From Fibrobacterota bacterium (GTDB taxonomy: Bacteria; Fibrobacterota; Fibrobacteria; UBA11236), in assembly GCA_028287505.1 (NCBI GenBank), contig JAQBPN010000104.1:1-56186 (forward strand): DNA of 56,186 nucleotides, written 5' to 3'. The notes beneath the pieces were generated by a model that was not told where the DNA came from, did no database searches, and saw only the letters and a program-made list of their open reading frames with translations. Positions 1 to 56,186 of the stretch are shown piece by piece. The position numbers and the translations under genes were made by a program. Positions within the stretch are counted from its first letter, which is position 1, and each line of letters starts with the position of its first letter.

Positions 1-337
1 CTCTGCAGGCCTGGTTGCCTTCCGTTAAGAAGGGCCATTCTGCCGAGCTCCCGCTCCACTGTGATTTACTGCTTGTTCCTGATTCTTCTCTCAAAGAGCA
101 TCCGGGACTCAAAGGCCACCGGTTCCCACCCTTTTTCGGGGGGGATTGATAAGATAAATCGGACCTCAAGTTCCGTCAATGGTAGGGCATCCATTTTTTC
201 TTTTTTTCTTTTCAACCGGTCAAGGAAAGGGAAAGGGAAACCGGCAGAGCCCATCCCTACCGCATTGCGGAGACGTCGGCATGCTCCGGCAAAAACCGGA
301 GCCGCGATCGATTCCATGTTATGCGATTGGAATCGGG
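1..337. other. left-edge region without a confident gene
   Basis: No convincing gene is visible. A short minus-strand reading frame (about 194 down to 66, 42 codons) could encode a small protein beginning MDALPLTELE, but its upstream sequence is an A-rich run without a recognisable Shine-Dalgarno site. I therefore do not call it. The stretch lies directly downstream of the ferrochelatase stop codon. Confidence 0.4.
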
Positions 338-1357
338 TCAGGATTTCCGGACGAGCTCGCGCGCGGCCCGCACCCAGGCATCGGAACCGTTTAGGGAAGG
401 GACGAGAAGCAGTTTCTGGCCGCCGGCCTCCAGGAAGGTGGCTTGCGCGCGCAGAGAAATCTCCTCCAAAGTCTCCAAGCAGTCGGCGGTGAAGGAAGGT
501 TCGAAAACCAGGAGTTTTTTCTTCCCCTGCCGGCCCAGATCCGCCACTACGATATCGGTATAGGGTTTGATCCAGGGCGTGCGTCCCAGCCGGGATTGGA
601 AGCAGACCGTGTATTGGCCGGGTGCGAGGCCCAGCCTGCGGGCCAACTGCCGCGAGGTCTCGAAGCACTGGGCCCGATAGCAATAGTTGTTTTTCCAGGA
701 TATGGCGGCGCAGCAGGAGTCATCGGCCTTGAGACAATGGCCCTGGTAGCTTTCTCCCCGGCGGATCTGCCGCTCGGGAAGGCCGTGGTAGCTGAATAAC
801 ACGTGGTCCGGCGCAAAGGAATCCAGGTAGGGCCTGCCGATACCGGCGATCGAATCAAGGAAACCCGCATCCGCATAGAAGGGGCCGATGACCCGCACCG
901 CCGGAACGTTCCATTTCCGTCCCAGGATGGAAAACACCTTTTCCAAAGTGGAGCCGGTGGAAGCGGAAGAATATTGGGGATACATGGGAAGGATGATCAG
1001 TTCTTCCGGAGAGCGGGCCAGCAGAATGTCCAGCTTCGATTCGATGGAGGGGTTTCCGTAGCGCATGGCGAACTCGACCTCGCAGTCTTCGGGAAGCTGG
1101 GCGCGCAACTTTTCCGCAAAGGCCCGGGTATGCACAAGCAGCGGCGAACCTGCCGCGGTCCAGATCTTCTCGTAGGCGTCCGCGGATTTTCGGGGGCGAA
1201 AGGGGAGAATGATCAGGTTGAGCAGGATCCACCGGCCAAGAGCGGGGATGTCCAAAACCCGGGGATCGCTCAGGAATTCCCGAAGATAACGCCGCACCTT
1301 GCCGGGAGAAGGAGCGTCCGGCGTCCCGAGATTGACGATGAGAATTCCACTTTTCAC
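338..1357 (-). CDS. hemH: ferrochelatase
   Basis: Ferrochelatase inserts Fe2+ into protoporphyrin IX, the last step of protoheme synthesis. The 339-residue product starts VKSGILIVNLGTPD, the family's N-terminal signature. It carries the metal-site histidine in SYHGLPE (about residue 191) and the conserved glutamate in CLETLEE (about 295). The FQSRLGRTPWIKPYT block is also typical. I chose the GTG at 1357 because homology begins there and an AAAGGGG/AGGG-rich stretch lies just upstream; the open frame extends to 1480, but that part looks non-coding. A run of cysteines (CLKADDSCC, NYCYRAQC) lies between about residues 208 and 231. Some ferrochelatases carry an Fe-S cluster, but I cannot tell whether these residues do. 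The gene is divergent from the sensor-kinase cluster. It fits an organism that makes heme and c-type cytochromes, such as the five-heme protein at 16.6-18 kb. Confidence 0.95.
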   Translation of the reverse strand: MKSGILIVNLGTPDAPSPGKVRRYLREFLSDPRVLDIPALGRWILLNLIILPFRPRKSADAYEKIWTAAGSPLLVHTRAFAEKLRAQLPEDCEVEFAMRYGNPSIESKLDILLARSPEELIILPMYPQYSSASTGSTLEKVFSILGRKWNVPAVRVIGPFYADAGFLDSIAGIGRPYLDSFAPDHVLFSYHGLPERQIRRGESYQGHCLKADDSCCAAISWKNNYCYRAQCFETSRQLARRLGLAPGQYTVCFQSRLGRTPWIKPYTDIVVADLGRQGKKKLLVFEPSFTADCLETLEEISLRAQATFLEAGGQKLLLVPSLNGSDAWVRAARELVRKS

Positions 1358-1464
1358 GGTTGCCCTGCCCCTTTTGCGAGTAGGGAGAAAAATAGAATTA
1401 GTACGAATTCCCGGCAGGTCAGGAGGCGGTACTCCCGGCCGCCGCCCGGAGAAGCGGGGGGAAA

Positions 1465-1514
1465 CCGGCTTAGGTAACACTAATGTATCGTCTCATTCGT
1501 GTTACTAAGGCCGG
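1465..1514. repeat. inverted repeat in the hemH/kinase intergenic region
   Basis: The arms CCGGCTTAGGTAACACTAATG and CATTCGTGTTACTAAGGCCGG are near-perfect inverted copies. The core GTAACAC (1474-1480) and GTGTTAC (1499-1505) is exact, with about 8 bases at the centre. The repeat sits about 110 bases upstream of the hemH start and 220 bases upstream of the divergent kinase. It could be an operator shared by the two genes or a hairpin in a transcript. No T tract follows it on the plus strand, so a simple terminator is unlikely. The rest of 1358-1730 shows no gene. Confidence 0.6.
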
Positions 1515-1672
1515 CGGTTCCGCGACGCGTCGTGGGCGGATCCCGGCATGAAGCCACATTTCCCAAAACCGGAAAAACCTCCCGAAACATCCGATAACCC
1601 TAATTGCGGCACTACCGGAAATCAGCGATTCCTGCAATTTTTAGTTGATTCAATCATCGACTTTACTATTTT

Positions 1673-1703
1673 TTGACCCTGATTCATTCCCTGTACTGGT
1701 AAT
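1673..1703 (+). promoter_or_regulatory. possible sigma70-type promoter for the kinase cluster
   Basis: TTGACC at 1673-1678 and GGTAAT at 1698-1703 are separated by 19 bases and end 27 bases before the ATG of the PAS kinase. The match is by eye and the spacing is longer than ideal, so this is only a candidate. Confidence 0.25.
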
Positions 1704-1730
1704 GCTTCCTGAATTTTCCGTTGGGTAAAA

Positions 1731-2918
1731 ATGAACCAAACAGAGTTTCCCGAATCTCAATTAGAAGCCTTGTTCACTAGGCTGGATGTGGGCGTTTTCC
1801 GGGCCACCCGGGACGGCAAACTGCTCTATGCCAACGCCGCCTTTTTGCGCATGTTCGGATTGACCTCCCCTGAAGCCGTGGACGCCTGGCAGTTGAAAGC
1901 GATTGCGGTATGTCCGATCGAGACCGCCCGGGTGCTGGAGGAAATGCGCCATCGCGGCCGCGCCCGCATTCCGGATCTGGAAGTACGGGGTCCGGGTGGC
2001 GCGACCATGTGGATACGGCTGAACCAGATCCAGGAATCCTTCCCCGGAGAAGCGGACGTGATCGAAGGCATCATAGAGGATGTCACCGATCGAAAAAATC
2101 TGGACTCGGAACAACTTTGCCGGAACGAAGAACGGATACAGGCCAAGAACCTGGAATCCATCGGGAGGTTGGCCGGAGGCGTGGCGCATGATTTCAACAA
2201 TATGCTCACCGCCATCAACGGGTACAGCGAACTGCTTTTGGGGATGCTGCCCGAAGACAATCCGCTCCGCGAAAACCTGGTTGAAATAAAGAAGGCGGGG
2301 ACCCGGGCCGCCCATCTGACCCGGGAATTGCTGGCTTTCAGCCGGCGGCAGATGCTGATTCCCAAGGTGTTGGATTTGAACGACCTGATCCTTTCCATGG
2401 ACAGGTTCGTCCGGCGCGCGGCCGGTGACTGCATAGACGTGGAGTTGGCCCTGGACGCGAAACTGGGGAAAATAAAATGCGACCCGGGCCAGATGGAAAA
2501 CGCCATCATGAACCTTGTGTTCAACGCCCGGGATGCCATGAACCATGGGGGTATCTTGATGCTCCGGACCGCCAACGTGGAGGTCAATGCCTACGCCGCC
2601 CTGGACCGGCGCATCGCCCATGGAAACGGTTCCCGCGGAGAATTGCCACCCGGCAGTTACGTATCCCTCACCGTTTCCGACACCGGATCGGGCATGGACT
2701 CGGAAACCCTGGCCCGCGTGTTCGAACCGTTCTTCACCACCAAACCGATGAACAAAGCCGCGGGAATGGGCTTGGCCATGGTTTACGGGATCGTAAAGCA
2801 AAGCGGGGGGCACATCTTCGCCGAAAGCGAAGCGGGCAAAGGCTCCTTTTTCCGAATCTATCTTCCCCGGATTCCGGAAAGCGGGAGCAAGCGCCTCGAC
2901 CTACCCATATCCGAATAG
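1731..2918 (+). CDS. PAS-domain sensor histidine kinase
   Basis: This 395-residue protein appears cytoplasmic: no membrane segment is visible. A PAS domain spans about residues 10-125 (LDVGVFRATRDGKLLYANAA). A HisKA-type dimerisation domain follows, with the phospho-acceptor H153 in GGVAHDFNNMLTAINGYSELL. The ATPase domain has an N box (NLVFNARDAM), G1 (DTGSGM), F box (VFEPFFTTK) and G2 (GMGLAMVYG). The HDFNN sequence around the histidine is typical of the large group of soluble PAS kinases. No receiver is attached, so it probably signals through one of the receivers encoded downstream. It is closely similar along its whole length to the kinase at 7392-9008 (LTAINGYSELLLGML, AGTRAAHLTRELLAFSRRQ), so the two arose by duplication. 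The ligand is unknown. Confidence 0.9.
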   Translation: MNQTEFPESQLEALFTRLDVGVFRATRDGKLLYANAAFLRMFGLTSPEAVDAWQLKAIAVCPIETARVLEEMRHRGRARIPDLEVRGPGGATMWIRLNQIQESFPGEADVIEGIIEDVTDRKNLDSEQLCRNEERIQAKNLESIGRLAGGVAHDFNNMLTAINGYSELLLGMLPEDNPLRENLVEIKKAGTRAAHLTRELLAFSRRQMLIPKVLDLNDLILSMDRFVRRAAGDCIDVELALDAKLGKIKCDPGQMENAIMNLVFNARDAMNHGGILMLRTANVEVNAYAALDRRIAHGNGSRGELPPGSYVSLTVSDTGSGMDSETLARVFEPFFTTKPMNKAAGMGLAMVYGIVKQSGGHIFAESEAGKGSFFRIYLPRIPESGSKRLDLPISE

Positions 2919-3097
2919 AGATCGACGAGCGCTCTCCTGGACAAAGCCGCCGTCCGCACCATCGCTGACCCGCGCCCATCGCGGCCTTGGCGCATGCTTG
3001 GGAGCGGCTTTCCCGCTTCCAGCCTGGTTTTGGAATCCGATGACTTTTAATTATTTTTTTGACACTTTGATAACCGATATTCGCTATTGAGGGGCCG

Positions 3098-6000
3098 ATG
3101 GCGAAAAAGAAAAACGACCAGAAAAAAACGACTCCCGCAAAGCCACCCAAGAGACCCGAAAAAACTCCGGTAAACAAGCGTTCCACGGCCGGAAAAACCG
3201 TCCCCAAGCCGGCGCCCAAAGTCACGGCCCGGATTCCGGAAACCCCTGCCGGGAATGCCGAGCAGTTTCCCATCGCCGCCATCGGCGCCTCGGCCGGAGG
3301 CTTGGAGGCTTTCCGGCTCCTGCTCGGAGCCTTGCCTCCCGATGCCAAACTCGCCTTCATCATCATCCAGCATCTTTCTCCGACCCACGAAAGCATCCTT
3401 CCGGGAATCCTTTCCAAGTTCACGTCCCTTCCCGTCAAGGAAGTCCGGGACGGCATGGCCCTCGCAAGCGGCATCATCTATGTGATGCCTCCGAACTGCA
3501 CCATGACATTGGAACAGAACCGGTTGCGCCTGCAGGAACGTTCCGGAGCCGCCCGCCACATGCCGGTGGACGTGTTCTTCCGATCGATGTCCATCGATCA
3601 GCCCCAGCGCGCCATCGGCATCATCCTATCCGGGGCCGGCACCGACGGCACCTTGGGCCTGCAGGAAGTAAAAGGGGTGGGAGGCATCACCTTCGCCCAG
3701 GACGAGAAGTCCGCGAAGTTCGATGGCATGCCCCGCAGCGCCGTGGCGACCGGGGCCGTCGACTTCGTCCTGCCTCCCGAGAAAATCGCCTCGGAGCTGG
3801 CCCGTATCTGCAAACAGTTCCGCCAACAGACCCATCCCAGGGAAACGGAAGGGGCCTCTCTCGAAGAAACGCATATCGAGGCCATCTTCGCCCTGTTGCG
3901 CCGCAGTTCCGGCGTGGACTTCACACAGTACAAGCAAACCACCATCAAACGGCGCATCATGCGACGCATGCTGTTGTTGCGCATGGAATCGATGGCGGGC
4001 TATATAGACCTGCTGCGCAAAAATCCGGCGGAAATCCAGTTCCTGTACCAGGACCTCCTCATCAAGGTCACCAATTTTTTCCGGGACCCGGAGTCCTTCG
4101 AAGCCTTGAAGCAGACCGTCTTTCCGGAAATCCTGAAGGCAAGATCCAACGAGGGCACGGTGCGCATCTGGGTTCCCGGCTGCTCGACGGGAGAAGAAGT
4201 CTACTCGCTGGCCATAGCCCTGCTCGAATGCATCGGGGACATGGCCGTGAATACGCCCATCCAGATTTTCGCCACCGACATCAGCGACGAGGCGTTGGCC
4301 AAAGCCCGCACCGGCCTCTATGTGGAAAACATCGCCTTGGACGTATCGCTGGAAAGATTGCGGCGCTTCTTCGTGCGCGTGGACAATCACTACCAGATCA
4401 GCAAGCAAATCCGGGACATGTGCATCTTCGCGCGCCATGATGTCACGCATGATCACCCCTTTTCGAGGATTGATCTCATCAGCTGCCGCAACCTGCTGAT
4501 CTACCTGGATACGCCCCTGCAGAAAAGGGTGTTCCCGATTTTCCATTATGCCCTCAAGGCCGATGGCCGCCTGATGCTCGGCACCTCCGAAACCGTGGGC
4601 GCCTTCACCGATCTGTTCGGCCTGGAGGACAAGAAAAACAAGATCTACCGGAAAAAAGTGACGCCCTTGCGCTTCCACCTTCCCACGGGCGTGCCCTATA
4701 CGCTGCCGGAGCGGAACGAACCCGCGCAGCGCAACACCGAGCAGGCCTGGTCGGGCGCGGAAGTGCAGAGGGAAGCCGACCGGCTGGTGCTGTCCTCCTA
4801 TGCGCCTCCCGGCGTAGTGGCCAATGCGGAGATGGACATCATCCAATTCCGCGGGCAGACCGGCCCTTTTCTGGAACCCGCTCCCGGACAGGCCAGCCTT
4901 AACCTGCTGAAAATGATCCTGCCGCCCCTGCTGATGAACGCGCGCCGGACCATCGACATCGTCAGGAAGAAACGCCGCGCGACCCGCAGCGAGTGGGTCA
5001 GGTTCGAGCATGAAGGCAAAACCCGCCAAGTGGAAATCGAAGTGGTCCCGCTGCCGTCTTCATCCAGCGGCCTGGATACGTATTTCCTGGTGATGTTCCG
5101 GGAACAACCCGTTCCCGAGCAGTCCTCCGCGGGCCCGGCCGGCAAGGGCCGCCGCAAGGATGAAAACCAGGCGGCCGGCCTGCGCAAGGAACTGGAAGCC
5201 GCCAAGGAATACCTGCAAACCATCATCGAGGAGCAGGAAGCCACCAACGAAGAGCTCAAATCCGCCAACGAGGAAATCCTCTCCAGCAACGAAGAGCTGC
5301 AAAGCATCAACGAGGAATTGGAAACCGCCAAGGAAGAGCTGCAAAGCACCAACGAAGAGCTGACGACCCTGAACGAGGAGCTTCAGAACCGCAATCTGGA
5401 ACTGAACGTGGTCAACAACGATATGACCAATCTCCTCACCAGCGTGAACGTCCCCATCGTGATGCTGGGCAACGATTTGCGCATCCGCCGTTTCACGCCC
5501 ATGGCGGAGAAGGTGCTGAAGCTGATCGGAGCCGATGTGGGCCGCCCGTTCACGGACATCAAGTCCTTCGCAAGCCTGGCGAACGTGGAACATGAGATCC
5601 AGGAAGTGATCGACTCCATGTCCGTGCGGGAAATGGAGCTGCGGGACGACAAGGGACATTGGTATTCCCTGCGCATCCGGCCCTACCGGACCGGGGACAA
5701 CAAGATCGACGGGGCCGTGCTGGTCTTCATCGATATAGACACGCTCAAGACCGGTATCAGCCTTCTGGAAGAGGCGCACAGCTACGCGGAGTCCATCGTG
5801 CAGACGGTGCGCCATCCCATGGTCGTCTTGGAACGGGAAGGCAGGGTGAAGACTGCGAACCGCGCCTACCTGGAGTCCTTCAAGGAAAAACACACCGAGG
5901 TCATCGGACGCTCCATCCAGGATCTGGGCTTCGGGAAAACCCCCATTCCCGGCCTGCGTGAACTCTTGACCAGGGACGGCATCTGGAACCAGGCCATCCG

Positions 6001-6943
6001 GGACCATGAAGTGGTCATCGGAAGCGGCGGGCAATCCCGCGTCCTGCTGCTCAATTCCGGAATGGTCCGGTCCGAGACGGACAAATTCCATTACCTGCTG
6101 CTGTCCATGGAAGATATTACGTCCAGAAGGCAAGCCGAGCAGGAAGTGCAGCGGTTGAACGACGAACTGGAAAAGCGGATCGGCGACATGACCGCGGTCA
6201 ACCGCAAGCTGGAGGAAGAGGTGTCCGAGCGGGAGCGGGCGGAGGAAAGCCTGCGCGCCAGCGTCGCCGAGCTGGAATCCTTTTCCTACTCGGTATCGCA
6301 CGATTTGCGGGCCCCATTGCGGGCCATGCAAGGGGTGGCCGAGGCCTTGCAGGAGGATTATCGGGAAAGCCTGGACGCCACCGGCCGCGACTATACCCAG
6401 CGCATCGTTTCCGCCGCCCATCGCATGGATACGCTCATCCTGGATTTGCTGAATTACAGCCGGCTGGGAAAGAAAGAGCGCGATCTGCAATCCTGCTCCC
6501 TGGACCAGGCGGCCGCATCCGTGCTGGGGCAGCTTGAAAAGGAGATCAAGGACAGTAACGCGCAAGTGACCATCCAATCCCCATTGGGGGAAGTGCGCGC
6601 CAACCGGACGCTGCTGGAGAAGGCGCTTCTCAACCTGGTTTCCAACGGCATCAAATTCTCGGCCCCGGGATCGGCTCCCCGCGTCTCCATCCGCCCGGAA
6701 ACGCGGAACGGATTCGTCCGCGTGTGGGTGGAGGACAACGGCATCGGCATCGAACCGGAGCATCACGATCGCATCTTCCGCCTGTTCGAACGCCTGAACG
6801 GAATGGAAAAATATCCCGGCACGGGCATCGGGTTGGCCATCGTCCGCAAAAGCATCGAAAGCCTGGGAGGGCGGGTGGGGCTGGAATCCCAACCCGGCCA
6901 GGGCACCCGTTTCTGGATCGAACTTCCCAGGGAAGCTCAATGA
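3098..6943 (+). CDS. CheB-CheR-PAS-histidine kinase fusion
   Basis: This 1281-residue protein joins chemotaxis-type modification domains to a kinase. After a Lys/Pro-rich leader, residues about 56-240 form a CheB methylesterase domain with the triad S65 (GASAGG), H92 (QHLSP) and D183 (GAGTDGTLG). Residues about 260-520 form a CheR methyltransferase with the SAM-binding VPGCSTGEEVYSLA and the ISCRNLLIYL motif. PAS-like segments and a long coiled coil follow (repeated NEEL near residues 710-780). The kinase carries H1068 in SYSVSHDLRAPL and an ATPase domain with VEDNGIGIEPEHHD and GTGIGLAIV. There is no receiver in front of CheB, and no methyl-accepting receptor gene is nearby. This architecture is known in soil and plant-associated bacteria as a hybrid not tied to flagellar chemotaxis. 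It starts at an ATG after TGAGGGG and overlaps the following receiver gene by ATGA. Confidence 0.93.
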   Translation: MAKKKNDQKKTTPAKPPKRPEKTPVNKRSTAGKTVPKPAPKVTARIPETPAGNAEQFPIAAIGASAGGLEAFRLLLGALPPDAKLAFIIIQHLSPTHESILPGILSKFTSLPVKEVRDGMALASGIIYVMPPNCTMTLEQNRLRLQERSGAARHMPVDVFFRSMSIDQPQRAIGIILSGAGTDGTLGLQEVKGVGGITFAQDEKSAKFDGMPRSAVATGAVDFVLPPEKIASELARICKQFRQQTHPRETEGASLEETHIEAIFALLRRSSGVDFTQYKQTTIKRRIMRRMLLLRMESMAGYIDLLRKNPAEIQFLYQDLLIKVTNFFRDPESFEALKQTVFPEILKARSNEGTVRIWVPGCSTGEEVYSLAIALLECIGDMAVNTPIQIFATDISDEALAKARTGLYVENIALDVSLERLRRFFVRVDNHYQISKQIRDMCIFARHDVTHDHPFSRIDLISCRNLLIYLDTPLQKRVFPIFHYALKADGRLMLGTSETVGAFTDLFGLEDKKNKIYRKKVTPLRFHLPTGVPYTLPERNEPAQRNTEQAWSGAEVQREADRLVLSSYAPPGVVANAEMDIIQFRGQTGPFLEPAPGQASLNLLKMILPPLLMNARRTIDIVRKKRRATRSEWVRFEHEGKTRQVEIEVVPLPSSSSGLDTYFLVMFREQPVPEQSSAGPAGKGRRKDENQAAGLRKELEAAKEYLQTIIEEQEATNEELKSANEEILSSNEELQSINEELETAKEELQSTNEELTTLNEELQNRNLELNVVNNDMTNLLTSVNVPIVMLGNDLRIRRFTPMAEKVLKLIGADVGRPFTDIKSFASLANVEHEIQEVIDSMSVREMELRDDKGHWYSLRIRPYRTGDNKIDGAVLVFIDIDTLKTGISLLEEAHSYAESIVQTVRHPMVVLEREGRVKTANRAYLESFKEKHTEVIGRSIQDLGFGKTPIPGLRELLTRDGIWNQAIRDHEVVIGSGGQSRVLLLNSGMVRSETDKFHYLLLSMEDITSRRQAEQEVQRLNDELEKRIGDMTAVNRKLEEEVSERERAEESLRASVAELESFSYSVSHDLRAPLRAMQGVAEALQEDYRESLDATGRDYTQRIVSAAHRMDTLILDLLNYSRLGKKERDLQSCSLDQAAASVLGQLEKEIKDSNAQVTIQSPLGEVRANRTLLEKALLNLVSNGIKFSAPGSAPRVSIRPETRNGFVRVWVEDNGIGIEPEHHDRIFRLFERLNGMEKYPGTGIGLAIVRKSIESLGGRVGLESQPGQGTRFWIELPREAQ

Positions 6944-7395
6944 ACGGGACCTTCAAACCCCTGGTATTGCTGGTGGAGGACGACGCCAACGACGTTCTCC
7001 TGTTCCAAAGGGCCTTCTCGAAATTGAACCGGATAGGCGATCTCTTCATCGCCAGGGACGCGTACCGAGCGGAAAAATGGCTCATGGGCGAAGACCCCGC
7101 CAGGGAAAACCTCCCCACCATGTTGCCGCGCCTGATCCTGCTGGATCTCAAATTGCCCGGCAAGAGCGGTCTGGAACTGCTTGCCTGGATCCGCGGCCGG
7201 GAGCGCCTGCGCCGCCTGCCCGTGGTGATTTTCTCATCCTCCTCGGAGCCCTTGGACATGGAACATGCCTACGACATGGGAGCCAATTCCTACATCGTCA
7301 AACCCGCGGGTTTCGACGCTTTGTTGGAGACCGTGAAGAGGCTTTGCGAGTACTGGCTCGAGTTGAACAGAACTTCGGATTCGGAGGCCACGTGA
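6940..7395 (+). CDS. single-domain response regulator (Rcp1-like)
   Basis: This is a 151-residue stand-alone receiver with no output domain. The acidic pocket is LLVEDDAND, the phospho-acceptor is D69 in LILLDLKLPGKSG, the conserved Ser/Thr is in VVIFSSSS, and the lysine is in YIVKPAGF. The long insertion between strands 2 and 3 (GEDPARENLPTMLPR) is typical of receivers paired with phytochrome-like or other PAS kinases. Its ATG overlaps the TGA of the CheB-CheR kinase (ATGA), so it is translationally coupled and is probably that kinase's partner. Its own stop overlaps the next gene's GTG. Output is likely by protein interaction or phosphorelay. Confidence 0.92.
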   Translation: MNGTFKPLVLLVEDDANDVLLFQRAFSKLNRIGDLFIARDAYRAEKWLMGEDPARENLPTMLPRLILLDLKLPGKSGLELLAWIRGRERLRRLPVVIFSSSSEPLDMEHAYDMGANSYIVKPAGFDALLETVKRLCEYWLELNRTSDSEAT

Positions 7396-9008
7396 CCCCT
7401 TCCCTGCGTCTGCTGCTCGTCGACGACAATCCCGATGATCGTTCCCTGGTGTTGCGGGCCCTCAAGAAGGAATTCCCCGAAATCGAAGCCACCGAGGTGA
7501 TCGATGCGGAGGGGCTGGATTCCGCCCTCTTTCGCGGTTCTTTCGATCTGGCCATCACGGACTACCAGCTTTTGTGGTCAAATGGTCTCGAGGTGGTCGC
7601 GCGCGTCAAATTCTGCTTTCCCGACTGCCCCATCATCATGTTCACGGCCACGGGCAACGAGGAAATCGCCGTGGAAGGTCTCAAGAACGGCCTGAACGAC
7701 TATGTGCTCAAATCGTCCCACAATTTCGCCCGTTTGGCATCGGCGGTCCGCATCGCGCTGGAGCATGCGGGTGAGCGGAGGCGCAGCAGGCATCTGGACT
7801 TCCGCCTCCAGGACCTTCTGACCCGCCTGAACGTGGGCGTGTGCCGCGCCGATCTGGACGGCAGAATCATCTACGCCAATCCGGCCTTTTTCCGGATCTT
7901 CGGCCTGGTCCAGGAAAGTGCCGGACCCAACCTGGACATCAACGCCCTGATTCCCATGCCCATGGAGCCGGCGGCCCTGCGGGATGAGCTGACCCGCAAC
8001 GGCCAGGTGCGGCTGCCGGAAATGCAAGTGGACACGGCCGCGCAGAAGGCCATCTGGATTTCCGCCATGTTGACCTTGAACAATCCCGGTGGCAACGGAA
8101 ATGTTCTTGCGGAGCACACGGGCGCCTTCACGGCCGATGAGAAAGTGGTGGAATTCCTGGTCGAGGACATCACCGAGCGCAAACGCCTGGATCAGGAGCT
8201 GAAGGAAAGGGAAGAGGAAGTGCGGGAACTCCTCAAACTGGAGTCCATCGGCCGGCTGGCGGGCGGAGTGGCCCATGATTTCAACAACCTGCTTACGGCC
8301 ATCAACGGATACAGCGAGCTTCTTCTGGGCATGTTGCACGAGGACAGCCCTTTGCACGAAAGCGTGGTCGAGATCATGAAGGCGGGAACGCGCGCCGCCA
8401 ATCTGACCCGGGAACTCCTGGCATTCAGCCGGCGCCAGATCCTGCAACCCCGGGAATTCGACCTGAATCTGTTGATCGAATCCATGAAACCGAAGCTCCG
8501 CCGCTTGGTCGGGGAAAGCGTGGTGCTGGAAATCAGCCTGGATCCCGCGCCGGCCCGGGTCCGTTGCGACGGCTCGCAGATGGAAAACGTGATATTGAAC
8601 CTCGCCAGCAACGCCCGCGACGCCATGCCGCAGGGAGGCCGGTTGAGCATCCGGACCGCTACGCTTCAGGTCCGCAAAACGCCGGAACGGCGGGCCATCC
8701 CCCGGTCGCAACCGGCGACCGCGTCCAAGCAAAATGAACTCTTGGGCGAAGGCTCCTATGTCGTGCTCACCTTCGAGGACTCCGGGATTGGGATGACCTC
8801 GGAAATCCTGGAAAGAGTGTTCGAACCCTTCTTTACCACCAAGGTCATGGGCAAGGGTACGGGTATGGGGCTTTCCAGCGCCTACGGGATCGTCAAACAG
8901 AGCGGCGGCCACATCTTCGTGGACAGCGAACCGGAACGGGGCGCGTGTTTCCGCATCTGCCTGCCCCAGGCCGCCCGCGTCCAGGAACCGGACCTGGAAC
9001 CCGCATAG
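7392..9008 (+). CDS. receiver-PAS-histidine kinase
   Basis: This 538-residue protein begins at a GTG eight bases inside a GGAGG-containing upstream sequence and overlaps the previous stop (GTGA). Residues 1-125 are a receiver: LLLVDDNPDD, phospho-acceptor D57 in AITDYQL, and VLKSS as the lysine loop. A PAS domain follows (LNVGVCRADLDGRIIYANPA), then a HisKA domain with H295 in GGVAHDFNNLLTAINGYS and an ATPase domain (DSGIGM, VFEPFFTTKVMGKGTGMGL). With an N-terminal receiver and a C-terminal kinase it can act as an intermediate in a relay that starts with the upstream kinases. It is a close paralogue of the kinase at 1731-2918. A longer upstream extension of the frame (to 7077) is only overlap with the receiver gene. 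Confidence 0.92.
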   Translation: MTPSLRLLLVDDNPDDRSLVLRALKKEFPEIEATEVIDAEGLDSALFRGSFDLAITDYQLLWSNGLEVVARVKFCFPDCPIIMFTATGNEEIAVEGLKNGLNDYVLKSSHNFARLASAVRIALEHAGERRRSRHLDFRLQDLLTRLNVGVCRADLDGRIIYANPAFFRIFGLVQESAGPNLDINALIPMPMEPAALRDELTRNGQVRLPEMQVDTAAQKAIWISAMLTLNNPGGNGNVLAEHTGAFTADEKVVEFLVEDITERKRLDQELKEREEEVRELLKLESIGRLAGGVAHDFNNLLTAINGYSELLLGMLHEDSPLHESVVEIMKAGTRAANLTRELLAFSRRQILQPREFDLNLLIESMKPKLRRLVGESVVLEISLDPAPARVRCDGSQMENVILNLASNARDAMPQGGRLSIRTATLQVRKTPERRAIPRSQPATASKQNELLGEGSYVVLTFEDSGIGMTSEILERVFEPFFTTKVMGKGTGMGLSSAYGIVKQSGGHIFVDSEPERGACFRICLPQAARVQEPDLEPA

Positions 9009-9216
9009 AAACGGCCAGGCGGCTTTTCCATCCGAGTGTAAATCCCGTCACGATCCCGAAACATCCGGCCCCTTCCGCAGTCGGATCCCCGAAATTCCAC
9101 GTTTTTCAGAGACTGCTCCTCGACTAAGAGCACATTAGTATGGAATGATAAGGGAAAGGGCACCCAAAAAGGTAAGTTGAGTGTCTAAGACAATGTCGGT
9201 GGGCAGGGAGGTAAGC

Positions 9217-9594
9217 ATGACCCGGTTGATCGCAGTCATCGTATTCGTTGGGGCTTTGGCGGGAATGGCGGAAACGCCCGCGCACTGGCAATTCGCCGGG
9301 GAAAACCAGGGCATCCGTTTTTCCTTCCGGATCGCCAATGAGTGCCGGAACTCCGGCGCCAAGGTGGAGATGAAACTGGAGAACACCCTGGACCATGCGG
9401 TCACGGTGAGCTTCCGCCTGGTCGATCCGGATTGGAAGCAGACCTTCGAACGGGAACTCGGACCCAATATGAAGGATACGGCCGTGAAGTTCACCCCCGA
9501 AGAAGGTTCCGCCTGCCACCCCTATGTCGACGAGGTGTATGTACAGTCGAAGGAGACCCAGGTCACCCATGCCGGTGAACCGGCTTCGGAATAA
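9217..9594 (+). CDS. small secreted protein of unknown function
   Basis: I do not recognise this 125-residue product. It has an N-terminal signal sequence (MTRLIAVIVFVGALAGMAE). The mature part is hydrophilic and contains two cysteines (NECRNS, GSACHPY), consistent with a periplasmic or surface protein with one disulfide and a beta-sandwich-like pattern. The ATG at 9217 is preceded by AGGGAGGTAAGC, an excellent Shine-Dalgarno site; two in-frame upstream codons lack one. It is separated from the kinase cluster by about 200 bases and followed by a strong terminator, so it is probably monocistronic. Confidence 0.7.
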   Translation: MTRLIAVIVFVGALAGMAETPAHWQFAGENQGIRFSFRIANECRNSGAKVEMKLENTLDHAVTVSFRLVDPDWKQTFERELGPNMKDTAVKFTPEEGSACHPYVDEVYVQSKETQVTHAGEPASE

Positions 9595-9625
9595 AACTCC
9601 CGGTCGATGGAAACGCCGCAAAAGA

Positions 9626-9661
9626 AAAATCCCCAGGTCTTCGGACCCGGGGATTTTTTTT
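9626..9661. terminator. bidirectional rho-independent terminator
   Basis: The stem AATCCCC-A-GGTC with a TTCG tetraloop pairs with GACC-C-GGGGATT. Nine T residues follow on the plus strand, and an A-rich flank gives a T tract on the minus strand. It lies between two converging genes and can end transcription from both the small secreted protein and the MFS transporter. Confidence 0.9.
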
Positions 9662-9688
9662 TGAACGGCTAGCTGAGCGTGTTACGGA

Positions 9689-10951
9689 TCAGGCGCGCAC
9701 GGAGGCGGTGGCGCGCTCTTCCTTGCCGACGCCGGCATGGCCCGCGTCCGCCTTGAAATCATCCTTGAAGACCAAAGCGAACAGGATGGTGACGGCCAAG
9801 GCCATGGCCGAGGGCACGTACCACATCTGGCCCCAGCGATGGGTGCCGTCCGCGTTCGTGAAGCTCTGGACGACCATGCCCGAAACCAGGGATCCTATCC
9901 ACATGCCAACGCCGTAGGTGGCCATGGCGATGAAGCCCTGGGCGCCCGCCTGCAACTGCTTGGGAGCCTTTTTGTCCACGTAGATCTGACCGGTGACGAA
10001 AAAGAAATCGTAGCAAACGCCGTGGGCCAGGATGCCGAGATAGACGAGCGGGGCGGCGCCGGCGGCTCCCAAGGCGAACAGGGCGTAGCGTGCGGTCCAG
10101 GCCAGCATGCCGATGAGCATCAATTTCTTGACGCCAAGGCGGCGGAAGAAGAAAGGCATCAGGATCATGAACCCGAGCTCGGACCATTGGCCGAAAGTCT
10201 GGGCGAATGCGGGATTGGCCACGACCTTGGTCTCGTTCAGGAAGGCGTTGGTGAAGTTGTAATAGAATGCCAAGGGGATGGAGATGAGCAGGGAGCTGAC
10301 CACCAACACGGCGAAGGAGCGATCCTTCATCAACGCCAAAGCGTCCAGGCCGAGAACGTCGCGAACGGTCACCTGCTTGCCGGCGGACTTGGGAGGCGTG
10401 GCGGGCAGGAAAAAAGAATACAGTCCCAGGACCGCGGAGACCGCGGCGCCGAGGAGCATGGGGACCGAAGAGGATTCGATCTCCGGGTTCGACTTCTTGA
10501 GCACCAGGCCCACAAGCGTTCCGGCGGCGATCCAGCCGATGGTTCCCCAGACGCGGATGCCCGGGAACTCGGAGCCCGGATCCTTCATCTGGTGGAAGGA
10601 GATGGCATTGACCAGGGCCAAGGTGGGCATGTACAGGGCTGCATACACCAGCAGCACCCAGAACAGAGGGCCCGGCTGGGTGACGGTGGAGGCATAGTAC
10701 AGGACCGCGCCGCCGACGATGTGCAGGATGCCCATCATCTTCTGGGCGGAGAAAAACCGATCCGCGATCATGCCCACGAAAAAGGGCGCGATGATGGCGC
10801 CCAGGCAATTGGTGCTATAGGCCTTGCCGATATCGGGACCGGCGAATCCGATTTTGAAGAGGTAGGTGCCCATGGTGACGAACCACACGCCCCAGACGAA
10901 AAATTGCATAAACATCATGACAGACAGTTGGGAACGGATTTTGATATTCAT
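9689..10951 (-). CDS. nucleoside:H+ symporter family MFS transporter
   Basis: This is a 420-residue inner-membrane protein with about 12 hydrophobic segments. The N-terminal MNIKIRSQLSVMMFMQFFVWGVWFVTMGTYL is typical of the NupG/XapB-like nucleoside:proton symporters (quoted in part: QLSVMMFMQFFVWG). Other family-like stretches are FPGIRVWGTIGWIAAG and AHGVCYDFFFVTGQIYVD. The start at 10951 is preceded by GGAGG at a rather long spacing; upstream in-frame codons look non-coding. The substrate may be a nucleoside or, given the adjacent NagB-PIG-L gene, another small carbohydrate-derived compound. The substrate cannot be read from the sequence. Confidence 0.85.
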   Translation of the reverse strand: MNIKIRSQLSVMMFMQFFVWGVWFVTMGTYLFKIGFAGPDIGKAYSTNCLGAIIAPFFVGMIADRFFSAQKMMGILHIVGGAVLYYASTVTQPGPLFWVLLVYAALYMPTLALVNAISFHQMKDPGSEFPGIRVWGTIGWIAAGTLVGLVLKKSNPEIESSSVPMLLGAAVSAVLGLYSFFLPATPPKSAGKQVTVRDVLGLDALALMKDRSFAVLVVSSLLISIPLAFYYNFTNAFLNETKVVANPAFAQTFGQWSELGFMILMPFFFRRLGVKKLMLIGMLAWTARYALFALGAAGAAPLVYLGILAHGVCYDFFFVTGQIYVDKKAPKQLQAGAQGFIAMATYGVGMWIGSLVSGMVVQSFTNADGTHRWGQMWYVPSAMALAVTILFALVFKDDFKADAGHAGVGKEERATASVRA

Positions 10952-11266
10952 ATGCGGCCCAAGGGCCTCCACCTCCATATGTAGTTTGAATGGGGAAATT
11001 GATAGAACGGATACCACCGGAAAAAGGTTCGAAAACACAACCATCCAGCGGCTCTGCCCGGACCCCAACCCGTGACGGCAGCGCTGCAAAGATGGGGTTA
11101 AAATATATCTTCCCAATCGCGCGCGTTGGGTATTTCCAGGCCCAGTTTCAACAATACCGATGAGGACCCATCGCCTCCGGGCATTTCGGCGCTTTTTGCC
11201 GGTATCGACACGCACCAAAAGAAAGGGCGCCCCAGCCCAGTGGGACAGGGCCTTCCAGGGTCGGGC
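10952..11266. other. intergenic region between nagB-type gene and transporter
   Basis: No gene seen. Read on the minus strand, a TATATTTTAA-like segment near 11098-11110 could serve as a -10 region for the transporter. A GGCCC-TT-GGGCC mini-hairpin lies immediately in front of the transporter ATG (10955-10966) and overlaps the distance to its Shine-Dalgarno site. No clear T-tract terminator follows the upstream NagB-PIG-L gene. Confidence 0.4.
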
Positions 11267-13672
11267 TTACTTCAGCAGGTTCTTTTTCGAATCCAGGAAC
11301 CGGTACATGGGTTCCATCTCCGCCCGGAACTCCGGGTAGCTCATGTCCTTCAGGTAGATGGCCCCGTAGGCGCGCCGCATCATGGGATGGGTGCTGCCGT
11401 AGAAGAATTCCCGGCCCATCAATTTGTTCAAATCGTTATGCTGTTCCACCCAAATCTTCTGGGCCAGTTCGCTGAAAGTCCCATTCAGTTCATGGGAGGG
11501 AAAGGACGCCGTCCGCTGGCTGATGAAGCAGGCGTTGAACATGCTGTCCAGCACCGCGAAGGAATTGAGGGAGATGGGCACGATGGTATCCGCCTCGGAG
11601 ATATGGTAGCGGGACCAGATATTGCGGTATCCGTAGACGCGCAGATCCTTGGCCACGTCCTCGCCGTGGATGCGGACATACTCTTCCAGGGCGCGGGCCA
11701 CCGCGATCAGCACCTTGAAATGGGTATCGGGACCGCTGCCTTCCGGATCCATGGCCACGGTGACGATGTTGGGCTTCACCTTCTCCAGCAATTGCAGCAC
11801 CGGCACCACGTCCCGCTGGTAATCCGGATCGTCCGGGAAGATGGCTCCCGTGTAGAACTTGAGGCGCAGATGATGCACGTGATCGCGGCCATGGCCGAAA
11901 TGGGCCCAGACCAGCTCGGCTTCCCATTCCCGGATCCAGCCTTTCATCAACTGGATGGCCTCGGGATCCACCTGGCCCGGTTCCAGGCCATCCAGAACGC
12001 CTATCTGGCTGCGCACGAACGCGTGGGCTTCGTCGGCGGTGACGTTCTGGCGGCGTTCGAACACGAAGCGCGAGAGCCGGCAGGCGGTGAAATATTCCTC
12101 CGCTTCCCGATTGCGCCCGGCGATGGCCTTGAGATAGCCGTGGATTTCCTGTTGGGCGGTGGCGGGATTGCGCAGGTCCGCCAAGGCGATTTTCCGGCCC
12201 AGGCCGCCGTTGAGGAGCAGGTTGGCCAATTGCTTGAGGCGCGTGCCCAGGTATTGGTTGGTCACCGCGGTGAAGCCGCTGGTCAGATAGCAGAAATGGC
12301 TTTGGTGCTTTTCCGAGCGGACCAGATGATGGATGACGGGGAAATAGGCGAGCTCGATATCGTCGTGGTGGGGCGCGGTGTGCAGGAAGATCTGATCGGC
12401 CGGCAGACGCTGGCCGCGCTGGATCTTGGCCTTGATGGACTCCTCCACGCTTCGCAACAGATCGGGAACCTGTTTACGGCTGAGCTTCGCGGCCAGGCGC
12501 CACTCGGGGACGTCGGCGGCGTTGACCTGGGACGAGGAGGCCTGCAGTCCGGGAACGGTTTCCGAAAGGGCGCCGTCGATGACGAGCCTTTCGAGATCGC
12601 GAAGGGCGACACCCGGCTGGGCGGAGAGCATGGCTTGGCGCCGCGCCTTGAGGCGGGAACTGGATCCCAGGGTCAGGAAGAACCGCGCGTTGGGAAGCTG
12701 CTGCAGACAACTTGCGGGAGCCTGGATGCTGGGCGGGTTCTCCAGGGCCGCGGCCACTATGGGCGCCTTGGTCTCCCCCGCCGCCATGATGATGGCGACC
12801 GCATCGGGCCTGTAGGTGATGGTCCCCAGGCCGATGGTGATGACGGCCTTCTTGCGCACGGCGTCGATGCCGCCCAGATCGGTAGAGGCCGCCGCCTGGC
12901 TTTCGTAATTGAGCTTGTCCAGCCGCGTGGTGGAATGATGGCTGGTGCCGCGGATGTTGAAGGCCACGTGTCCGTCCGGGCCGATGCCGCCCAGGAAGAA
13001 TCCGATGCCGCCCATGTCGCGGATCTTTCCCTCGTAGGCTTCGCAGAATTCATCGAAGCGCAGCAGGATCTTCTGATGCAGGGCCTCTTTTTCGTTGGCG
13101 GGCTGGCGCACGCGCACGTCCAGGTCGATGTCCCCGGCGGCGAAAACCTCTTGCAGGTTCTTGAAAGGAAAGGCGGCTTCCTCCAGGCCTTTGGGGATGC
13201 CGAAGGAATCGATCAACAGGGCCCGGTGCGGATCCAGCCCGAACCCTTGCAGGTAGAACTTCTTGATGAAGTAGGCGAAGGAACGTTCGTGGTCGGGTCG
13301 GATGGGAAAGAACTCGTCGAGCTGGACGAAGCGCAATCCGTCCATGCGCGGTTTTTCCGGGGAGGTGAGGCCCACCTTGGAGAGGAGGCCGTCCTTGGCC
13401 TCGCTGGCCCAATTGGCCTGGTAATAGTGCATCCATTTGATGAAATACTCTGGGGTTTTGCCCGTGGGCAAGGCGACCACGCCTTCGGGATTCCCAGTGA
13501 CGTATTCGAGGAAACGTAAAGCCGTCAATTGACCCAGAAGCACGTAATTGGCCACCGTGACGACCTTGATGCGCTCCTGGCTCTGAGGGATTTTCCAATT
13601 TCCGTTTTCCTGGAGGAAATAGGCTTCGACCCGGCTGGCCGGCACTTCCAATGCGCTTCCCGAAGACTCCAT
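11267..13672 (-). CDS. glucosamine-6-phosphate deaminase-PIG-L deacetylase fusion
   Basis: This 801-residue protein has two enzyme domains. The N-terminal third (about 1-290) is a NagB/sugar-phosphate isomerase fold: VVALPTGKTPEYF for phosphate binding, RFVQLDEFFPI, and GGIGFFLGGIGPDGHVAFN. It should deaminate glucosamine-6-phosphate to fructose-6-phosphate. The C-terminal half (about 410-801) is a PIG-L/LmbE zinc-dependent N-deacetylase. Its metal motif reads APHHDDIE near residue 434, in place of the usual AHPDDE, and GHGRDHVHH supplies further metal ligands. Together they could deacetylate an N-acetylated amino sugar and deaminate the product. Long NagB proteins with this extension occur in Bacteroidetes and Planctomycetes. 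The ATG at 13672 follows AAGGGG. It faces the transporter gene on the same strand and fits use of chitin-derived sugars (see the GH18 gene). Confidence 0.88.
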   Translation of the reverse strand: MESSGSALEVPASRVEAYFLQENGNWKIPQSQERIKVVTVANYVLLGQLTALRFLEYVTGNPEGVVALPTGKTPEYFIKWMHYYQANWASEAKDGLLSKVGLTSPEKPRMDGLRFVQLDEFFPIRPDHERSFAYFIKKFYLQGFGLDPHRALLIDSFGIPKGLEEAAFPFKNLQEVFAAGDIDLDVRVRQPANEKEALHQKILLRFDEFCEAYEGKIRDMGGIGFFLGGIGPDGHVAFNIRGTSHHSTTRLDKLNYESQAAASTDLGGIDAVRKKAVITIGLGTITYRPDAVAIIMAAGETKAPIVAAALENPPSIQAPASCLQQLPNARFFLTLGSSSRLKARRQAMLSAQPGVALRDLERLVIDGALSETVPGLQASSSQVNAADVPEWRLAAKLSRKQVPDLLRSVEESIKAKIQRGQRLPADQIFLHTAPHHDDIELAYFPVIHHLVRSEKHQSHFCYLTSGFTAVTNQYLGTRLKQLANLLLNGGLGRKIALADLRNPATAQQEIHGYLKAIAGRNREAEEYFTACRLSRFVFERRQNVTADEAHAFVRSQIGVLDGLEPGQVDPEAIQLMKGWIREWEAELVWAHFGHGRDHVHHLRLKFYTGAIFPDDPDYQRDVVPVLQLLEKVKPNIVTVAMDPEGSGPDTHFKVLIAVARALEEYVRIHGEDVAKDLRVYGYRNIWSRYHISEADTIVPISLNSFAVLDSMFNACFISQRTASFPSHELNGTFSELAQKIWVEQHNDLNKLMGREFFYGSTHPMMRRAYGAIYLKDMSYPEFRAEMEPMYRFLDSKKNLLK

Positions 13673-13951
13673 GGAAAACCCCTTGTTTGTATGCCTAAAT
13701 TTATCAAATCCGGGGGCACAGGCTATGCCTCTGGTGCGCGATTTTTTAGCAAATGTGATTACGCCGACGTCGAAATCCCATACCAAAAGGGATATATCCA
13801 AAGCAATCAATAATCGGAAATGTTAATCTTTCCCTCGCCTTGGTTATGTCATTCCGGCTATGGGCGATTAGGTTATGGTGCAGGGCAAAATGCCTCTCCG
13901 CGAGCTTGGACGGATTCCGGGCGGGATATCGGCAAAGGATTCGGTAAGGAT

Positions 13952-15610
13952 ATGATCGGAAGACCGTGCAGCGGAATCTTGGGTAGCTCATTCTTGGTGA
14001 AAACCAAGGCGCTAATCGCCCTGACTGGACTCAGTTTGGGACTCTCCTTATCCATGCCCAGAGCCGAAGACAAAATGAATCTTAAGCCACTCCAATCGGG
14101 AGCCTCGCTTTATTTCGGGCAGATGTTCAACATCGACGACTCATCCTCCGATTTCGATCATTTCAATTCGTCAGTAACGCTCCCCCAGACAAGTCTTTGG
14201 ATGGTACAGGAAGCGACCATCAACGAGAGACTTGAATTCAGGCTGGGAATTGCTGGCACATTCTGGTATCCATTTCCGGAAGACAAAACCGTAGGATACA
14301 CTAGCTACCGCACAGGTGGCGTGGCCATTTCGCAAGCAAGCGGAAGCTATAAATTCGGTGACTTGGCAAAACCATGGTTGCAGATTTCAGTCGGACAACA
14401 AGGCTATAAATACAACCCATATGCGAAGAATTTTGGTGAATATCTTTACCGGTCGGAGGCTTATCCCACTACCATCCGCACCGGAGATTGGGGCGCAATC
14501 GATAACGCCGGTGCCGGCATTTGGGGAGCTGTCTTCAAAACCTCATTCATGGACGGACTCTTGACCAATGATGTGCTGGCCAACCTAGCAAACGAGCGGT
14601 CGCCGCTGAACGACATTTCAATTGGCGATGTTTTCAGTATAAACGTCGGAAAAGTCTTTCAGGTCGGAGGCGGCGTGGTGCTAAACCGCCTAATCGCCAT
14701 TGATCCAGCCAAGAGCAAGCCCAAGCTTTTGGAAACCGGTTGGTTCGAATATACCGCAGCTGATAGGGCAAAATGGGATACCTTTCTTGCCCAAAAGCTT
14801 CTAACTGACCCCAACTATCTGGAAACCGCCAAACTGGAAAAGATTGTAAGACTTCCAAGCGGAGGCCTTGATACACTTCCAGATTCAGGGCTTACCGTGG
14901 GGCAAACCTATTGGGCCAACTCGGAACGCCCAATGGTGCATTACCTTGTTCACGGAAACGACTCCGACCCGGCCGCTGTAAACGCCGGGATTTTCAAAAC
15001 CAACGACATCGAATATATCGAATACCAGGCCACATTGTTGATGGGCCGCTTTTCTTTCGATGTTAAGCCCCTGCTTGGAGACATAGCCGACATTTTCGGC
15101 ACTCAAGACCTGGTATTGTACGGAGAGGTCAGCGTCCTTGGAACCAAGAACTATCCTCTCTACTACACTGCCGTAAGCCAACGCACCCCCGCGATGATAG
15201 GATTCAATGTCCCGGCGTTTCACTTGCTTGACTTCTTAACCTTTGAAGCGGAATATATCGATAATCCTCACATGAATTCCGATGCGGTGCCGGCTTTGAA
15301 CCGGGCCCCTAGACCGAAATCCCAGCTTGCCACCCGTCCCGAGGTTCCCGATATCGCCGATGAATTCTATGACGGAAGCCTGAATGAGGATGGCCAGCCA
15401 AACCATCGTCTGTATGCCGTAAACAATAGTGCCGATAATTTCAAGTGGACAGTGACAGCGCTCAAATCTTTCGGTGTCTGGAATGTCGCATTTCAATATG
15501 GGACTGACCATTTTCGCCCGTTGACCAGTACCTTCCATCCGTCTTATACCGAGGCCGCGACAACGCACGATGCCCGGTACTATATGCTTCGCCTCATGGT
15601 TAATCTTTAG
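13952..15610 (+). CDS. putative outer-membrane beta-barrel protein
   Basis: I do not recognise a named family. The roughly 552-residue product has a signal sequence (KTKALIALTGLSLGLSLSMPRAE). A long series of alternating aromatic/polar strands follows (LEFRLGIAGTFWYPFP, DLVLYGEVSVLGTKNYPLYY), and it ends YYMLRLMVNL, as barrels do. An insert around residues 240-330 may be an extracellular loop. The start is uncertain: ATG 13952 after GGTAAGG is used here, while GTG 13997 would give a shorter, more usual signal peptide. Base composition is about half GC in a sampled 60-base line, clearly lower than most of the window, and this is shared with the next gene 12 bases downstream. The pair is probably one operon, possibly acquired. 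Confidence 0.65.
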   Translation: MIGRPCSGILGSSFLVKTKALIALTGLSLGLSLSMPRAEDKMNLKPLQSGASLYFGQMFNIDDSSSDFDHFNSSVTLPQTSLWMVQEATINERLEFRLGIAGTFWYPFPEDKTVGYTSYRTGGVAISQASGSYKFGDLAKPWLQISVGQQGYKYNPYAKNFGEYLYRSEAYPTTIRTGDWGAIDNAGAGIWGAVFKTSFMDGLLTNDVLANLANERSPLNDISIGDVFSINVGKVFQVGGGVVLNRLIAIDPAKSKPKLLETGWFEYTAADRAKWDTFLAQKLLTDPNYLETAKLEKIVRLPSGGLDTLPDSGLTVGQTYWANSERPMVHYLVHGNDSDPAAVNAGIFKTNDIEYIEYQATLLMGRFSFDVKPLLGDIADIFGTQDLVLYGEVSVLGTKNYPLYYTAVSQRTPAMIGFNVPAFHLLDFLTFEAEYIDNPHMNSDAVPALNRAPRPKSQLATRPEVPDIADEFYDGSLNEDGQPNHRLYAVNNSADNFKWTVTALKSFGVWNVAFQYGTDHFRPLTSTFHPSYTEAATTHDARYYMLRLMVNL

Positions 15611-15622
15611 GAGTTGTACACA

Positions 15623-16648
15623 ATGAAAAAGTTGCTGCTTATTCCATTTGCCACCATGATTGCCTATGGCGTCCCGACCTGGAAGCCCCTTTTCAATGGC
15701 AAGGCGTTTGACCCAGAGTGGAAAATCGTGGGCGATAAAAAATATTGGAGTATAGATCCAACCGACAGTTCGATCGCGGGGTATTCCGATACCAAGAATC
15801 CAGAAGCGACAATGCTTTTTACAAAAGCCACCTATGACCAGTTTACCGTAAAATATTCATACCGATTGAAGGCTGGTTGCAGCGGGTTCTTTTTCAGGGC
15901 CAAGGAAGCCGCAGCGTCACCCTATGTAACGGGGTGCCAAGTAGAAGCCAAGTTTGACGGCGGTTTGAAGGAGTTTGGGTCGCTCTATTGCCATCCTACA
16001 CCTGGCTGGGTTAGAGAAACCGATCCAAAGTTCGTTGCTTACGCGGCTCGTGCCCCGGAAGTCTACCAGGATGTAGTGTTGACAGTGAAAAGCCCCTACG
16101 TTTATGTCAATATAAATGGAAAGCAAGCTATTGGTGCGGGAGCCGCAGGACAAGCTGCCGGTGGCAAGGCGGCTTGGACCTATTCAGACAACGCCGGAAG
16201 TGCCACCCCGGGAGTATTTGGACTCCAAATCCACGAGCTCCAACCAAAAATGGATATCCACTTCAAAAACATCATGATATTGACCGGGTGCGGGGATACC
16301 AAATCACCTAAATATGACGGAGCTACCGTGGCTGGTATGCCTGAGCAGCTTGCAACCTACCAGGATGACGGATCGTGCGCGACCTCCTCGTTAGGAACTG
16401 GAACCAAAGTTGACCTCCGTCCATATTTCGGGGCGATTTTCTTTGAGTCCGGCAAACTGGCCATGGAAATCCGCTACCCTGGTGAGCACAGTTTGAATAT
16501 TATTAATCTCAATGGCAAATCAGTTTTCAGCGGAACGGCAACTTCAGCCCGGACCTACAGGATCAATCGCGGGCTCGATGCTGGAATCTATTTTGCGAAA
16601 CTTTCGGCAGGAACTGCTTCGACGACCGAAAAAATCGTCATACCTTAG
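15623..16648 (+). CDS. secreted DUF1080 (3-keto-disaccharide hydrolase-like) protein with C-terminal sorting-type tail
   Basis: The 341-residue protein begins with a short signal sequence (MKKLLLIPFATMIAYG). A concanavalin-like DUF1080 domain (about 20-230) starts at WKPLFNGKAFDPEWKI and includes SGFFFRAKEA and GVFGLQIHEL. DUF1080 proteins include 3-keto-glycoside hydrolases, and many members bind or cleave sugars. Residues about 265-341 (MEIRYPGEHSLNIINLNGKSVFSG) look like the C-terminal beta-sandwich tails used for secretion and surface attachment in the FCB group. AGGAG precedes the ATG at 15623 with good spacing. The gene follows the putative barrel protein at once and shares its low GC. 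A terminator-like hairpin lies 31 bases after the stop. Confidence 0.75.
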   Translation: MKKLLLIPFATMIAYGVPTWKPLFNGKAFDPEWKIVGDKKYWSIDPTDSSIAGYSDTKNPEATMLFTKATYDQFTVKYSYRLKAGCSGFFFRAKEAAASPYVTGCQVEAKFDGGLKEFGSLYCHPTPGWVRETDPKFVAYAARAPEVYQDVVLTVKSPYVYVNINGKQAIGAGAAGQAAGGKAAWTYSDNAGSATPGVFGLQIHELQPKMDIHFKNIMILTGCGDTKSPKYDGATVAGMPEQLATYQDDGSCATSSLGTGTKVDLRPYFGAIFFESGKLAMEIRYPGEHSLNIINLNGKSVFSGTATSARTYRINRGLDAGIYFAKLSAGTASTTEKIVIP

Positions 16649-17987
16649 TCGGCCAGCAACAATTCTTCCCATTCTATTGCCCGGCAGTATTTTGCTGCTG
16701 GGCCTTTTTGTCTCCTCATGTTCCAAAGAAAAAGGGGAGCCAGTACGACTGCCCCAGGCACCCGCGCTAAATTCAGATTCCAGTTATGGTCGTAAAGGCG
16801 ACTCTGGCGATTCTTCCAAAGGCTTCCATGCCCGTCCCCTCTCCTCCTACCCCGAACGCGTTCCACCTTTGGTAATGTCCGTTTGGCTGAGATTGCATTT
16901 CCCTCTCTACATTCCCGCGCAGGGCGCGGCGCCCGCAGCCTGGTCCGACCTTGAAAAGGAAATCCAGCCGGAAGCATGCGGCAAGTGCCATGAAAGCCAA
17001 TACCGGGACTGGAAGGAAAGCCTGCACCACAAAGGAATGGGGCCCACCGTGCTGGGACAATTGCTGGATATGGAATTGGACGCACCTTTATTGGCCATCT
17101 CCTGCCAACGATGCCATGCCCCTTTGGCCGAGCAAATCCCTTATTTCAGGAAAGGCATCAACAATCCGGATTTCGTGGAAGGATTCAGGGAAAAAGGTCT
17201 GACCTGCGCCGCCTGCCATGTGCGGGCCCACTCACGCAACGGCCCGCCGGCTCGTCGACCCGGCACGGAAACGAGCGGACCCCATGGGGGTTTCCAGGTC
17301 CATGCCGAATATGAGAGTCCGGCCTTCTGTGCATCCTGCCATGACTTCGAAGGCGCCGGGACCATGCATGGTAAACTCATCCAGGAAACCGCCCAGGAAT
17401 GGCGGCGCACCGAGTTCGCGGCCCAGGGCGTATCCTGCCAGAACTGTCATATGCCCGATCGGCGGCATCTCTGGAAAGGGATTCACGATTCCGGCATGGT
17501 GCATGCGGCCGTTTCCATTCAGTTGGAGACCACGCCGCCGGAGGCCAAGACTGACTCCCTTGCCGCGACATTGAGCCTCACCAATGTTGGCGCTGGGCAT
17601 CGCCTGCCCACTTACATTGAACCGCAGATCCTGCTCATCCTGGAACAATTGGACGCGAAGGGAAAACCGATTGCCGACACCCGCGCCGAAGGCGTGATCG
17701 CACGCAAGGTCACGGAGGAAATGGATCAGGAGGTCTTCGACACCCGCCTGATGCCCGGCGAAACCTATCGGCTCAACTACCGGAAGACGCTCCGCCCCAA
17801 AGCCAAGACCCTGCTTGCTCGCGTGGAGGTCTGGCCAGATGAAGCATACCGCCTTTATTTCCTGAAGATGCTTGCGACGCCGGCTCTGCGGCCCCAAATG
17901 CCTACCGTGATCGGCAAGATGGAAGAAGCCATACGTCAGGATACAGAATCCCGCTACCTTCTTTGGGAGCGTAAGACCGCGCTGTAG
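16578..17987 (+). CDS. five-heme c-type cytochrome lipoprotein
   Basis: This is a roughly 469-residue exported electron carrier. Five CXXCH heme-binding motifs are visible: CGKCH (at 16977), CQRCH, CAACH, CASCH and CQNCH, all in the first two thirds; the last 170 residues form a heme-free beta domain. The layout resembles cytochrome c554-like multiheme proteins. A lipoprotein signal is present (LLLGLFVSSC), so the protein is probably anchored in a membrane facing the periplasm or surface. The start is poorly defined. ATG 16578 gives a positively charged n-region but overlaps the upstream gene by 71 bases and lacks a good Shine-Dalgarno site; TTG 16677 is an alternative. A terminator-like hairpin lies inside the lipoprotein signal region. 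No partner oxidoreductase is next to it. Confidence 0.85.
   Translation: MLESILRNFRQELLRRPKKSSYLSRPATILPILLPGSILLLGLFVSSCSKEKGEPVRLPQAPALNSDSSYGRKGDSGDSSKGFHARPLSSYPERVPPLVMSVWLRLHFPLYIPAQGAAPAAWSDLEKEIQPEACGKCHESQYRDWKESLHHKGMGPTVLGQLLDMELDAPLLAISCQRCHAPLAEQIPYFRKGINNPDFVEGFREKGLTCAACHVRAHSRNGPPARRPGTETSGPHGGFQVHAEYESPAFCASCHDFEGAGTMHGKLIQETAQEWRRTEFAAQGVSCQNCHMPDRRHLWKGIHDSGMVHAAVSIQLETTPPEAKTDSLAATLSLTNVGAGHRLPTYIEPQILLILEQLDAKGKPIADTRAEGVIARKVTEEMDQEVFDTRLMPGETYRLNYRKTLRPKAKTLLARVEVWPDEAYRLYFLKMLATPALRPQMPTVIGKMEEAIRQDTESRYLLWERKTAL
16679..16709 (+). terminator. terminator-like hairpin inside the cytochrome signal region
   Basis: GCCCGGCAG (16679-16687) and CTGCTGGGC (16695-16703) pair around a 7-base loop and are followed by CTTTTTG. 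This is a canonical rho-independent shape 31 bases after the DUF1080 stop. The same bases encode the hydrophobic core of the cytochrome lipoprotein signal, so the element may act as an attenuator between the two genes. Confidence 0.6.
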
Positions 17988-17998
17988 AGCCTTTTACT

Positions 17999-20900
17999 TT
18001 AAGGATCGAACGATGCCTTCATCACGGTTGCCTTCCGACCCGAAAATTCATCGTTAAAGGTCACATATGGGACATCGTTCTGATCCAGAACAAGCGATGT
18101 AGAGCTTCCTAAGCCTTCCGAAATCCGAGCAGGCCCCACGGGAACCCATTTCACACCCTCCAGTCTCATGACGGTTGGTTTCGAACTCGACCCTCCGGTA
18201 TTTGGAGTGTAATAGTCATCGAAGCCGACATATGGGACATCCTTCGAGTCAAATTTCAGGGAAATCTGACCCACACCTGCATCCGAGAATCCCGGGTTTC
18301 CAACATTTTCAAAAGCTGTCCCCGTCCATCGGACTACAGTCGCCTTTAAGCCGAAATCATTGGAATGAAAAGCAAAATAGGGAGTACCGGACTTATTGAT
18401 CGCGATTGATGCCACTCCCCCAGTTGAGGCACCGTCTCCCATTTTGACCCAGGCACTTCCAGTATAGCGCATCATGGTATTCTTGGTCTGTCCGGATTGA
18501 TCCAAGAAGACAACATACGGGGTTCCGGAACCACTTACCGTAATATTTATTTCATCCAAGCTGCCATCCGAAATACCAGGGCTGCCGACATACTCCCATC
18601 TCGCACCTGTCAGATTCATGACCGAAAGTTTGGCGTCATGGACATCGTCCTTGAATGCAACATAGGGTGTTCCGTTACTTGCGAGAGCGATAACAGGATA
18701 GGTGGCCATACCATCGCTGAAAGCGGCATTTCCAACCGGAAGCCAGCTGCTTCCATTGAACCGAGCGACCGAGATTTTGTAATTGTCGAGGGATCCCGCC
18801 TTATACGGTTCATTATAAACGACGTATGGAATCCCGGTTTCGGACACTACTATCGGGCACCTGCCAAATACTCCAAGGCCCAATCCATTTACCCCGACCT
18901 TGACCCAAGACGTGCCATTGAATTTCATAACCAATGATTTGTTCGAATCAAGTTCGTCGACCGATGAAATATAGATCTCTCCGGTTTTTGAAATAGCAGA
19001 GTTGATCGAACTATAGCCAATGTCCGCGAATCCCGCGGAACCAACGGCCTTACGCAGTGCGAGGACCACAACCTTCGCCGAACTTGAGGACCAATTTCCC
19101 GCTACATCCCTTTCCTGGACGTACAAGGTGTGATTGCCTTCGGGAAGATCCACCGGCTGACTGAAACTACCCACGATGAGGTTTGCCGAACCCGTGCTCA
19201 AATCTGAATTGTCCACCTTGCATCGATACGTCCCGTTTCCACCGCCTCCCGCATTCCACGTCCAAGTAGGTCGAAGCGAGTTCAAGGGAGAATTTGGTGT
19301 TGAATCCATCTTCGGAGCCAAAGGTGCAGTCAAGTCCAAGGTCAAAGCAACACTTCCTGCCGCAGACCAGTTCCCCGCCGAATCCTGCTCTTCCACATAA
19401 AGTGTGCGCACTCCTTCCGGCAAACCCGTGGTGGGTTGATAGCTGGTCTGGCTGGCCTGGGTTGCTCCTGTAGCCCAAACCGTGTCTCCGACTTTGAACC
19501 GGAAAAATCCTTTTCCGCCGCCGCCGCCCGTCCAATTCCAGGTGGGGCGGGACTCGTTGGTGGGCGAGGTGGAAGTCGAGGTCACAATGGGCGCGGCAGG
19601 AGCAACCGTATCAATCACAATGGCGGCAAAGCCGGCGATCGACCAGTTCCCGGCCGAATCTTTTTCCTGGACATAAAGGGTGTGAATGCCATTGGAGAGC
19701 AAACTTGCCGGTACGTATTGCGTATCGGTGGTGGCGATGGCGCCGGTCGATAAATTATTGTTGTCGAGCTTATACTGATAGGCTCCGATTCCGCCGGAAC
19801 CGCTTGAGACCCAACTCCATTTGGGCTGCCTCGCATTGGTCGGTGATACCGGAATCGTTTTGACGATGGGTGCATTGGGAGCGCTTTGATCAATCCTGAT
19901 CGCGAATCGGCCTGCCAAAGACCAATTTCCCGCCTTGTCCTGCTCAGAGACGAAGAGGGTATGGATGCCTTCGGGCAGTTCCGTCGCCGGGGTGAATGCG
20001 GTATCCTTGATTTCCTTTCCCTTTGAGGGATCGTCCACATCGAGCCAATACTTGAATACGCCATTCCCCCCGCCTCCGCCGCTTGCCCAGGTCCAAGTAG
20101 GAGTCCAGGAGCCGGATACGGCAGGGCCTCGAACGATTGGCTTATTCGGAGCCAGGGTATCGACGAATACGACAACGGAAGCGGAAAACGCATTCCCCGC
20201 CTCGTCCCGGGCCGATCGCGTCACGGTATTGGCGCCCGCTTTCAGAGTCTGTTTCAACAAGGAGTCCTGCAACTTGCCGTTAACGCTCCAGGAAACATCG
20301 ATGGCGAAAAGATTCGTATAGCTGCTGTCCTTTGGGGATAGGATGATCACGGCGGGCCCCACCACGGCCTTGACCTTTTTCATCACCGTAGTCTCGTTGC
20401 CTTCCGAGTCTTTGACATAAAAGGTGGCGGCGTACTCGCCTGCTTTGTCATAGAGATAGGAAACGGTCTTGATGGAGTCCGACGATCCGTCCCAGGTTTT
20501 GTCTCCATTGAGATCCCACTTGAACTGGACCACCTGGCCGTATTCCTGGCTGACAACGGGCCTGAAGGAAAGGGTCGCACCGATTGAAACAACCGTGTCG
20601 ATGCCCACCGCGACCTGAGGCGCATCCGTTTTCACCGTCACCGGGACCGTGTCCTTTTTGGTGCTGTCGACCCGGCTCAGGGCGATGACGAGGGTCTTGC
20701 CCGGACCCACCGCGGACAACTTTCCTTCGGCATCCACGATGGCGACGGAGACATTCTGGGAACGCCATTGCAAGGACTGGGAAGCGGAGACGGGATGGAC
20801 TTTGCCAATCAAGGCGGCGCCGGCTCCGCCCGTATAGAGTTTTACGGAATCGGGTTTCAGCCGGACGCTGTCGATGGCCTGGGAAACGAAAACATTGACC

Positions 20901-22033
20901 TTGAGGGTGTCCGACTTGCCTGGATTCTCCGTCGAGCGGGCAACGACCTGGGTAACCCCGGCTGCCACCGCCTGGATTTTCCCATCCGACAGGGAGATAA
21001 GAGCCGGGTTCAATACTTGAAAGTCCACCTTGGGATTTGCAAGGGAAGGGGAAACTTCGACGATCAGGTTTTCGGAGGCTCCGCCGATAAACAGATCCAA
21101 CGAGTCCAGTTGGAATCTTATCCGTTCCACCGGAATGGAATTCGATATGGTAATCGGAATGGTATCGGCCAGGGAGGGCCTTAAGACGGACTTGGCCCAG
21201 AGCCGCGTCCCGCCTGGTTTCAGCCCTTGGACCACGCCATCTTGAGTGACGCTTGCTATGCTGGAATCGAGAAGTCCGAAAGCGACGTCAGGATTGGAAC
21301 TTGAAGGGACGACCCTGGAAAAGACCTTGCCGGGAGCGCCTCCGGCGGCCAGGACAAGAGAATCCGGATTGATGGAAAGGCTATCCGGGATCGACGGATT
21401 CGGAATTACGGTGATATTGAACGTTACGAATTTCGAGGGATTCGAATTCAGCCTTGCGGTCAACTGGGCGGCCCCTCTCAGGTTGGCTTTCATGTTTGTT
21501 CCTGACACGGTGATGATACTTGGTTGGGAGGATGTCCAGGTAAGAGACTTATCCTTGAGCTCCGCCGGCGTGACCAGTACGTGAGGCAGGGGCGACAAAT
21601 CGCCCTCGAGCAATTGAATGTCGGATTCATCTATCGAGAGGGACGTGTTGGGCAGGATAACATAGATGGTATCCAGGGATGTGTCGGTCGCTCCGTCGAA
21701 TTTCCGGTCCATATGGAAGACGACTTCCCCTCCGCGATAGCCGAGGATTGTGACGATGACTTTGCCTCCGTCCCAATGGGGCGCGGAAAGGTTCGCGATT
21801 TCGGAAACCGTGTCCACTTTGCCATGATAAAGATTGTCGATGGTATGGCCGGAGGTGTCCTTCATGGATATCTGGACGGAATCGTACTGGGCAAGCTCGT
21901 CATAGAGTTTATTGAAGGAAATCGTCTGATCGGGTTTTTCACTCTGGGTGAGGCGGCACGCTTGGAATCCGGAGAAAACCGCCGCAAGCAGAAGAGAGAA
22001 AAAGCAGAATCCGAGGATGCGTTTTTTGAACAT
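17999..22033 (-). CDS. giant Ig-like/PKD repeat lipoprotein
   Basis: This 1344-residue protein looks like a surface lipoprotein. The signal MFKKRILGFCFFSLLLAAVF leads to a cysteine in GFQAC. Residues about 130-480 carry bacterial Ig-like (Big_2-type) domains (SLTWTSSQPSIITVSG, LDSSIASVTQDGVVQGLKPGGTRLWA). A PKD-like domain follows near 470-555 (FKWDLNGDKTWDG). Four repeats of about 88 residues come next, each with a Pro-Thr-Trp-Trp plus Gly-rich stretch and a GNWS motif. The C-terminal 330 residues contain about six further repeats with GTPYVVF/DVPYVGF, suggesting a beta-propeller. It resembles an adhesin or polysaccharide-interacting protein; no enzyme motif is visible. GAGAAGG precedes the ATG. 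Its 3' end lies only 11 bases from the converging cytochrome gene. The last third is visibly poorer in GC than the first. Confidence 0.8.
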   Translation of the reverse strand: MFKKRILGFCFFSLLLAAVFSGFQACRLTQSEKPDQTISFNKLYDELAQYDSVQISMKDTSGHTIDNLYHGKVDTVSEIANLSAPHWDGGKVIVTILGYRGGEVVFHMDRKFDGATDTSLDTIYVILPNTSLSIDESDIQLLEGDLSPLPHVLVTPAELKDKSLTWTSSQPSIITVSGTNMKANLRGAAQLTARLNSNPSKFVTFNITVIPNPSIPDSLSINPDSLVLAAGGAPGKVFSRVVPSSSNPDVAFGLLDSSIASVTQDGVVQGLKPGGTRLWAKSVLRPSLADTIPITISNSIPVERIRFQLDSLDLFIGGASENLIVEVSPSLANPKVDFQVLNPALISLSDGKIQAVAAGVTQVVARSTENPGKSDTLKVNVFVSQAIDSVRLKPDSVKLYTGGAGAALIGKVHPVSASQSLQWRSQNVSVAIVDAEGKLSAVGPGKTLVIALSRVDSTKKDTVPVTVKTDAPQVAVGIDTVVSIGATLSFRPVVSQEYGQVVQFKWDLNGDKTWDGSSDSIKTVSYLYDKAGEYAATFYVKDSEGNETTVMKKVKAVVGPAVIILSPKDSSYTNLFAIDVSWSVNGKLQDSLLKQTLKAGANTVTRSARDEAGNAFSASVVVFVDTLAPNKPIVRGPAVSGSWTPTWTWASGGGGGNGVFKYWLDVDDPSKGKEIKDTAFTPATELPEGIHTLFVSEQDKAGNWSLAGRFAIRIDQSAPNAPIVKTIPVSPTNARQPKWSWVSSGSGGIGAYQYKLDNNNLSTGAIATTDTQYVPASLLSNGIHTLYVQEKDSAGNWSIAGFAAIVIDTVAPAAPIVTSTSTSPTNESRPTWNWTGGGGGKGFFRFKVGDTVWATGATQASQTSYQPTTGLPEGVRTLYVEEQDSAGNWSAAGSVALTLDLTAPLAPKMDSTPNSPLNSLRPTWTWNAGGGGNGTYRCKVDNSDLSTGSANLIVGSFSQPVDLPEGNHTLYVQERDVAGNWSSSSAKVVVLALRKAVGSAGFADIGYSSINSAISKTGEIYISSVDELDSNKSLVMKFNGTSWVKVGVNGLGLGVFGRCPIVVSETGIPYVVYNEPYKAGSLDNYKISVARFNGSSWLPVGNAAFSDGMATYPVIALASNGTPYVAFKDDVHDAKLSVMNLTGARWEYVGSPGISDGSLDEINITVSGSGTPYVVFLDQSGQTKNTMMRYTGSAWVKMGDGASTGGVASIAINKSGTPYFAFHSNDFGLKATVVRWTGTAFENVGNPGFSDAGVGQISLKFDSKDVPYVGFDDYYTPNTGGSSSKPTVMRLEGVKWVPVGPARISEGLGSSTSLVLDQNDVPYVTFNDEFSGRKATVMKASFDP
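19055..20160 (-). repeat. four in-frame Gly-rich/GNWS protein repeats
   Basis: Inside the giant lipoprotein, four units of about 260-270 bases encode the pattern RPTWxWxxGGGGxG, then EGxHTLYVxExDxAGNWS, then DxxAPxAPxV. The C-rich runs such as CCGCCGCCGCCC on the plus strand mark the glycine tracts. Units differ at many positions, so they are old duplications with coding constraint. Confidence 0.75.
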
Positions 22034-22259
22034 GAGAACCTTCTCTTTTCACAGGATCGGGAAACAGACTTGAATGCGAGCGTACTTGGACGGTTACGAA
22101 CATCAACTGCCCGGAGCCAATCCAAGGGCTCCGGGTCTCCAATGATAAAAACATACGCTCAATTCCGTGTGAGCCGAAACACGGTAACGCATTCATTCGA
22201 GGCCCCCTTCGTGACCGCCGACAAAGCCAGGATTCCGCGTTTGCATATCTTGGGCCCCC

Positions 22260-24533
22260 ATGGCCCATTCATCCTTCCGCCTACCCGGCGACGACATCCT
22301 GCAGAAAATGCGCTTTCCGGAAAAAACCGTTCCGGACGCCTTGACCATAAAACGTGCTTGGCCGTCCTTGGGGCGCGGATCAGCGCCTGGGAGAGCCCCG
22401 AAAGAAGGGAGCGAGGAACCGGAAGCCGGTGTCCCATTGATTCCCGCCCCGGAGCCGGAGCCGGCGTCCGGCCCGCAAGTCATCCTGTCCAATCCGGCCT
22501 GGGGCAAACCGCAAGGCGAGTTCGACGGAACGATCACCGTTTCCGTGGACGCGGACCTCTCTCGCGGCCTGGAGCACCTGACCCGGGTGGACTTTGAAGT
22601 TTGGCCGGAAGTGGAAAATGGCCGGGCACAGGTAACCAAGCAGACGGCGCATCTGCGGGATGGGAGAGCTTCCGCGGCCTTCACCTTAAGTCGTCCCGCC
22701 AGCCCCGCAAAGGGTAACCCCGTGGATACCTGCGATTTCCGTTTCCGCGCCAAGCACTCCCGCTCCCGGCCCATCACGGGCCCGGCCTTGCCCGCCGTTC
22801 CCGGTCGGGAAGGATCCTCGGACGGGGTGATACTCTACTCCCCCGCCCTGGGCGAGTATCTGGTATTCGACACCGAAGCCGAATTCCGCCCGCTCCTGGA
22901 GGAGGTCCGCAGGATGAATGGCTTACGGGCGAAATCCCGGCAGGCCTGGGAAAAAACCGATCCGGAACAGCGCTACCGGGCCCTGGAAGAGGTCGCCCGC
23001 GAAGCGGCCGGGGCGATGGGAAGCAATGCCGCCGGCCCCGCCAATTCCATGGTGGAAGAACTGCTTCTCATCAAAGGCAACGATCGCTGGGGAAAGCTCT
23101 CGGGATGGAACTACATCCGCGCCCACGATCGCGAGGACGGCCGGGTCTCGGTGGAGGGCCATTATCGCAGGTGGAAAACCGCGGACGCCCAAAAGCGCTT
23201 GGACGCATTGCTCAAGCGGGGGCCGGAAAAACAAGATCCCTCCCCGTTGTGGCAGGGAAAGTTCGCCGCGCACCTGCTGGCAAGCCGGCCGCGCTCGGGA
23301 GCGGTCTGGGAATGGCGTAGCGCCGATGTTACCGATGGGAAGTCTCCCGAAGTTTTCCGGTATACGGCCGAAGCCGCCGCCTTGAGGTACCTGGCCGGTT
23401 GGGATGGACTGGAAGGAGCTTTCGATCCCCGGAAAATGAAACTCCGGTTCGGGACGTCCGGGCAGGCGACCGCCTCCTTGTTCGAAGGCAAGGCGGCCGT
23501 GAGCCTGGAATTGCCGGATGCGCGGGGCGTCAACGTGGTGGGATGGTTGCGCGGCGTAAAGCACGGGAGCGCTTTTCTCCTGGACCCCAAGCGGCAGTGT
23601 CTGGTGAAATTGCGCCTGGAAGGATCGCTTTCCGTCTTCGTGGGCGCCACGGTGCAAGCGGCATTGACCCTGAGCCTGGAAAGGCTTCCCAAGGAAGAAG
23701 TCGCCGGGTCGGCGGGCGCATTCCTGGGGGGCCAGGCGCGGGCTTCGGGTTTTGCCGAGGCGAAATGGTCGGCAGGACCCAGCCTGCCGTTCAGGTCGCT
23801 TGGGAAGGTGGGAATGCAGGCGGGGGTTTCCGCCGGAGCGGGAGCGGAAGGCCGTTTGAAGATCGAATACGAAGGCTGCCGGTTCCGCTTCGAGATGTCC
23901 GCCGCGGCCGCTTGGGGATTGGGGGCCAGGCAAGGTTTCCTTTTCGAGGTGGACGTCGCGGAGGGATGGAAGCTGATCGGCCACCTTTTGGATTGCGTGG
24001 ACTTCCATTTCGTGGCGGAGATTTCCGCGGCGGCATACAGGGCGTATGCCAACTACGCCTTTGCGACCCTGGCGGCGGATATCCACCGGGCGCAGGCGCA
24101 TGTGGATTGGGCGAACGACCGGGTGGGAAGGTTCCAGGAATGGCTGGGCGGCCTGGGCGGGAGATTGGAAGCCGTGAAGAAGATGCTTTGCGAATCTTCG
24201 GCGCAACGATCGATCCTCCGGATGGCGCCCCCGCAGGCGCTGGGACAGGCGCTACGCACCATCATGCGGACCCGGGAGATCGGGGACGCTAAGGCCATCC
24301 GCTATCTCCTGCATTCCACGGTGAGGCCCGGAGAAGCAACCGGGAAGGAGCTTCCGGCCGACCACAAGCTGAAATGGACCTTGCGGTACGTTTCCGGATT
24401 GGCCATTCCCGAGGAGGAGGGTCCGGAGCGGGAGTCGATGAAAGAGGCGGCGCTCAAGGCCGGGGTGGAAAGAATCCGCGCCTCCGGAAACGGGTCGGCA
24501 CTTCCCATCGCCCCGCTTTCAACCTATTATTAG
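22260..24533 (+). CDS. protein resembling the body of T6SS pore-forming effectors
   Basis: This is a 757-residue protein with no signal peptide. The first 60 residues are Pro/charged-rich. Residues about 70-190 look like a beta-sandwich domain (GEFDGTITVSVDADLSRG). The middle (about 470-620) has the pattern GAFLGGQARASGFAEAKW, then GVSAGAGAEGRLKIEYEG, then AAAWGLGARQGFLFEVDVAEGW. From memory this is like the Gly/Ala-rich core shared by large VasX-type pore-forming type VI secretion effectors and VgrG-linked proteins. Residues about 620-757 are helical. No VgrG, Hcp, PAAR or immunity gene is visible here, so the assignment rests on pattern alone. The start is uncertain because no good Shine-Dalgarno site precedes ATG 22260. 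It ends 3 bases before the AraC gene, so the two are co-transcribed. Confidence 0.55.
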   Translation: MAHSSFRLPGDDILQKMRFPEKTVPDALTIKRAWPSLGRGSAPGRAPKEGSEEPEAGVPLIPAPEPEPASGPQVILSNPAWGKPQGEFDGTITVSVDADLSRGLEHLTRVDFEVWPEVENGRAQVTKQTAHLRDGRASAAFTLSRPASPAKGNPVDTCDFRFRAKHSRSRPITGPALPAVPGREGSSDGVILYSPALGEYLVFDTEAEFRPLLEEVRRMNGLRAKSRQAWEKTDPEQRYRALEEVAREAAGAMGSNAAGPANSMVEELLLIKGNDRWGKLSGWNYIRAHDREDGRVSVEGHYRRWKTADAQKRLDALLKRGPEKQDPSPLWQGKFAAHLLASRPRSGAVWEWRSADVTDGKSPEVFRYTAEAAALRYLAGWDGLEGAFDPRKMKLRFGTSGQATASLFEGKAAVSLELPDARGVNVVGWLRGVKHGSAFLLDPKRQCLVKLRLEGSLSVFVGATVQAALTLSLERLPKEEVAGSAGAFLGGQARASGFAEAKWSAGPSLPFRSLGKVGMQAGVSAGAGAEGRLKIEYEGCRFRFEMSAAAAWGLGARQGFLFEVDVAEGWKLIGHLLDCVDFHFVAEISAAAYRAYANYAFATLAADIHRAQAHVDWANDRVGRFQEWLGGLGGRLEAVKKMLCESSAQRSILRMAPPQALGQALRTIMRTREIGDAKAIRYLLHSTVRPGEATGKELPADHKLKWTLRYVSGLAIPEEEGPERESMKEAALKAGVERIRASGNGSALPIAPLSTYY

Positions 24534-24536
24534 ACC

Positions 24537-25409
24537 ATGGAGAAAGCCGATTTGGAGACTTTGGAAAGGGCCGCCAAGGGCCTTCCGGAGCCTAAAAGCT
24601 TTTTCCGGGGCCTGGCGCCTTCCAATTTCGAGCTTCCGAACAATCTGATCCTGTTCCAGCGCGCCCATGCGAACATGCTGGGCGCCGAACACCATTACCA
24701 TTATCGTTTCGTCCTGATCGTCAATCTGCGCACGGAAGGCACGGTGGCGCTGGACAATCGCAGCTTCGAATTCCGTCCGGGCGAGGCGCTGCTGGTTTTC
24801 CCGCATCAGTTCCATCATTTCCATCCGCCCAAATCCGATTCCATCCGCTGGCTGTTCCTCACCTTCGAATTGAACAATTCCGAAAACATAGCGGCCCTGC
24901 GCAACAAGGTCAATCCGCTCTCGGACACCTTCCGTTCCTATCTGAACCGCTTGCTGGCGATGTACCAGGAGAAATCCAACCAGAAGGAAGCGGCCACTTC
25001 CATCAGCATGCTCACAGGATTGGCCCTGCTGGAGCTGATGCAGCACGAAGGCCGATCCAGCAGCCGCACCACCATCGCGCGGCCTTCCGTCATCGATCAG
25101 ATCAACCGGTACATCTGGGACAATTTCGACAAGGATTTGAAACTCTCGGATCTGGCGGAGAAGTTCCCGTATTCGGAAAGCCATTTGCGCCTGCTGTTCC
25201 GCAAGCGGATGGGCATGAGCCTGGGGACCTATATCCAGAAGGTGAAGATGAACCGGGCGCGCTCGCTGCTGGTGAGCTCGGGGATGAACGTATCCCAGGT
25301 GGCCCAGAGCTGCGGCTACGATTCCCTCTATTCGTTCAGCCGGGCATTCAAGAAGACCACCGGATTGTCGCCGTTGGCTTACAAGAAGGTCAATACCGCC
25401 AAGTATTGA
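24537..25409 (+). CDS. AraC-family transcriptional regulator
   Basis: This 290-residue DNA-binding regulator has an N-terminal cupin-like sensing domain (about 40-130; HHYHYRFVLIVNLRTEG, FRPGEALLVFPHQFHHFHPP). The C-terminal double helix-turn-helix spans about 190-290, with LKLSDLAEKFPYSESHLRLLF and the classical second-helix signature VAQSCGYDSLYSFSRAFKK. Such proteins usually bind a sugar or small ligand and control a neighbouring transport or degradation gene. It begins three bases after the stop of the effector-like gene, so the two are translationally close. Its targets could also include the converging Ycf48-like gene. Confidence 0.92.
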   Translation: MEKADLETLERAAKGLPEPKSFFRGLAPSNFELPNNLILFQRAHANMLGAEHHYHYRFVLIVNLRTEGTVALDNRSFEFRPGEALLVFPHQFHHFHPPKSDSIRWLFLTFELNNSENIAALRNKVNPLSDTFRSYLNRLLAMYQEKSNQKEAATSISMLTGLALLELMQHEGRSSSRTTIARPSVIDQINRYIWDNFDKDLKLSDLAEKFPYSESHLRLLFRKRMGMSLGTYIQKVKMNRARSLLVSSGMNVSQVAQSCGYDSLYSFSRAFKKTTGLSPLAYKKVNTAKY

Positions 25410-25454
25410 GGGCCTCCGGTCGGGCCGCTTGGAAAGCCGCGAAGGCGGTTCACG

Positions 25455-27590
25455 TCACCGCGGGCTCAGTCTGGCCGCGGCCTCCCAGGCCCCGCCCTTA
25501 TCATCCGTCACTCTCAGGCGAAGGAACAGGGTCCCGCGGCCGGCCGCAAGGCTGACCAGCTTTTTCTGGGGAACCCCCGCTATCGCCTTGCCGCGGAACA
25601 ATACCGCCAAGCGTTTCCCATCGGCCGAAAATGCGGTGATGGAAACATCGCCGGTAAGGGGCGCGGTGTAGCCGACCTGGATGAAAGGCAAAGCGCCCAA
25701 TCGATCCGCGCGGAATCCGGCGCGGCGATCCGCTTGCACTGCGCGGACTTTCGCATTCCCGTTTTCGAACTCGACCAGGCTCGTGAGGATCGTGCCGAAC
25801 TCGCCCACGGCGGCGAGCTTTCCGGGCTCGACCTGGGAGAGCGAGAACAGCAGGCCGTAGCCTATGTTCGCCGATCGGGTCCAGGACTTTCCACCGTCCA
25901 AGGTGAATCTCACAATCGGCTCATGGAACCGCTCCCCCACCACAATCGCCGTGTCCGGACTCAGCATCAGGGCGCCGAACAGGTTGTCCCCAGGCTCACC
26001 GGTTCCCATCGATGTCCAGGATTTTCCGCCGTCATTGGTCTTGAGAACTGTCCCGGCTTCTCCCGCTGCCATGCCCAGCAAGGCATTCGCGAAGGTGAGG
26101 GTGTACAAGGGGTGATGCGTGAGGGGAGGAATGGAATCCCAGGTCAGGCCCTTGTCCGAGGTCCTCAGGATCAGACCGGTGTACCCGGCAATCACTCCCT
26201 CATCCCGGTTCAGGAACCGTACCGCGCTCAGTGCCTGATCCCTCAATCCGGCGATTCCGCGGACGGGCGTCCACGCTTTTCCTCCGTCGATGGTCCTCAA
26301 AATGGTCGCCGAATCCCCGACGATGATCGCGGTATTGGAATCGCACCAGGCGGCTCCGTCCAGCCACCTCCCTTCGACACCGGATTCCGCCTGGGTCCAA
26401 TCGCTGCCGCCGGTCCGGGTCATGAGGATGGTCCCTTTTCTCCCCACCAGGATTCCGTTCTTTTCATCCCGGAACGAGGCGGCGAAAAGGTCGGCCGCGC
26501 CCGGATACGTCCACTCCGTCCAGGTGTTCCCGGCGTCCAAGGTGGAGGCGACGAGGCCTTTCCCGCCGAAGGCCAGCCACTTCCCGGCCGCCACCGGGGC
26601 CAGGCCGTAGAAATCGACATCGCCGCCCCGGCGCCTGATGCTCCAGGTCCCGCCTCCATCCTGGGATCCCAGCAGCATGCCGCGGGATCCGGCGACGAGC
26701 TTCACGCCCATGCCGGCATCGGCGGCGCAGGATAGAAAGGCGGTGGTTCCGCTTTCCCCTTTTTTCCAGACCGCTCCATCGTCGGAAGACTGCCAGATCG
26801 CCCCTTCGTACCCCGTAACCGTTATGCTACCCTTCGGACCCAGGGCGGCTCCCCGGAAAAAAGCGTTCGAATCCAGCATCCGGACCGACCAGGTCTCCCC
26901 GCTGTCCGAGGATTGCAGGACCGTTCCGCGGTTGCCGACGGCGAGTCCCCGCCCTCCTGACAGCCGCGCCCCCGCCAGCACTTCCTTGCCCGGGTGCGCG
27001 ATGGAGCGCCAGGACTTTCCGCCGTCCCGGCTTTTGAGGAGGATGCCGCTATCGCCCACGGCCAACGCGGATCCGCCCTCGCCGCAGGCCACGTCCAGCA
27101 AATCCGGGCCGGAGGAGTCGCTACGGACGCGCGTCCAGGTCTCACCGCCGTCTTCGGTCCGGGCCACGGTCCCGGACGCGCCCACAGCCAATCCCGCCGC
27201 GCCGTCCAGCATGCATAGACTCAGATAATCCGGAATTCCCGTCGAGGATTTCAACACCCAGGTGCGGCCTCCGTCCTTGGTCTTCCACAACCTTCCCTCG
27301 CGTCCGGAGGCGAGCATCGTGTTCCGGTCCAGGGCATGGACGGCGACAAGGTTCGGCGCGCCGATTCCCGGACCGCCCGCCTGCCAGGTCCGGCCCAGAT
27401 CCCCGCTTGCGAGGACTTCCCCGAATTCGGAAACCGCCACGGCATTCGAGGAGTCGAGCGCGAAGATACCGATCAGATCGTTCCCGGTCGGCGAGGGGTG
27501 GTTCCACTTCCACTCCAGCGCGCGCGAGGGGATCGCCGATAGGAGCGCGAGTAGGATTGCAATGCAGAGATTGGGCCGGTATCCCGCCAC
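25455..27590 (-). CDS. secreted Ycf48/BNR-type beta-propeller protein
   Basis: This 711-residue exported protein has a signal peptide (NLCIAILLALLSAIPSRA). Some 12 repeats of about 42 residues follow, each containing S-x-D-x-G-x-T-W or G-G-x-x-W (SGDLGRTWQAGG, TKDGGRTWVLKS, SRDGGKSWRSIA). These are the Asp-box/BNR repeats of sialidase-like and Ycf48 (photosystem II assembly factor-like) propellers. In non-photosynthetic bacteria such proteins are of unknown role, often surface or secreted. Residues about 620-711 form a separate tail (FIQVGYTAPLTGDVSITAFS) resembling the C-terminal sorting domains on other secreted proteins here. No catalytic residues are evident. It lies downstream of the Gfo/Idh gene on the same strand, 164 bases away. 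Confidence 0.85.
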   Translation of the reverse strand: MAGYRPNLCIAILLALLSAIPSRALEWKWNHPSPTGNDLIGIFALDSSNAVAVSEFGEVLASGDLGRTWQAGGPGIGAPNLVAVHALDRNTMLASGREGRLWKTKDGGRTWVLKSSTGIPDYLSLCMLDGAAGLAVGASGTVARTEDGGETWTRVRSDSSGPDLLDVACGEGGSALAVGDSGILLKSRDGGKSWRSIAHPGKEVLAGARLSGGRGLAVGNRGTVLQSSDSGETWSVRMLDSNAFFRGAALGPKGSITVTGYEGAIWQSSDDGAVWKKGESGTTAFLSCAADAGMGVKLVAGSRGMLLGSQDGGGTWSIRRRGGDVDFYGLAPVAAGKWLAFGGKGLVASTLDAGNTWTEWTYPGAADLFAASFRDEKNGILVGRKGTILMTRTGGSDWTQAESGVEGRWLDGAAWCDSNTAIIVGDSATILRTIDGGKAWTPVRGIAGLRDQALSAVRFLNRDEGVIAGYTGLILRTSDKGLTWDSIPPLTHHPLYTLTFANALLGMAAGEAGTVLKTNDGGKSWTSMGTGEPGDNLFGALMLSPDTAIVVGERFHEPIVRFTLDGGKSWTRSANIGYGLLFSLSQVEPGKLAAVGEFGTILTSLVEFENGNAKVRAVQADRRAGFRADRLGALPFIQVGYTAPLTGDVSITAFSADGKRLAVLFRGKAIAGVPQKKLVSLAAGRGTLFLRLRVTDDKGGAWEAAARLSPR

Positions 27591-27677
27591 TAGAGCCCCC
27601 CAGGAAAAGAGTTCCGGGAAGGCCCCGGAACCGGAGGAAAAGTAGCTTCCATTCCGCCCCGCCGCCAGTAAAGGCGC

Positions 27678-27782
27678 GGACGGTTCAGAGTTGGACTATT
27701 TTGCCCGTGCCCGGGCGCTTCAGAGGTTGACGATCTTGCCTGTGCGCGGGCGCTTCAGAGGTTGACGATCTTGCCTGTGCGC
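27678..27782 (-). repeat. three tandem 35-base copies of the 3' end of the oxidoreductase gene
   Basis: Units at 27748-27782 and 27713-27747 are identical; a third at 27678-27712 matches at 27 of 35 positions without gaps. The first overlaps the end of the oxidoreductase gene and encodes TGKIVNL-stop. The second repeats those codons, and the diverged third still reads TGKIVQL-stop with mostly synonymous changes. The pattern suggests remnants of tandem gene copies removed by recombination. Confidence 0.85.
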
Positions 27783-28828
27783 CAGGATTCATCCGCCGCG
27801 AGCACAATCCGGAGGCTGTCCAGGGCGCTGCGCAGATGATTGCTCAGATCCAGATCCTCGCGGATGGACTTGAGGAAGAAGGTCTGCTCCCGATCGCACA
27901 ATTCCTGGTGGCCGGGCTCATCCGCCATGTCGATGTGCTGATCCGGCTCCACGAACTGGTTGTTGGCATCCAGTTTGGAGCGGTGCACCAACAGGGAGTT
28001 GGTCTTGGTGTGGCCGTCCACGTCGGCGGAATCGTCGCCGCTCTTGCCCCGGCCCACGATGCTGACGCATCCGCCCGGTCCGATCATATCCTTGATGAAG
28101 TAGCCGACCTTGCTCATCATGGGGCCCCAGCCGGCCTCGTACCAGCCTACCGAGCCGTCTTCGAACTTGATTTGCAGCTGGCCGTAATTGTACATGTCCT
28201 TGTCGATTTCCTCCGTGAGGCGCGCGCCGATGCAATGCACGCTCTTGGGCTTGGCGCCGGTGACCTGGCACATCAGGTCCACGTAATGCACGCCGCAGTC
28301 CACGATGGGGCTGATGGAGGACATGAGATTCTTGTGGGTTTCCCATTCGGGCCCGAAACTTTGCTGGTTCAGGTTCATGCGCATGACCATGGGCTTGCCC
28401 AGGGTCTTGCCGATTTCCACGAACTTGGCGTAGGCGGGATGATGGTGCAGGATGTACCCGACCACGAGTTTCTTGCCCATTTTATTGGCCAGGTTGATGA
28501 CCTTTTCCGCGTCGGCGACGGTTTCCGCTACCGGCTTTTCCAGGAACACGTGGGCGCCGGCCTCGAAGGACTTGATGGCGTATTCGGCATGGGTATCCGG
28601 GTAGGTATTGATGGATACCGCGTCCGGGCGGGTCTCCCGCAGGGCGGTTTCGAAATCCCCGAATTGGGCTATTTTGCCGCCGAGTTGGGCCGCCAGCTTT
28701 TCACGGCTTCCATCTCCGCGGCTGACCAGACCCACGACTTCGAAGCCGTCGAGCTTGTGGTATGCCCTGGCATGGGACCGGCCCATATGCCCGCAACCGA
28801 CCACCAAAACCCTGATATTCTTCGTCAT
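27755..28828 (-). CDS. Gfo/Idh/MocA family oxidoreductase
   Basis: This is a 357-residue NAD(P)-dependent sugar or cyclitol dehydrogenase-like enzyme. The N-terminal Rossmann fold carries VLVVGCGHMGRSHARAY. The family's EKP motif is present (HVFLEKPVAET, about residues 91-101), as is the substrate-side histidine region (SPIVDCGVHYVDLM, where DxGxHxxD holds the catalytic Asp and His). The substrate cannot be assigned, although families of this kind oxidise glucose, inositol or pseudoaminidated sugars. AAAGGG precedes the ATG. The 3' end is tandemly repeated downstream. It is divergent from the DUF5107/GH81 pair, so a role in the same carbohydrate pathway is plausible. Confidence 0.9.
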   Translation of the reverse strand: MTKNIRVLVVGCGHMGRSHARAYHKLDGFEVVGLVSRGDGSREKLAAQLGGKIAQFGDFETALRETRPDAVSINTYPDTHAEYAIKSFEAGAHVFLEKPVAETVADAEKVINLANKMGKKLVVGYILHHHPAYAKFVEIGKTLGKPMVMRMNLNQQSFGPEWETHKNLMSSISPIVDCGVHYVDLMCQVTGAKPKSVHCIGARLTEEIDKDMYNYGQLQIKFEDGSVGWYEAGWGPMMSKVGYFIKDMIGPGGCVSIVGRGKSGDDSADVDGHTKTNSLLVHRSKLDANNQFVEPDQHIDMADEPGHQELCDREQTFFLKSIREDLDLSNHLRSALDSLRIVLAADESWRTGKIVNL

Positions 28829-29122
28829 CTGATTACCCTTTTGCGGAACTTGCGGTAGCTTTCCCCGCCGGCATCATCGCCGCGGGGATCCCTTTCAAAG
28901 CTAGCCAGACCAGGGACTTGGGCAATACCATAATCGGCTTTGTTTTTAACCTTTATGATTACCGCCGGAAAGGGCCCAAAAACCCCGTTTTGCCCGATCC
29001 GATGGATTCCCGGGAACATTCACAACTGTGAACTCTTTCATCCCGGGGCCGGATTTCATCGTGTGCCCCACGCACCCCCGGATTATCATGAATCTACGGA
29101 CACGGTGGGGATCGGAGTTCGT

Positions 29123-30838
29123 ATGCCTGGTTCCGGTTTCCGCCGGGTTTCCGTCCTTGCGTCCATAGCCTCTGCCCTGGCATGTGTCCTGCCGGGTTAC
29201 GCCCAGGTCTCCCTCAAAGAGGGTACCTACGACTGGAAAACGTACGATATCGCCGAACGGGCCGACCACGGAGTGACCGGGCAGAACCTCGGCAAAACCG
29301 TCACGCGCCATTTCAATACCATCGTCCTGGAGAACGAATACCTCAAGGTCACCCTGCTTCCGGAATACGGGGCGCGGATCCTTTCCATCGTCTACAAACC
29401 CACGGGCCATGAGCAGTTGTTCCAGAATCCCCAGGGATTCGCCGACGGCATCGGCGCGGGCAGCTTCTATTACAACTGGCTGATGGTGCTGGGCGGCATA
29501 TTCCCCACCTTCCCCGAGCCCGAACACGGCAAGACCTATCTGCTCCCGTGGAAAAGCGAAATCGTTTCCAACACCGCGGAGAAGGCGTCCGTCGCCATGT
29601 CTCTCCAGGACAACATCGATTTCGCGGGCCGTCCCGGAAAATTCAACCTGGGGGTCACGGGCCTCACCTGCATTTCCACCGTCACCCTGGAAGCCGGGAA
29701 AGCCTCCGTGGAGATGAAGGTCCAGATGAAAAACGACAAGGCGCAATCGGTGCGCTACGAATACTGGACCTGCCACGCATTGGCGCCCGGTTCGGTTCCC
29801 GGGGACACCAAGGCGCCCAAGAGCACCGAGATCGTGGTACCCATCAGCCTGTACAGCGTCGGCTACGGTACGGACGGGATCGATAAAGCCGTGGCCGGCG
29901 GCAAGGAATACAAGAACCTGGCCTTCTTCAGGAATTGGAAGGCGGAAGGCATCGCGTATGCGGAGCCGGCCGTGACCAAGAAGTGGTGGGGCGTGCTGAA
30001 CCACGACAATGAAGAAGGCATCTTCCGCATCGTCGACGATCCCAAGCAGACGCCGGGACTGAAATTCTGGACCTGGGGATATCGGGACAGTTATCCGTTG
30101 CCGGCCCGCGAACGCCAGTTCATCGAACTGTGGGCCGGGGCCGGACACCAGTTCTTCTCGCCCATCCAGATCGCGGCCAATACCGTCAAGACCTTTGCCG
30201 AGACCTACATCCCCACCGCCGGACTCAAGGCGGTCTCCTTCGCCAATGAGAATGCCCTGGTGTCCATGCAGACGGACAAAGCCGCCTACGACGGGGCTTC
30301 CGACAAGAACCTGACCGTCTCCGTGGACGTGGTTTCCGCCACCCCCGGCCAGCCAGTACGCGCCCGGCTTTCGGGCGGCGTCACCGGGGACCGTATCCTC
30401 CTGGATACCCTGATCACGCCGGACCCCAAGGATGCGTCGCATATCCGTATGACGCGCCCGCTTTCCGCCATCGGGCCCGGAAACCAGACCGTGGGCCTGA
30501 AACTGGAAAACGCACAAGGGGTAAGCCTCCTGGAGACCGGTGCGGCCATCACCGTCAGCAACGTGGTCCTGTCCGCAACGCCCCGTGCCGCCGACCGCGG
30601 CCCGCTCTACGCGGTGCGGGCCGTTCCCGGAATGGGCTGGACGGTGGAACTGCCGGACGCGAAGCCGCGGACTTTCGGGATCTACGATCTCCGTTCCAGG
30701 CTGTTGTTCGAAACCACTTTGTCGGGCGCGACCACCTACCGGATTCCCGGACGGGCGGAAGACGGGTGGCTGGGAGCCAGGATCGGGGAAGCGGGGCGAT
30801 CCCGATGGCTGCCGTTGCGACCCGCGCGCGGGAATTGA
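29123..30838 (+). CDS. secreted DUF5107 protein
   Basis: The 571-residue protein has a signal sequence (VLASIASALACVLPGYAQ). A galactose-mutarotase-like DUF5107 domain (about 25-330) begins FNTIVLENEYLKVTLLPEYG and includes GGIFPTFPEPEHGKTYLLPW. DUF5107 proteins are linked to carbohydrate processing but have no firmly assigned activity. Residues about 375-490 may form an Ig-like linker. The last 85 residues (WTVELPDAKPRTFGIYDLRS) resemble a C-terminal sorting tail. I chose ATG 29123 because the signal peptide starts there and CGGAG is upstream; the frame is open to 28940. The GH81 gene begins four bases after the stop, so the two form an operon for beta-glucan breakdown. Confidence 0.8.
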   Translation: MPGSGFRRVSVLASIASALACVLPGYAQVSLKEGTYDWKTYDIAERADHGVTGQNLGKTVTRHFNTIVLENEYLKVTLLPEYGARILSIVYKPTGHEQLFQNPQGFADGIGAGSFYYNWLMVLGGIFPTFPEPEHGKTYLLPWKSEIVSNTAEKASVAMSLQDNIDFAGRPGKFNLGVTGLTCISTVTLEAGKASVEMKVQMKNDKAQSVRYEYWTCHALAPGSVPGDTKAPKSTEIVVPISLYSVGYGTDGIDKAVAGGKEYKNLAFFRNWKAEGIAYAEPAVTKKWWGVLNHDNEEGIFRIVDDPKQTPGLKFWTWGYRDSYPLPARERQFIELWAGAGHQFFSPIQIAANTVKTFAETYIPTAGLKAVSFANENALVSMQTDKAAYDGASDKNLTVSVDVVSATPGQPVRARLSGGVTGDRILLDTLITPDPKDASHIRMTRPLSAIGPGNQTVGLKLENAQGVSLLETGAAITVSNVVLSATPRAADRGPLYAVRAVPGMGWTVELPDAKPRTFGIYDLRSRLLFETTLSGATTYRIPGRAEDGWLGARIGEAGRSRWLPLRPARGN

Positions 30839-30841
30839 TCA

Positions 30842-33229
30842 ATGTCCGTCCGCCTCCCCATCCTGTTGCTTGCGCTCCTTCCCGCCCTCACGGCGGCGCA
30901 AGTCACGGTGGGGGCGGGTTCATACCAGAACTCCGGGGGATTCGCCATCCCGGGGGGTACCGTATGGGTTACTGACGATTTCAAGCAGACTCCCAAGTCG
31001 GCCCAATGGTGGGCCACCCTCATCACCACCCAGTTCTCCGGCGAGTTGTACGCCCACCCGCTTTCCTTCAAGGCCGTGGCCAAAGGGCTGGAAGTGGGTT
31101 ATCCCGGAGCGGCCGCGGGCGACGGAAGCGGCTTCACCTCCGGCCACAAGGCGGCCTTGACCGTGGGCGTGGCGGGCATGAACGCGGACGCCGCGCGCGT
31201 CGCATCCTACTCCCATTGGGCCGTGACCGCCCGCTGGAAAGACGGAACCAAGGTGTTGGAAGCCACCATGGGCCACGGCCTGCCTTTCGCCTATTTCAAG
31301 ATCACGGGAGGGGACGCCTCCGTCACCTGCAACGGAACGATCTGGTACAACCAGGCCGGTACCTTGGGCGTGACCGTGGGGGACAAACACTTCGGCATCT
31401 TCGCGCCCACGGGATCGGTGTGGAGCGGAACCGGAACGGCGACGTCCTCGCTGAACGGCAAGGACTATCTGTCGGTGGCGGTATTGCCGGACAACACGCC
31501 GGAGACCCTGGCCTTCTTCCGCCGATACGCATTCGCCCACGTGCGCAAGACCGTGGTTTCCTGGGACTACCAGGAGGCCACGGCCCGGCTGGTCTCCACC
31601 TATTCCGTGGAAACGGACGTGAAGGAAGGCGCGGAGACGGGAACCGTGTTCGCTCTCTTCCGTCATCAATGGCCGGAGGCGGCCTCTCCCTTGACCGCGT
31701 ATTCCTACAAAAGCGCGCGCGGGGAAATGAAGGTGGCCGCGGGCCCATCATTTTCCACCGCCATGATCTTCAACGGGATCCTGCCCGCCATGCCCAACCT
31801 GGGAAGCGATCCGGAAAAATTGAAATCCCTGATCGCCAGCGCCGGAGGCGGCGTGGCCGGCGGCGACTCCTACAACAGCGGCAAGTCCATGGGCAAACTG
31901 GCCGCCCTGGCCCAAATCGCCGAGTTCGCGGGCAATACGGCCAAGCGGGATGCCATCGTGAAGTCCCTGGAGGCGGGCCTGGAAAGCTGGCTCACGGCCG
32001 GGGGCGGACAGCAACTCTGCTACAGCAAGACCTGGGGGGCCTTGATAGGTTATCCGGCTTCCTTCGGATCGGATACGCGCCTTTCCGATCACCATTTCCA
32101 TTTCGGGTATTGGATCATGGCCGCCGGCATCGTGGCGCAATGGGATCCCGCGTGGGCCAAAAAGGAGAAGTGGGGCGGCATGGTGGAGATGTTGATCCGG
32201 GAGGTGAACTCCCGGGACGACAATGATCCTTTGTTCGGCCGCTTCCGGTATTTCGACGCCTATGAAGGGCACGGTTGGGCGGACGGCGTGGGGTTCGATC
32301 GCGGCAACAACCAGGAGTCCTCTTCGGAATCGATGAACTGCAACGCGGGCATCATCCTGTGGGGCATCAACACGGGAAACAAGGCGGTACGCGACCTGGG
32401 GATATTCATGTACGTCAACGAAGCCCGTGCCATAGAGCAGTATTGGTGGGACGTGGACAAGGCGGTCTTCCCCGCGGGGTTCGGCCACAATGCCGTGGGC
32501 ATGGTCTGGACCAATGGCGGAGCCTACACCACCTGGTTTTCCGGGGATCGCTCCGCCATCCATGGCATCAACTTCCTTCCCATCACCGCGGGAAGCCTGT
32601 ACCTGGGACGCCATCCGGACCATGTGCTCAAAAATTACCAGGAAGGTTTCAGCGGCGGCTGGTCGGACCTGTTCTATGAATACCTGGCATTCGCCGATCC
32701 CGAACAGGCCGTGGCCAAGTACGGCGGCGGCGTGGGTTCCGAGGCCGGGGAGTCCCAGGCCCATACCTACCAGCATCTGAAAAGCCTGCAGGCGGTGGGC
32801 AGGCTGAATACGCAAATCGGCGGCAGCATTCCGTCCTTCGCGGTATTCGACAAGGCCTCCGCTCCCGGCGGCACGGCCGGCCTGCGGACCTACACGGCTT
32901 TCAATCCGGACGATGCCGCCGCCACGGTGACCTTCACCGACGGATTTTCCATGGAGGTCCCGGCCCACACCCAGATCAGCAAGCAGGGGCCGGTAAAGCC
33001 CATCGCCGTGCTGGCTCGCGGGAGGCATTTGCGAGCGGGTCCGCCGGCGGTCTGGAACGGCATCGCGGATCCCTACGGTCTGTTCCGGCAACCCCGGTTC
33101 CCGCTTTACGATGCGGGAGGAAGGCGCGCTTCGGGAGGGAGTAACCCGGACGCTACTGAGCCGGCCGCGGGTCGGTTGCGCATGCCCGGACACGGGGGAA
33201 TCTATCTGTCCGGTCCCGAAGGGAATTGA
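30842..33229 (+). CDS. GH81 endo-beta-1,3-glucanase
   Basis: This 795-residue secreted enzyme would hydrolyse beta-1,3-glucans such as laminarin, curdlan or fungal/algal wall glucan. A signal peptide (LPILLLALLPALTAAQ) is followed by the GH81 catalytic module over about residues 25-680. Diagnostic blocks are SDHHFHFGYWIMAAG (the catalytic Asp region), YEGHGWADG and GNNQESSSESMNC, where the glutamates include the catalytic pair. Residues about 710-795 (PRFPLYDAGGRRASGG) are a tail like those on the neighbouring secreted proteins. It starts four bases after the DUF5107 stop. The length is typical of the family. Confidence 0.93.
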   Translation: MSVRLPILLLALLPALTAAQVTVGAGSYQNSGGFAIPGGTVWVTDDFKQTPKSAQWWATLITTQFSGELYAHPLSFKAVAKGLEVGYPGAAAGDGSGFTSGHKAALTVGVAGMNADAARVASYSHWAVTARWKDGTKVLEATMGHGLPFAYFKITGGDASVTCNGTIWYNQAGTLGVTVGDKHFGIFAPTGSVWSGTGTATSSLNGKDYLSVAVLPDNTPETLAFFRRYAFAHVRKTVVSWDYQEATARLVSTYSVETDVKEGAETGTVFALFRHQWPEAASPLTAYSYKSARGEMKVAAGPSFSTAMIFNGILPAMPNLGSDPEKLKSLIASAGGGVAGGDSYNSGKSMGKLAALAQIAEFAGNTAKRDAIVKSLEAGLESWLTAGGGQQLCYSKTWGALIGYPASFGSDTRLSDHHFHFGYWIMAAGIVAQWDPAWAKKEKWGGMVEMLIREVNSRDDNDPLFGRFRYFDAYEGHGWADGVGFDRGNNQESSSESMNCNAGIILWGINTGNKAVRDLGIFMYVNEARAIEQYWWDVDKAVFPAGFGHNAVGMVWTNGGAYTTWFSGDRSAIHGINFLPITAGSLYLGRHPDHVLKNYQEGFSGGWSDLFYEYLAFADPEQAVAKYGGGVGSEAGESQAHTYQHLKSLQAVGRLNTQIGGSIPSFAVFDKASAPGGTAGLRTYTAFNPDDAAATVTFTDGFSMEVPAHTQISKQGPVKPIAVLARGRHLRAGPPAVWNGIADPYGLFRQPRFPLYDAGGRRASGGSNPDATEPAAGRLRMPGHGGIYLSGPEGN

Positions 33230-33670
33230 CCATTGCCTTATCGGAAGGCTTCGCTTCGGGAATGCGGGACGGCGATCGGGATGCATTGTCAAAACCGCTT
33301 ATGTATTTACCATTAACGATTATGCCCCCCCTAAGGTAACTCGCAAGATACGTTACGCAATTGTTAACCATGGTCGCGCTATTGTTTGAATGTGTTAGAA
33401 TAAGGGCGCGGCGCCCGACGGTCAAATAATTTTAAATTCCCAAAATCGGATTTTTTGGGAAACCCCGTTCCGACCGCGCAATCGTGCGTGCGGCGAGCAT
33501 GCAAACCGCAAAAACGCAATGGCTGCGGGCGCAAAATCGCATCCGGCGCGCATTCGGCGCGGGGAAAAGCCTGCGATCTCCCGCATATCCCGCCTTACGC
33601 GCATGTCAAGGTTGCCTGCGCCCCGGCCGCATTTCCCGGTTGGCCGTGATTTTGCTTCTCATCGGAAAGC
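33230..33670. other. intergenic region between GH81 and pfkA
   Basis: No gene is supported. The first half is AT-rich and holds a hairpin TTCCCAAAA (33437-33445) / TTTTGGGAA (33453-33461) that could end the GH81 transcript, and a GGGCGC-GGCGCCC element near 33405-33417. The second half (33470-33660) is GC-rich and reads through in several frames without codon bias. A promoter for pfkA is expected here, but no clear -35/-10 pair was found. Confidence 0.4.
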
Positions 33671-34654
33671 ATGAAGAGGAAGTTCGCGGTACTGACAAGC
33701 GGCGGCGACGCTCCCGGGATGAACGCCGCCATCCGGAGCATCGTCCGGGTGGCATGCTCCATGGGCCACGAGGTGTGGGGCGTGCACAGGGGCTACCAAG
33801 GGCTCCTGGCGGGCGACTTCCGCCCCATGGGACCGCGGGATGTTTCCCAAATCCTGGAAAAGGGAGGGACCGTCCTCCGCACTGCGCGCAGCCAGGACTT
33901 CCGCACGGAGGTGGGGCTCTTGATGGCCACGGCCGCGCTGGAACGCCAGGGGGTGGATACGCTCTTCGCCATCGGCGGGGACGGCACCTTGCGCGGCTGC
34001 GAGGAACTCGGGAAACACTGGGGCGGGCAAATCCTGGCGCTGCCCGGAACCATCGACAACGATCTCTGGGGCACGGACTTCACCATCGGATTCGATACAG
34101 CGGTCAACACCGCTTTGGGCGCCATCGAGAAGATCCGCGACACCGCGGATTCCCACGAACGTTTTTTCCTGGTGGAAGTGATGGGCCGGCACGCCGGCTT
34201 CATCGCTCTGGAGGTGGCGATCACCTGCGGCGCCGAGGATTTCCTGGTCCCGGAGGTCCCTTTCGACCTCAAGACCCTGTGCGACAAACTGCACGAGGGC
34301 AAGGCCCTGGGAAAGACCGGCAGCATGCTGGTGGTGGCGGAAGGCGCCTACCCGGGCGGCGTCCATGCCTTGGCCCTGGAGATGGCCAAGTTGAACGGGG
34401 ATGAATTCCGCATCTGCGTATTGGGCCACGTGCAAAGGGGCGGATCCCCCACGGCGGCGGACCGGCTTCTCGCCACGCGGCTCGGAGCCTATGCGGTGGA
34501 AGCCGCTTTGGCCGGAGAACGAGGCAAGATGATCGGGGAAAGCGCGGGCCGTCCCGTCCTGGTGGACCTGGTCCAGACCTTTACGCAAAAAAAACTGCTC
34601 GATCCCTGGACCATCCGGATGGCGCCCTGCCTGTCCCTGGCGGGAGCGCCCTGA
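33671..34654 (+). CDS. pfkA: 6-phosphofructokinase
   Basis: This 327-residue glycolytic enzyme phosphorylates fructose-6-phosphate at C1. The N-terminal VLTSGGDAPGMNAAIR forms the phosphate-binding loop. FAIGGDGTLRG has the GGDGT form, and LPGTIDNDLWGTDFTIGFDTA supplies the catalytic Asp. PGTIDND (rather than PKTIDND) and GGDGT (rather than GGDDT) indicate the ATP-dependent class, not the pyrophosphate-dependent one. The VMGRHAGF and LGHVQRGGSP motifs are intact. It receives fructose-6-phosphate from the NagB step and links the sugar genes of the window to glycolysis. Confidence 0.95.
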   Translation: MKRKFAVLTSGGDAPGMNAAIRSIVRVACSMGHEVWGVHRGYQGLLAGDFRPMGPRDVSQILEKGGTVLRTARSQDFRTEVGLLMATAALERQGVDTLFAIGGDGTLRGCEELGKHWGGQILALPGTIDNDLWGTDFTIGFDTAVNTALGAIEKIRDTADSHERFFLVEVMGRHAGFIALEVAITCGAEDFLVPEVPFDLKTLCDKLHEGKALGKTGSMLVVAEGAYPGGVHALALEMAKLNGDEFRICVLGHVQRGGSPTAADRLLATRLGAYAVEAALAGERGKMIGESAGRPVLVDLVQTFTQKKLLDPWTIRMAPCLSLAGAP

Positions 34655-35069
34655 TGGGCCGGGTCTGAGCCTCGAAATGGGCAAGGAGGCGGTACCTGCG
34701 CAAGGTTCCGTGCCCCACGCGGCGCCTTCCGGCCCGCCTCTTTGCTTCCCGCTTTCCTCCATTCCCGCGTTAACGCCTTGGAGGCGGTAACACACCCGCT
34801 ACCCCGGTTCCGCAAAATGCCTTGCGTCACCCTCCTCCGGGGCTCGATCCATTGCGGCCTGGTCCCCAAGTTAGCCCCCTTGGACTAAAAAACCTCAACG
34901 GGAGGATTGGTTACGACCCTCAAAATTCAGAGATATTTTCAAAAAGGTTGTCATTTACGATTAACTATTTAACACATTCGACTGTTTTCTTTCGAAAGGG
35001 GTGAGAAGAAATAAGTTTTGCCGGTAAGAGAATATGAAAATCGTAACCGACATCATGACGAGGAATCGA
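34655..35069. other. intergenic region with inverted repeats after pfkA
   Basis: No gene seen. Two inverted repeats are clear: GCAAGGAGGCGG (34681-34692) with CCGCCTCTTTGC (34734-34745), and the compact hairpin GTTA-a-CGCCT-tgg-AGGCG-g-TAAC (34769-34791). Neither is followed by a T tract, so they may be imperfect terminators, operators or attenuators. The segment 34900-35030 is AT-rich and probably contains the promoter of the downstream lipoprotein. Confidence 0.5.
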
Positions 35070-35585
35070 ATGACCAACATCCGTGGGGAATTCATACGTA
35101 AAGCGATTTTGCAACTGGCGATAGCGGCCATGGCCGCATTTTTCACGACCGGCTGCATGAACGATGAGGATCCGGCCGCGCCCACCGCCCAGGCCGATTC
35201 AGCCAATATGGAACAGAAACTGGCCTTCAAAGCCGGCCAGGACCTCTGGAAGGAATCCCGACCCCCCGCCTACAGCTATCAGCTGAGCCGGAACTGTTTC
35301 TGCTTCCCGTACGGATGGATGGAAATCTTCGTGGACGGGGACCAGGTGGTCAAGGTGGATACCATCCCGGGAGTCGAAGGACCGTATGACCTGGAATCCT
35401 TCGATAAAGCGCCGAGCGTGGAAGAAGTGTTCAAGCAGATCGAGGGTTATCTCAACAATCCCGAATACGAAGTGACCGCCTCCTACGACGACAAACTGGG
35501 ATACCCCACATCGGTGAAAATCCATCACCTCATCGGCTACAACGACGAGGACGCCGAGTTCCAGATAGCCAGTCTGCGCCCCTAG
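35070..35585 (+). CDS. DUF6174-like lipoprotein
   Basis: This 171-residue lipoprotein has the signal KAILQLAIAAMAAFFTTGC, lipidated at the final cysteine. The mature domain has the pattern YSYQLSRNCFCFP, then IFVDGDQVVKVD, then VEEVFKQIEGYL, and ends GYPTSVKIHHLIGYNDEDAEF. This matches what I recall of DUF6174, a small periplasmic family of unknown function. The ATG at 35070 follows GAGGAA; a second in-frame ATG at 35034 lacks a ribosome site and would disrupt the signal. It stands alone between intergenic stretches of more than 400 bases. Confidence 0.75.
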   Translation: MTNIRGEFIRKAILQLAIAAMAAFFTTGCMNDEDPAAPTAQADSANMEQKLAFKAGQDLWKESRPPAYSYQLSRNCFCFPYGWMEIFVDGDQVVKVDTIPGVEGPYDLESFDKAPSVEEVFKQIEGYLNNPEYEVTASYDDKLGYPTSVKIHHLIGYNDEDAEFQIASLRP

Positions 35586-35825
35586 CGGACTCCGCGCCCA
35601 CAATCCGGGAATGGGGAGCGCACCGCTCTCATTCCCACCCGACACCAGTCACTTTCAAGTTACCCCTCCCCGAGCCCGGCCTTTCATGGCCGGAGTGTGA
35701 ATGTTCGTGCCCGATCCGAACAGGGGAAACCACGTTCTCTCTGGAAAAAAATTTATTTTCCTTGTTTTTTGAGTCAATTTTGATGATTTTAAACACTAGC
35801 CAGCATATGGATGTAGTAGTATATT

Positions 35826-35926
35826 GAATCCCATCATTCCGAAGGGAACCACTCCAGCGAAGCCGACGAACGGTGCCACCGCTGGGATTCCCGCTAGGCG
35901 GGCCGTCCCGAAGCCAGGTAACCTGG
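35826..35926 (+). promoter_or_regulatory. structured 5' leader of the porin-ABC operon (candidate riboswitch or attenuator)
   Basis: An 8-base stem GAATCCCA (35826-35833) / TGGGATTC (35883-35890) encloses two small hairpins: TTCC-GAAG-GGAA near 35837-35848 and CCG-ACGAA-CGG near 35863-35873. A competing fold pairs GGGAA (35844-35848) with TTCCC (35888-35892) and CCAGCG (35854-35859) with CGCTGG (35880-35885). Next come CCCGC-TAG-GCGGG (35890-35902) and the palindrome CCAGGT-A-ACCTGG (35914-35926). Mutually exclusive stems are typical of riboswitches. I could not match a known class. There is no gene in 35586-36146. Confidence 0.5.
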
Positions 35927-35940
35927 TTGATACGGTACCG

Positions 35941-36038
35941 CCGGACGTCCGGACCACCGGAGTTCCCTGAAAGCAAAGCTGCGGCTCCCGGACATCCGGA
36001 ATCGGCCTCAGACCAATCGGACCCACCGGACAACCGGA
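35941..36038 (+). repeat. array of CCGGAC-NN-CCGGA boxes
   Basis: CCGGA occurs seven times: at 35941, 35949, 35957, 35988, 35996, 36026 and 36034. These form four copies of CCGGAC-NN-CCGGA with a fixed 8-base step (35941-35953, 35949-35961, 35988-36000, 36026-36038). The first contains the palindrome CCGGACGTCCGG. They lie between the structured leader and the porin start, so they may bind a regulator as DNA or RNA. Confidence 0.75.
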
Positions 36039-36146
36039 ACCTCCCGAAAAAAATGCCGCGGACCCTCCGGGTCTTCAGCGATTCCTACCAGAACCCCTGG
36101 CGGATTCAAGCACGTTCCCATCCAAACCTTACCAAGGAGTTGTCCC

Positions 36147-37511
36147 TTGTTGTCCAGAAACGCCTACTTCAGACTTGCCGCGATGCTGACCTTGGCCGCG
36201 ATTTCAGCCCGGTCCGAATCCAAACCCGATACCGCCTCAGCCATCGCCGCCCGTACCGATACGACGGCAGCGGCGGAAGAACAGAAAGCCTCCGTGGCCG
36301 ACGTACAAGGGGTGCAAACCGATCTTGAAAACTACAAGTTCCAGGTCCAACGCGATCGGGACCTCAAAACCGCCCAATCGACCCGATCCCTGTTGGTCAC
36401 GGGAGTGGTGCAGGGCCGGGGCGGATGGACCGAGGCCCGGGCCGCCGGCGCATATCATAAACATACGGCGGGGGAAGTGGCCACGGCCCTGGTCGGATTC
36501 AGCGGCAACCTCTATCGGGATTACAGGGATGCGCGCAACCTCACCTATGCTCTCCGCTTCGTAGCCGCGCCGAGCGGCGGCTCCGCGCCCGTAAACCTGT
36601 TGGATGCGACGGTGGGCTATTCGCTGCTACGATCCCTGGCTTTGGAAGACCAGCGGCTGGATGTTTCCTTCGGGCAACAACAACTGCCCTTCGGATTGGA
36701 AGCGCAGACCACGGATGAATTCAAGCCGGTGATCACCAACGCCCAATTCGTCGGGGCCCTGGGATTGGGGCCGCGCCAGATCGGACTGATCGTCCGGGGG
36801 GATTTCCTTCCCCGGGTCGACTACGGCTACAACTACCGCGCGCCAATCATCCAGTATGTCCTGGGAGTGGTGAACGGCAACGGCCAGAATGCCACCGACG
36901 ACAACGACGCCAAGGACGTGATCGGCCGGCTGGTGTTGACCATTCCCAGCGACTACAATTCCTGGTTGCGCCAATTCGCCGTGGGAGCCACCTATTACCG
37001 CGGCTGGGCGAATCTCTCCGCCCTCAAGCCCGGCGCCACGCCCGCCGCGGCCGCCACTCCGGCCGTCGTCTCCCTGGGAGACAAGATCCGCACCGGCGTG
37101 GATGTCTATTACAACCATCACCCCTTCGGGCTCAACTATGAATGGGTCCTTGGGGAGGATCAGTTCAACCCCGCGACCGCGACCGTATCCAACTATACGA
37201 CCGGCGTCCGAAAGTCCAACGGACAGGTTCTCACCCTCTTCTACAATTTCGGCGAGCAGTTCCTGCGCGGTTACCGCGCCCAAGGACGCTACGACGACTG
37301 GTGGCCCAAGTCCCTGCAGCCCTTCCTGCGCATCGACCGGTGGGATCCGGATATCCGCGCGGAGAACAATGAACTGGATGTCTACACCGCGGGCGTGAAC
37401 TTCTTTTTCGCCGAAACCTCGAAACTCCAATTCAACTACAACCGACGCGTGGACAACGCGAAGGGCGCCAAACTCGACGATGCGCAAGGCCAGATCCAGT
37501 TCGGATTCTGA
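36147..37511 (+). CDS. outer-membrane porin (OprP/OprO-like)
   Basis: This 454-residue barrel has a signal sequence (NAYFRLAAMLTLAAISARS) and a short alpha-helical, Ala/Glu/Gln-rich segment (about 30-75), as in trimeric porins with a periplasmic coiled coil. The beta-strand region includes LDVSFGQQQLPFGLEAQTT, which resembles phosphate-selective-type porins, and AVGATYYRGWANLSA. It ends IQFGF with a terminal phenylalanine, the usual barrel assembly signal. The start is a TTG at 36147, seven bases after AAGGAG; the next ATG (36183) has no ribosome site and would truncate the signal. It is the first gene of the transport operon and should bring the substrate across the outer membrane for the ABC importer. 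Confidence 0.8.
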   Translation: MLSRNAYFRLAAMLTLAAISARSESKPDTASAIAARTDTTAAAEEQKASVADVQGVQTDLENYKFQVQRDRDLKTAQSTRSLLVTGVVQGRGGWTEARAAGAYHKHTAGEVATALVGFSGNLYRDYRDARNLTYALRFVAAPSGGSAPVNLLDATVGYSLLRSLALEDQRLDVSFGQQQLPFGLEAQTTDEFKPVITNAQFVGALGLGPRQIGLIVRGDFLPRVDYGYNYRAPIIQYVLGVVNGNGQNATDDNDAKDVIGRLVLTIPSDYNSWLRQFAVGATYYRGWANLSALKPGATPAAAATPAVVSLGDKIRTGVDVYYNHHPFGLNYEWVLGEDQFNPATATVSNYTTGVRKSNGQVLTLFYNFGEQFLRGYRAQGRYDDWWPKSLQPFLRIDRWDPDIRAENNELDVYTAGVNFFFAETSKLQFNYNRRVDNAKGAKLDDAQGQIQFGF

Positions 37512-37549
37512 CTTCGGAAAACTTCACGGAAGAACATAAGGAGATTGCA

Positions 37550-38635
37550 ATGAAAAACCGAATCATAAAAATCGCGACCTTGGCCTTGGCGACGGCGGCC
37601 CTCGGCGGCGCCTATGCGGAAAACCCGAAAGTCATCCGCTTCGGATACCCCGGTACGGGCACGGGAGGCAGACCCTATGTCGGAGGCAGCTTCGTCGCCT
37701 ACGCGCGGGCGGCCGGACTTCTTGAGCAGGAGTTCAAGAATGACGGCATCAAGGTGGACTGGACTTTCTTCAAGCTGGCCGGTCCCGCCATCAATGAAGC
37801 CTTCGCGAACAAACTGCTGGACATCTCCCTGTTGGGCGACCAGGCCGCCATCGCCGGCAAGGCGGGCGGACTGAACACCAAAATCATCCTGGCGACGGGG
37901 GTGCGCGGCGTGACCTATGTTGTGGTCCCATCCGATTCGCCCATCCAATCGCTCCAGGATCTCAAGGGCAAGCGCGTGGCCTTGTTCCGGGGAACGGCCA
38001 TCCAACTGGCCGCCAACCGCATCCTGGAGGCCAACGGATTGTCGGAAAAGGATATCCGCTCCGTCAACATGGACGGCCTGGCGGCCCAGGCGGCATTGGC
38101 TTCCAAGGACATCGACGCCCTTTTCACCATCGGCTCGGGGGCCTTGCAGCAACAGGACCAGGGCATCGGCCGCATCATCTATTCCGGCAAGCAGGACGAC
38201 CGGGTAACGGGATACGCCTCGGGCCTGGTAGTGGACGGGGATTTCGAAAAGAACAATCCGCAAATCGTCCAGCGCATCGTGAACGTGCTGGTCAAGGCGG
38301 CCCAATGGTCCACGGACGACAAGAACCGGGAGGCCTTGCTGCAATCCTGGGCCAAATCCGGGACCTCGTATTCGGCGTTCAAGCGGGACCTTGAGGGCCA
38401 GGATTTGCAGGCGATTCTTTCTCCCGTCATCGACGATTATTTCCGGGCCACCTGGAAAAAGGCGGTCTTCGACGTCAAGCGCTTCAAGTTCATCCGCAAT
38501 GACGTGAACGTCGACGAATGGATCGAACCGAAGTATGCGCGGAATGCCCTGCATTCGCTCAATCTGGAAAACAATTGGGTCCGGTACGCGGCCGATGGCA
38601 AGCCCCTGCAAGTCACGGCGGTGCAGGAGCCATGA
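37550..38635 (+). CDS. SsuA/TauA-like ABC importer substrate-binding protein
   Basis: This 361-residue periplasmic binding protein has a signal peptide (IIKIATLALATAALGGAYA). The fold is that of the nitrate/sulfonate/taurine group: RFGYPGTGTGGRPYVGG, DISLLGDQAAIAGKAGGL, DLKGKRVALFRGTAIQLAANRIL. The substrate is probably an anionic organic molecule such as a sulfonate or related compound, but the binding residues cannot be assigned. It begins 38 bases after the porin, preceded by AAGGAG, and its stop overlaps the first permease by ATGA. The C-terminal 60 residues (RFKFIRNDVNVDEWIEPKYARN) are characteristic of this group. Confidence 0.88.
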   Translation: MKNRIIKIATLALATAALGGAYAENPKVIRFGYPGTGTGGRPYVGGSFVAYARAAGLLEQEFKNDGIKVDWTFFKLAGPAINEAFANKLLDISLLGDQAAIAGKAGGLNTKIILATGVRGVTYVVVPSDSPIQSLQDLKGKRVALFRGTAIQLAANRILEANGLSEKDIRSVNMDGLAAQAALASKDIDALFTIGSGALQQQDQGIGRIIYSGKQDDRVTGYASGLVVDGDFEKNNPQIVQRIVNVLVKAAQWSTDDKNREALLQSWAKSGTSYSAFKRDLEGQDLQAILSPVIDDYFRATWKKAVFDVKRFKFIRNDVNVDEWIEPKYARNALHSLNLENNWVRYAADGKPLQVTAVQEP

Positions 38636-39483
38636 GCAAGCCCGCCTTGTCCGCGCGCGGTCCAGCCGCCCGGGGCTTCGCGGCCCGGCCCTTCGCCACC
38701 CAGCGCCTCGCCGCCCGGCGCTTCGCCGGCCGGGCCTTGTCGGCCATGATTCTGCCCGCCGCGCTGCTGCTGTTGTGGCAAATCGCATCGACACGGGGTT
38801 GGACCCCGCGGCAGATTCTGCCCCCGCCGAAAATAGTCTGGGCCAGCTTCCTGGACCTCGCTTCCTCGGGGGAATTGCTGACGCATATCAAAGCCAGTCT
38901 CTTGCGGGTGGCGATCAGCTTTCTGATCGGTTCCGGCGCCGGTCTGGTATTGGGTTTGGGCATGGGCCTGTCGCGCCGCGTGGAGGATCTTTTCGGCGTG
39001 GCGTTCCATGCGGTCAACCAGGTTCCCACCTTGGGATGGCTCCCCGTGATGATCGTGGTGGTGGGGCTGAATGATACCCTCAGCTACATCCTGATCGCGC
39101 AGGCCGTATTCGTTTCCGTGGCCATCAATACCCAACGGGGCCTGAGGCAGACGCCGGAGCGTTTGGTGGAAGTCGCGCGCGTCTTCCGCCTCACCCGCGC
39201 CCAGCTTTTGCGCAAGGTCATCCTCCCTTCCGCGGCGCCCCAGATTTTCACGGGCCTGCGCTTCGGCCTGGCCAATGGTTGGGTGTCCCTGGTAGTGGTG
39301 GAGTTGCTGATTTCTTCGGAAGGTCTCGGCTATCTGATGAGCTGGGGCAGACAGGCATTCCAATTGGACCTGGTGCTGGTCGCCATCCTGGTGGTGGGCG
39401 TCATCGGTTTGGCAATGGACGCGGGCCTGGCCCGCCTCGAGGGTTTATTCAGCCGATGGCAAACGGAAAAGAGGTTCGCATGA
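38632..39483 (+). CDS. ABC transporter permease (SsuC/TauC-like)
   Basis: This 283-residue inner-membrane subunit has about six membrane segments (MILPAALLLLWQIAST, VAISFLIGSGAGLVLGLGMG, LGWLPVMIVVVGL). The cytoplasmic EAA loop VARVFRLTRAQLLRKVILPSAAPQIFTGL contacts the ATPase (quoted in part: QLLRKVILPSAAP). The N-terminal 35 residues are Arg/Ala-rich and unusual (repeated AARxFA), a low-complexity cytosolic tail. It starts by ATGA overlap with the binding protein and ends by ATGA overlap with the second permease, indicating a coupled operon. Confidence 0.9.
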   Translation: MSKPALSARGPAARGFAARPFATQRLAARRFAGRALSAMILPAALLLLWQIASTRGWTPRQILPPPKIVWASFLDLASSGELLTHIKASLLRVAISFLIGSGAGLVLGLGMGLSRRVEDLFGVAFHAVNQVPTLGWLPVMIVVVGLNDTLSYILIAQAVFVSVAINTQRGLRQTPERLVEVARVFRLTRAQLLRKVILPSAAPQIFTGLRFGLANGWVSLVVVELLISSEGLGYLMSWGRQAFQLDLVLVAILVVGVIGLAMDAGLARLEGLFSRWQTEKRFA

Positions 39484-40265
39484 ACGGCTTGACCGGTCTT
39501 TCCACGCGAAGGTTGCTTTTGAAATCCCTGCTTCCGGCGCTCATCCTGGGCTACTACGCTTTGGCCACCCGCAACCACTGGCTCAATCCCCGGATCTGGG
39601 TGACGCCGGGACAAATCTGGCATGCCGCGGCCGGTCTCAACCGGGACGGGTTCCTGTGGTTGGCGGTGGGTGAAAGCCTCTTGCGCGACCTGATCGGATT
39701 CACCTTGGGTACCGCATCGGGCCTCCTCATCGGAGGCGCTCTGGGCCTGTCGCGATGGGCGGATCGCTTGGGCACGCCCACCTTGCACTTCCTCAAGGCC
39801 ATCGCCATCTTCGCATGGATCCCCATGTTGACGATGTTTTTCGGGATCGGCGAGCTTTCAAAAATCGTATTCATCGCGCTATCGGCCTTCTATCCCGTGG
39901 CCTTGAATACCCTGGAAGGCATCCGCTCCGTGCCTCCGTCCCAAAGGGAACTGGCGCGGGTTTACCGGCTGAACCCTTGGCAGAGGCTGAAAAAGGTGAT
40001 CGCGCCTTCGGCCTTGCCGTCCATACTCACCGGGATCCAGTTGGCGCTGATCCTCACCTGGCTTTCCACCGTGGGCGTGGAATATTTCATGAGCGCGGGG
40101 CCCAGCATCGGCGGCATCCTGCTCAACGGCGCCGAATCCTTCCATCTCGACCTGGTTTTCATCGGCGTGATCCTGTTGGGGGGAATCGGTTTCGCCCTCG
40201 ATCAATTGGCCCATGGCGTGGGCCGCCACCTGCTCCGCAACCGTCCCCAAACCCTTAACGCATGA
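39480..40265 (+). CDS. second ABC transporter permease (SsuC/TauC-like)
   Basis: This 261-residue inner-membrane protein has six hydrophobic segments and the EAA loop ARVYRLNPWQRLKKVIAPSALPSIL. It differs enough from the first permease (LTMFFGIGELSKIVFIALSAF, VGVEYFMSAGPSIGG) that the pair probably forms a heterodimer, rather than the single-permease arrangement common in this family. It starts by ATGA overlap with the first permease, and AGAGG lies upstream. Two different permeases served by one ATPase gene point to an asymmetric transporter. Confidence 0.9.
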   Translation: MNGLTGLSTRRLLLKSLLPALILGYYALATRNHWLNPRIWVTPGQIWHAAAGLNRDGFLWLAVGESLLRDLIGFTLGTASGLLIGGALGLSRWADRLGTPTLHFLKAIAIFAWIPMLTMFFGIGELSKIVFIALSAFYPVALNTLEGIRSVPPSQRELARVYRLNPWQRLKKVIAPSALPSILTGIQLALILTWLSTVGVEYFMSAGPSIGGILLNGAESFHLDLVFIGVILLGGIGFALDQLAHGVGRHLLRNRPQTLNA

Positions 40266-40275
40266 GGCGAACGTT

Positions 40276-41100
40276 ATGACCACTTCCGGAACGATCGACA
40301 TCCGCAACCTTGGCAAAGCCTATTCTTCCCCCCAGGGCGGCTTCCAGGTATTACAAGGACTCAACCTGACCATCCGGCCCGGGGAGTTCGTCAGCATCGT
40401 GGGCGGGAGCGGCTGCGGCAAGTCCACCTTGCTTAGACTCATCAGCGGGCTGGAAGAGGATTACCAGGGGGACATCCGCATCGGCGGAGAACGCGTGCGC
40501 GGCACCAGCCTGGACCGCGGCATCGTGTTCCAGGATCTGCGTTTGTTGCCTTGGCTGAACGCCGAGCAGAACGTGGCCCTGGCCCTGGAGAACGCGCCGC
40601 TCTCCAAAGCGGAGAAGCGCCGGGCGGTGGCGGACCACCTGGAAATGGTGGGATTGGAGCGCTTCGCCAAGGCCTATCCGCACCAGCTTTCCGGAGGCAT
40701 GAGCCAGCGGGTCGCCATCGCGCGGGGGCTGGTGAACAAACCGGAGTTGTTGCTGCTGGACGAACCGTTCGGGGCCCTGGACGCCCTGACCCGCTCGCAT
40801 TTGCAGGAGGAGTTGGAACGCGTTTGGAAGGAGGAGGATATCACCATGGTGCTCGTGACCCATGACGTGGAAGAAGCCGTTTTCCTGGCGGACCGCGTGA
40901 TAGTGATGGAACCGGGACCCGGCCGTATCCGGCGCGAGGTGAAGGTGCCCCTCCCGCGGCCCCGGCGGCGCGGCGATCCGCGCTTCGTGGAAATCAAAGA
41001 GGATATCCTGCGGGATTTTTCATCTTCCCGGACTTCCGTGAACGGGTACGCCGCGGCCGGACAAGCGGCGGCGGAACCGCAGTTGGGATGGGCCACATGA
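40276..41100 (+). CDS. ABC transporter ATPase (SsuB/TauB-like)
   Basis: This 274-residue nucleotide-binding subunit is complete: Walker A GGSGCGKST, Q loop FQDLRLLPW, signature LSGGMSQRVAIARGLV, Walker B LLLLDEPFGALD and switch histidine VTHDVEEAV. It powers import through the two permeases. The ATG at 40276 follows TGAGGCG just after the second permease. The C-terminal 50 residues (SSSRTSVNGYAAAGQAAAEP) are a low-complexity tail not needed for activity. Its stop overlaps the PpiC gene by ATGA. Confidence 0.93.
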   Translation: MTTSGTIDIRNLGKAYSSPQGGFQVLQGLNLTIRPGEFVSIVGGSGCGKSTLLRLISGLEEDYQGDIRIGGERVRGTSLDRGIVFQDLRLLPWLNAEQNVALALENAPLSKAEKRRAVADHLEMVGLERFAKAYPHQLSGGMSQRVAIARGLVNKPELLLLDEPFGALDALTRSHLQEELERVWKEEDITMVLVTHDVEEAVFLADRVIVMEPGPGRIRREVKVPLPRPRRRGDPRFVEIKEDILRDFSSSRTSVNGYAAAGQAAAEPQLGWAT

Positions 41101-41954
41101 GGTGGGCGGCGGAAAAAGGGAAGCATCTGATCCATAAACTCCTCCGGGAACCATTCCTGCATTTCCTGGTCCTGGGAGCGGCCATCTACGGGATTGCCGA
41201 AGCTGTTTCAGGCAATCCGGAACGGTATCGGATCCGCTTGGGGAAGCGGGAAGAGACGGATCTGGCGCGGACCTATCTGCGCCAATTCGGGAATGCGCCC
41301 AGCGATGGGCAACTCCGGGACCTGCTGGATCACCGTATCCGGGAAGAGATCTGCTTCCGGGAAGGGGTGGATCTCGGATTGGATCGCGAAGACGAGATCG
41401 TCCGCAGGCGCATCGCGCAGAAGTTCGAATTCCTGCAACAGGATCGGACCATCGCCAGGGAGCCCGCGGAATCGGAACTGCGCGACTGGTTCATCGCGCA
41501 CCGGGACCTGTATTCGGAGCCGGAACGGGTGTCCTTCACGCATATCTATTTCTCGCCGGACAAAGGCGGGCTTGAGGCCGCCGCGAAACGCGCGGCCGAA
41601 GCGTTGGCTTCCCTGGCGGATGAGCCCGCGGACAGGGCGCCGGAGCGCGGCGATGCGTTTCCGGACCAATATGATTACGCGGTCCTGAGCCAGGCGGAAG
41701 TCAAAAGGGTCTTCGGGGAATCCCCGATAGCGGAAGCCCTTTTCCAGGTAAAGCCGGGAATCTGGGCCGGTCCCTTCCATTCCGGATTCGGAGAGCATCT
41801 CGTGCGGGTGATCGGAAAGGAGCCCCGGCAGGTCACGGTCTTTTCCGATATCCGGGAAAAGGTCCGGGGCGATTGGCTGGAAAACCGGCGCCGGGAGGAA
41901 AACGCCGCCGCGTTCGACAAGGTCAAATCTCTCTATACCGTGGTGCGCCAATGA
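41097..41954 (+). CDS. membrane-anchored PpiC-like peptidyl-prolyl isomerase
   Basis: This 285-residue protein has an N-terminal membrane anchor (FLHFLVLGAAIYGIAEAV) and a periplasmic part. Residues about 40-125 look like the N-terminal chaperone segment of SurA/PpiC proteins (DLLDHRIREEICFREGVD). A parvulin-like domain follows with VSFTHIYFSPD, then FPDQYDYAVLSQAEVKRVFG and PGIWAGPFHSGFGEHLVRV. The isomerase region seems shortened, so it may act mainly as a chaperone, perhaps for the next gene's product. ATGA overlaps join it to the ATPase and to the HupE-like gene. Linkage of a PpiC-like gene to a HupE/UreJ_2 gene is something I have seen in other genomes, recalled without a search. Confidence 0.75.
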   Translation: MRWAAEKGKHLIHKLLREPFLHFLVLGAAIYGIAEAVSGNPERYRIRLGKREETDLARTYLRQFGNAPSDGQLRDLLDHRIREEICFREGVDLGLDREDEIVRRRIAQKFEFLQQDRTIAREPAESELRDWFIAHRDLYSEPERVSFTHIYFSPDKGGLEAAAKRAAEALASLADEPADRAPERGDAFPDQYDYAVLSQAEVKRVFGESPIAEALFQVKPGIWAGPFHSGFGEHLVRVIGKEPRQVTVFSDIREKVRGDWLENRRREENAAAFDKVKSLYTVVRQ

Positions 41955-42967
41955 CGGGCCGATCGGGATCGAAATCGGGATGGGCCGCGATCGTTCTCCC
42001 GGCGATCCTGTCCGTACTGCCGGTGGGGGCCCATGAAGTGCGACCCGCCCTGCTGGAAATCTCCGAGAGCCCGGATCATGGCTTTGCCGTCCAATGGAAG
42101 CAGCCGCGCCGGGGCGAAGCCGCGATCAGGCTCGTCCCCCATCTGAGCAACGGCTGGCTGGAAACCGCGCCCACCGAAACCGATGCGAATCCGGCTTACG
42201 CCATCAAAGTCTGGAACGACCTCCGGACCGGCGCCTCCGGGCTCGAAGGCCAGACGGTGACCATCGAAGGTCTGGAGCAAACCATGACCGATGTCCTGAT
42301 CGGGATCACCCTGGCGGACGGCCGGAAACTCAATGAAGTCTTGCGCCCGAAGTCCCCTTCCCTCCGGATCGATTTCCGGGAACGCCATGGCCTCCCCGTT
42401 TCCGCCTATCTGACTTTGGGGATAGGACATATCCTCACCGGGATCGATCATCTGCTCTTCGTATTCGGATTGCTGCTGTTGGTGGGATCCCGATGGCGCT
42501 TGCTGCAAACCGTCACCGCCTTCACCGTGGCCCATAGCCTTACTTTGGCGGGCACGGCCTTGGGCCTCATCCATGTGAAATCCGCCGTCGTCGAAACGCT
42601 GGTGGCGTTGAGCATCGTGTTCCTGGCCCTGGAACTGATCCACTTGCGGCGGGGCCGGGCGGGGTTGGCGGTCCGCTTCCCTTGGCTCATCGCCTTTTCC
42701 TTCGGGCTGTTGCATGGCATGGCTTTCGCCGGGGCGCTTGCGGAAGTCGGACTGCCGTCCAACGACATTCCCCTCTCTCTGCTCCTGTTCAACGTGGGCG
42801 TGGAAGCGGGGCAGCTCATTTTCGTCGCCGGCATCCTTGCGATCGCCTGGGCCATCCGCCGCATTCCGCCGGCCCTGCCCGGCTGGACCGGGTGGATTGC
42901 TCCCTACGGCATCGGATCCTTCGCCGCCTTCTGGTTCATCCAACGCTTTTCCATCCTGATACACTGA
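41951..42967 (+). CDS. HupE/UreJ_2 family membrane protein
   Basis: This 338-residue protein has a signal sequence and an N-terminal periplasmic domain (about 25-165; HEVRPALLEISES). About six or seven membrane segments follow, starting with the conserved GIGHILTGIDHLLFVFGLLLLV and containing AHSLTLAGTALGLIHV and FGLLHGMAFAGALAE. The repeated histidine/aspartate motifs resemble HupE/UreJ nickel or cobalt permeases. The long N-terminal domain is typical of the HupE_UreJ_2 branch, whose substrate is not established. It starts by ATGA overlap with the PpiC gene. It may load or supply a metal to the DUF3604 enzyme encoded next, which has a metal-site pattern. Confidence 0.8.
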   Translation: MTGRSGSKSGWAAIVLPAILSVLPVGAHEVRPALLEISESPDHGFAVQWKQPRRGEAAIRLVPHLSNGWLETAPTETDANPAYAIKVWNDLRTGASGLEGQTVTIEGLEQTMTDVLIGITLADGRKLNEVLRPKSPSLRIDFRERHGLPVSAYLTLGIGHILTGIDHLLFVFGLLLLVGSRWRLLQTVTAFTVAHSLTLAGTALGLIHVKSAVVETLVALSIVFLALELIHLRRGRAGLAVRFPWLIAFSFGLLHGMAFAGALAEVGLPSNDIPLSLLLFNVGVEAGQLIFVAGILAIAWAIRRIPPALPGWTGWIAPYGIGSFAAFWFIQRFSILIH

Positions 42968-42993
42968 CCTTCAAACCATCCAAAGGAGTCCTC

Positions 42994-44850
42994 ATGAAAA
43001 CGAAACCACTGACCTCGCTGGGAGCCCTGGCCCTCTTGGCCGCAAGCACCTCGTTGGCGGCGAATCCGCCCAGCGCCCCTTCCCGCCAGGCGTACTACGG
43101 CGATTTGCATTTGCATACGTCCTACTCATTCGATGCGTACGTGATGATGGGCACCAAAACCACTCCCGATCAAGCCTACCGTTTCGCCAAGGGGGACACG
43201 ATCCATTTTCTGGGAGAGGCGGTGCGCCGCAAGGAGCCTTTGGATTTCCTGGCCGTGACCGATCATTCCGAGAACATCGGCGCGTTCCGCGATCTGGATG
43301 ACCCCAACAGCGAAATCTCCAAAAGCGAACTGGGACGGACCGTCCACAAACAGGGGCCCAAGGTGTTCTGGAGCATGCTGAAAGAGTTGCTCAGCGGGAA
43401 ACCCGTGCAAGGGTTCGATCCCAAGCCGGCCTCCCGATCCGCCTGGCAGCGGTACGTGGAAGCCGCCAACGCCAACTACCAGCCGGGCAAGTTCACCACC
43501 TTCATCGGTTATGAATGGACTTCCATGCCGGACGGACAGAACCTCCACCGCAACGTCATCTTCCGGGGCGATAAGGCGCCCTATCCGTTCACATCCGGCG
43601 ACTCCTGGAAGCCCGAGGATCTCTGGTCCTTCCTGGACTCCCAGCGCAAGCAGGGCGTGGAAGCCTTGGCCATTCCCCACAACGCCAACGCCAGCAACGG
43701 TCTCATGTACGATTGGAACAACAGCGACGGCAGGCCCATCGATCAGGCCTACGCCCTGGAAAGGGCCGAGAACGAACCGTTGTCGGAGATTTCCCAGAAC
43801 AAGGGATCTTCCGATACCCATCCGGCCCTTTCGCCCAACGACGAGTTCGGCAACTTCGAGATCTTCGATCATCTCCTGATCTCGCCGAAGAAGAGCGCGC
43901 CCGGCGGAAGTTACGTGCGTGACGCCCTGGGCCGCGGCCTGGAGATCCAAGCGAAGACGGGAACCAATCCTTTCAAGTTCGGGGCGGTGGGCGGCAGCGA
44001 TTTCCACGGAGGCCTCTCCCAATCGGACGAAGGCGCCTATGAGGGCAATATCGGCGGCAATGACAGCGCCTCCCGGAACCGTTTCAAGCTGGTGTTCGCC
44101 GGAAACAACGCCGGAGCCAAAGAGGACAAGGGCGACGGGGAACACGGCCCCTTCAAGGTGAGCGAAACGAGTTCCGGCAACCTGGCCGCGGTGTGGGCGG
44201 AGCAGAACACCCGGGAGTCGATCTACGACGCGCTGCGCCGCAAGGAGACTTTCGCCACCTCCGGCACGCGGCTCAAACTCAGGCTTTTCGGAGGCTGGGA
44301 ATACGGCCGCGAGCTTCTGAAAGATCGGGACTGGGTGAAAACCGCATACGGCAAGGGCGTGCCCATGGGCGGGGATTTGCCCACTCCGTCGGCGGCGTCC
44401 CGCGCCCCGCGTTTCGTCGCCTGGGCTGCGAAGGATCCGGACGGCGCCAACCTGGACAGGGTGCAAATCATCAAAGTCTGGATCAAGAACGGCAGGCACG
44501 AAGAGAAGATTTTCGATGTCGCCTTTTCCGGGAACCGCAAGGCCGGCGCCGCGGGCAAGCTGAAGCCGGTAGGTAACACGGTGGATACCCGCACCGGAAA
44601 ATACGCGAACTCCATCGGAGGCGCTGAATTGTCCGCGGTATGGGAGGATCCGGAGTTCGACGCGTCCGCGCCCGCCGTCTATTACCTCCGGGTGCTGGAA
44701 ATCCCCACTCCGCGTTGGTCGACCCTGGTCGCGGTCCGGAACGGTACCCCGCTTCCAAAAGAGGCGCCCGCCAGCATCCAGGAACGCGGCTGGTCCTCCC
44801 CCATCTGGTACACGCCCGTCCAGCCGACAGGCACTCCCGCCAAAGGTTGA
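42994..44850 (+). CDS. secreted DUF3604 PHP-like metallohydrolase
   Basis: This 618-residue exported protein has a signal peptide (LGALALLAASTSLAA). The N-terminal YYGDLHLHTSYSFDA, then FLAVTDHSEN, AIPHNANASN and VGGSDFHGG form the metal-binding His/Asp pattern of the PHP phosphoesterase superfamily, spread over about residues 35-350. DUF3604 is not assigned to a specific reaction. The C-terminal part (about 400-618) includes a beta domain and the conserved RGWSSPIWYTPV close. It follows the HupE-like gene by 26 bases with AAAGGAG before the ATG. Most likely it cleaves a phosphate-, sulfate- or carboxylate-containing organic compound in the periplasm. Confidence 0.85.
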   Translation: MKTKPLTSLGALALLAASTSLAANPPSAPSRQAYYGDLHLHTSYSFDAYVMMGTKTTPDQAYRFAKGDTIHFLGEAVRRKEPLDFLAVTDHSENIGAFRDLDDPNSEISKSELGRTVHKQGPKVFWSMLKELLSGKPVQGFDPKPASRSAWQRYVEAANANYQPGKFTTFIGYEWTSMPDGQNLHRNVIFRGDKAPYPFTSGDSWKPEDLWSFLDSQRKQGVEALAIPHNANASNGLMYDWNNSDGRPIDQAYALERAENEPLSEISQNKGSSDTHPALSPNDEFGNFEIFDHLLISPKKSAPGGSYVRDALGRGLEIQAKTGTNPFKFGAVGGSDFHGGLSQSDEGAYEGNIGGNDSASRNRFKLVFAGNNAGAKEDKGDGEHGPFKVSETSSGNLAAVWAEQNTRESIYDALRRKETFATSGTRLKLRLFGGWEYGRELLKDRDWVKTAYGKGVPMGGDLPTPSAASRAPRFVAWAAKDPDGANLDRVQIIKVWIKNGRHEEKIFDVAFSGNRKAGAAGKLKPVGNTVDTRTGKYANSIGGAELSAVWEDPEFDASAPAVYYLRVLEIPTPRWSTLVAVRNGTPLPKEAPASIQERGWSSPIWYTPVQPTGTPAKG

Positions 44851-44864
44851 AGCTTCCCGCATAA

Positions 44865-44906
44865 CCATCCTCCCATGCCCGATTTTTTCAGGCAGAGGAG
44901 GATTGG
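44865..44906. repeat. large inverted repeat after the DUF3604 gene
   Basis: CCATCCTCC-CA-TGCC (44865-44879) pairs with GGCA-GA-GGAGGATTGG (44891-44906) with one bulge, around a T-rich loop. No T tract follows the plus-strand arm, so termination is uncertain, but the element could separate the main operon from the YezD gene. Confidence 0.55.
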
Positions 44907-44946
44907 GCCTTGCCAAATTCCAAAATCAAATGTTTATTTCTACTTC

Positions 44947-44965
44947 ACATATAGGTTTTATATGT
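44947..44965. promoter_or_regulatory. palindrome upstream of yezD-type gene (operator candidate)
   Basis: ACATATA (44947-44953) and TATATGT (44959-44965) are exact inverted repeats around GGTTT in an AT-rich stretch 151 bases before the YezD start. TATATG-like sequences nearby could also serve as a -10 element. This is a candidate dimer-binding operator; its regulator is not known. Confidence 0.45.
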
Positions 44966-45115
44966 ATATGAATTCCGACATTTTTCCACTCCCGGTTCCG
45001 GCCTATTGTTGTGGCCCAAATCCTGGCCGATGCTTGCGCGTCGACCCTGGACCTGCATAGCCTTTGCACCACGACAAAAACACCTTTCAAACGGAACAAC
45101 TACCGGAGACAAGAA

Positions 45116-45295
45116 ATGCCAGACAACTACGCGAACAAACCGAACGACTATGGGCCGATCCGGGAAATGGGCCCCAACGAAATCCAATTCATTCTGAATG
45201 CCCTTAAGGGATTGCGCTACGGGTCGGTGGAAATCATCGTCCAGGATTCACGCATAGTGCAGATCCAGCGACTGGAAAAACATCGGCTCGGCTAG
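45116..45295 (+). CDS. YezD-family (DUF2292) small protein
   Basis: This 59-residue protein reads IREMGPNEIQFILNALKGL, then RYGSVEIIVQDSRIVQIQRLEKHRLG. The YGSVEIIVQDxxxVQIxxxEKxR pattern is the hallmark of the YezD/DUF2292 family, which I associate with sulfate, cysteine and sulfonate genes in other bacteria. It has no signal or membrane segment. Its ATG at 45116 follows GGAGACAAGAA. Its position downstream of the SsuA-like importer cluster supports a sulfur link for that system. Its biochemical role is unknown. Confidence 0.85.
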   Translation: MPDNYANKPNDYGPIREMGPNEIQFILNALKGLRYGSVEIIVQDSRIVQIQRLEKHRLG

Positions 45296-45506
45296 GAATG
45301 CGTCAATCCGCGGCGCTTTCATTCCGTAATCGGTATCTTGCGAAACACACCGGCCTGGAGCCCGTATGGGGATACTTTTCCAACGTCACCCGGCAGTTCC
45401 CCTGCTCGCGGCTTTGGTAGCGGAACATGCCTTGGAACATCCACCCAAGCGCCGGCATGCCCGCCCAAAGCCGCCAGCCGGGGAAACGGGTTCCACCGGA
45501 GATCGA

Positions 45507-46439
45507 ATGAAAACAGACATTCTCGGCATCGCCCTTTTCATCACCATCCTTTCCGCGGCGGGGAATCCGGACGCGGCCGCGGTGAGCGACTTCCAGGCGC
45601 GGACCTTCAGGATTTCAAATTCGAAATCGATCCCTTACCGGTTGTTCGTTCCCAAGAACTATTCCGCAGGAAAAAAATATCCCATCATGCTGGCCCTGCA
45701 CGGGGGCGGCGAGAGGGGAAGCGACAACACCAGTCAATTGACCCATGAGTTCACGACGTTTTGGGCGAATGATTCCATACAATCGGCCAATCCCTGTTTC
45801 GTCGTCGCCCCCCAATGTCCCCCGGCTCCGCAATCATGGGTCGTAAGCACCACATTCGGGGATTACGATTTCGACAAGACCCCCATCACCGATAATCTCC
45901 AGGCCGTATCGGACCTCCTGGATTCGCTGGGCAGGGAGTTCAATCTCGATGCCGACCGGACCTACGTCTCCGGCATGTCCATGGGCGGCGCGGGCACGTG
46001 GTACATGATCACCAAGTACCCCGGACGGTTCGCCGCCGCCATCCCCGTGTGCGGCGGCGGGGATACTTCCAAGGCGGATATCTTCAACAAGGTTCCCATC
46101 TGGACGTTCCATGAAATCGACGACCCCACCGTGCCCGTGCACTTCACGCGGGACCTGGTCAAAGCCATCCAGGCCCGGGGAGGATCCAGGCTCAAGTACA
46201 CGGAGTATCCCGCCAGCATGGGTTTCGGGCATGAATCGTGGAAGCCGGCGGCCAAGGATCCGCAATTGCACCGGTGGCTGTTCCAGCAGGTGCGCCCGGC
46301 CGCCGCGGCCATAGCGCCCAAACCGGCGCGGCTACGCTCCAATCCGGCCATGGACTTCATGGGCGCGAACCTGTTCCGGGAAAACACCTTGATCCTGGAT
46401 GGCCTGGGGCGGGTCCGCCAGGTGGCGCAAATCCGATAA
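45507..46439 (+). CDS. secreted alpha/beta-hydrolase esterase
   Basis: This 310-residue exported hydrolase has a signal sequence (TDILGIALFITILSAAGNP). The fold resembles the phospholipase/carboxylesterase and polyhydroxybutyrate-depolymerase-like group. LALHGGGERG forms the oxyanion region, and GMSMGGAGTWY carries the nucleophile serine. IDDPTVPV provides the acid, and MGFGHESW the catalytic histidine. Such enzymes often remove acyl or feruloyl groups from polysaccharides. The last 35 residues (FMGANLFRENTLILDGLGRV) may be a remnant C-terminal sorting tail. ATG 45507 follows GGAGA; upstream in-frame codons look non-coding. It precedes the GH18 gene in the same direction. Confidence 0.88.
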   Translation: MKTDILGIALFITILSAAGNPDAAAVSDFQARTFRISNSKSIPYRLFVPKNYSAGKKYPIMLALHGGGERGSDNTSQLTHEFTTFWANDSIQSANPCFVVAPQCPPAPQSWVVSTTFGDYDFDKTPITDNLQAVSDLLDSLGREFNLDADRTYVSGMSMGGAGTWYMITKYPGRFAAAIPVCGGGDTSKADIFNKVPIWTFHEIDDPTVPVHFTRDLVKAIQARGGSRLKYTEYPASMGFGHESWKPAAKDPQLHRWLFQQVRPAAAAIAPKPARLRSNPAMDFMGANLFRENTLILDGLGRVRQVAQIR

Positions 46440-46689
46440 TTCCCATTTCATTTGATCCTCTGCACCCCTTGGATTACTTGGGTTTTCCATGTTTCACGCC
46501 GAAAAACGGATTCTTGGGCATTCGGTCTTTATGTCAGTTGGACTGTTTGTAAAAGAGTTCCATTAGGGAACGCCTGCTAGATCCGGCCCTTTCCGTGATT
46601 TTCACATAGCGGAGAGGGAGGCCGTCAGCCCCCTTCAGGACGTCAGCATGCGATCGACAATCATCCCTGATTGACAGGGGGAGGGATCC

Positions 46690-47832
46690 ATGAAGAAATC
46701 ACACGTGTTGTCTACACTGATGGTTTGCTGCGCCTTCGCATCCGCCGAGACCCAAAAGGTGGGATGGTCGTTGGGATATTATTGCGGTTGGGATCAGGAC
46801 GGCGGGTTCAAGCCCGCGCAAATCAACTGGAAGGCGTTCACGCACATCGCCCATTTCACGGTTTTCCCCAATAACGACGGCTCCTTGGACGTCAACGGCA
46901 ACGGACTGACGGACGACAATTGCAAAGCCGCCGTGGCCGAAGCGCACAAGAACAACGTCAAGATCGTATTCTCCATCGGAGGCGCCCAGGCCAAGGACCG
47001 CTTCAAGAATGCCTGCGCCCCGGAAAACATCCACAAGTTCGTCAAGAACCTGCTGGATTTCATGCGCAAGTACGGCTACGACGGCATCGACACGGATTGG
47101 GAAGAGAACTTCGACGATGCCAAGTTCCTGGCCCTGCACAAGGAGTTGCGGGATTCCCTGGACAAAATCTCGCCCAAGCCCTTGCTCACCATCGCCGGCG
47201 GGGGTTATTTCGCGGCCCACTGCTATACGGCGCACCCTTACGTGGACATGATGAACACCATGAGCTACGACGTGAACCTGGGAGGCATGCCCCAGGAAAT
47301 GAAGGAGTTCACCAGCCGCGGGGTGCCCAAGGAGAGGCTCGGCGTCGGCATCGGCATCGGCGGCGGCGGAAGCATGGTGGACGTGGATTCCGCGACCGCC
47401 AAGGGCAAGGTGCTTTTCGCCATCAACAACGGCTTCGGAGGCGTGATGCAATGGGCGGTCCAGGGCGGCGCCCGCAACGTGCAGATCTTCAAGATGCTGG
47501 AACAGTTCCACCCCACCGTGGCCTCGGTCATCTTCGCCGACGGCAAACTGCGGGTGGTCAACGATCCGGGCCTGGCCGTGGCCCGCAATACCATAACGGG
47601 CATGCAGGAGGTGCGCTACCGCATCCCCGCGTCCCAGGGCAGGGCCATGGTGGACGTAAGCCTGTTCGATACCCGCGGAACCTTGCGGGGACGGCTCTTC
47701 CACGGGTACAATGAACCGGGCGCCTACGCGCTTCCCCTGGCGGCCGGGAACTCCCTCCGCCCGGGAGCCTATATCGTGAAACTGTCCAACGGGTCCGCCG
47801 CGCAAGCGGCGACGGCCGGAATCGTTCCCTAG
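46690..47832 (+). CDS. GH18 chitinase
   Basis: This is a 380-residue secreted glycoside hydrolase with a signal peptide (HVLSTLMVCCAFASA). The GH18 barrel starts GWSLGYYCGWD and contains KIVFSIGGAQ and the catalytic motif YDGIDTDWEENF (DGxDxDxE intact, glutamate as acid/base). MNTMSYDVN and GVMQWAVQG complete the usual strand set. It should cleave chitin or chitooligosaccharides, feeding the NagB-PIG-L pathway. From about residue 300 a beta tail follows (VRYRIPASQGRAMVDVSLFDTRG), like other sorting-type tails here. GGAGGG precedes the ATG, and a CCCTG-ATTGA-CAGGG hairpin lies just in front of it. Confidence 0.92.
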   Translation: MKKSHVLSTLMVCCAFASAETQKVGWSLGYYCGWDQDGGFKPAQINWKAFTHIAHFTVFPNNDGSLDVNGNGLTDDNCKAAVAEAHKNNVKIVFSIGGAQAKDRFKNACAPENIHKFVKNLLDFMRKYGYDGIDTDWEENFDDAKFLALHKELRDSLDKISPKPLLTIAGGGYFAAHCYTAHPYVDMMNTMSYDVNLGGMPQEMKEFTSRGVPKERLGVGIGIGGGGSMVDVDSATAKGKVLFAINNGFGGVMQWAVQGGARNVQIFKMLEQFHPTVASVIFADGKLRVVNDPGLAVARNTITGMQEVRYRIPASQGRAMVDVSLFDTRGTLRGRLFHGYNEPGAYALPLAAGNSLRPGAYIVKLSNGSAAQAATAGIVP

Positions 47833-47863
47833 TGTCTCAGCCATTTCAAGGAGTTCCGCTTCG

Positions 47864-49135
47864 ATGCATTCCATAACCAGCCTTTCCCATTCGCGCCGAG
47901 CGCGCGCGCTCTTGTCCGCTTGCGCGGCGGTCTCCGCCCTGCTTTCCTTCCATTGCGACAAGGGCGTCACCGATAACCCGCCGGCCAAACCGATCTTCGT
48001 TCCCGCCTTTTCCGCCACTTCGGCGGAAGTGCGCGATTTCATCGCCGCGGGCAAGGGCGGTAGCAAGGCCAAGCTGGTCTACATCGACAGGACCCGGGCT
48101 TCCGAAGAATTGTGCTACGTGGACTTCTCCGAAACCGGCGCGCCCGCAATCCACGTCATCGCGGCGGCCAAGAATCCGGAAGTACCGGTGATTTCCCCGG
48201 ACGGCAATTGGGTGGTCTACGCTTCCGGCACCGGCACGGAAGCGGGAAGTTCTCCCGGCACGCGCAGCTCCGTCTACCTGGTGAAAATGGAAGAAGCGGC
48301 CCAGCCCGTGCTCGTGGCCGCGGACAGCGCCTGCGAGCCGCGCTTCGTGCAAAACCCCACGGGCAAAATGGCCATCGTCTACCCCACCCAGTGCCCGGAC
48401 CTGGCCTGGGAGAATCATGGCCGGACCATGGAAGTGGACGTGGACGTTTCCGGAGCCGTCCCGGTCCCGGGAACGCCCAAGGCGCTGGTGACCTCGGGAG
48501 GCTATACGGGCGGACTTTCCTGGGACGGCCGTTACGTATGCGGCGGCGGCGCCCACGTCGCCATGCTGGACATGCAATCCGAAAAGGGCCGGCCGGACAC
48601 ACTCTCCTTCAAGGGAATCCAATCCTGCAACGCATCCGTCTCCTCCAGCCGTGTGCATACCAATACCATGATGTACCTGAATACGGAAGGCTCCCTCCCC
48701 GCCATCAACGGCGGCAAGAAATGGGGAGAGTGGCAGACCATCCTCATCAGCGACGGCGCGAAGAATCTGATGAAGGGGTATACTTTTCCCGCCGCCTTCA
48801 AATATCCCGTGGAAACCGAACCCGCTTCCCTGTCGAGCGTCAGATGGCATCATTGCGAATGGTCCAACCATCCGCATTTCGCCACCGCCACCCTGAACGT
48901 GGATCGATTTTTCAAATCCGCCACTGGGCCCGGGTTTGACAACACCGGGTTCCAGGAGCGCATCTACCTGCTCAATCTGAAGGATTCCACCTATCTGGAA
49001 GTGCTGCGGCCGGACGCCATCCAAAAACCCTCCGGGACCGGAATAGGCGATGCGGGATTCTACTGGCCCTGGTTGTGGGTGGAAGTGCCCGCCGGCTTCG
49101 CGGAAACGCCCGGCTGGCTCAGCCCCATCCTCTAA
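47864..49135 (+). CDS. TolB-like lipoprotein, Fibrobacter-type paralogous family
   Basis: This 423-residue lipoprotein has the signal LLSACAAVSALLSFHC. The repeated ISPDGNWVVYAS and LSWDGRYVCGGG units indicate a TolB-type beta-propeller. It shares with the protein at 51011-52249 the sequence of features Y(T/R)GG(L/I)SxDG, then QxCNxS, then WSxxPxFATA. This order recalls a large Fibrobacter paralogous family of unknown function that I remember as TIGR02171. It starts 31 bases after the chitinase and probably belongs to the same transcript. No catalytic residues are visible; a role in binding cell-surface or polysaccharide material is a guess. Confidence 0.7.
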   Translation: MHSITSLSHSRRARALLSACAAVSALLSFHCDKGVTDNPPAKPIFVPAFSATSAEVRDFIAAGKGGSKAKLVYIDRTRASEELCYVDFSETGAPAIHVIAAAKNPEVPVISPDGNWVVYASGTGTEAGSSPGTRSSVYLVKMEEAAQPVLVAADSACEPRFVQNPTGKMAIVYPTQCPDLAWENHGRTMEVDVDVSGAVPVPGTPKALVTSGGYTGGLSWDGRYVCGGGAHVAMLDMQSEKGRPDTLSFKGIQSCNASVSSSRVHTNTMMYLNTEGSLPAINGGKKWGEWQTILISDGAKNLMKGYTFPAAFKYPVETEPASLSSVRWHHCEWSNHPHFATATLNVDRFFKSATGPGFDNTGFQERIYLLNLKDSTYLEVLRPDAIQKPSGTGIGDAGFYWPWLWVEVPAGFAETPGWLSPIL

Positions 49136-49154
49136 CTTCCGGAAAATTTCTAGA

Positions 49155-49649
49155 ATGGATTCCATGAAAAAATCAGCGCTGCTCCTCGCCCTTCTGATTC
49201 CCTTCGCCGCCTGCAAGGAAAAGGCCCCCGCCAATTCCGGCGCGGCCTCGCCCGAAGCGAACGCTCCCGCGGCCATGCCCGCCAAGCCTCCGGTGGAAGG
49301 GGAACTGGTGATGACGGCCCGACTCGAAGAGATCTCCGGATCTTTTCCGGCCAACGATCTCTACAATTACGCCTATGTGATGAAGTACAAGGTGCTGCAG
49401 GTGTCGAAAGGGACCTACACGGATCCGGACATCCTGGTCGGGCATTACAATCCCCGCATCGCGCGGGAGGACATCAAGGATGAGCAGGACGCCAAAGTGG
49501 GCGGGAACGTGAAGTCCTTCGCGGTCGGGGACGTCCACTATCTGGTGCTCTCGCCCTTGGACGGCCTTTGGACCGGTTCGGTGGAAGACGATTATTTCAA
49601 GGACAAGCGCCCGCGCTGGTGGGCTTTGTGGGCCGACAAGGCCAAATAA
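49155..49649 (+). CDS. small lipoprotein
   Basis: The 164-residue product has a lipoprotein signal (KKSALLLALLIPFAAC) and an Ala/Pro-rich linker. The following domain reads LVMTARLEEISGSFPANDLY, then YVMKYKVLQVSKGTYTDPDILVGHYNP. I recall similar domains next to alginate-type O-acetyltransferase genes, and an MBOAT gene does lie 6 kb downstream; the link is tentative. ATG 49155 and ATG 49164 are both possible starts; neither has an ideal Shine-Dalgarno site. It is 19 bases after the TolB-like gene. Confidence 0.6.
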   Translation: MDSMKKSALLLALLIPFAACKEKAPANSGAASPEANAPAAMPAKPPVEGELVMTARLEEISGSFPANDLYNYAYVMKYKVLQVSKGTYTDPDILVGHYNPRIAREDIKDEQDAKVGGNVKSFAVGDVHYLVLSPLDGLWTGSVEDDYFKDKRPRWWALWADKAK

Positions 49650-49674
49650 AAAAAAGCCCCGGCATGCCGGGGCT
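49648..49674 (-). terminator. rho-independent terminator for the minus-strand barrel gene
   Basis: AGCCCCGGCATGCCGGGGCT (49655-49674) is a perfect 20-base palindrome. Read on the minus strand it is followed by eight T residues, forming a strong terminator 42 bases after the stop of the outer-membrane protein gene. On the plus strand no T tract follows. Confidence 0.85.
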
Positions 49675-49715
49675 CCCATTCATCGCAATATCGGACGGAG
49701 CCCGGGACTACTTCC

Positions 49716-50933
49716 TTAGAAGAACGTCCCTTTGATTCCCACCGTCGCCACGTAGTTCTGCGGATCCACCAAGCGGCCCCGCTCCACGATATCGTTCAGG
49801 ACGTAGGGCAGCCCCACCGAGAGGAAGATGGGGAAATTGGGATTGGTGATCTCCAGGCCCGCGCTCAGCTTCAGGGTGTAGTCGTTGGTGCGGATACGCG
49901 TGCTGACGCGTTCATTGGGCGTCGGACCGTATTCCCAGTAATAGGTCGGGGCCAGAGGCGCGGAGAAGGTGAGGCCGACGTTCTGGGTGGAGGCTTCCTC
50001 CTTGTGGCCGATGTATCCGTACATGCTGATCCCGTCGGCGCCGGTGGCGCCGGTGCCGGGCGCCCCATAGCTGTCCATCCAGGAATCGGGATTGGGATCG
50101 CCCCAGGGTTGATGCTTCAGTTCCCATACCTTGTAGGTCAAGGCGGAGGGGCTCGCCGCTTGGCAGCTCAGCACGCGATCGTTCACGGATTTGGTCTCGG
50201 GACCTTCGTCCCGGCAACCCATGTTGTCCCAGGCGAACGCGGCCGTATAGCTGCCGCCGAAAACCAGCAGGCCCCAATCCTTGGTCTTGGTCCACTCGTA
50301 GCTCAGGCCCAGATTGTACAGACCGGATCCGGGCTGCACGAAAGGATTGGCCCAGCGGATATCATCATAGGTATTGCCCGTGACCGGCCCTTTGAGGAGG
50401 AAGCGCTTGATGTCATGCTGGCCGGTGGGAAGGGAAACCGAAAGCCCCACGGAATGTTCGTTCTCGTTGCCGAAGATCCGGTTGAAGGACAGTCCCAGAT
50501 CGGCGAACCCGCCGGTATTGCGCTGTTGCCTCGAGGTGAGGTCCTCTCCGGCCTTGTAGCCTTCGAATTCGTATTCGTTGTGCTTGAGGCCCATGGAAAG
50601 ACCCAGGGTGTAATTGGGATGGGAAGGGGAATGGAAGGTGAAGGTGCTGGCCATGGCGGAATACAGATAGTCCCCGCCGATGGTCTCGTTCTGGAGGATT
50701 TCCAAATCCACCAGGCCGCCGCTCACGCCGCGGCCCACCCATTTGCCCGCGCCCGCCGCGGCCCCTCCGCCGCTGCTTCCGCAGCCTCCGATGTTGTTCC
50801 AGACTGCCACTTCCTCGCCCGTGGCGTTGCGGAGGGTCGGGATTTCCCGGCCGGCCACAACGATGGCGAATAGAACCAGGGCGCTTTTGGCGCCATGCTT
50901 CCGGATCGAGGAAATGAAGGATGCTTTTCCCAT
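49716..50933 (-). CDS. putative outer-membrane beta-barrel protein
   Basis: The 405-residue product starts MGKASFISSIRKHGAKSALV, then has a Gly/Ser-rich segment (GGCGSSGGGAAAGAG). Amphipathic strands run to the end, with the final residues VGIKGTFF including the aromatic terminus of a barrel. Strands such as YTLGLSMGLKHNEYEFEGY and GVGLSV-like repeats resemble a transporter or MetA-pathway-type phenol/aromatic porin, but no family is recognised. AAGGGAG precedes the ATG at 50933; the frame is open further upstream without support. It lies 77 bases after the TolB-like lipoprotein gene on the same strand, so the two are likely one transcript. Confidence 0.65.
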   Translation of the reverse strand: MGKASFISSIRKHGAKSALVLFAIVVAGREIPTLRNATGEEVAVWNNIGGCGSSGGGAAAGAGKWVGRGVSGGLVDLEILQNETIGGDYLYSAMASTFTFHSPSHPNYTLGLSMGLKHNEYEFEGYKAGEDLTSRQQRNTGGFADLGLSFNRIFGNENEHSVGLSVSLPTGQHDIKRFLLKGPVTGNTYDDIRWANPFVQPGSGLYNLGLSYEWTKTKDWGLLVFGGSYTAAFAWDNMGCRDEGPETKSVNDRVLSCQAASPSALTYKVWELKHQPWGDPNPDSWMDSYGAPGTGATGADGISMYGYIGHKEEASTQNVGLTFSAPLAPTYYWEYGPTPNERVSTRIRTNDYTLKLSAGLEITNPNFPIFLSVGLPYVLNDIVERGRLVDPQNYVATVGIKGTFF

Positions 50934-51010
50934 GTGCAATGCTCCCTTGACTGTGATTGTAGCGCCCTCGCCCCGGGCGGTTTTGAAAGAATATGCTCCG
51001 AATTCGAACT

Positions 51011-52249
51011 CTACGGGGCCACCCATAGATGCGTGAAGGAATCGGCCGTGAACCCGCCTTTGCCGATTCTCAGATAGCCCTGCGCCTGGTTCAGCTTGCC
51101 TTCTTCGGCATTGGCCAGATCCCCGATCTTGACGACGAACAGGTCGCCGACCTCGGTCTCCTTGCGCAGAACGACGGCTGTCGCGAAGTTTGGATCGGTG
51201 GACCATTCCGGCTTGTCGAAGTGCAGGTAGACGGAGTTCTTGTCATTGGCATCGTTGGCCGTGTCCAAGTCCGGGCGCTTGGCCCGCCAAACGATTCTAT
51301 TCTGCCTGTTGTATATCCACAGGTTTTCATGGAGGCCTTCCACGATTTCCGTGTTGTCGATGATCTTGTAGGCCGGTCGTCCCCCGAACGCAAGGATCAT
51401 CATATAGTCGCTATGGGTGCTGCCTATGGGATAGGGATTCATGGAAGGATTGCATTGCTGGGCCCCGCCGGCAAGCAGATAGGTGTTATCGGCCACCTTG
51501 TCGAACAGGGCCGTCGACGCATAAGAGGTTCCCGCCCAGAGGCCGTCCCTGGAAATGCCGCCCCGGTAGGCTCCGGGGATGCCGCTGACGCGGATGGAAT
51601 CCACCACCGTATCGCTCAGTACTTCCACCCGGTAGGTGTAGCCGGGGATCTGGCTGCATCCATCGGAGTAGTTGAGCAGGCCGGCCAAGGTGGCGAAGTA
51701 GACGTAGGTCTTCCCGCCCTCCACATACCAATGGGGATCGGCGGTGACGTGCCCGTGGGGATCCAAAGGCACCCGCCAGGTTTTGGCGCCGCCCGGGACC
51801 GCATCCTGGATGAAACCGGGCTTGCCGCGCGTGGTGCCCGCGAAGACGATCTTCTTGCCGTCCGGCGAAAACAGCGGGCTGTTGATGGAACCGGCGGTGC
51901 CGTACAGGCCCTCATCGCCCTGGGAAAGACGGGTCACCACGGGTTGATCGCCCGCGTAGGTCAGCAGGAACATGTTGTTGTTCAGGACGAACACCAATTT
52001 GACTTCCCTGCTCCCGAAGAAGGCGCGTACCGAATCGGCGGCGGCCCATTCGGTCCCGGCCAGAACGGTATCCTTTCCGGTCACCTGCTCGGGATGCTTA
52101 TGAGTGGTGGGGGAAAGCGCTCCCAGGACGAGTTCGCTCGGCTTTTCGCAAGTGGCTTCCGGCAGGGTGACCGCTCCGGTACCCTGGGAATCGCAGGAGC
52201 TCAAAATCATGGCGGCGGCCGTAAGGGTCAGGGCGATGGATTTAATCAT
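51011..52249 (-). CDS. TolB-like lipoprotein, paralogue of 47864-49135
   Basis: This 412-residue lipoprotein begins IKSIALTLTAAAMILSSC. It has propeller-like SxDG repeats (LFSPDGKKIVFAGTTRG, GGISRDGLWAGTS) and shares the order YRGGISRDG, QQCNPSMNPYP, WSTDPNFATA with its plus-strand paralogue. Both genes flank the small lipoprotein and the barrel gene. The protein also has a run IVWRAKRPDLDTANDANDKN typical of the family's C-terminal half. It is followed at once by a barrel gene, so lipoprotein and barrel may work together at the outer membrane. Function unknown. Confidence 0.7.
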   Translation of the reverse strand: MIKSIALTLTAAAMILSSCDSQGTGAVTLPEATCEKPSELVLGALSPTTHKHPEQVTGKDTVLAGTEWAAADSVRAFFGSREVKLVFVLNNNMFLLTYAGDQPVVTRLSQGDEGLYGTAGSINSPLFSPDGKKIVFAGTTRGKPGFIQDAVPGGAKTWRVPLDPHGHVTADPHWYVEGGKTYVYFATLAGLLNYSDGCSQIPGYTYRVEVLSDTVVDSIRVSGIPGAYRGGISRDGLWAGTSYASTALFDKVADNTYLLAGGAQQCNPSMNPYPIGSTHSDYMMILAFGGRPAYKIIDNTEIVEGLHENLWIYNRQNRIVWRAKRPDLDTANDANDKNSVYLHFDKPEWSTDPNFATAVVLRKETEVGDLFVVKIGDLANAEEGKLNQAQGYLRIGKGGFTADSFTHLWVAP

Positions 52250-52702
52250 GGATAAGATGCCTCTGTCCTAAAACTAATGCCGATGCCCGCGCGAAAACAA
52301 AGAGGAGGCCGGCCCCCTTAAATATCCGTTTCCAATCAAAAAACATGTTAAGGAATCTTTATTGAGGGGTTTTTGATTTCACAAAAGTGAATCTGCATGC
52401 GGGAAAAGATAGTAGCACGCTGCCACCCCTGTAATCCGGTCCGAATACGCCTCCGGCCGGCCGATATACTGTCCAAGTTCCAAAAAGCCCGGTAACCCAA
52501 ATGGGATGATCCGCGGACGTTTGAGGATCGGCCCCGACTTGACCCGATTTGACCGCCAAAAATGGCAGGCAAGGCGGCAATCCATGCCATAAATTGATTC
52601 CACGAGGACGACTCGATCCGGGAAGGGTGCGGACATCGGCTTTAATGCCCGAGGTTGCATCCAGGGGGTTCCGGGAACAATCACTGTCAGGGGGAATTTC
52701 AT
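52250..52702. other. intergenic region between divergent lipoprotein and esterase genes
   Basis: No gene is supported in 453 bases. It contains the small inverted repeat TTCAC-AAAA-GTGAA (52377-52390), an AT-rich stretch near 52320-52370 suited to promoters, and a GC-rich middle part with CCGGCCGGCC near 52452. No known riboswitch was recognised. Confidence 0.4.
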
Positions 52703-53728
52703 ATGGCGCTCAAGAGGGTGTGCCTTCTTATCTGTCTTTCGCTTGTCTTCCGGGTTGCACCGGTGCATGGCGTGATACTGAACGGGACCAATGTGCCGAA
52801 GGAGAAGTTCGTGGTCTACATCCTGATCGGCCATTCCAACATGGCGGGCGTGGATTTGTCCCATTCGGATCCGGTCTCCATCCCGAACGGATGGAACTAT
52901 CCCGTGGCATCCAAGCAATGGGTCCTGGCCAAGGAGCCGGTGAACAACAAGTCGGCCGGACTTTCCGGAAATGGATGCGCAGGCCCGGGGATGCCGTTCA
53001 TCAAAGCCATGGCCGCGGCCTATCCCGACTACTATTTCGGCGTGGTGACCAACGCCAGCCTGTCCGCCACCTGTCGGGGATTGAATACCGGCAACAACAG
53101 TTCCGGACTCGATCCTTCCGACAACCGCTACTGGGACTCCACCTACCTGTACGATCAGATCATCACCTCGGCCAAAGCGGTGCAAAAGGACGCAATGATC
53201 GGCGGCATTCTGTGCATGCTGGGAACCGTGGACGCCACCCGCACCAACAGCACGGTCTGCAAGGCCTTCTCCGACGACATCGCCAGCCTGGCCAAGTTCT
53301 TCCGCCGCGATCTGAACCTTCCCAATCTGCCCTTCATCATGGGCGAATACGAAGCAGGAGCGAGCGGATCCTTCGCCACCACCTTGCCCCTGCCGGCCAT
53401 CATCCGGGACCAGATCGTGCTGGTTCCCTCCAAGCTGCCGTTTTCCGCGACCGTGAACTCAGTGGGCATCCAGATGCTGGACGATCACCATTACACGGGG
53501 AACGTGGGACAGCAGGAGTTCGCCAAGCGGGTAGTGGCCGTGATCCAGGACAAGAAGTTCTTCCCGCCGGCGGCGACATCGATCACCCTGGCGCCCCCCA
53601 TGCGCGCCGCCGCCGGGTACACCGGCCACTGGCTCCTTGCGGAGCCGGGCGCGATGACCTTGCGGAGCGATGACGGAGCTTATCTGATCAACGGGACCCG
53701 CTTCGGGTCCGCAAGGATCAGGGAGTGA
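52703..53728 (+). CDS. secreted SASA/CE6-like SGNH esterase
   Basis: This 341-residue exported protein has a signal peptide (KRVCLLICLSLVFRVAPVHG). LIGHSNMAGVD corresponds to the block I serine motif of the sialate O-acetylesterase (SASA) family, where GQSNM is usual; here GHSNM replaces it. MLGTVDATRTNS may be block III, and LDDHHYTGNVGQQEFAKR holds the catalytic Asp-His. The probable reaction is removal of acetyl groups from a polysaccharide such as xylan. AGGGGG precedes the ATG at 52703. Its 3' end overlaps the converging lipoprotein gene by 11 bases. Confidence 0.8.
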   Translation: MALKRVCLLICLSLVFRVAPVHGVILNGTNVPKEKFVVYILIGHSNMAGVDLSHSDPVSIPNGWNYPVASKQWVLAKEPVNNKSAGLSGNGCAGPGMPFIKAMAAAYPDYYFGVVTNASLSATCRGLNTGNNSSGLDPSDNRYWDSTYLYDQIITSAKAVQKDAMIGGILCMLGTVDATRTNSTVCKAFSDDIASLAKFFRRDLNLPNLPFIMGEYEAGASGSFATTLPLPAIIRDQIVLVPSKLPFSATVNSVGIQMLDDHHYTGNVGQQEFAKRVVAVIQDKKFFPPAATSITLAPPMRAAAGYTGHWLLAEPGAMTLRSDDGAYLINGTRFGSARIRE

Positions 53729-54203
53729 TGGAGATGGAAGTGTGAGTGGTGGATTTCTGCAGAGCATCCGCGGTGGAGTATTGTTCTACCCGGACCAGGC
53801 AATGGGTGTTGGACAGAGCTATGGAGTCGTCCAAGGTCGGAACGTAGAGGCTGTCGGTTATCTTCCATGAGAAATTTTCCCAGGAAGGGGTGTTAGGGTG
53901 GATCGAGCCATTGGCGTTGAGGAAGACCCACGTCTTGCCGCTATCGGGGGAAATCAGAACGTCTACAGCGTCGACGTTGCCATTAGGGTTTTCTTTGATC
54001 GTCCACTTGACGTTCAGAGATTCGCCCACCTTGTACGTCTCGCCTCCGAGGGGCTTGGTAAGGGCGATCCACTTATCGGCGTCGGGCAAAGGTTCGGTGG
54101 TGGATTTGTTGCAGGCGGCGAAGGCGAAAGAAGCCAAGGCTGCGGCGAGCGCGAGAGCGGCGAAGTGAAAGGTCCGGTTTTTTTTCGATGATGGGAATTG
54201 CAT
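53718..54203 (-). CDS. small lipoprotein with Kre9/Ig-like domain
   Basis: This 161-residue lipoprotein has the signal FAALALAAALASFAFAAC. The mature domain starts with ALTKPLGGETYKVGESLNVKW and contains DVLISPDSGKTWVFLN, like the Ser-Thr-rich GPI-anchored (Kre9/Knh1-type) Ig-like domains common on bacterial surface proteins. GGAAGGTAT precedes the ATG. It may bind sugars or proteins; no catalytic site is visible. The last 11 bases overlap the end of the esterase gene on the other strand. Confidence 0.75.
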   Translation of the reverse strand: MQFPSSKKNRTFHFAALALAAALASFAFAACNKSTTEPLPDADKWIALTKPLGGETYKVGESLNVKWTIKENPNGNVDAVDVLISPDSGKTWVFLNANGSIHPNTPSWENFSWKITDSLYVPTLDDSIALSNTHCLVRVEQYSTADALQKSTTHTSISITP

Positions 54204-54414
54204 ATACCTTCCGGGTTTTGGTGCCCAATCAAATTAATGCCATGGCCGGAGTATGGCAAGAGGAAATGATGTTACCGTAACACGTAAGTTTCTTGCGTCC
54301 AAGCAGTATTTCAAGGGGGATAGTAGGGGTCCGTAGGGGACCGGATGCAGGCGGGAATCCGCCGTGCAGCCTTTTGTTTTTGTACCTTATCAGCGTGTCT
54401 TAAGGAGGATTTTC

Positions 54415-55458
54415 ATGTTCGACAGCGTCGGTACCCGCAAATTCATCGCAGCCCTTTCCCTCTCCGCGTGTTTGATCGGTCTCTCCGTTCCCGCCTTCGC
54501 CGAGCCGCCCAAAGGCAAGCCCGTGCAGCCAGAACCCGCCGAGACGGCGGCCCTGCAGGCGCTCACCAAGGGCCTGAAGGGAAAGGTCATCTGGTCCACC
54601 TCCCGCGACGGAAATCACGATATCTATATCGCCAACATCGACGGATCGGACGCCAAGCCGCTCACCAAGGGCCCCAAGACCGATTGGTTCTCGCATTTCT
54701 CGCCGGACGGCAAGCAAGTCCTCTTCACCCGCTCCAAGCTCGATTGGACCATCGAGACGGACGCCAACTATCCGGAGCGCTGGGACACCTGGGTCATCAA
54801 TACGGACGGCACGGGCGAAAAGCTGCTTATCCCGAATTCCACCTGGGCCAATTGGACCCGGGACGGCAAGTCGATCCTCTTTTCCCGCGGCTCGAAGGTT
54901 TCCAAGTGCAACGCGGACGGCACCGGAGAGACGCTGATCGACGACGTGGATCAGCAGAAAAAGGGCGCCCTCGCCCAGCACCCTTCCCTGTCCGATGACG
55001 GCAAGCTCCTGGCCGTGACCCTGCGGGGCAGCGGACGCGAGACCGGAATCCTGAACCTGGAGACCAAGAAATACTTCACCTCGGGCGGCGGCTGCCAGTT
55101 CAGCTTCTTCCCCAACGTCCACCGCTGCATCCGCGTCAATGAAACCGGCATCGGCGGCACCTCCATCTTCGCCTTCGACCTGAAACCCGACGGCACCCAC
55201 GGGGAAATCAACGGCGGCCAGATCGACGGCAAAAGCATCGTCTTCATGGATATGCCCGGCCGCCGCTCCCATGAATATTTCCCGCGCCTTTCGCCGAAAG
55301 GGGACTACCTGATCTGGGGCATCACCCAGAAAGGCCACGACCATGATCTCGCCGACTACGAAATCTTCCTGTGGAAGATCGGGGACCCGCCCGAAAAAGC
55401 CGCGCGCCTGACCTACCATTCCGGCAACGACCGCTGGCCCGACATTTTCTTCGAATAA
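54415..55458 (+). CDS. secreted TolB-type beta-propeller protein
   Basis: This 347-residue exported protein has a signal peptide (KFIAALSLSACLIGLSVPAFA). TolB/WD40-like (PD40) repeats cover most of it: STSRDGNHDIYIANIDGSDA, FSPDGKQVLFTRSK, STWANWTRDGKSILFSRGS, LSDDGKLLAVTLRG. Unlike the two lipoproteins upstream it lacks a lipobox cysteine, so it is periplasmic or secreted. TAAGGAGG precedes the ATG at perfect spacing. It lies 21 bases before the MBOAT gene and is almost certainly co-transcribed with it. Confidence 0.85.
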   Translation: MFDSVGTRKFIAALSLSACLIGLSVPAFAEPPKGKPVQPEPAETAALQALTKGLKGKVIWSTSRDGNHDIYIANIDGSDAKPLTKGPKTDWFSHFSPDGKQVLFTRSKLDWTIETDANYPERWDTWVINTDGTGEKLLIPNSTWANWTRDGKSILFSRGSKVSKCNADGTGETLIDDVDQQKKGALAQHPSLSDDGKLLAVTLRGSGRETGILNLETKKYFTSGGGCQFSFFPNVHRCIRVNETGIGGTSIFAFDLKPDGTHGEINGGQIDGKSIVFMDMPGRRSHEYFPRLSPKGDYLIWGITQKGHDHDLADYEIFLWKIGDPPEKAARLTYHSGNDRWPDIFFE

Positions 55459-55479
55459 CGGCAGCGGACACATAACGCC

Positions 55480-56186
55480 ATGGTATTCACCGAAGACGTC
55501 TTCCTGTTTTATTTCCTGCCCCTGGTCCTGCTGGTCTATTACCTGATCCCGTTCCAGGAGAACCCCAAGGCGGGCAAATCCCGCTATTGGATGCGCAACC
55601 TGTGGCTCACCCTGGTGGGCTATACCTTCTACTCCTGGTTCGAGCCCTGGTTCGTGCTGCCGATGATGTTCACCAACGTCGCCGACTACCTGTTCGGCAT
55701 CTATCTGGGCCGGGACGACATCAGCCAGGGCCGCCGCAAGGCCGTGCTGACGATATCCATGATCATGAACCTGGGCCTGCTGGGCATCTTCAAGTACGGG
55801 GTCTTCACCCAGGAGAACCTGAACCACATGCTGGCGGCCGTCGGGCAGCAAACCTTCAGCGTGCTCCAGATCGCCTTCCCCATCGGCATCTCGTTCTATA
55901 CGTTCCACAGCATGAGTTACATCATCGACATCTACCGCGGGGAGCGGCCGGTGAAATCCTTCGCGGACTTCTCCTGCTTCGTTTCCCTCTTCCCGCAGTT
56001 GGTGGCCGGGCCCATCCTGCGCTACAACGTGCTCTCGCAGCAGCTCCATTCCCGCACCCACACCCTCACCCTGTTCGCCCGCGGCGTGATGCTGTTCTTC
56101 CTGGGTTTCGCCATGAAGATCCTGCTCGCCAACCCGGTGGGGCGCATCGCGGACGCGGCCTTCGCCACCCAGCATCCGCATGCCCT
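55480..56186 (+). CDS. AlgI-type MBOAT O-acyltransferase (3' end outside the window)
   Basis: The reading frame starts at ATG 55480 and is open to the edge; 235 codons are visible. It has several membrane segments (FLFYFLPLVLLVYYLIPF, LWLTLVGYTFYSWF). The diagnostic region IAFPIGISFYTFHSMSYIID, then FPQLVAGPILRYN, matches AlgI/DltB-type membrane-bound O-acyltransferases. These transfer acetyl groups to exopolysaccharides such as alginate or cellulose, usually with a partner SGNH/AlgJ-like protein. The catalytic histidine lies beyond the window. It is linked to the TolB-like gene just upstream. Confidence 0.93.
   Translation, partial: MVFTEDVFLFYFLPLVLLVYYLIPFQENPKAGKSRYWMRNLWLTLVGYTFYSWFEPWFVLPMMFTNVADYLFGIYLGRDDISQGRRKAVLTISMIMNLGLLGIFKYGVFTQENLNHMLAAVGQQTFSVLQIAFPIGISFYTFHSMSYIIDIYRGERPVKSFADFSCFVSLFPQLVAGPILRYNVLSQQLHSRTHTLTLFARGVMLFFLGFAMKILLANPVGRIADAAFATQHPHA

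Follow-up and report, generated by a model that had tools for sequence, protein, structure and literature searches.

A PpiC-HupE-DUF3604 cassette placed behind an apparent organosulfur importer in a Fibrobacterota genome

INTRODUCTION

The closest described relatives of the locus analyzed here come from several systems. Its importer shares the families of SsuA-like binding protein, permease, and ATPase with SsuABC and TauABC, and with Burkholderiaceae clusters that encode a binding protein, two permeases, and an ATPase. Its membrane permease resembles the anglerases Ang-1 and Ang-2, which carry a HupE/UreJ-2 permease domain and have been proposed to capture and import metal (Ang-1 structure 9GCE; PMC12537917, 2025); the main text of that paper mentions neither PpiC nor DUF3604. 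The small gene oscA has been tied to sulfur starvation and is described, in Viti 2009, as forming one transcription unit with cysP in Pseudomonas. The exported enzyme has PHP metal motifs and a two-domain fold in common with PHP hydrolases such as the 3e38-like phosphoesterase and CehA/McbA.

In the open literature DUF3604 appeared in one transposon list in Chlamydia, and PF12228 and PF13795 did not appear. We know of no role for DUF3604 proteins or for most HupE_UreJ_2 proteins and, to our knowledge, metal acquisition by exported metalloenzymes other than heme and copper proteins is poorly understood. Here we describe a run of eight genes, followed by a YezD gene, in a 56,186-nucleotide stretch of DNA (the window) from a Fibrobacterota bacterium.

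RESULTS AND DISCUSSION

Two separable modules in one gene run

Curated models assign all the genes that had been claimed for the run, and all are co-directional. The features, all on the forward strand, are as follows.

35797..35825, +, candidate sigma-70-like promoter (from consensus match and two-species conservation only)
36147..37511, +, outer-membrane porin, Porin_O_P (OprO/P) (PF07396, 32.7 bits, cut-off 20.9)
37550..38635, +, periplasmic binding protein, SsuA-like (PF09084, NMT1)
38632..39483, +, ABC permease 1 (PF00528)
39480..40265, +, ABC permease 2, a different protein from permease 1 (PF00528)
40276..41100, +, ABC ATPase, nitrate/sulfonate/taurine type (PF00005)
41088..41954, +, membrane-anchored PpiC-type peptidyl-prolyl isomerase, Rotamase_2 (PF13145, 60.5 bits, cut-off 27)
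41951..42967, +, HupE_UreJ_2 permease, class i (PF13795, 151.4 bits, cut-off 24.5)
42994..44850, +, exported DUF3604 protein, predicted PHP-type metallohydrolase with a C-terminal beta domain (PF12228, 694 bits)
45116..45295, +, YezD/OscA-like small protein, DUF2292 (PF10055, 55.1 bits)

An earlier note on this DNA had most of the genes joined by ATGA overlaps, but ATGA occurs at only three of the seven junctions (binding protein/permease 1, permease 1/permease 2, and PpiC/HupE); the ATPase/PpiC junction is a 13-base overlap, and at the remaining three the genes stand 38, 10, and 26 bases apart. A second species from the same genus keeps the entire gene order, with protein identities of 53 to 88%, and the run is therefore not a chance arrangement. 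It is nevertheless two separable modules, an importer (module A) and a PpiC-HupE-DUF3604 cassette (module B), and not one pathway. The idea that the genes make up one conserved, integrated pathway for uptake and processing is not supported, since the modules occur apart elsewhere and the composite is known from just two species of one genus.

The candidate promoter sits inside an ∼35-base block that is nearly identical in the second species, ∼320 bases 5' of the porin start. No riboswitch or other known RNA was found across 30 to 50 kb, and a phage origin of the run was rejected in the absence of any PHROG match.

Module A resembles a sulfonate-type importer

From its families and the neighbors of its orthologues, module A looks like an organosulfur importer, as had been suggested before. 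The binding protein misses the SsuA_fam cut-off (150.2 bits versus 163.5), and its nearest solved structure is SsuA (3uif, E=1.3e-45). Orthologous clusters in Burkholderiaceae adjoin genes for LLM monooxygenase, TauD, and sulfite dehydrogenase, and another Fibrobacterota genome carries a porin-containing copy of module A near cysK. Burkholderiaceae cluster L278 has the same layout as module A, as does L277, but with its two middle genes annotated as hypothetical. Whereas SsuABC has one permease gene, module A has two different ones and a porin, and it also differs in that a desulfonating enzyme does not lie alongside: TauD is absent from the window genome (assembly 98.7% complete), and SsuD was not found there, the sole luciferase-like (Bac_luciferase) protein belonging to the MsnO8 family. 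The porin is 82% identical in locus L002 and has a homologue in genome G012, where the porin and importer are present without DUF3604 or HupE_UreJ_2.

Module B is a widespread cassette

PpiC-HupE-DUF3604 is found as a stand-alone cassette in about six bacterial phyla, without the module-A importer in every other locus examined. The neighborhood test, set against random association, returned a strong and specific link among the three genes, which seem to form an undescribed partnership. PpiC lies directly upstream in 48 of 51 class-i HupE loci versus 0 of 28 other HupE_UreJ_2 loci. Among 232 Gammaproteobacteria, full-length class-i HupE occurs in 10 genomes and all 10 are DUF3604 positive (Fisher 6e-16, uncorrected for kinship), while in 241 Alphaproteobacteria all 21 genomes with it have DUF3604, adjacent in 21/21 (Fisher 1.5e-26, likewise uncorrected). 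Class-i HupE is also present in 34/36 fetched DUF3604 genomes, even where DUF3604 sits elsewhere, and within the window's genus a second HupE is confined to the two DUF3604 genomes. DUF3604 without full-length class-i HupE was seen in four alphaproteobacterial and two gammaproteobacterial genomes, some of them fragmentary; genome G483 has a partial class-i match and only weak DUF3604-like matches. DUF3604 copies outnumber HupE in the sampled genomes (∼73 versus ∼34).

A PpiC linkage for HupE_UreJ_2 proteins in general was rejected, as it holds for class i only, save at loci of a divergent DUF3604-like subfamily of 770 residues that likewise has PpiC/SurA-like and HupE_UreJ_2 neighbors. Solved-structure relatives of PpiC include SurA, Cbf2, and PrsA, and a family alignment was built. 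Some cassettes contain additional HupE genes. In the DUF3604 tree the window protein nests with Methylococcaceae (five-row clade, support 100/99), and module B was apparently gained horizontally from a Methylococcaceae-like source.

The class-i HupE protein is comparable to, but distinct from, the anglerases

HupE_UreJ_2 proteins fall into two classes, and the window protein belongs to class i, whose architecture comprises a signal peptide, an N-terminal His, a beta-sandwich domain, and a C-terminal PF13795 membrane domain. The His directly after the signal peptide is invariant in 46/46 aligned class-i proteins; in the window protein it would be exposed by cleavage at A|HEVRP, an inferred site, with the His1 codon at 42032. 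The membrane residues H133, D139, H140, H168, H228, and E258 are invariant in the class as well. The best solved match to the HupE model is the zinc protein ZrgA (8f1b). The N-terminal His is predicted to bind metal, and the tie between HupE and metals drawn in the earlier note gains support.

Ang-1 and Ang-2 show the same plan of signal peptide, invariant N-terminal His, beta-sandwich nearest to ZrgA, and PF13795 domain (PMC12537917). The Ang-1 periplasmic domain, however, has ∼176 residues against ∼120 in class i, and a 46-sequence class-i profile did not match 9GCE even at E=1, while other HupE_UreJ_2 proteins, as a positive control, matched it at 2e-28 and 1e-8. A "HupE/UreJ" annotation should not be taken to mean hydrogenase or urease.

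DUF3604 as a predicted exported metallohydrolase

Structure models were used because a PDB sequence search gave no match for DUF3604 or HupE. The DUF3604 model (pLDDT 91) matches the PHP-like 3e38 (E=1.2e-7, probability 1.00), the match being partial by TM-score (0.30/0.48). The PHP metal-ligand motifs GDxHxHT, TDH, H205, and GSxDxH are invariant across 78 DUF3604 sequences (residues H15, H17, D60, H67, H205, D312, and H314). Motifs and model together support an exported PHP-type metal-dependent hydrolase and bear out the PHP-like character proposed earlier. It differs from PHP hydrolases such as 3e38 and CehA/McbA in being exported and ∼600 residues long, and it matches the CehA_McbA model weakly (19 bits versus a cut-off of 80). 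Copies outside the cassette adjoin TonB, SDR, P450, and acyl-CoA genes, and most other genomes have no sulfur importer close to DUF3604. Sulfatase was rejected as a constant partner, occurring at eight loci only, mostly without the cassette.

A tentative model and its alternatives

We tentatively propose, with a little less than even confidence, that a sulfur-starvation importer has been fused to a maturation-plus-enzyme cassette. The porin would admit a sulfonate, a sulfate ester, or another organosulfur anion, which the SsuA-like protein would capture and the two-permease ABC transporter import, as families and orthologue neighbors suggest. Module B, apparently gained horizontally in the window's genus, would have been placed behind module A. 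Its inner-membrane PpiC-HupE pair may serve the exported DUF3604, because the co-occurrence is near-obligate and one pair commonly accompanies several DUF3604 copies; PpiC would fold DUF3604, and HupE, through the predicted metal-binding His on its ZrgA-like periplasmic domain, would manage metal for the PHP site. In the periplasm, DUF3604 would probably act on a precursor and so set free an organosulfur compound for import; this is the weakest step.

It is possible, if doubtful, that PpiC and class-i HupE work as a membrane machine devoted to exported PHP hydrolases, which it would fold and load with metal outside the cytoplasm, with DUF3604 as obligate client. Class i would then add another type of N-terminal-His metal domain to those joined to HupE permeases, one that supplies a periplasmic enzyme family and not cytoplasmic Ni/Co enzymes.

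That only a common transcript or genomic island links the modules, whose functions would be unrelated, is rather unlikely: they are independent elsewhere, module B was apparently acquired horizontally and the fusion is found in no other genome, but the ATPase and PpiC reading frames overlap and the A/B join is kept in the second species at 53 to 88% identity.

Against the maturation model, HupE-family permeases are known as importers, and metal may therefore go inward. Alternatively, DUF3604 could hydrolyze organic chelates or metallo-compounds to free a metal that HupE imports, with no maturation role for PpiC-HupE. Nickel import by HupE relatives, the capture and import proposed for anglerases, the suitability of an N-terminal His domain for metal capture, and the extra HupE genes of certain cassettes would all fit. 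We consider such scavenging unlikely, as several divergent DUF3604 copies per HupE point to a shared helper more than to a single fixed substrate, some DUF3604 copies lie in carbon-catabolic islands without metal genes, and PpiC is left without a role.

Evolution of all eight genes for one substrate, with DUF3604 cleavage before import, would agree with the tight spacing and the order kept in two species, the joint gain or loss of binding protein, second HupE, and DUF3604 within the genus, the sulfatases near DUF3604 at eight other loci, and YezD downstream, but is improbable given that the modules exist apart elsewhere, that the fusion is restricted to two species and that the cassette occurs in many settings without sulfur genes.

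The near one-to-one DUF3604/HupE partnership provides a testable function for each protein and divides the HupE_UreJ_2 family into classes that do different work. Because the cassette brings along a folding helper and a metal permease, it is well suited to studying the metal supply of exported enzymes.

The downstream YezD gene

YezD lies 265 bases downstream of the run, past an AT-rich, partly conserved block, and given this distance and block it is probably a separate transcript. A common regulatory motif in this block and the porin promoter block was rejected, as the alignment needed many gaps and failed in the second species. As with OscA, a DUF2292 protein stands beside an anion importer, but the window protein falls under the OscA equivalog cut-off (40.1 bits versus 85) and is a DUF2292 member only. 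Its start is likelier ATG 45116 than the open-frame start at 45011, and it is found at the same position, with 79% identity, in L002/L071.

Two modules in one gene run

The eight genes that the earlier note took, with the YezD gene behind them, for one candidate uptake-and-processing system are a local fusion of two modules: module A (porin, SsuA-like binding protein, two permeases and ATPase) and module B, the cassette of PpiC, HupE (HupE_UreJ_2) and DUF3604. As such a fusion, the eight-gene whole is less interesting than claimed; the finding itself is real and, as regards the three-gene partnership, more interesting than first stated. All of the genes named were found, they are co-directional, and each family assignment was upheld. 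The ATGA joins are present at three junctions; elsewhere there is a 13-base ATPase/PpiC overlap and the others are gaps of at most 38 bases, making a single transcript from porin to DUF3604 plausible. YezD, 265 bases past DUF3604 with its own AT-rich block in front, may be transcribed separately. The assembly is 6.07 Mb in size, and the surroundings of the cluster are polysaccharide-degrading.

30842-33229, GH81-type glycoside hydrolase
36147-44850, porin to DUF3604
46690-47832, GH18 glycoside hydrolase
47864-49135, TIGR02171-related lipoprotein
52655-53728, SASA esterase

The closest relative having the cluster, 'Fibrobacteres bacterium RYN_349', shows an identical gene order, its proteins being 53-88% identical across the eight genes, and its YezD 79% identical. 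About 35 bases with a promoter-like match (35790-35840) are almost identical in both species and lie ∼320 bases 5' of the porin; the resulting leader is unusually long and matches no known RNA family.

The cluster is accessory within the genus: DUF3604 and the binding protein each occur in two of six genomes, the same two. Every genus member carries one class-ii HupE (HupE_UreJ_2 proteins fall into two classes); a second HupE gene, of class i, is restricted to the two genomes with DUF3604. Since DUF3604 nests among Methylococcaceae in our tree (support of 100/99 for a five-row clade), where relatives share the PpiC-HupE-DUF3604 order seen in the window, this genus seems to have acquired the three cassette genes together.

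The cassette across bacteria

Scanning a single genome from each species gave 59 DUF3604 loci, with PpiC and HupE adjoining in ∼20 of them. Of four annotated loci on alphaproteobacterial plasmids, three show the same arrangement. The cassette occurs in Fibrobacterota, Pseudomonadota, Acidobacteriota, Planctomycetota, Binatota and a Myxococcota-type genome, and no importer of the module A type was found around these other cassettes. All 36 DUF3604 genomes tested encode a HupE_UreJ_2 protein, above the cut-off in 35. The partnership is widespread and specific and, provisionally, apparently undescribed in the open library searched.

The two HupE_UreJ_2 classes were separated by a profile built on the window's HupE. 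It matches class i over its full length, including a periplasmic domain of ∼120 residues, and PpiC lies directly upstream in 48 of 51 class-i loci (in one exception, a DUF3604 gene sits in between). With the same profile, class-ii matches are confined to the membrane part and PpiC is found in 0 of 28. Among 232 Gammaproteobacteria, a sample drawn by the tool, the 10 genomes with full-length class i are all DUF3604 positive, and two DUF3604 genomes are without it (G105 and G176, with fragmentary matches). Among 241 Alphaproteobacteria, 21 genomes have full-length class i, all with DUF3604 and all adjacent; four DUF3604 genomes are without it (G369, G472, G497 and G553). Genome G483 has a partial class-i match and weak DUF3604-like hits only. 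Fisher tests, which ignore kinship and use our own judgment of 'full-length', gave 6e-16 and 1.5e-26 for Gamma- and Alphaproteobacteria, respectively. Because several profile rows were drawn from the gammaproteobacterial genomes tested, the alphaproteobacterial set, nearly independent of the model, is the cleaner test.

A divergent family of DUF3604-like proteins of ∼770 residues, matching PF12228 in pieces only, also has a PpiC/SurA-type and a HupE_UreJ_2 gene alongside (L202:3215-7408 and L203:3524-7898), so the pairing reaches past the window's DUF3604 subfamily. Judging from coordinates, G370, G456, G472, G528 and G553 may hold similar DUF3604-like/HupE pairs.

Several loci vary in layout. 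An Acidobacteria cassette with three DUF3604 copies has one between PpiC and HupE (L016:12105-16527), a Rhizobium plasmid cassette has PpiC followed by three HupE/UreJ genes in a row (L062:12123-14364), and L009 and L028 carry additional small HupE-like genes.

Protein structure and conserved residues

In all 46 aligned class-i proteins, a histidine directly follows the predicted signal peptide, its cleavage being predicted from sequence, and H133-x5-D139-H140, H168, H228 and E258 are invariant in the membrane part. The HupE model (pLDDT 90.5) is a beta-sandwich followed by membrane helices, with the zinc protein ZrgA as top solved match (8f1b; E=0.011, probability 1.00), which published anglerase work also reports as the closest match of RbAng-1a. 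The class-i profile did not match the Ang-1 structure 9GCE at E≤1; class-ii proteins, by contrast, match it (2e-28 and 1e-8). Class i therefore has an N-terminal-His domain different from that of published Ang-1. Ang-2 is reported in Actinomycetota only. The DUF3604 model (pLDDT 91.1) matches the two-domain PHP-like 3e38, and the PHP ligands are invariant in the alignment.

Module A as an importer

By family score (SsuA_fam, 150 bits, slightly below the cut-off) and closest solved structure (SsuA 3uif), the binding protein (37550-38635) is SsuA-like. Over its second half it additionally gives a match to the desulfinase DszB (E=5e-10). Both permeases, like the ATPase, belong to the nitrate/sulfonate/taurine type. 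Plasmid orthologues (44-47% identity) have a similar layout; one from Paraburkholderia adjoins an LLM monooxygenase and the sulfite dehydrogenase soxC, and one from Caballeronia adjoins TauD/TfdA and LLM genes. Genome G012, from the same bacterial class as the window's genome, lacks both DUF3604 and HupE_UreJ_2; it has a related porin-binding protein-binding protein-permease-permease-ATPase run, with cysteine synthase A and a fumarate-reductase-like flavoprotein in the vicinity. Given these families and sulfur-gene neighbors, and the link of DUF2292/OscA to sulfur starvation reported in Pseudomonas, organosulfur uptake is the likeliest role. The window's genome has no TauD, and SsuD was not found, MsnO8 being its sole luciferase-like enzyme; for these two desulfonation routes, the ones checked, this counts against a plain sulfonate route.

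Proposed working of the cassette

Our observations are of co-occurrence, adjacency, motifs and fold models. From them we propose that PpiC would fold DUF3604 and HupE would supply or manage its metal. One PpiC-HupE pair often accompanies several DUF3604 copies (∼23 to 9 in Gamma- and 50 to 25 in Alphaproteobacteria, by our own count of full-length matches), which points to a helper role, and the pair is also retained where DUF3604 lies elsewhere in the genome, as would be expected if the helper were shared. A real rival to this helper role is the scavenging of metal through import. The position of the cassette behind an organosulfur importer suggests that DUF3604 would free an organosulfur compound suitable for import.

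Sulfatases lie within a few kilobases of DUF3604 in eight loci, and marine Gammaproteobacteria carry cassette-less DUF3604 in islands with TonB, SDR, P450 and acyl-CoA genes (L008, L013, L051, L053, L021 and L022 for the two observations together). Chlamydia trachomatis CT_425 is a DUF3604 protein of 622 residues with a transposon insertion listed at the last codon (PMC11925237). At G106:C2:46048-46476, a PF12228 N-terminal fragment and a HupE_UreJ_2 C-terminal match overlap in one open frame of 333 residues, which may reflect chance, decay or fusion.
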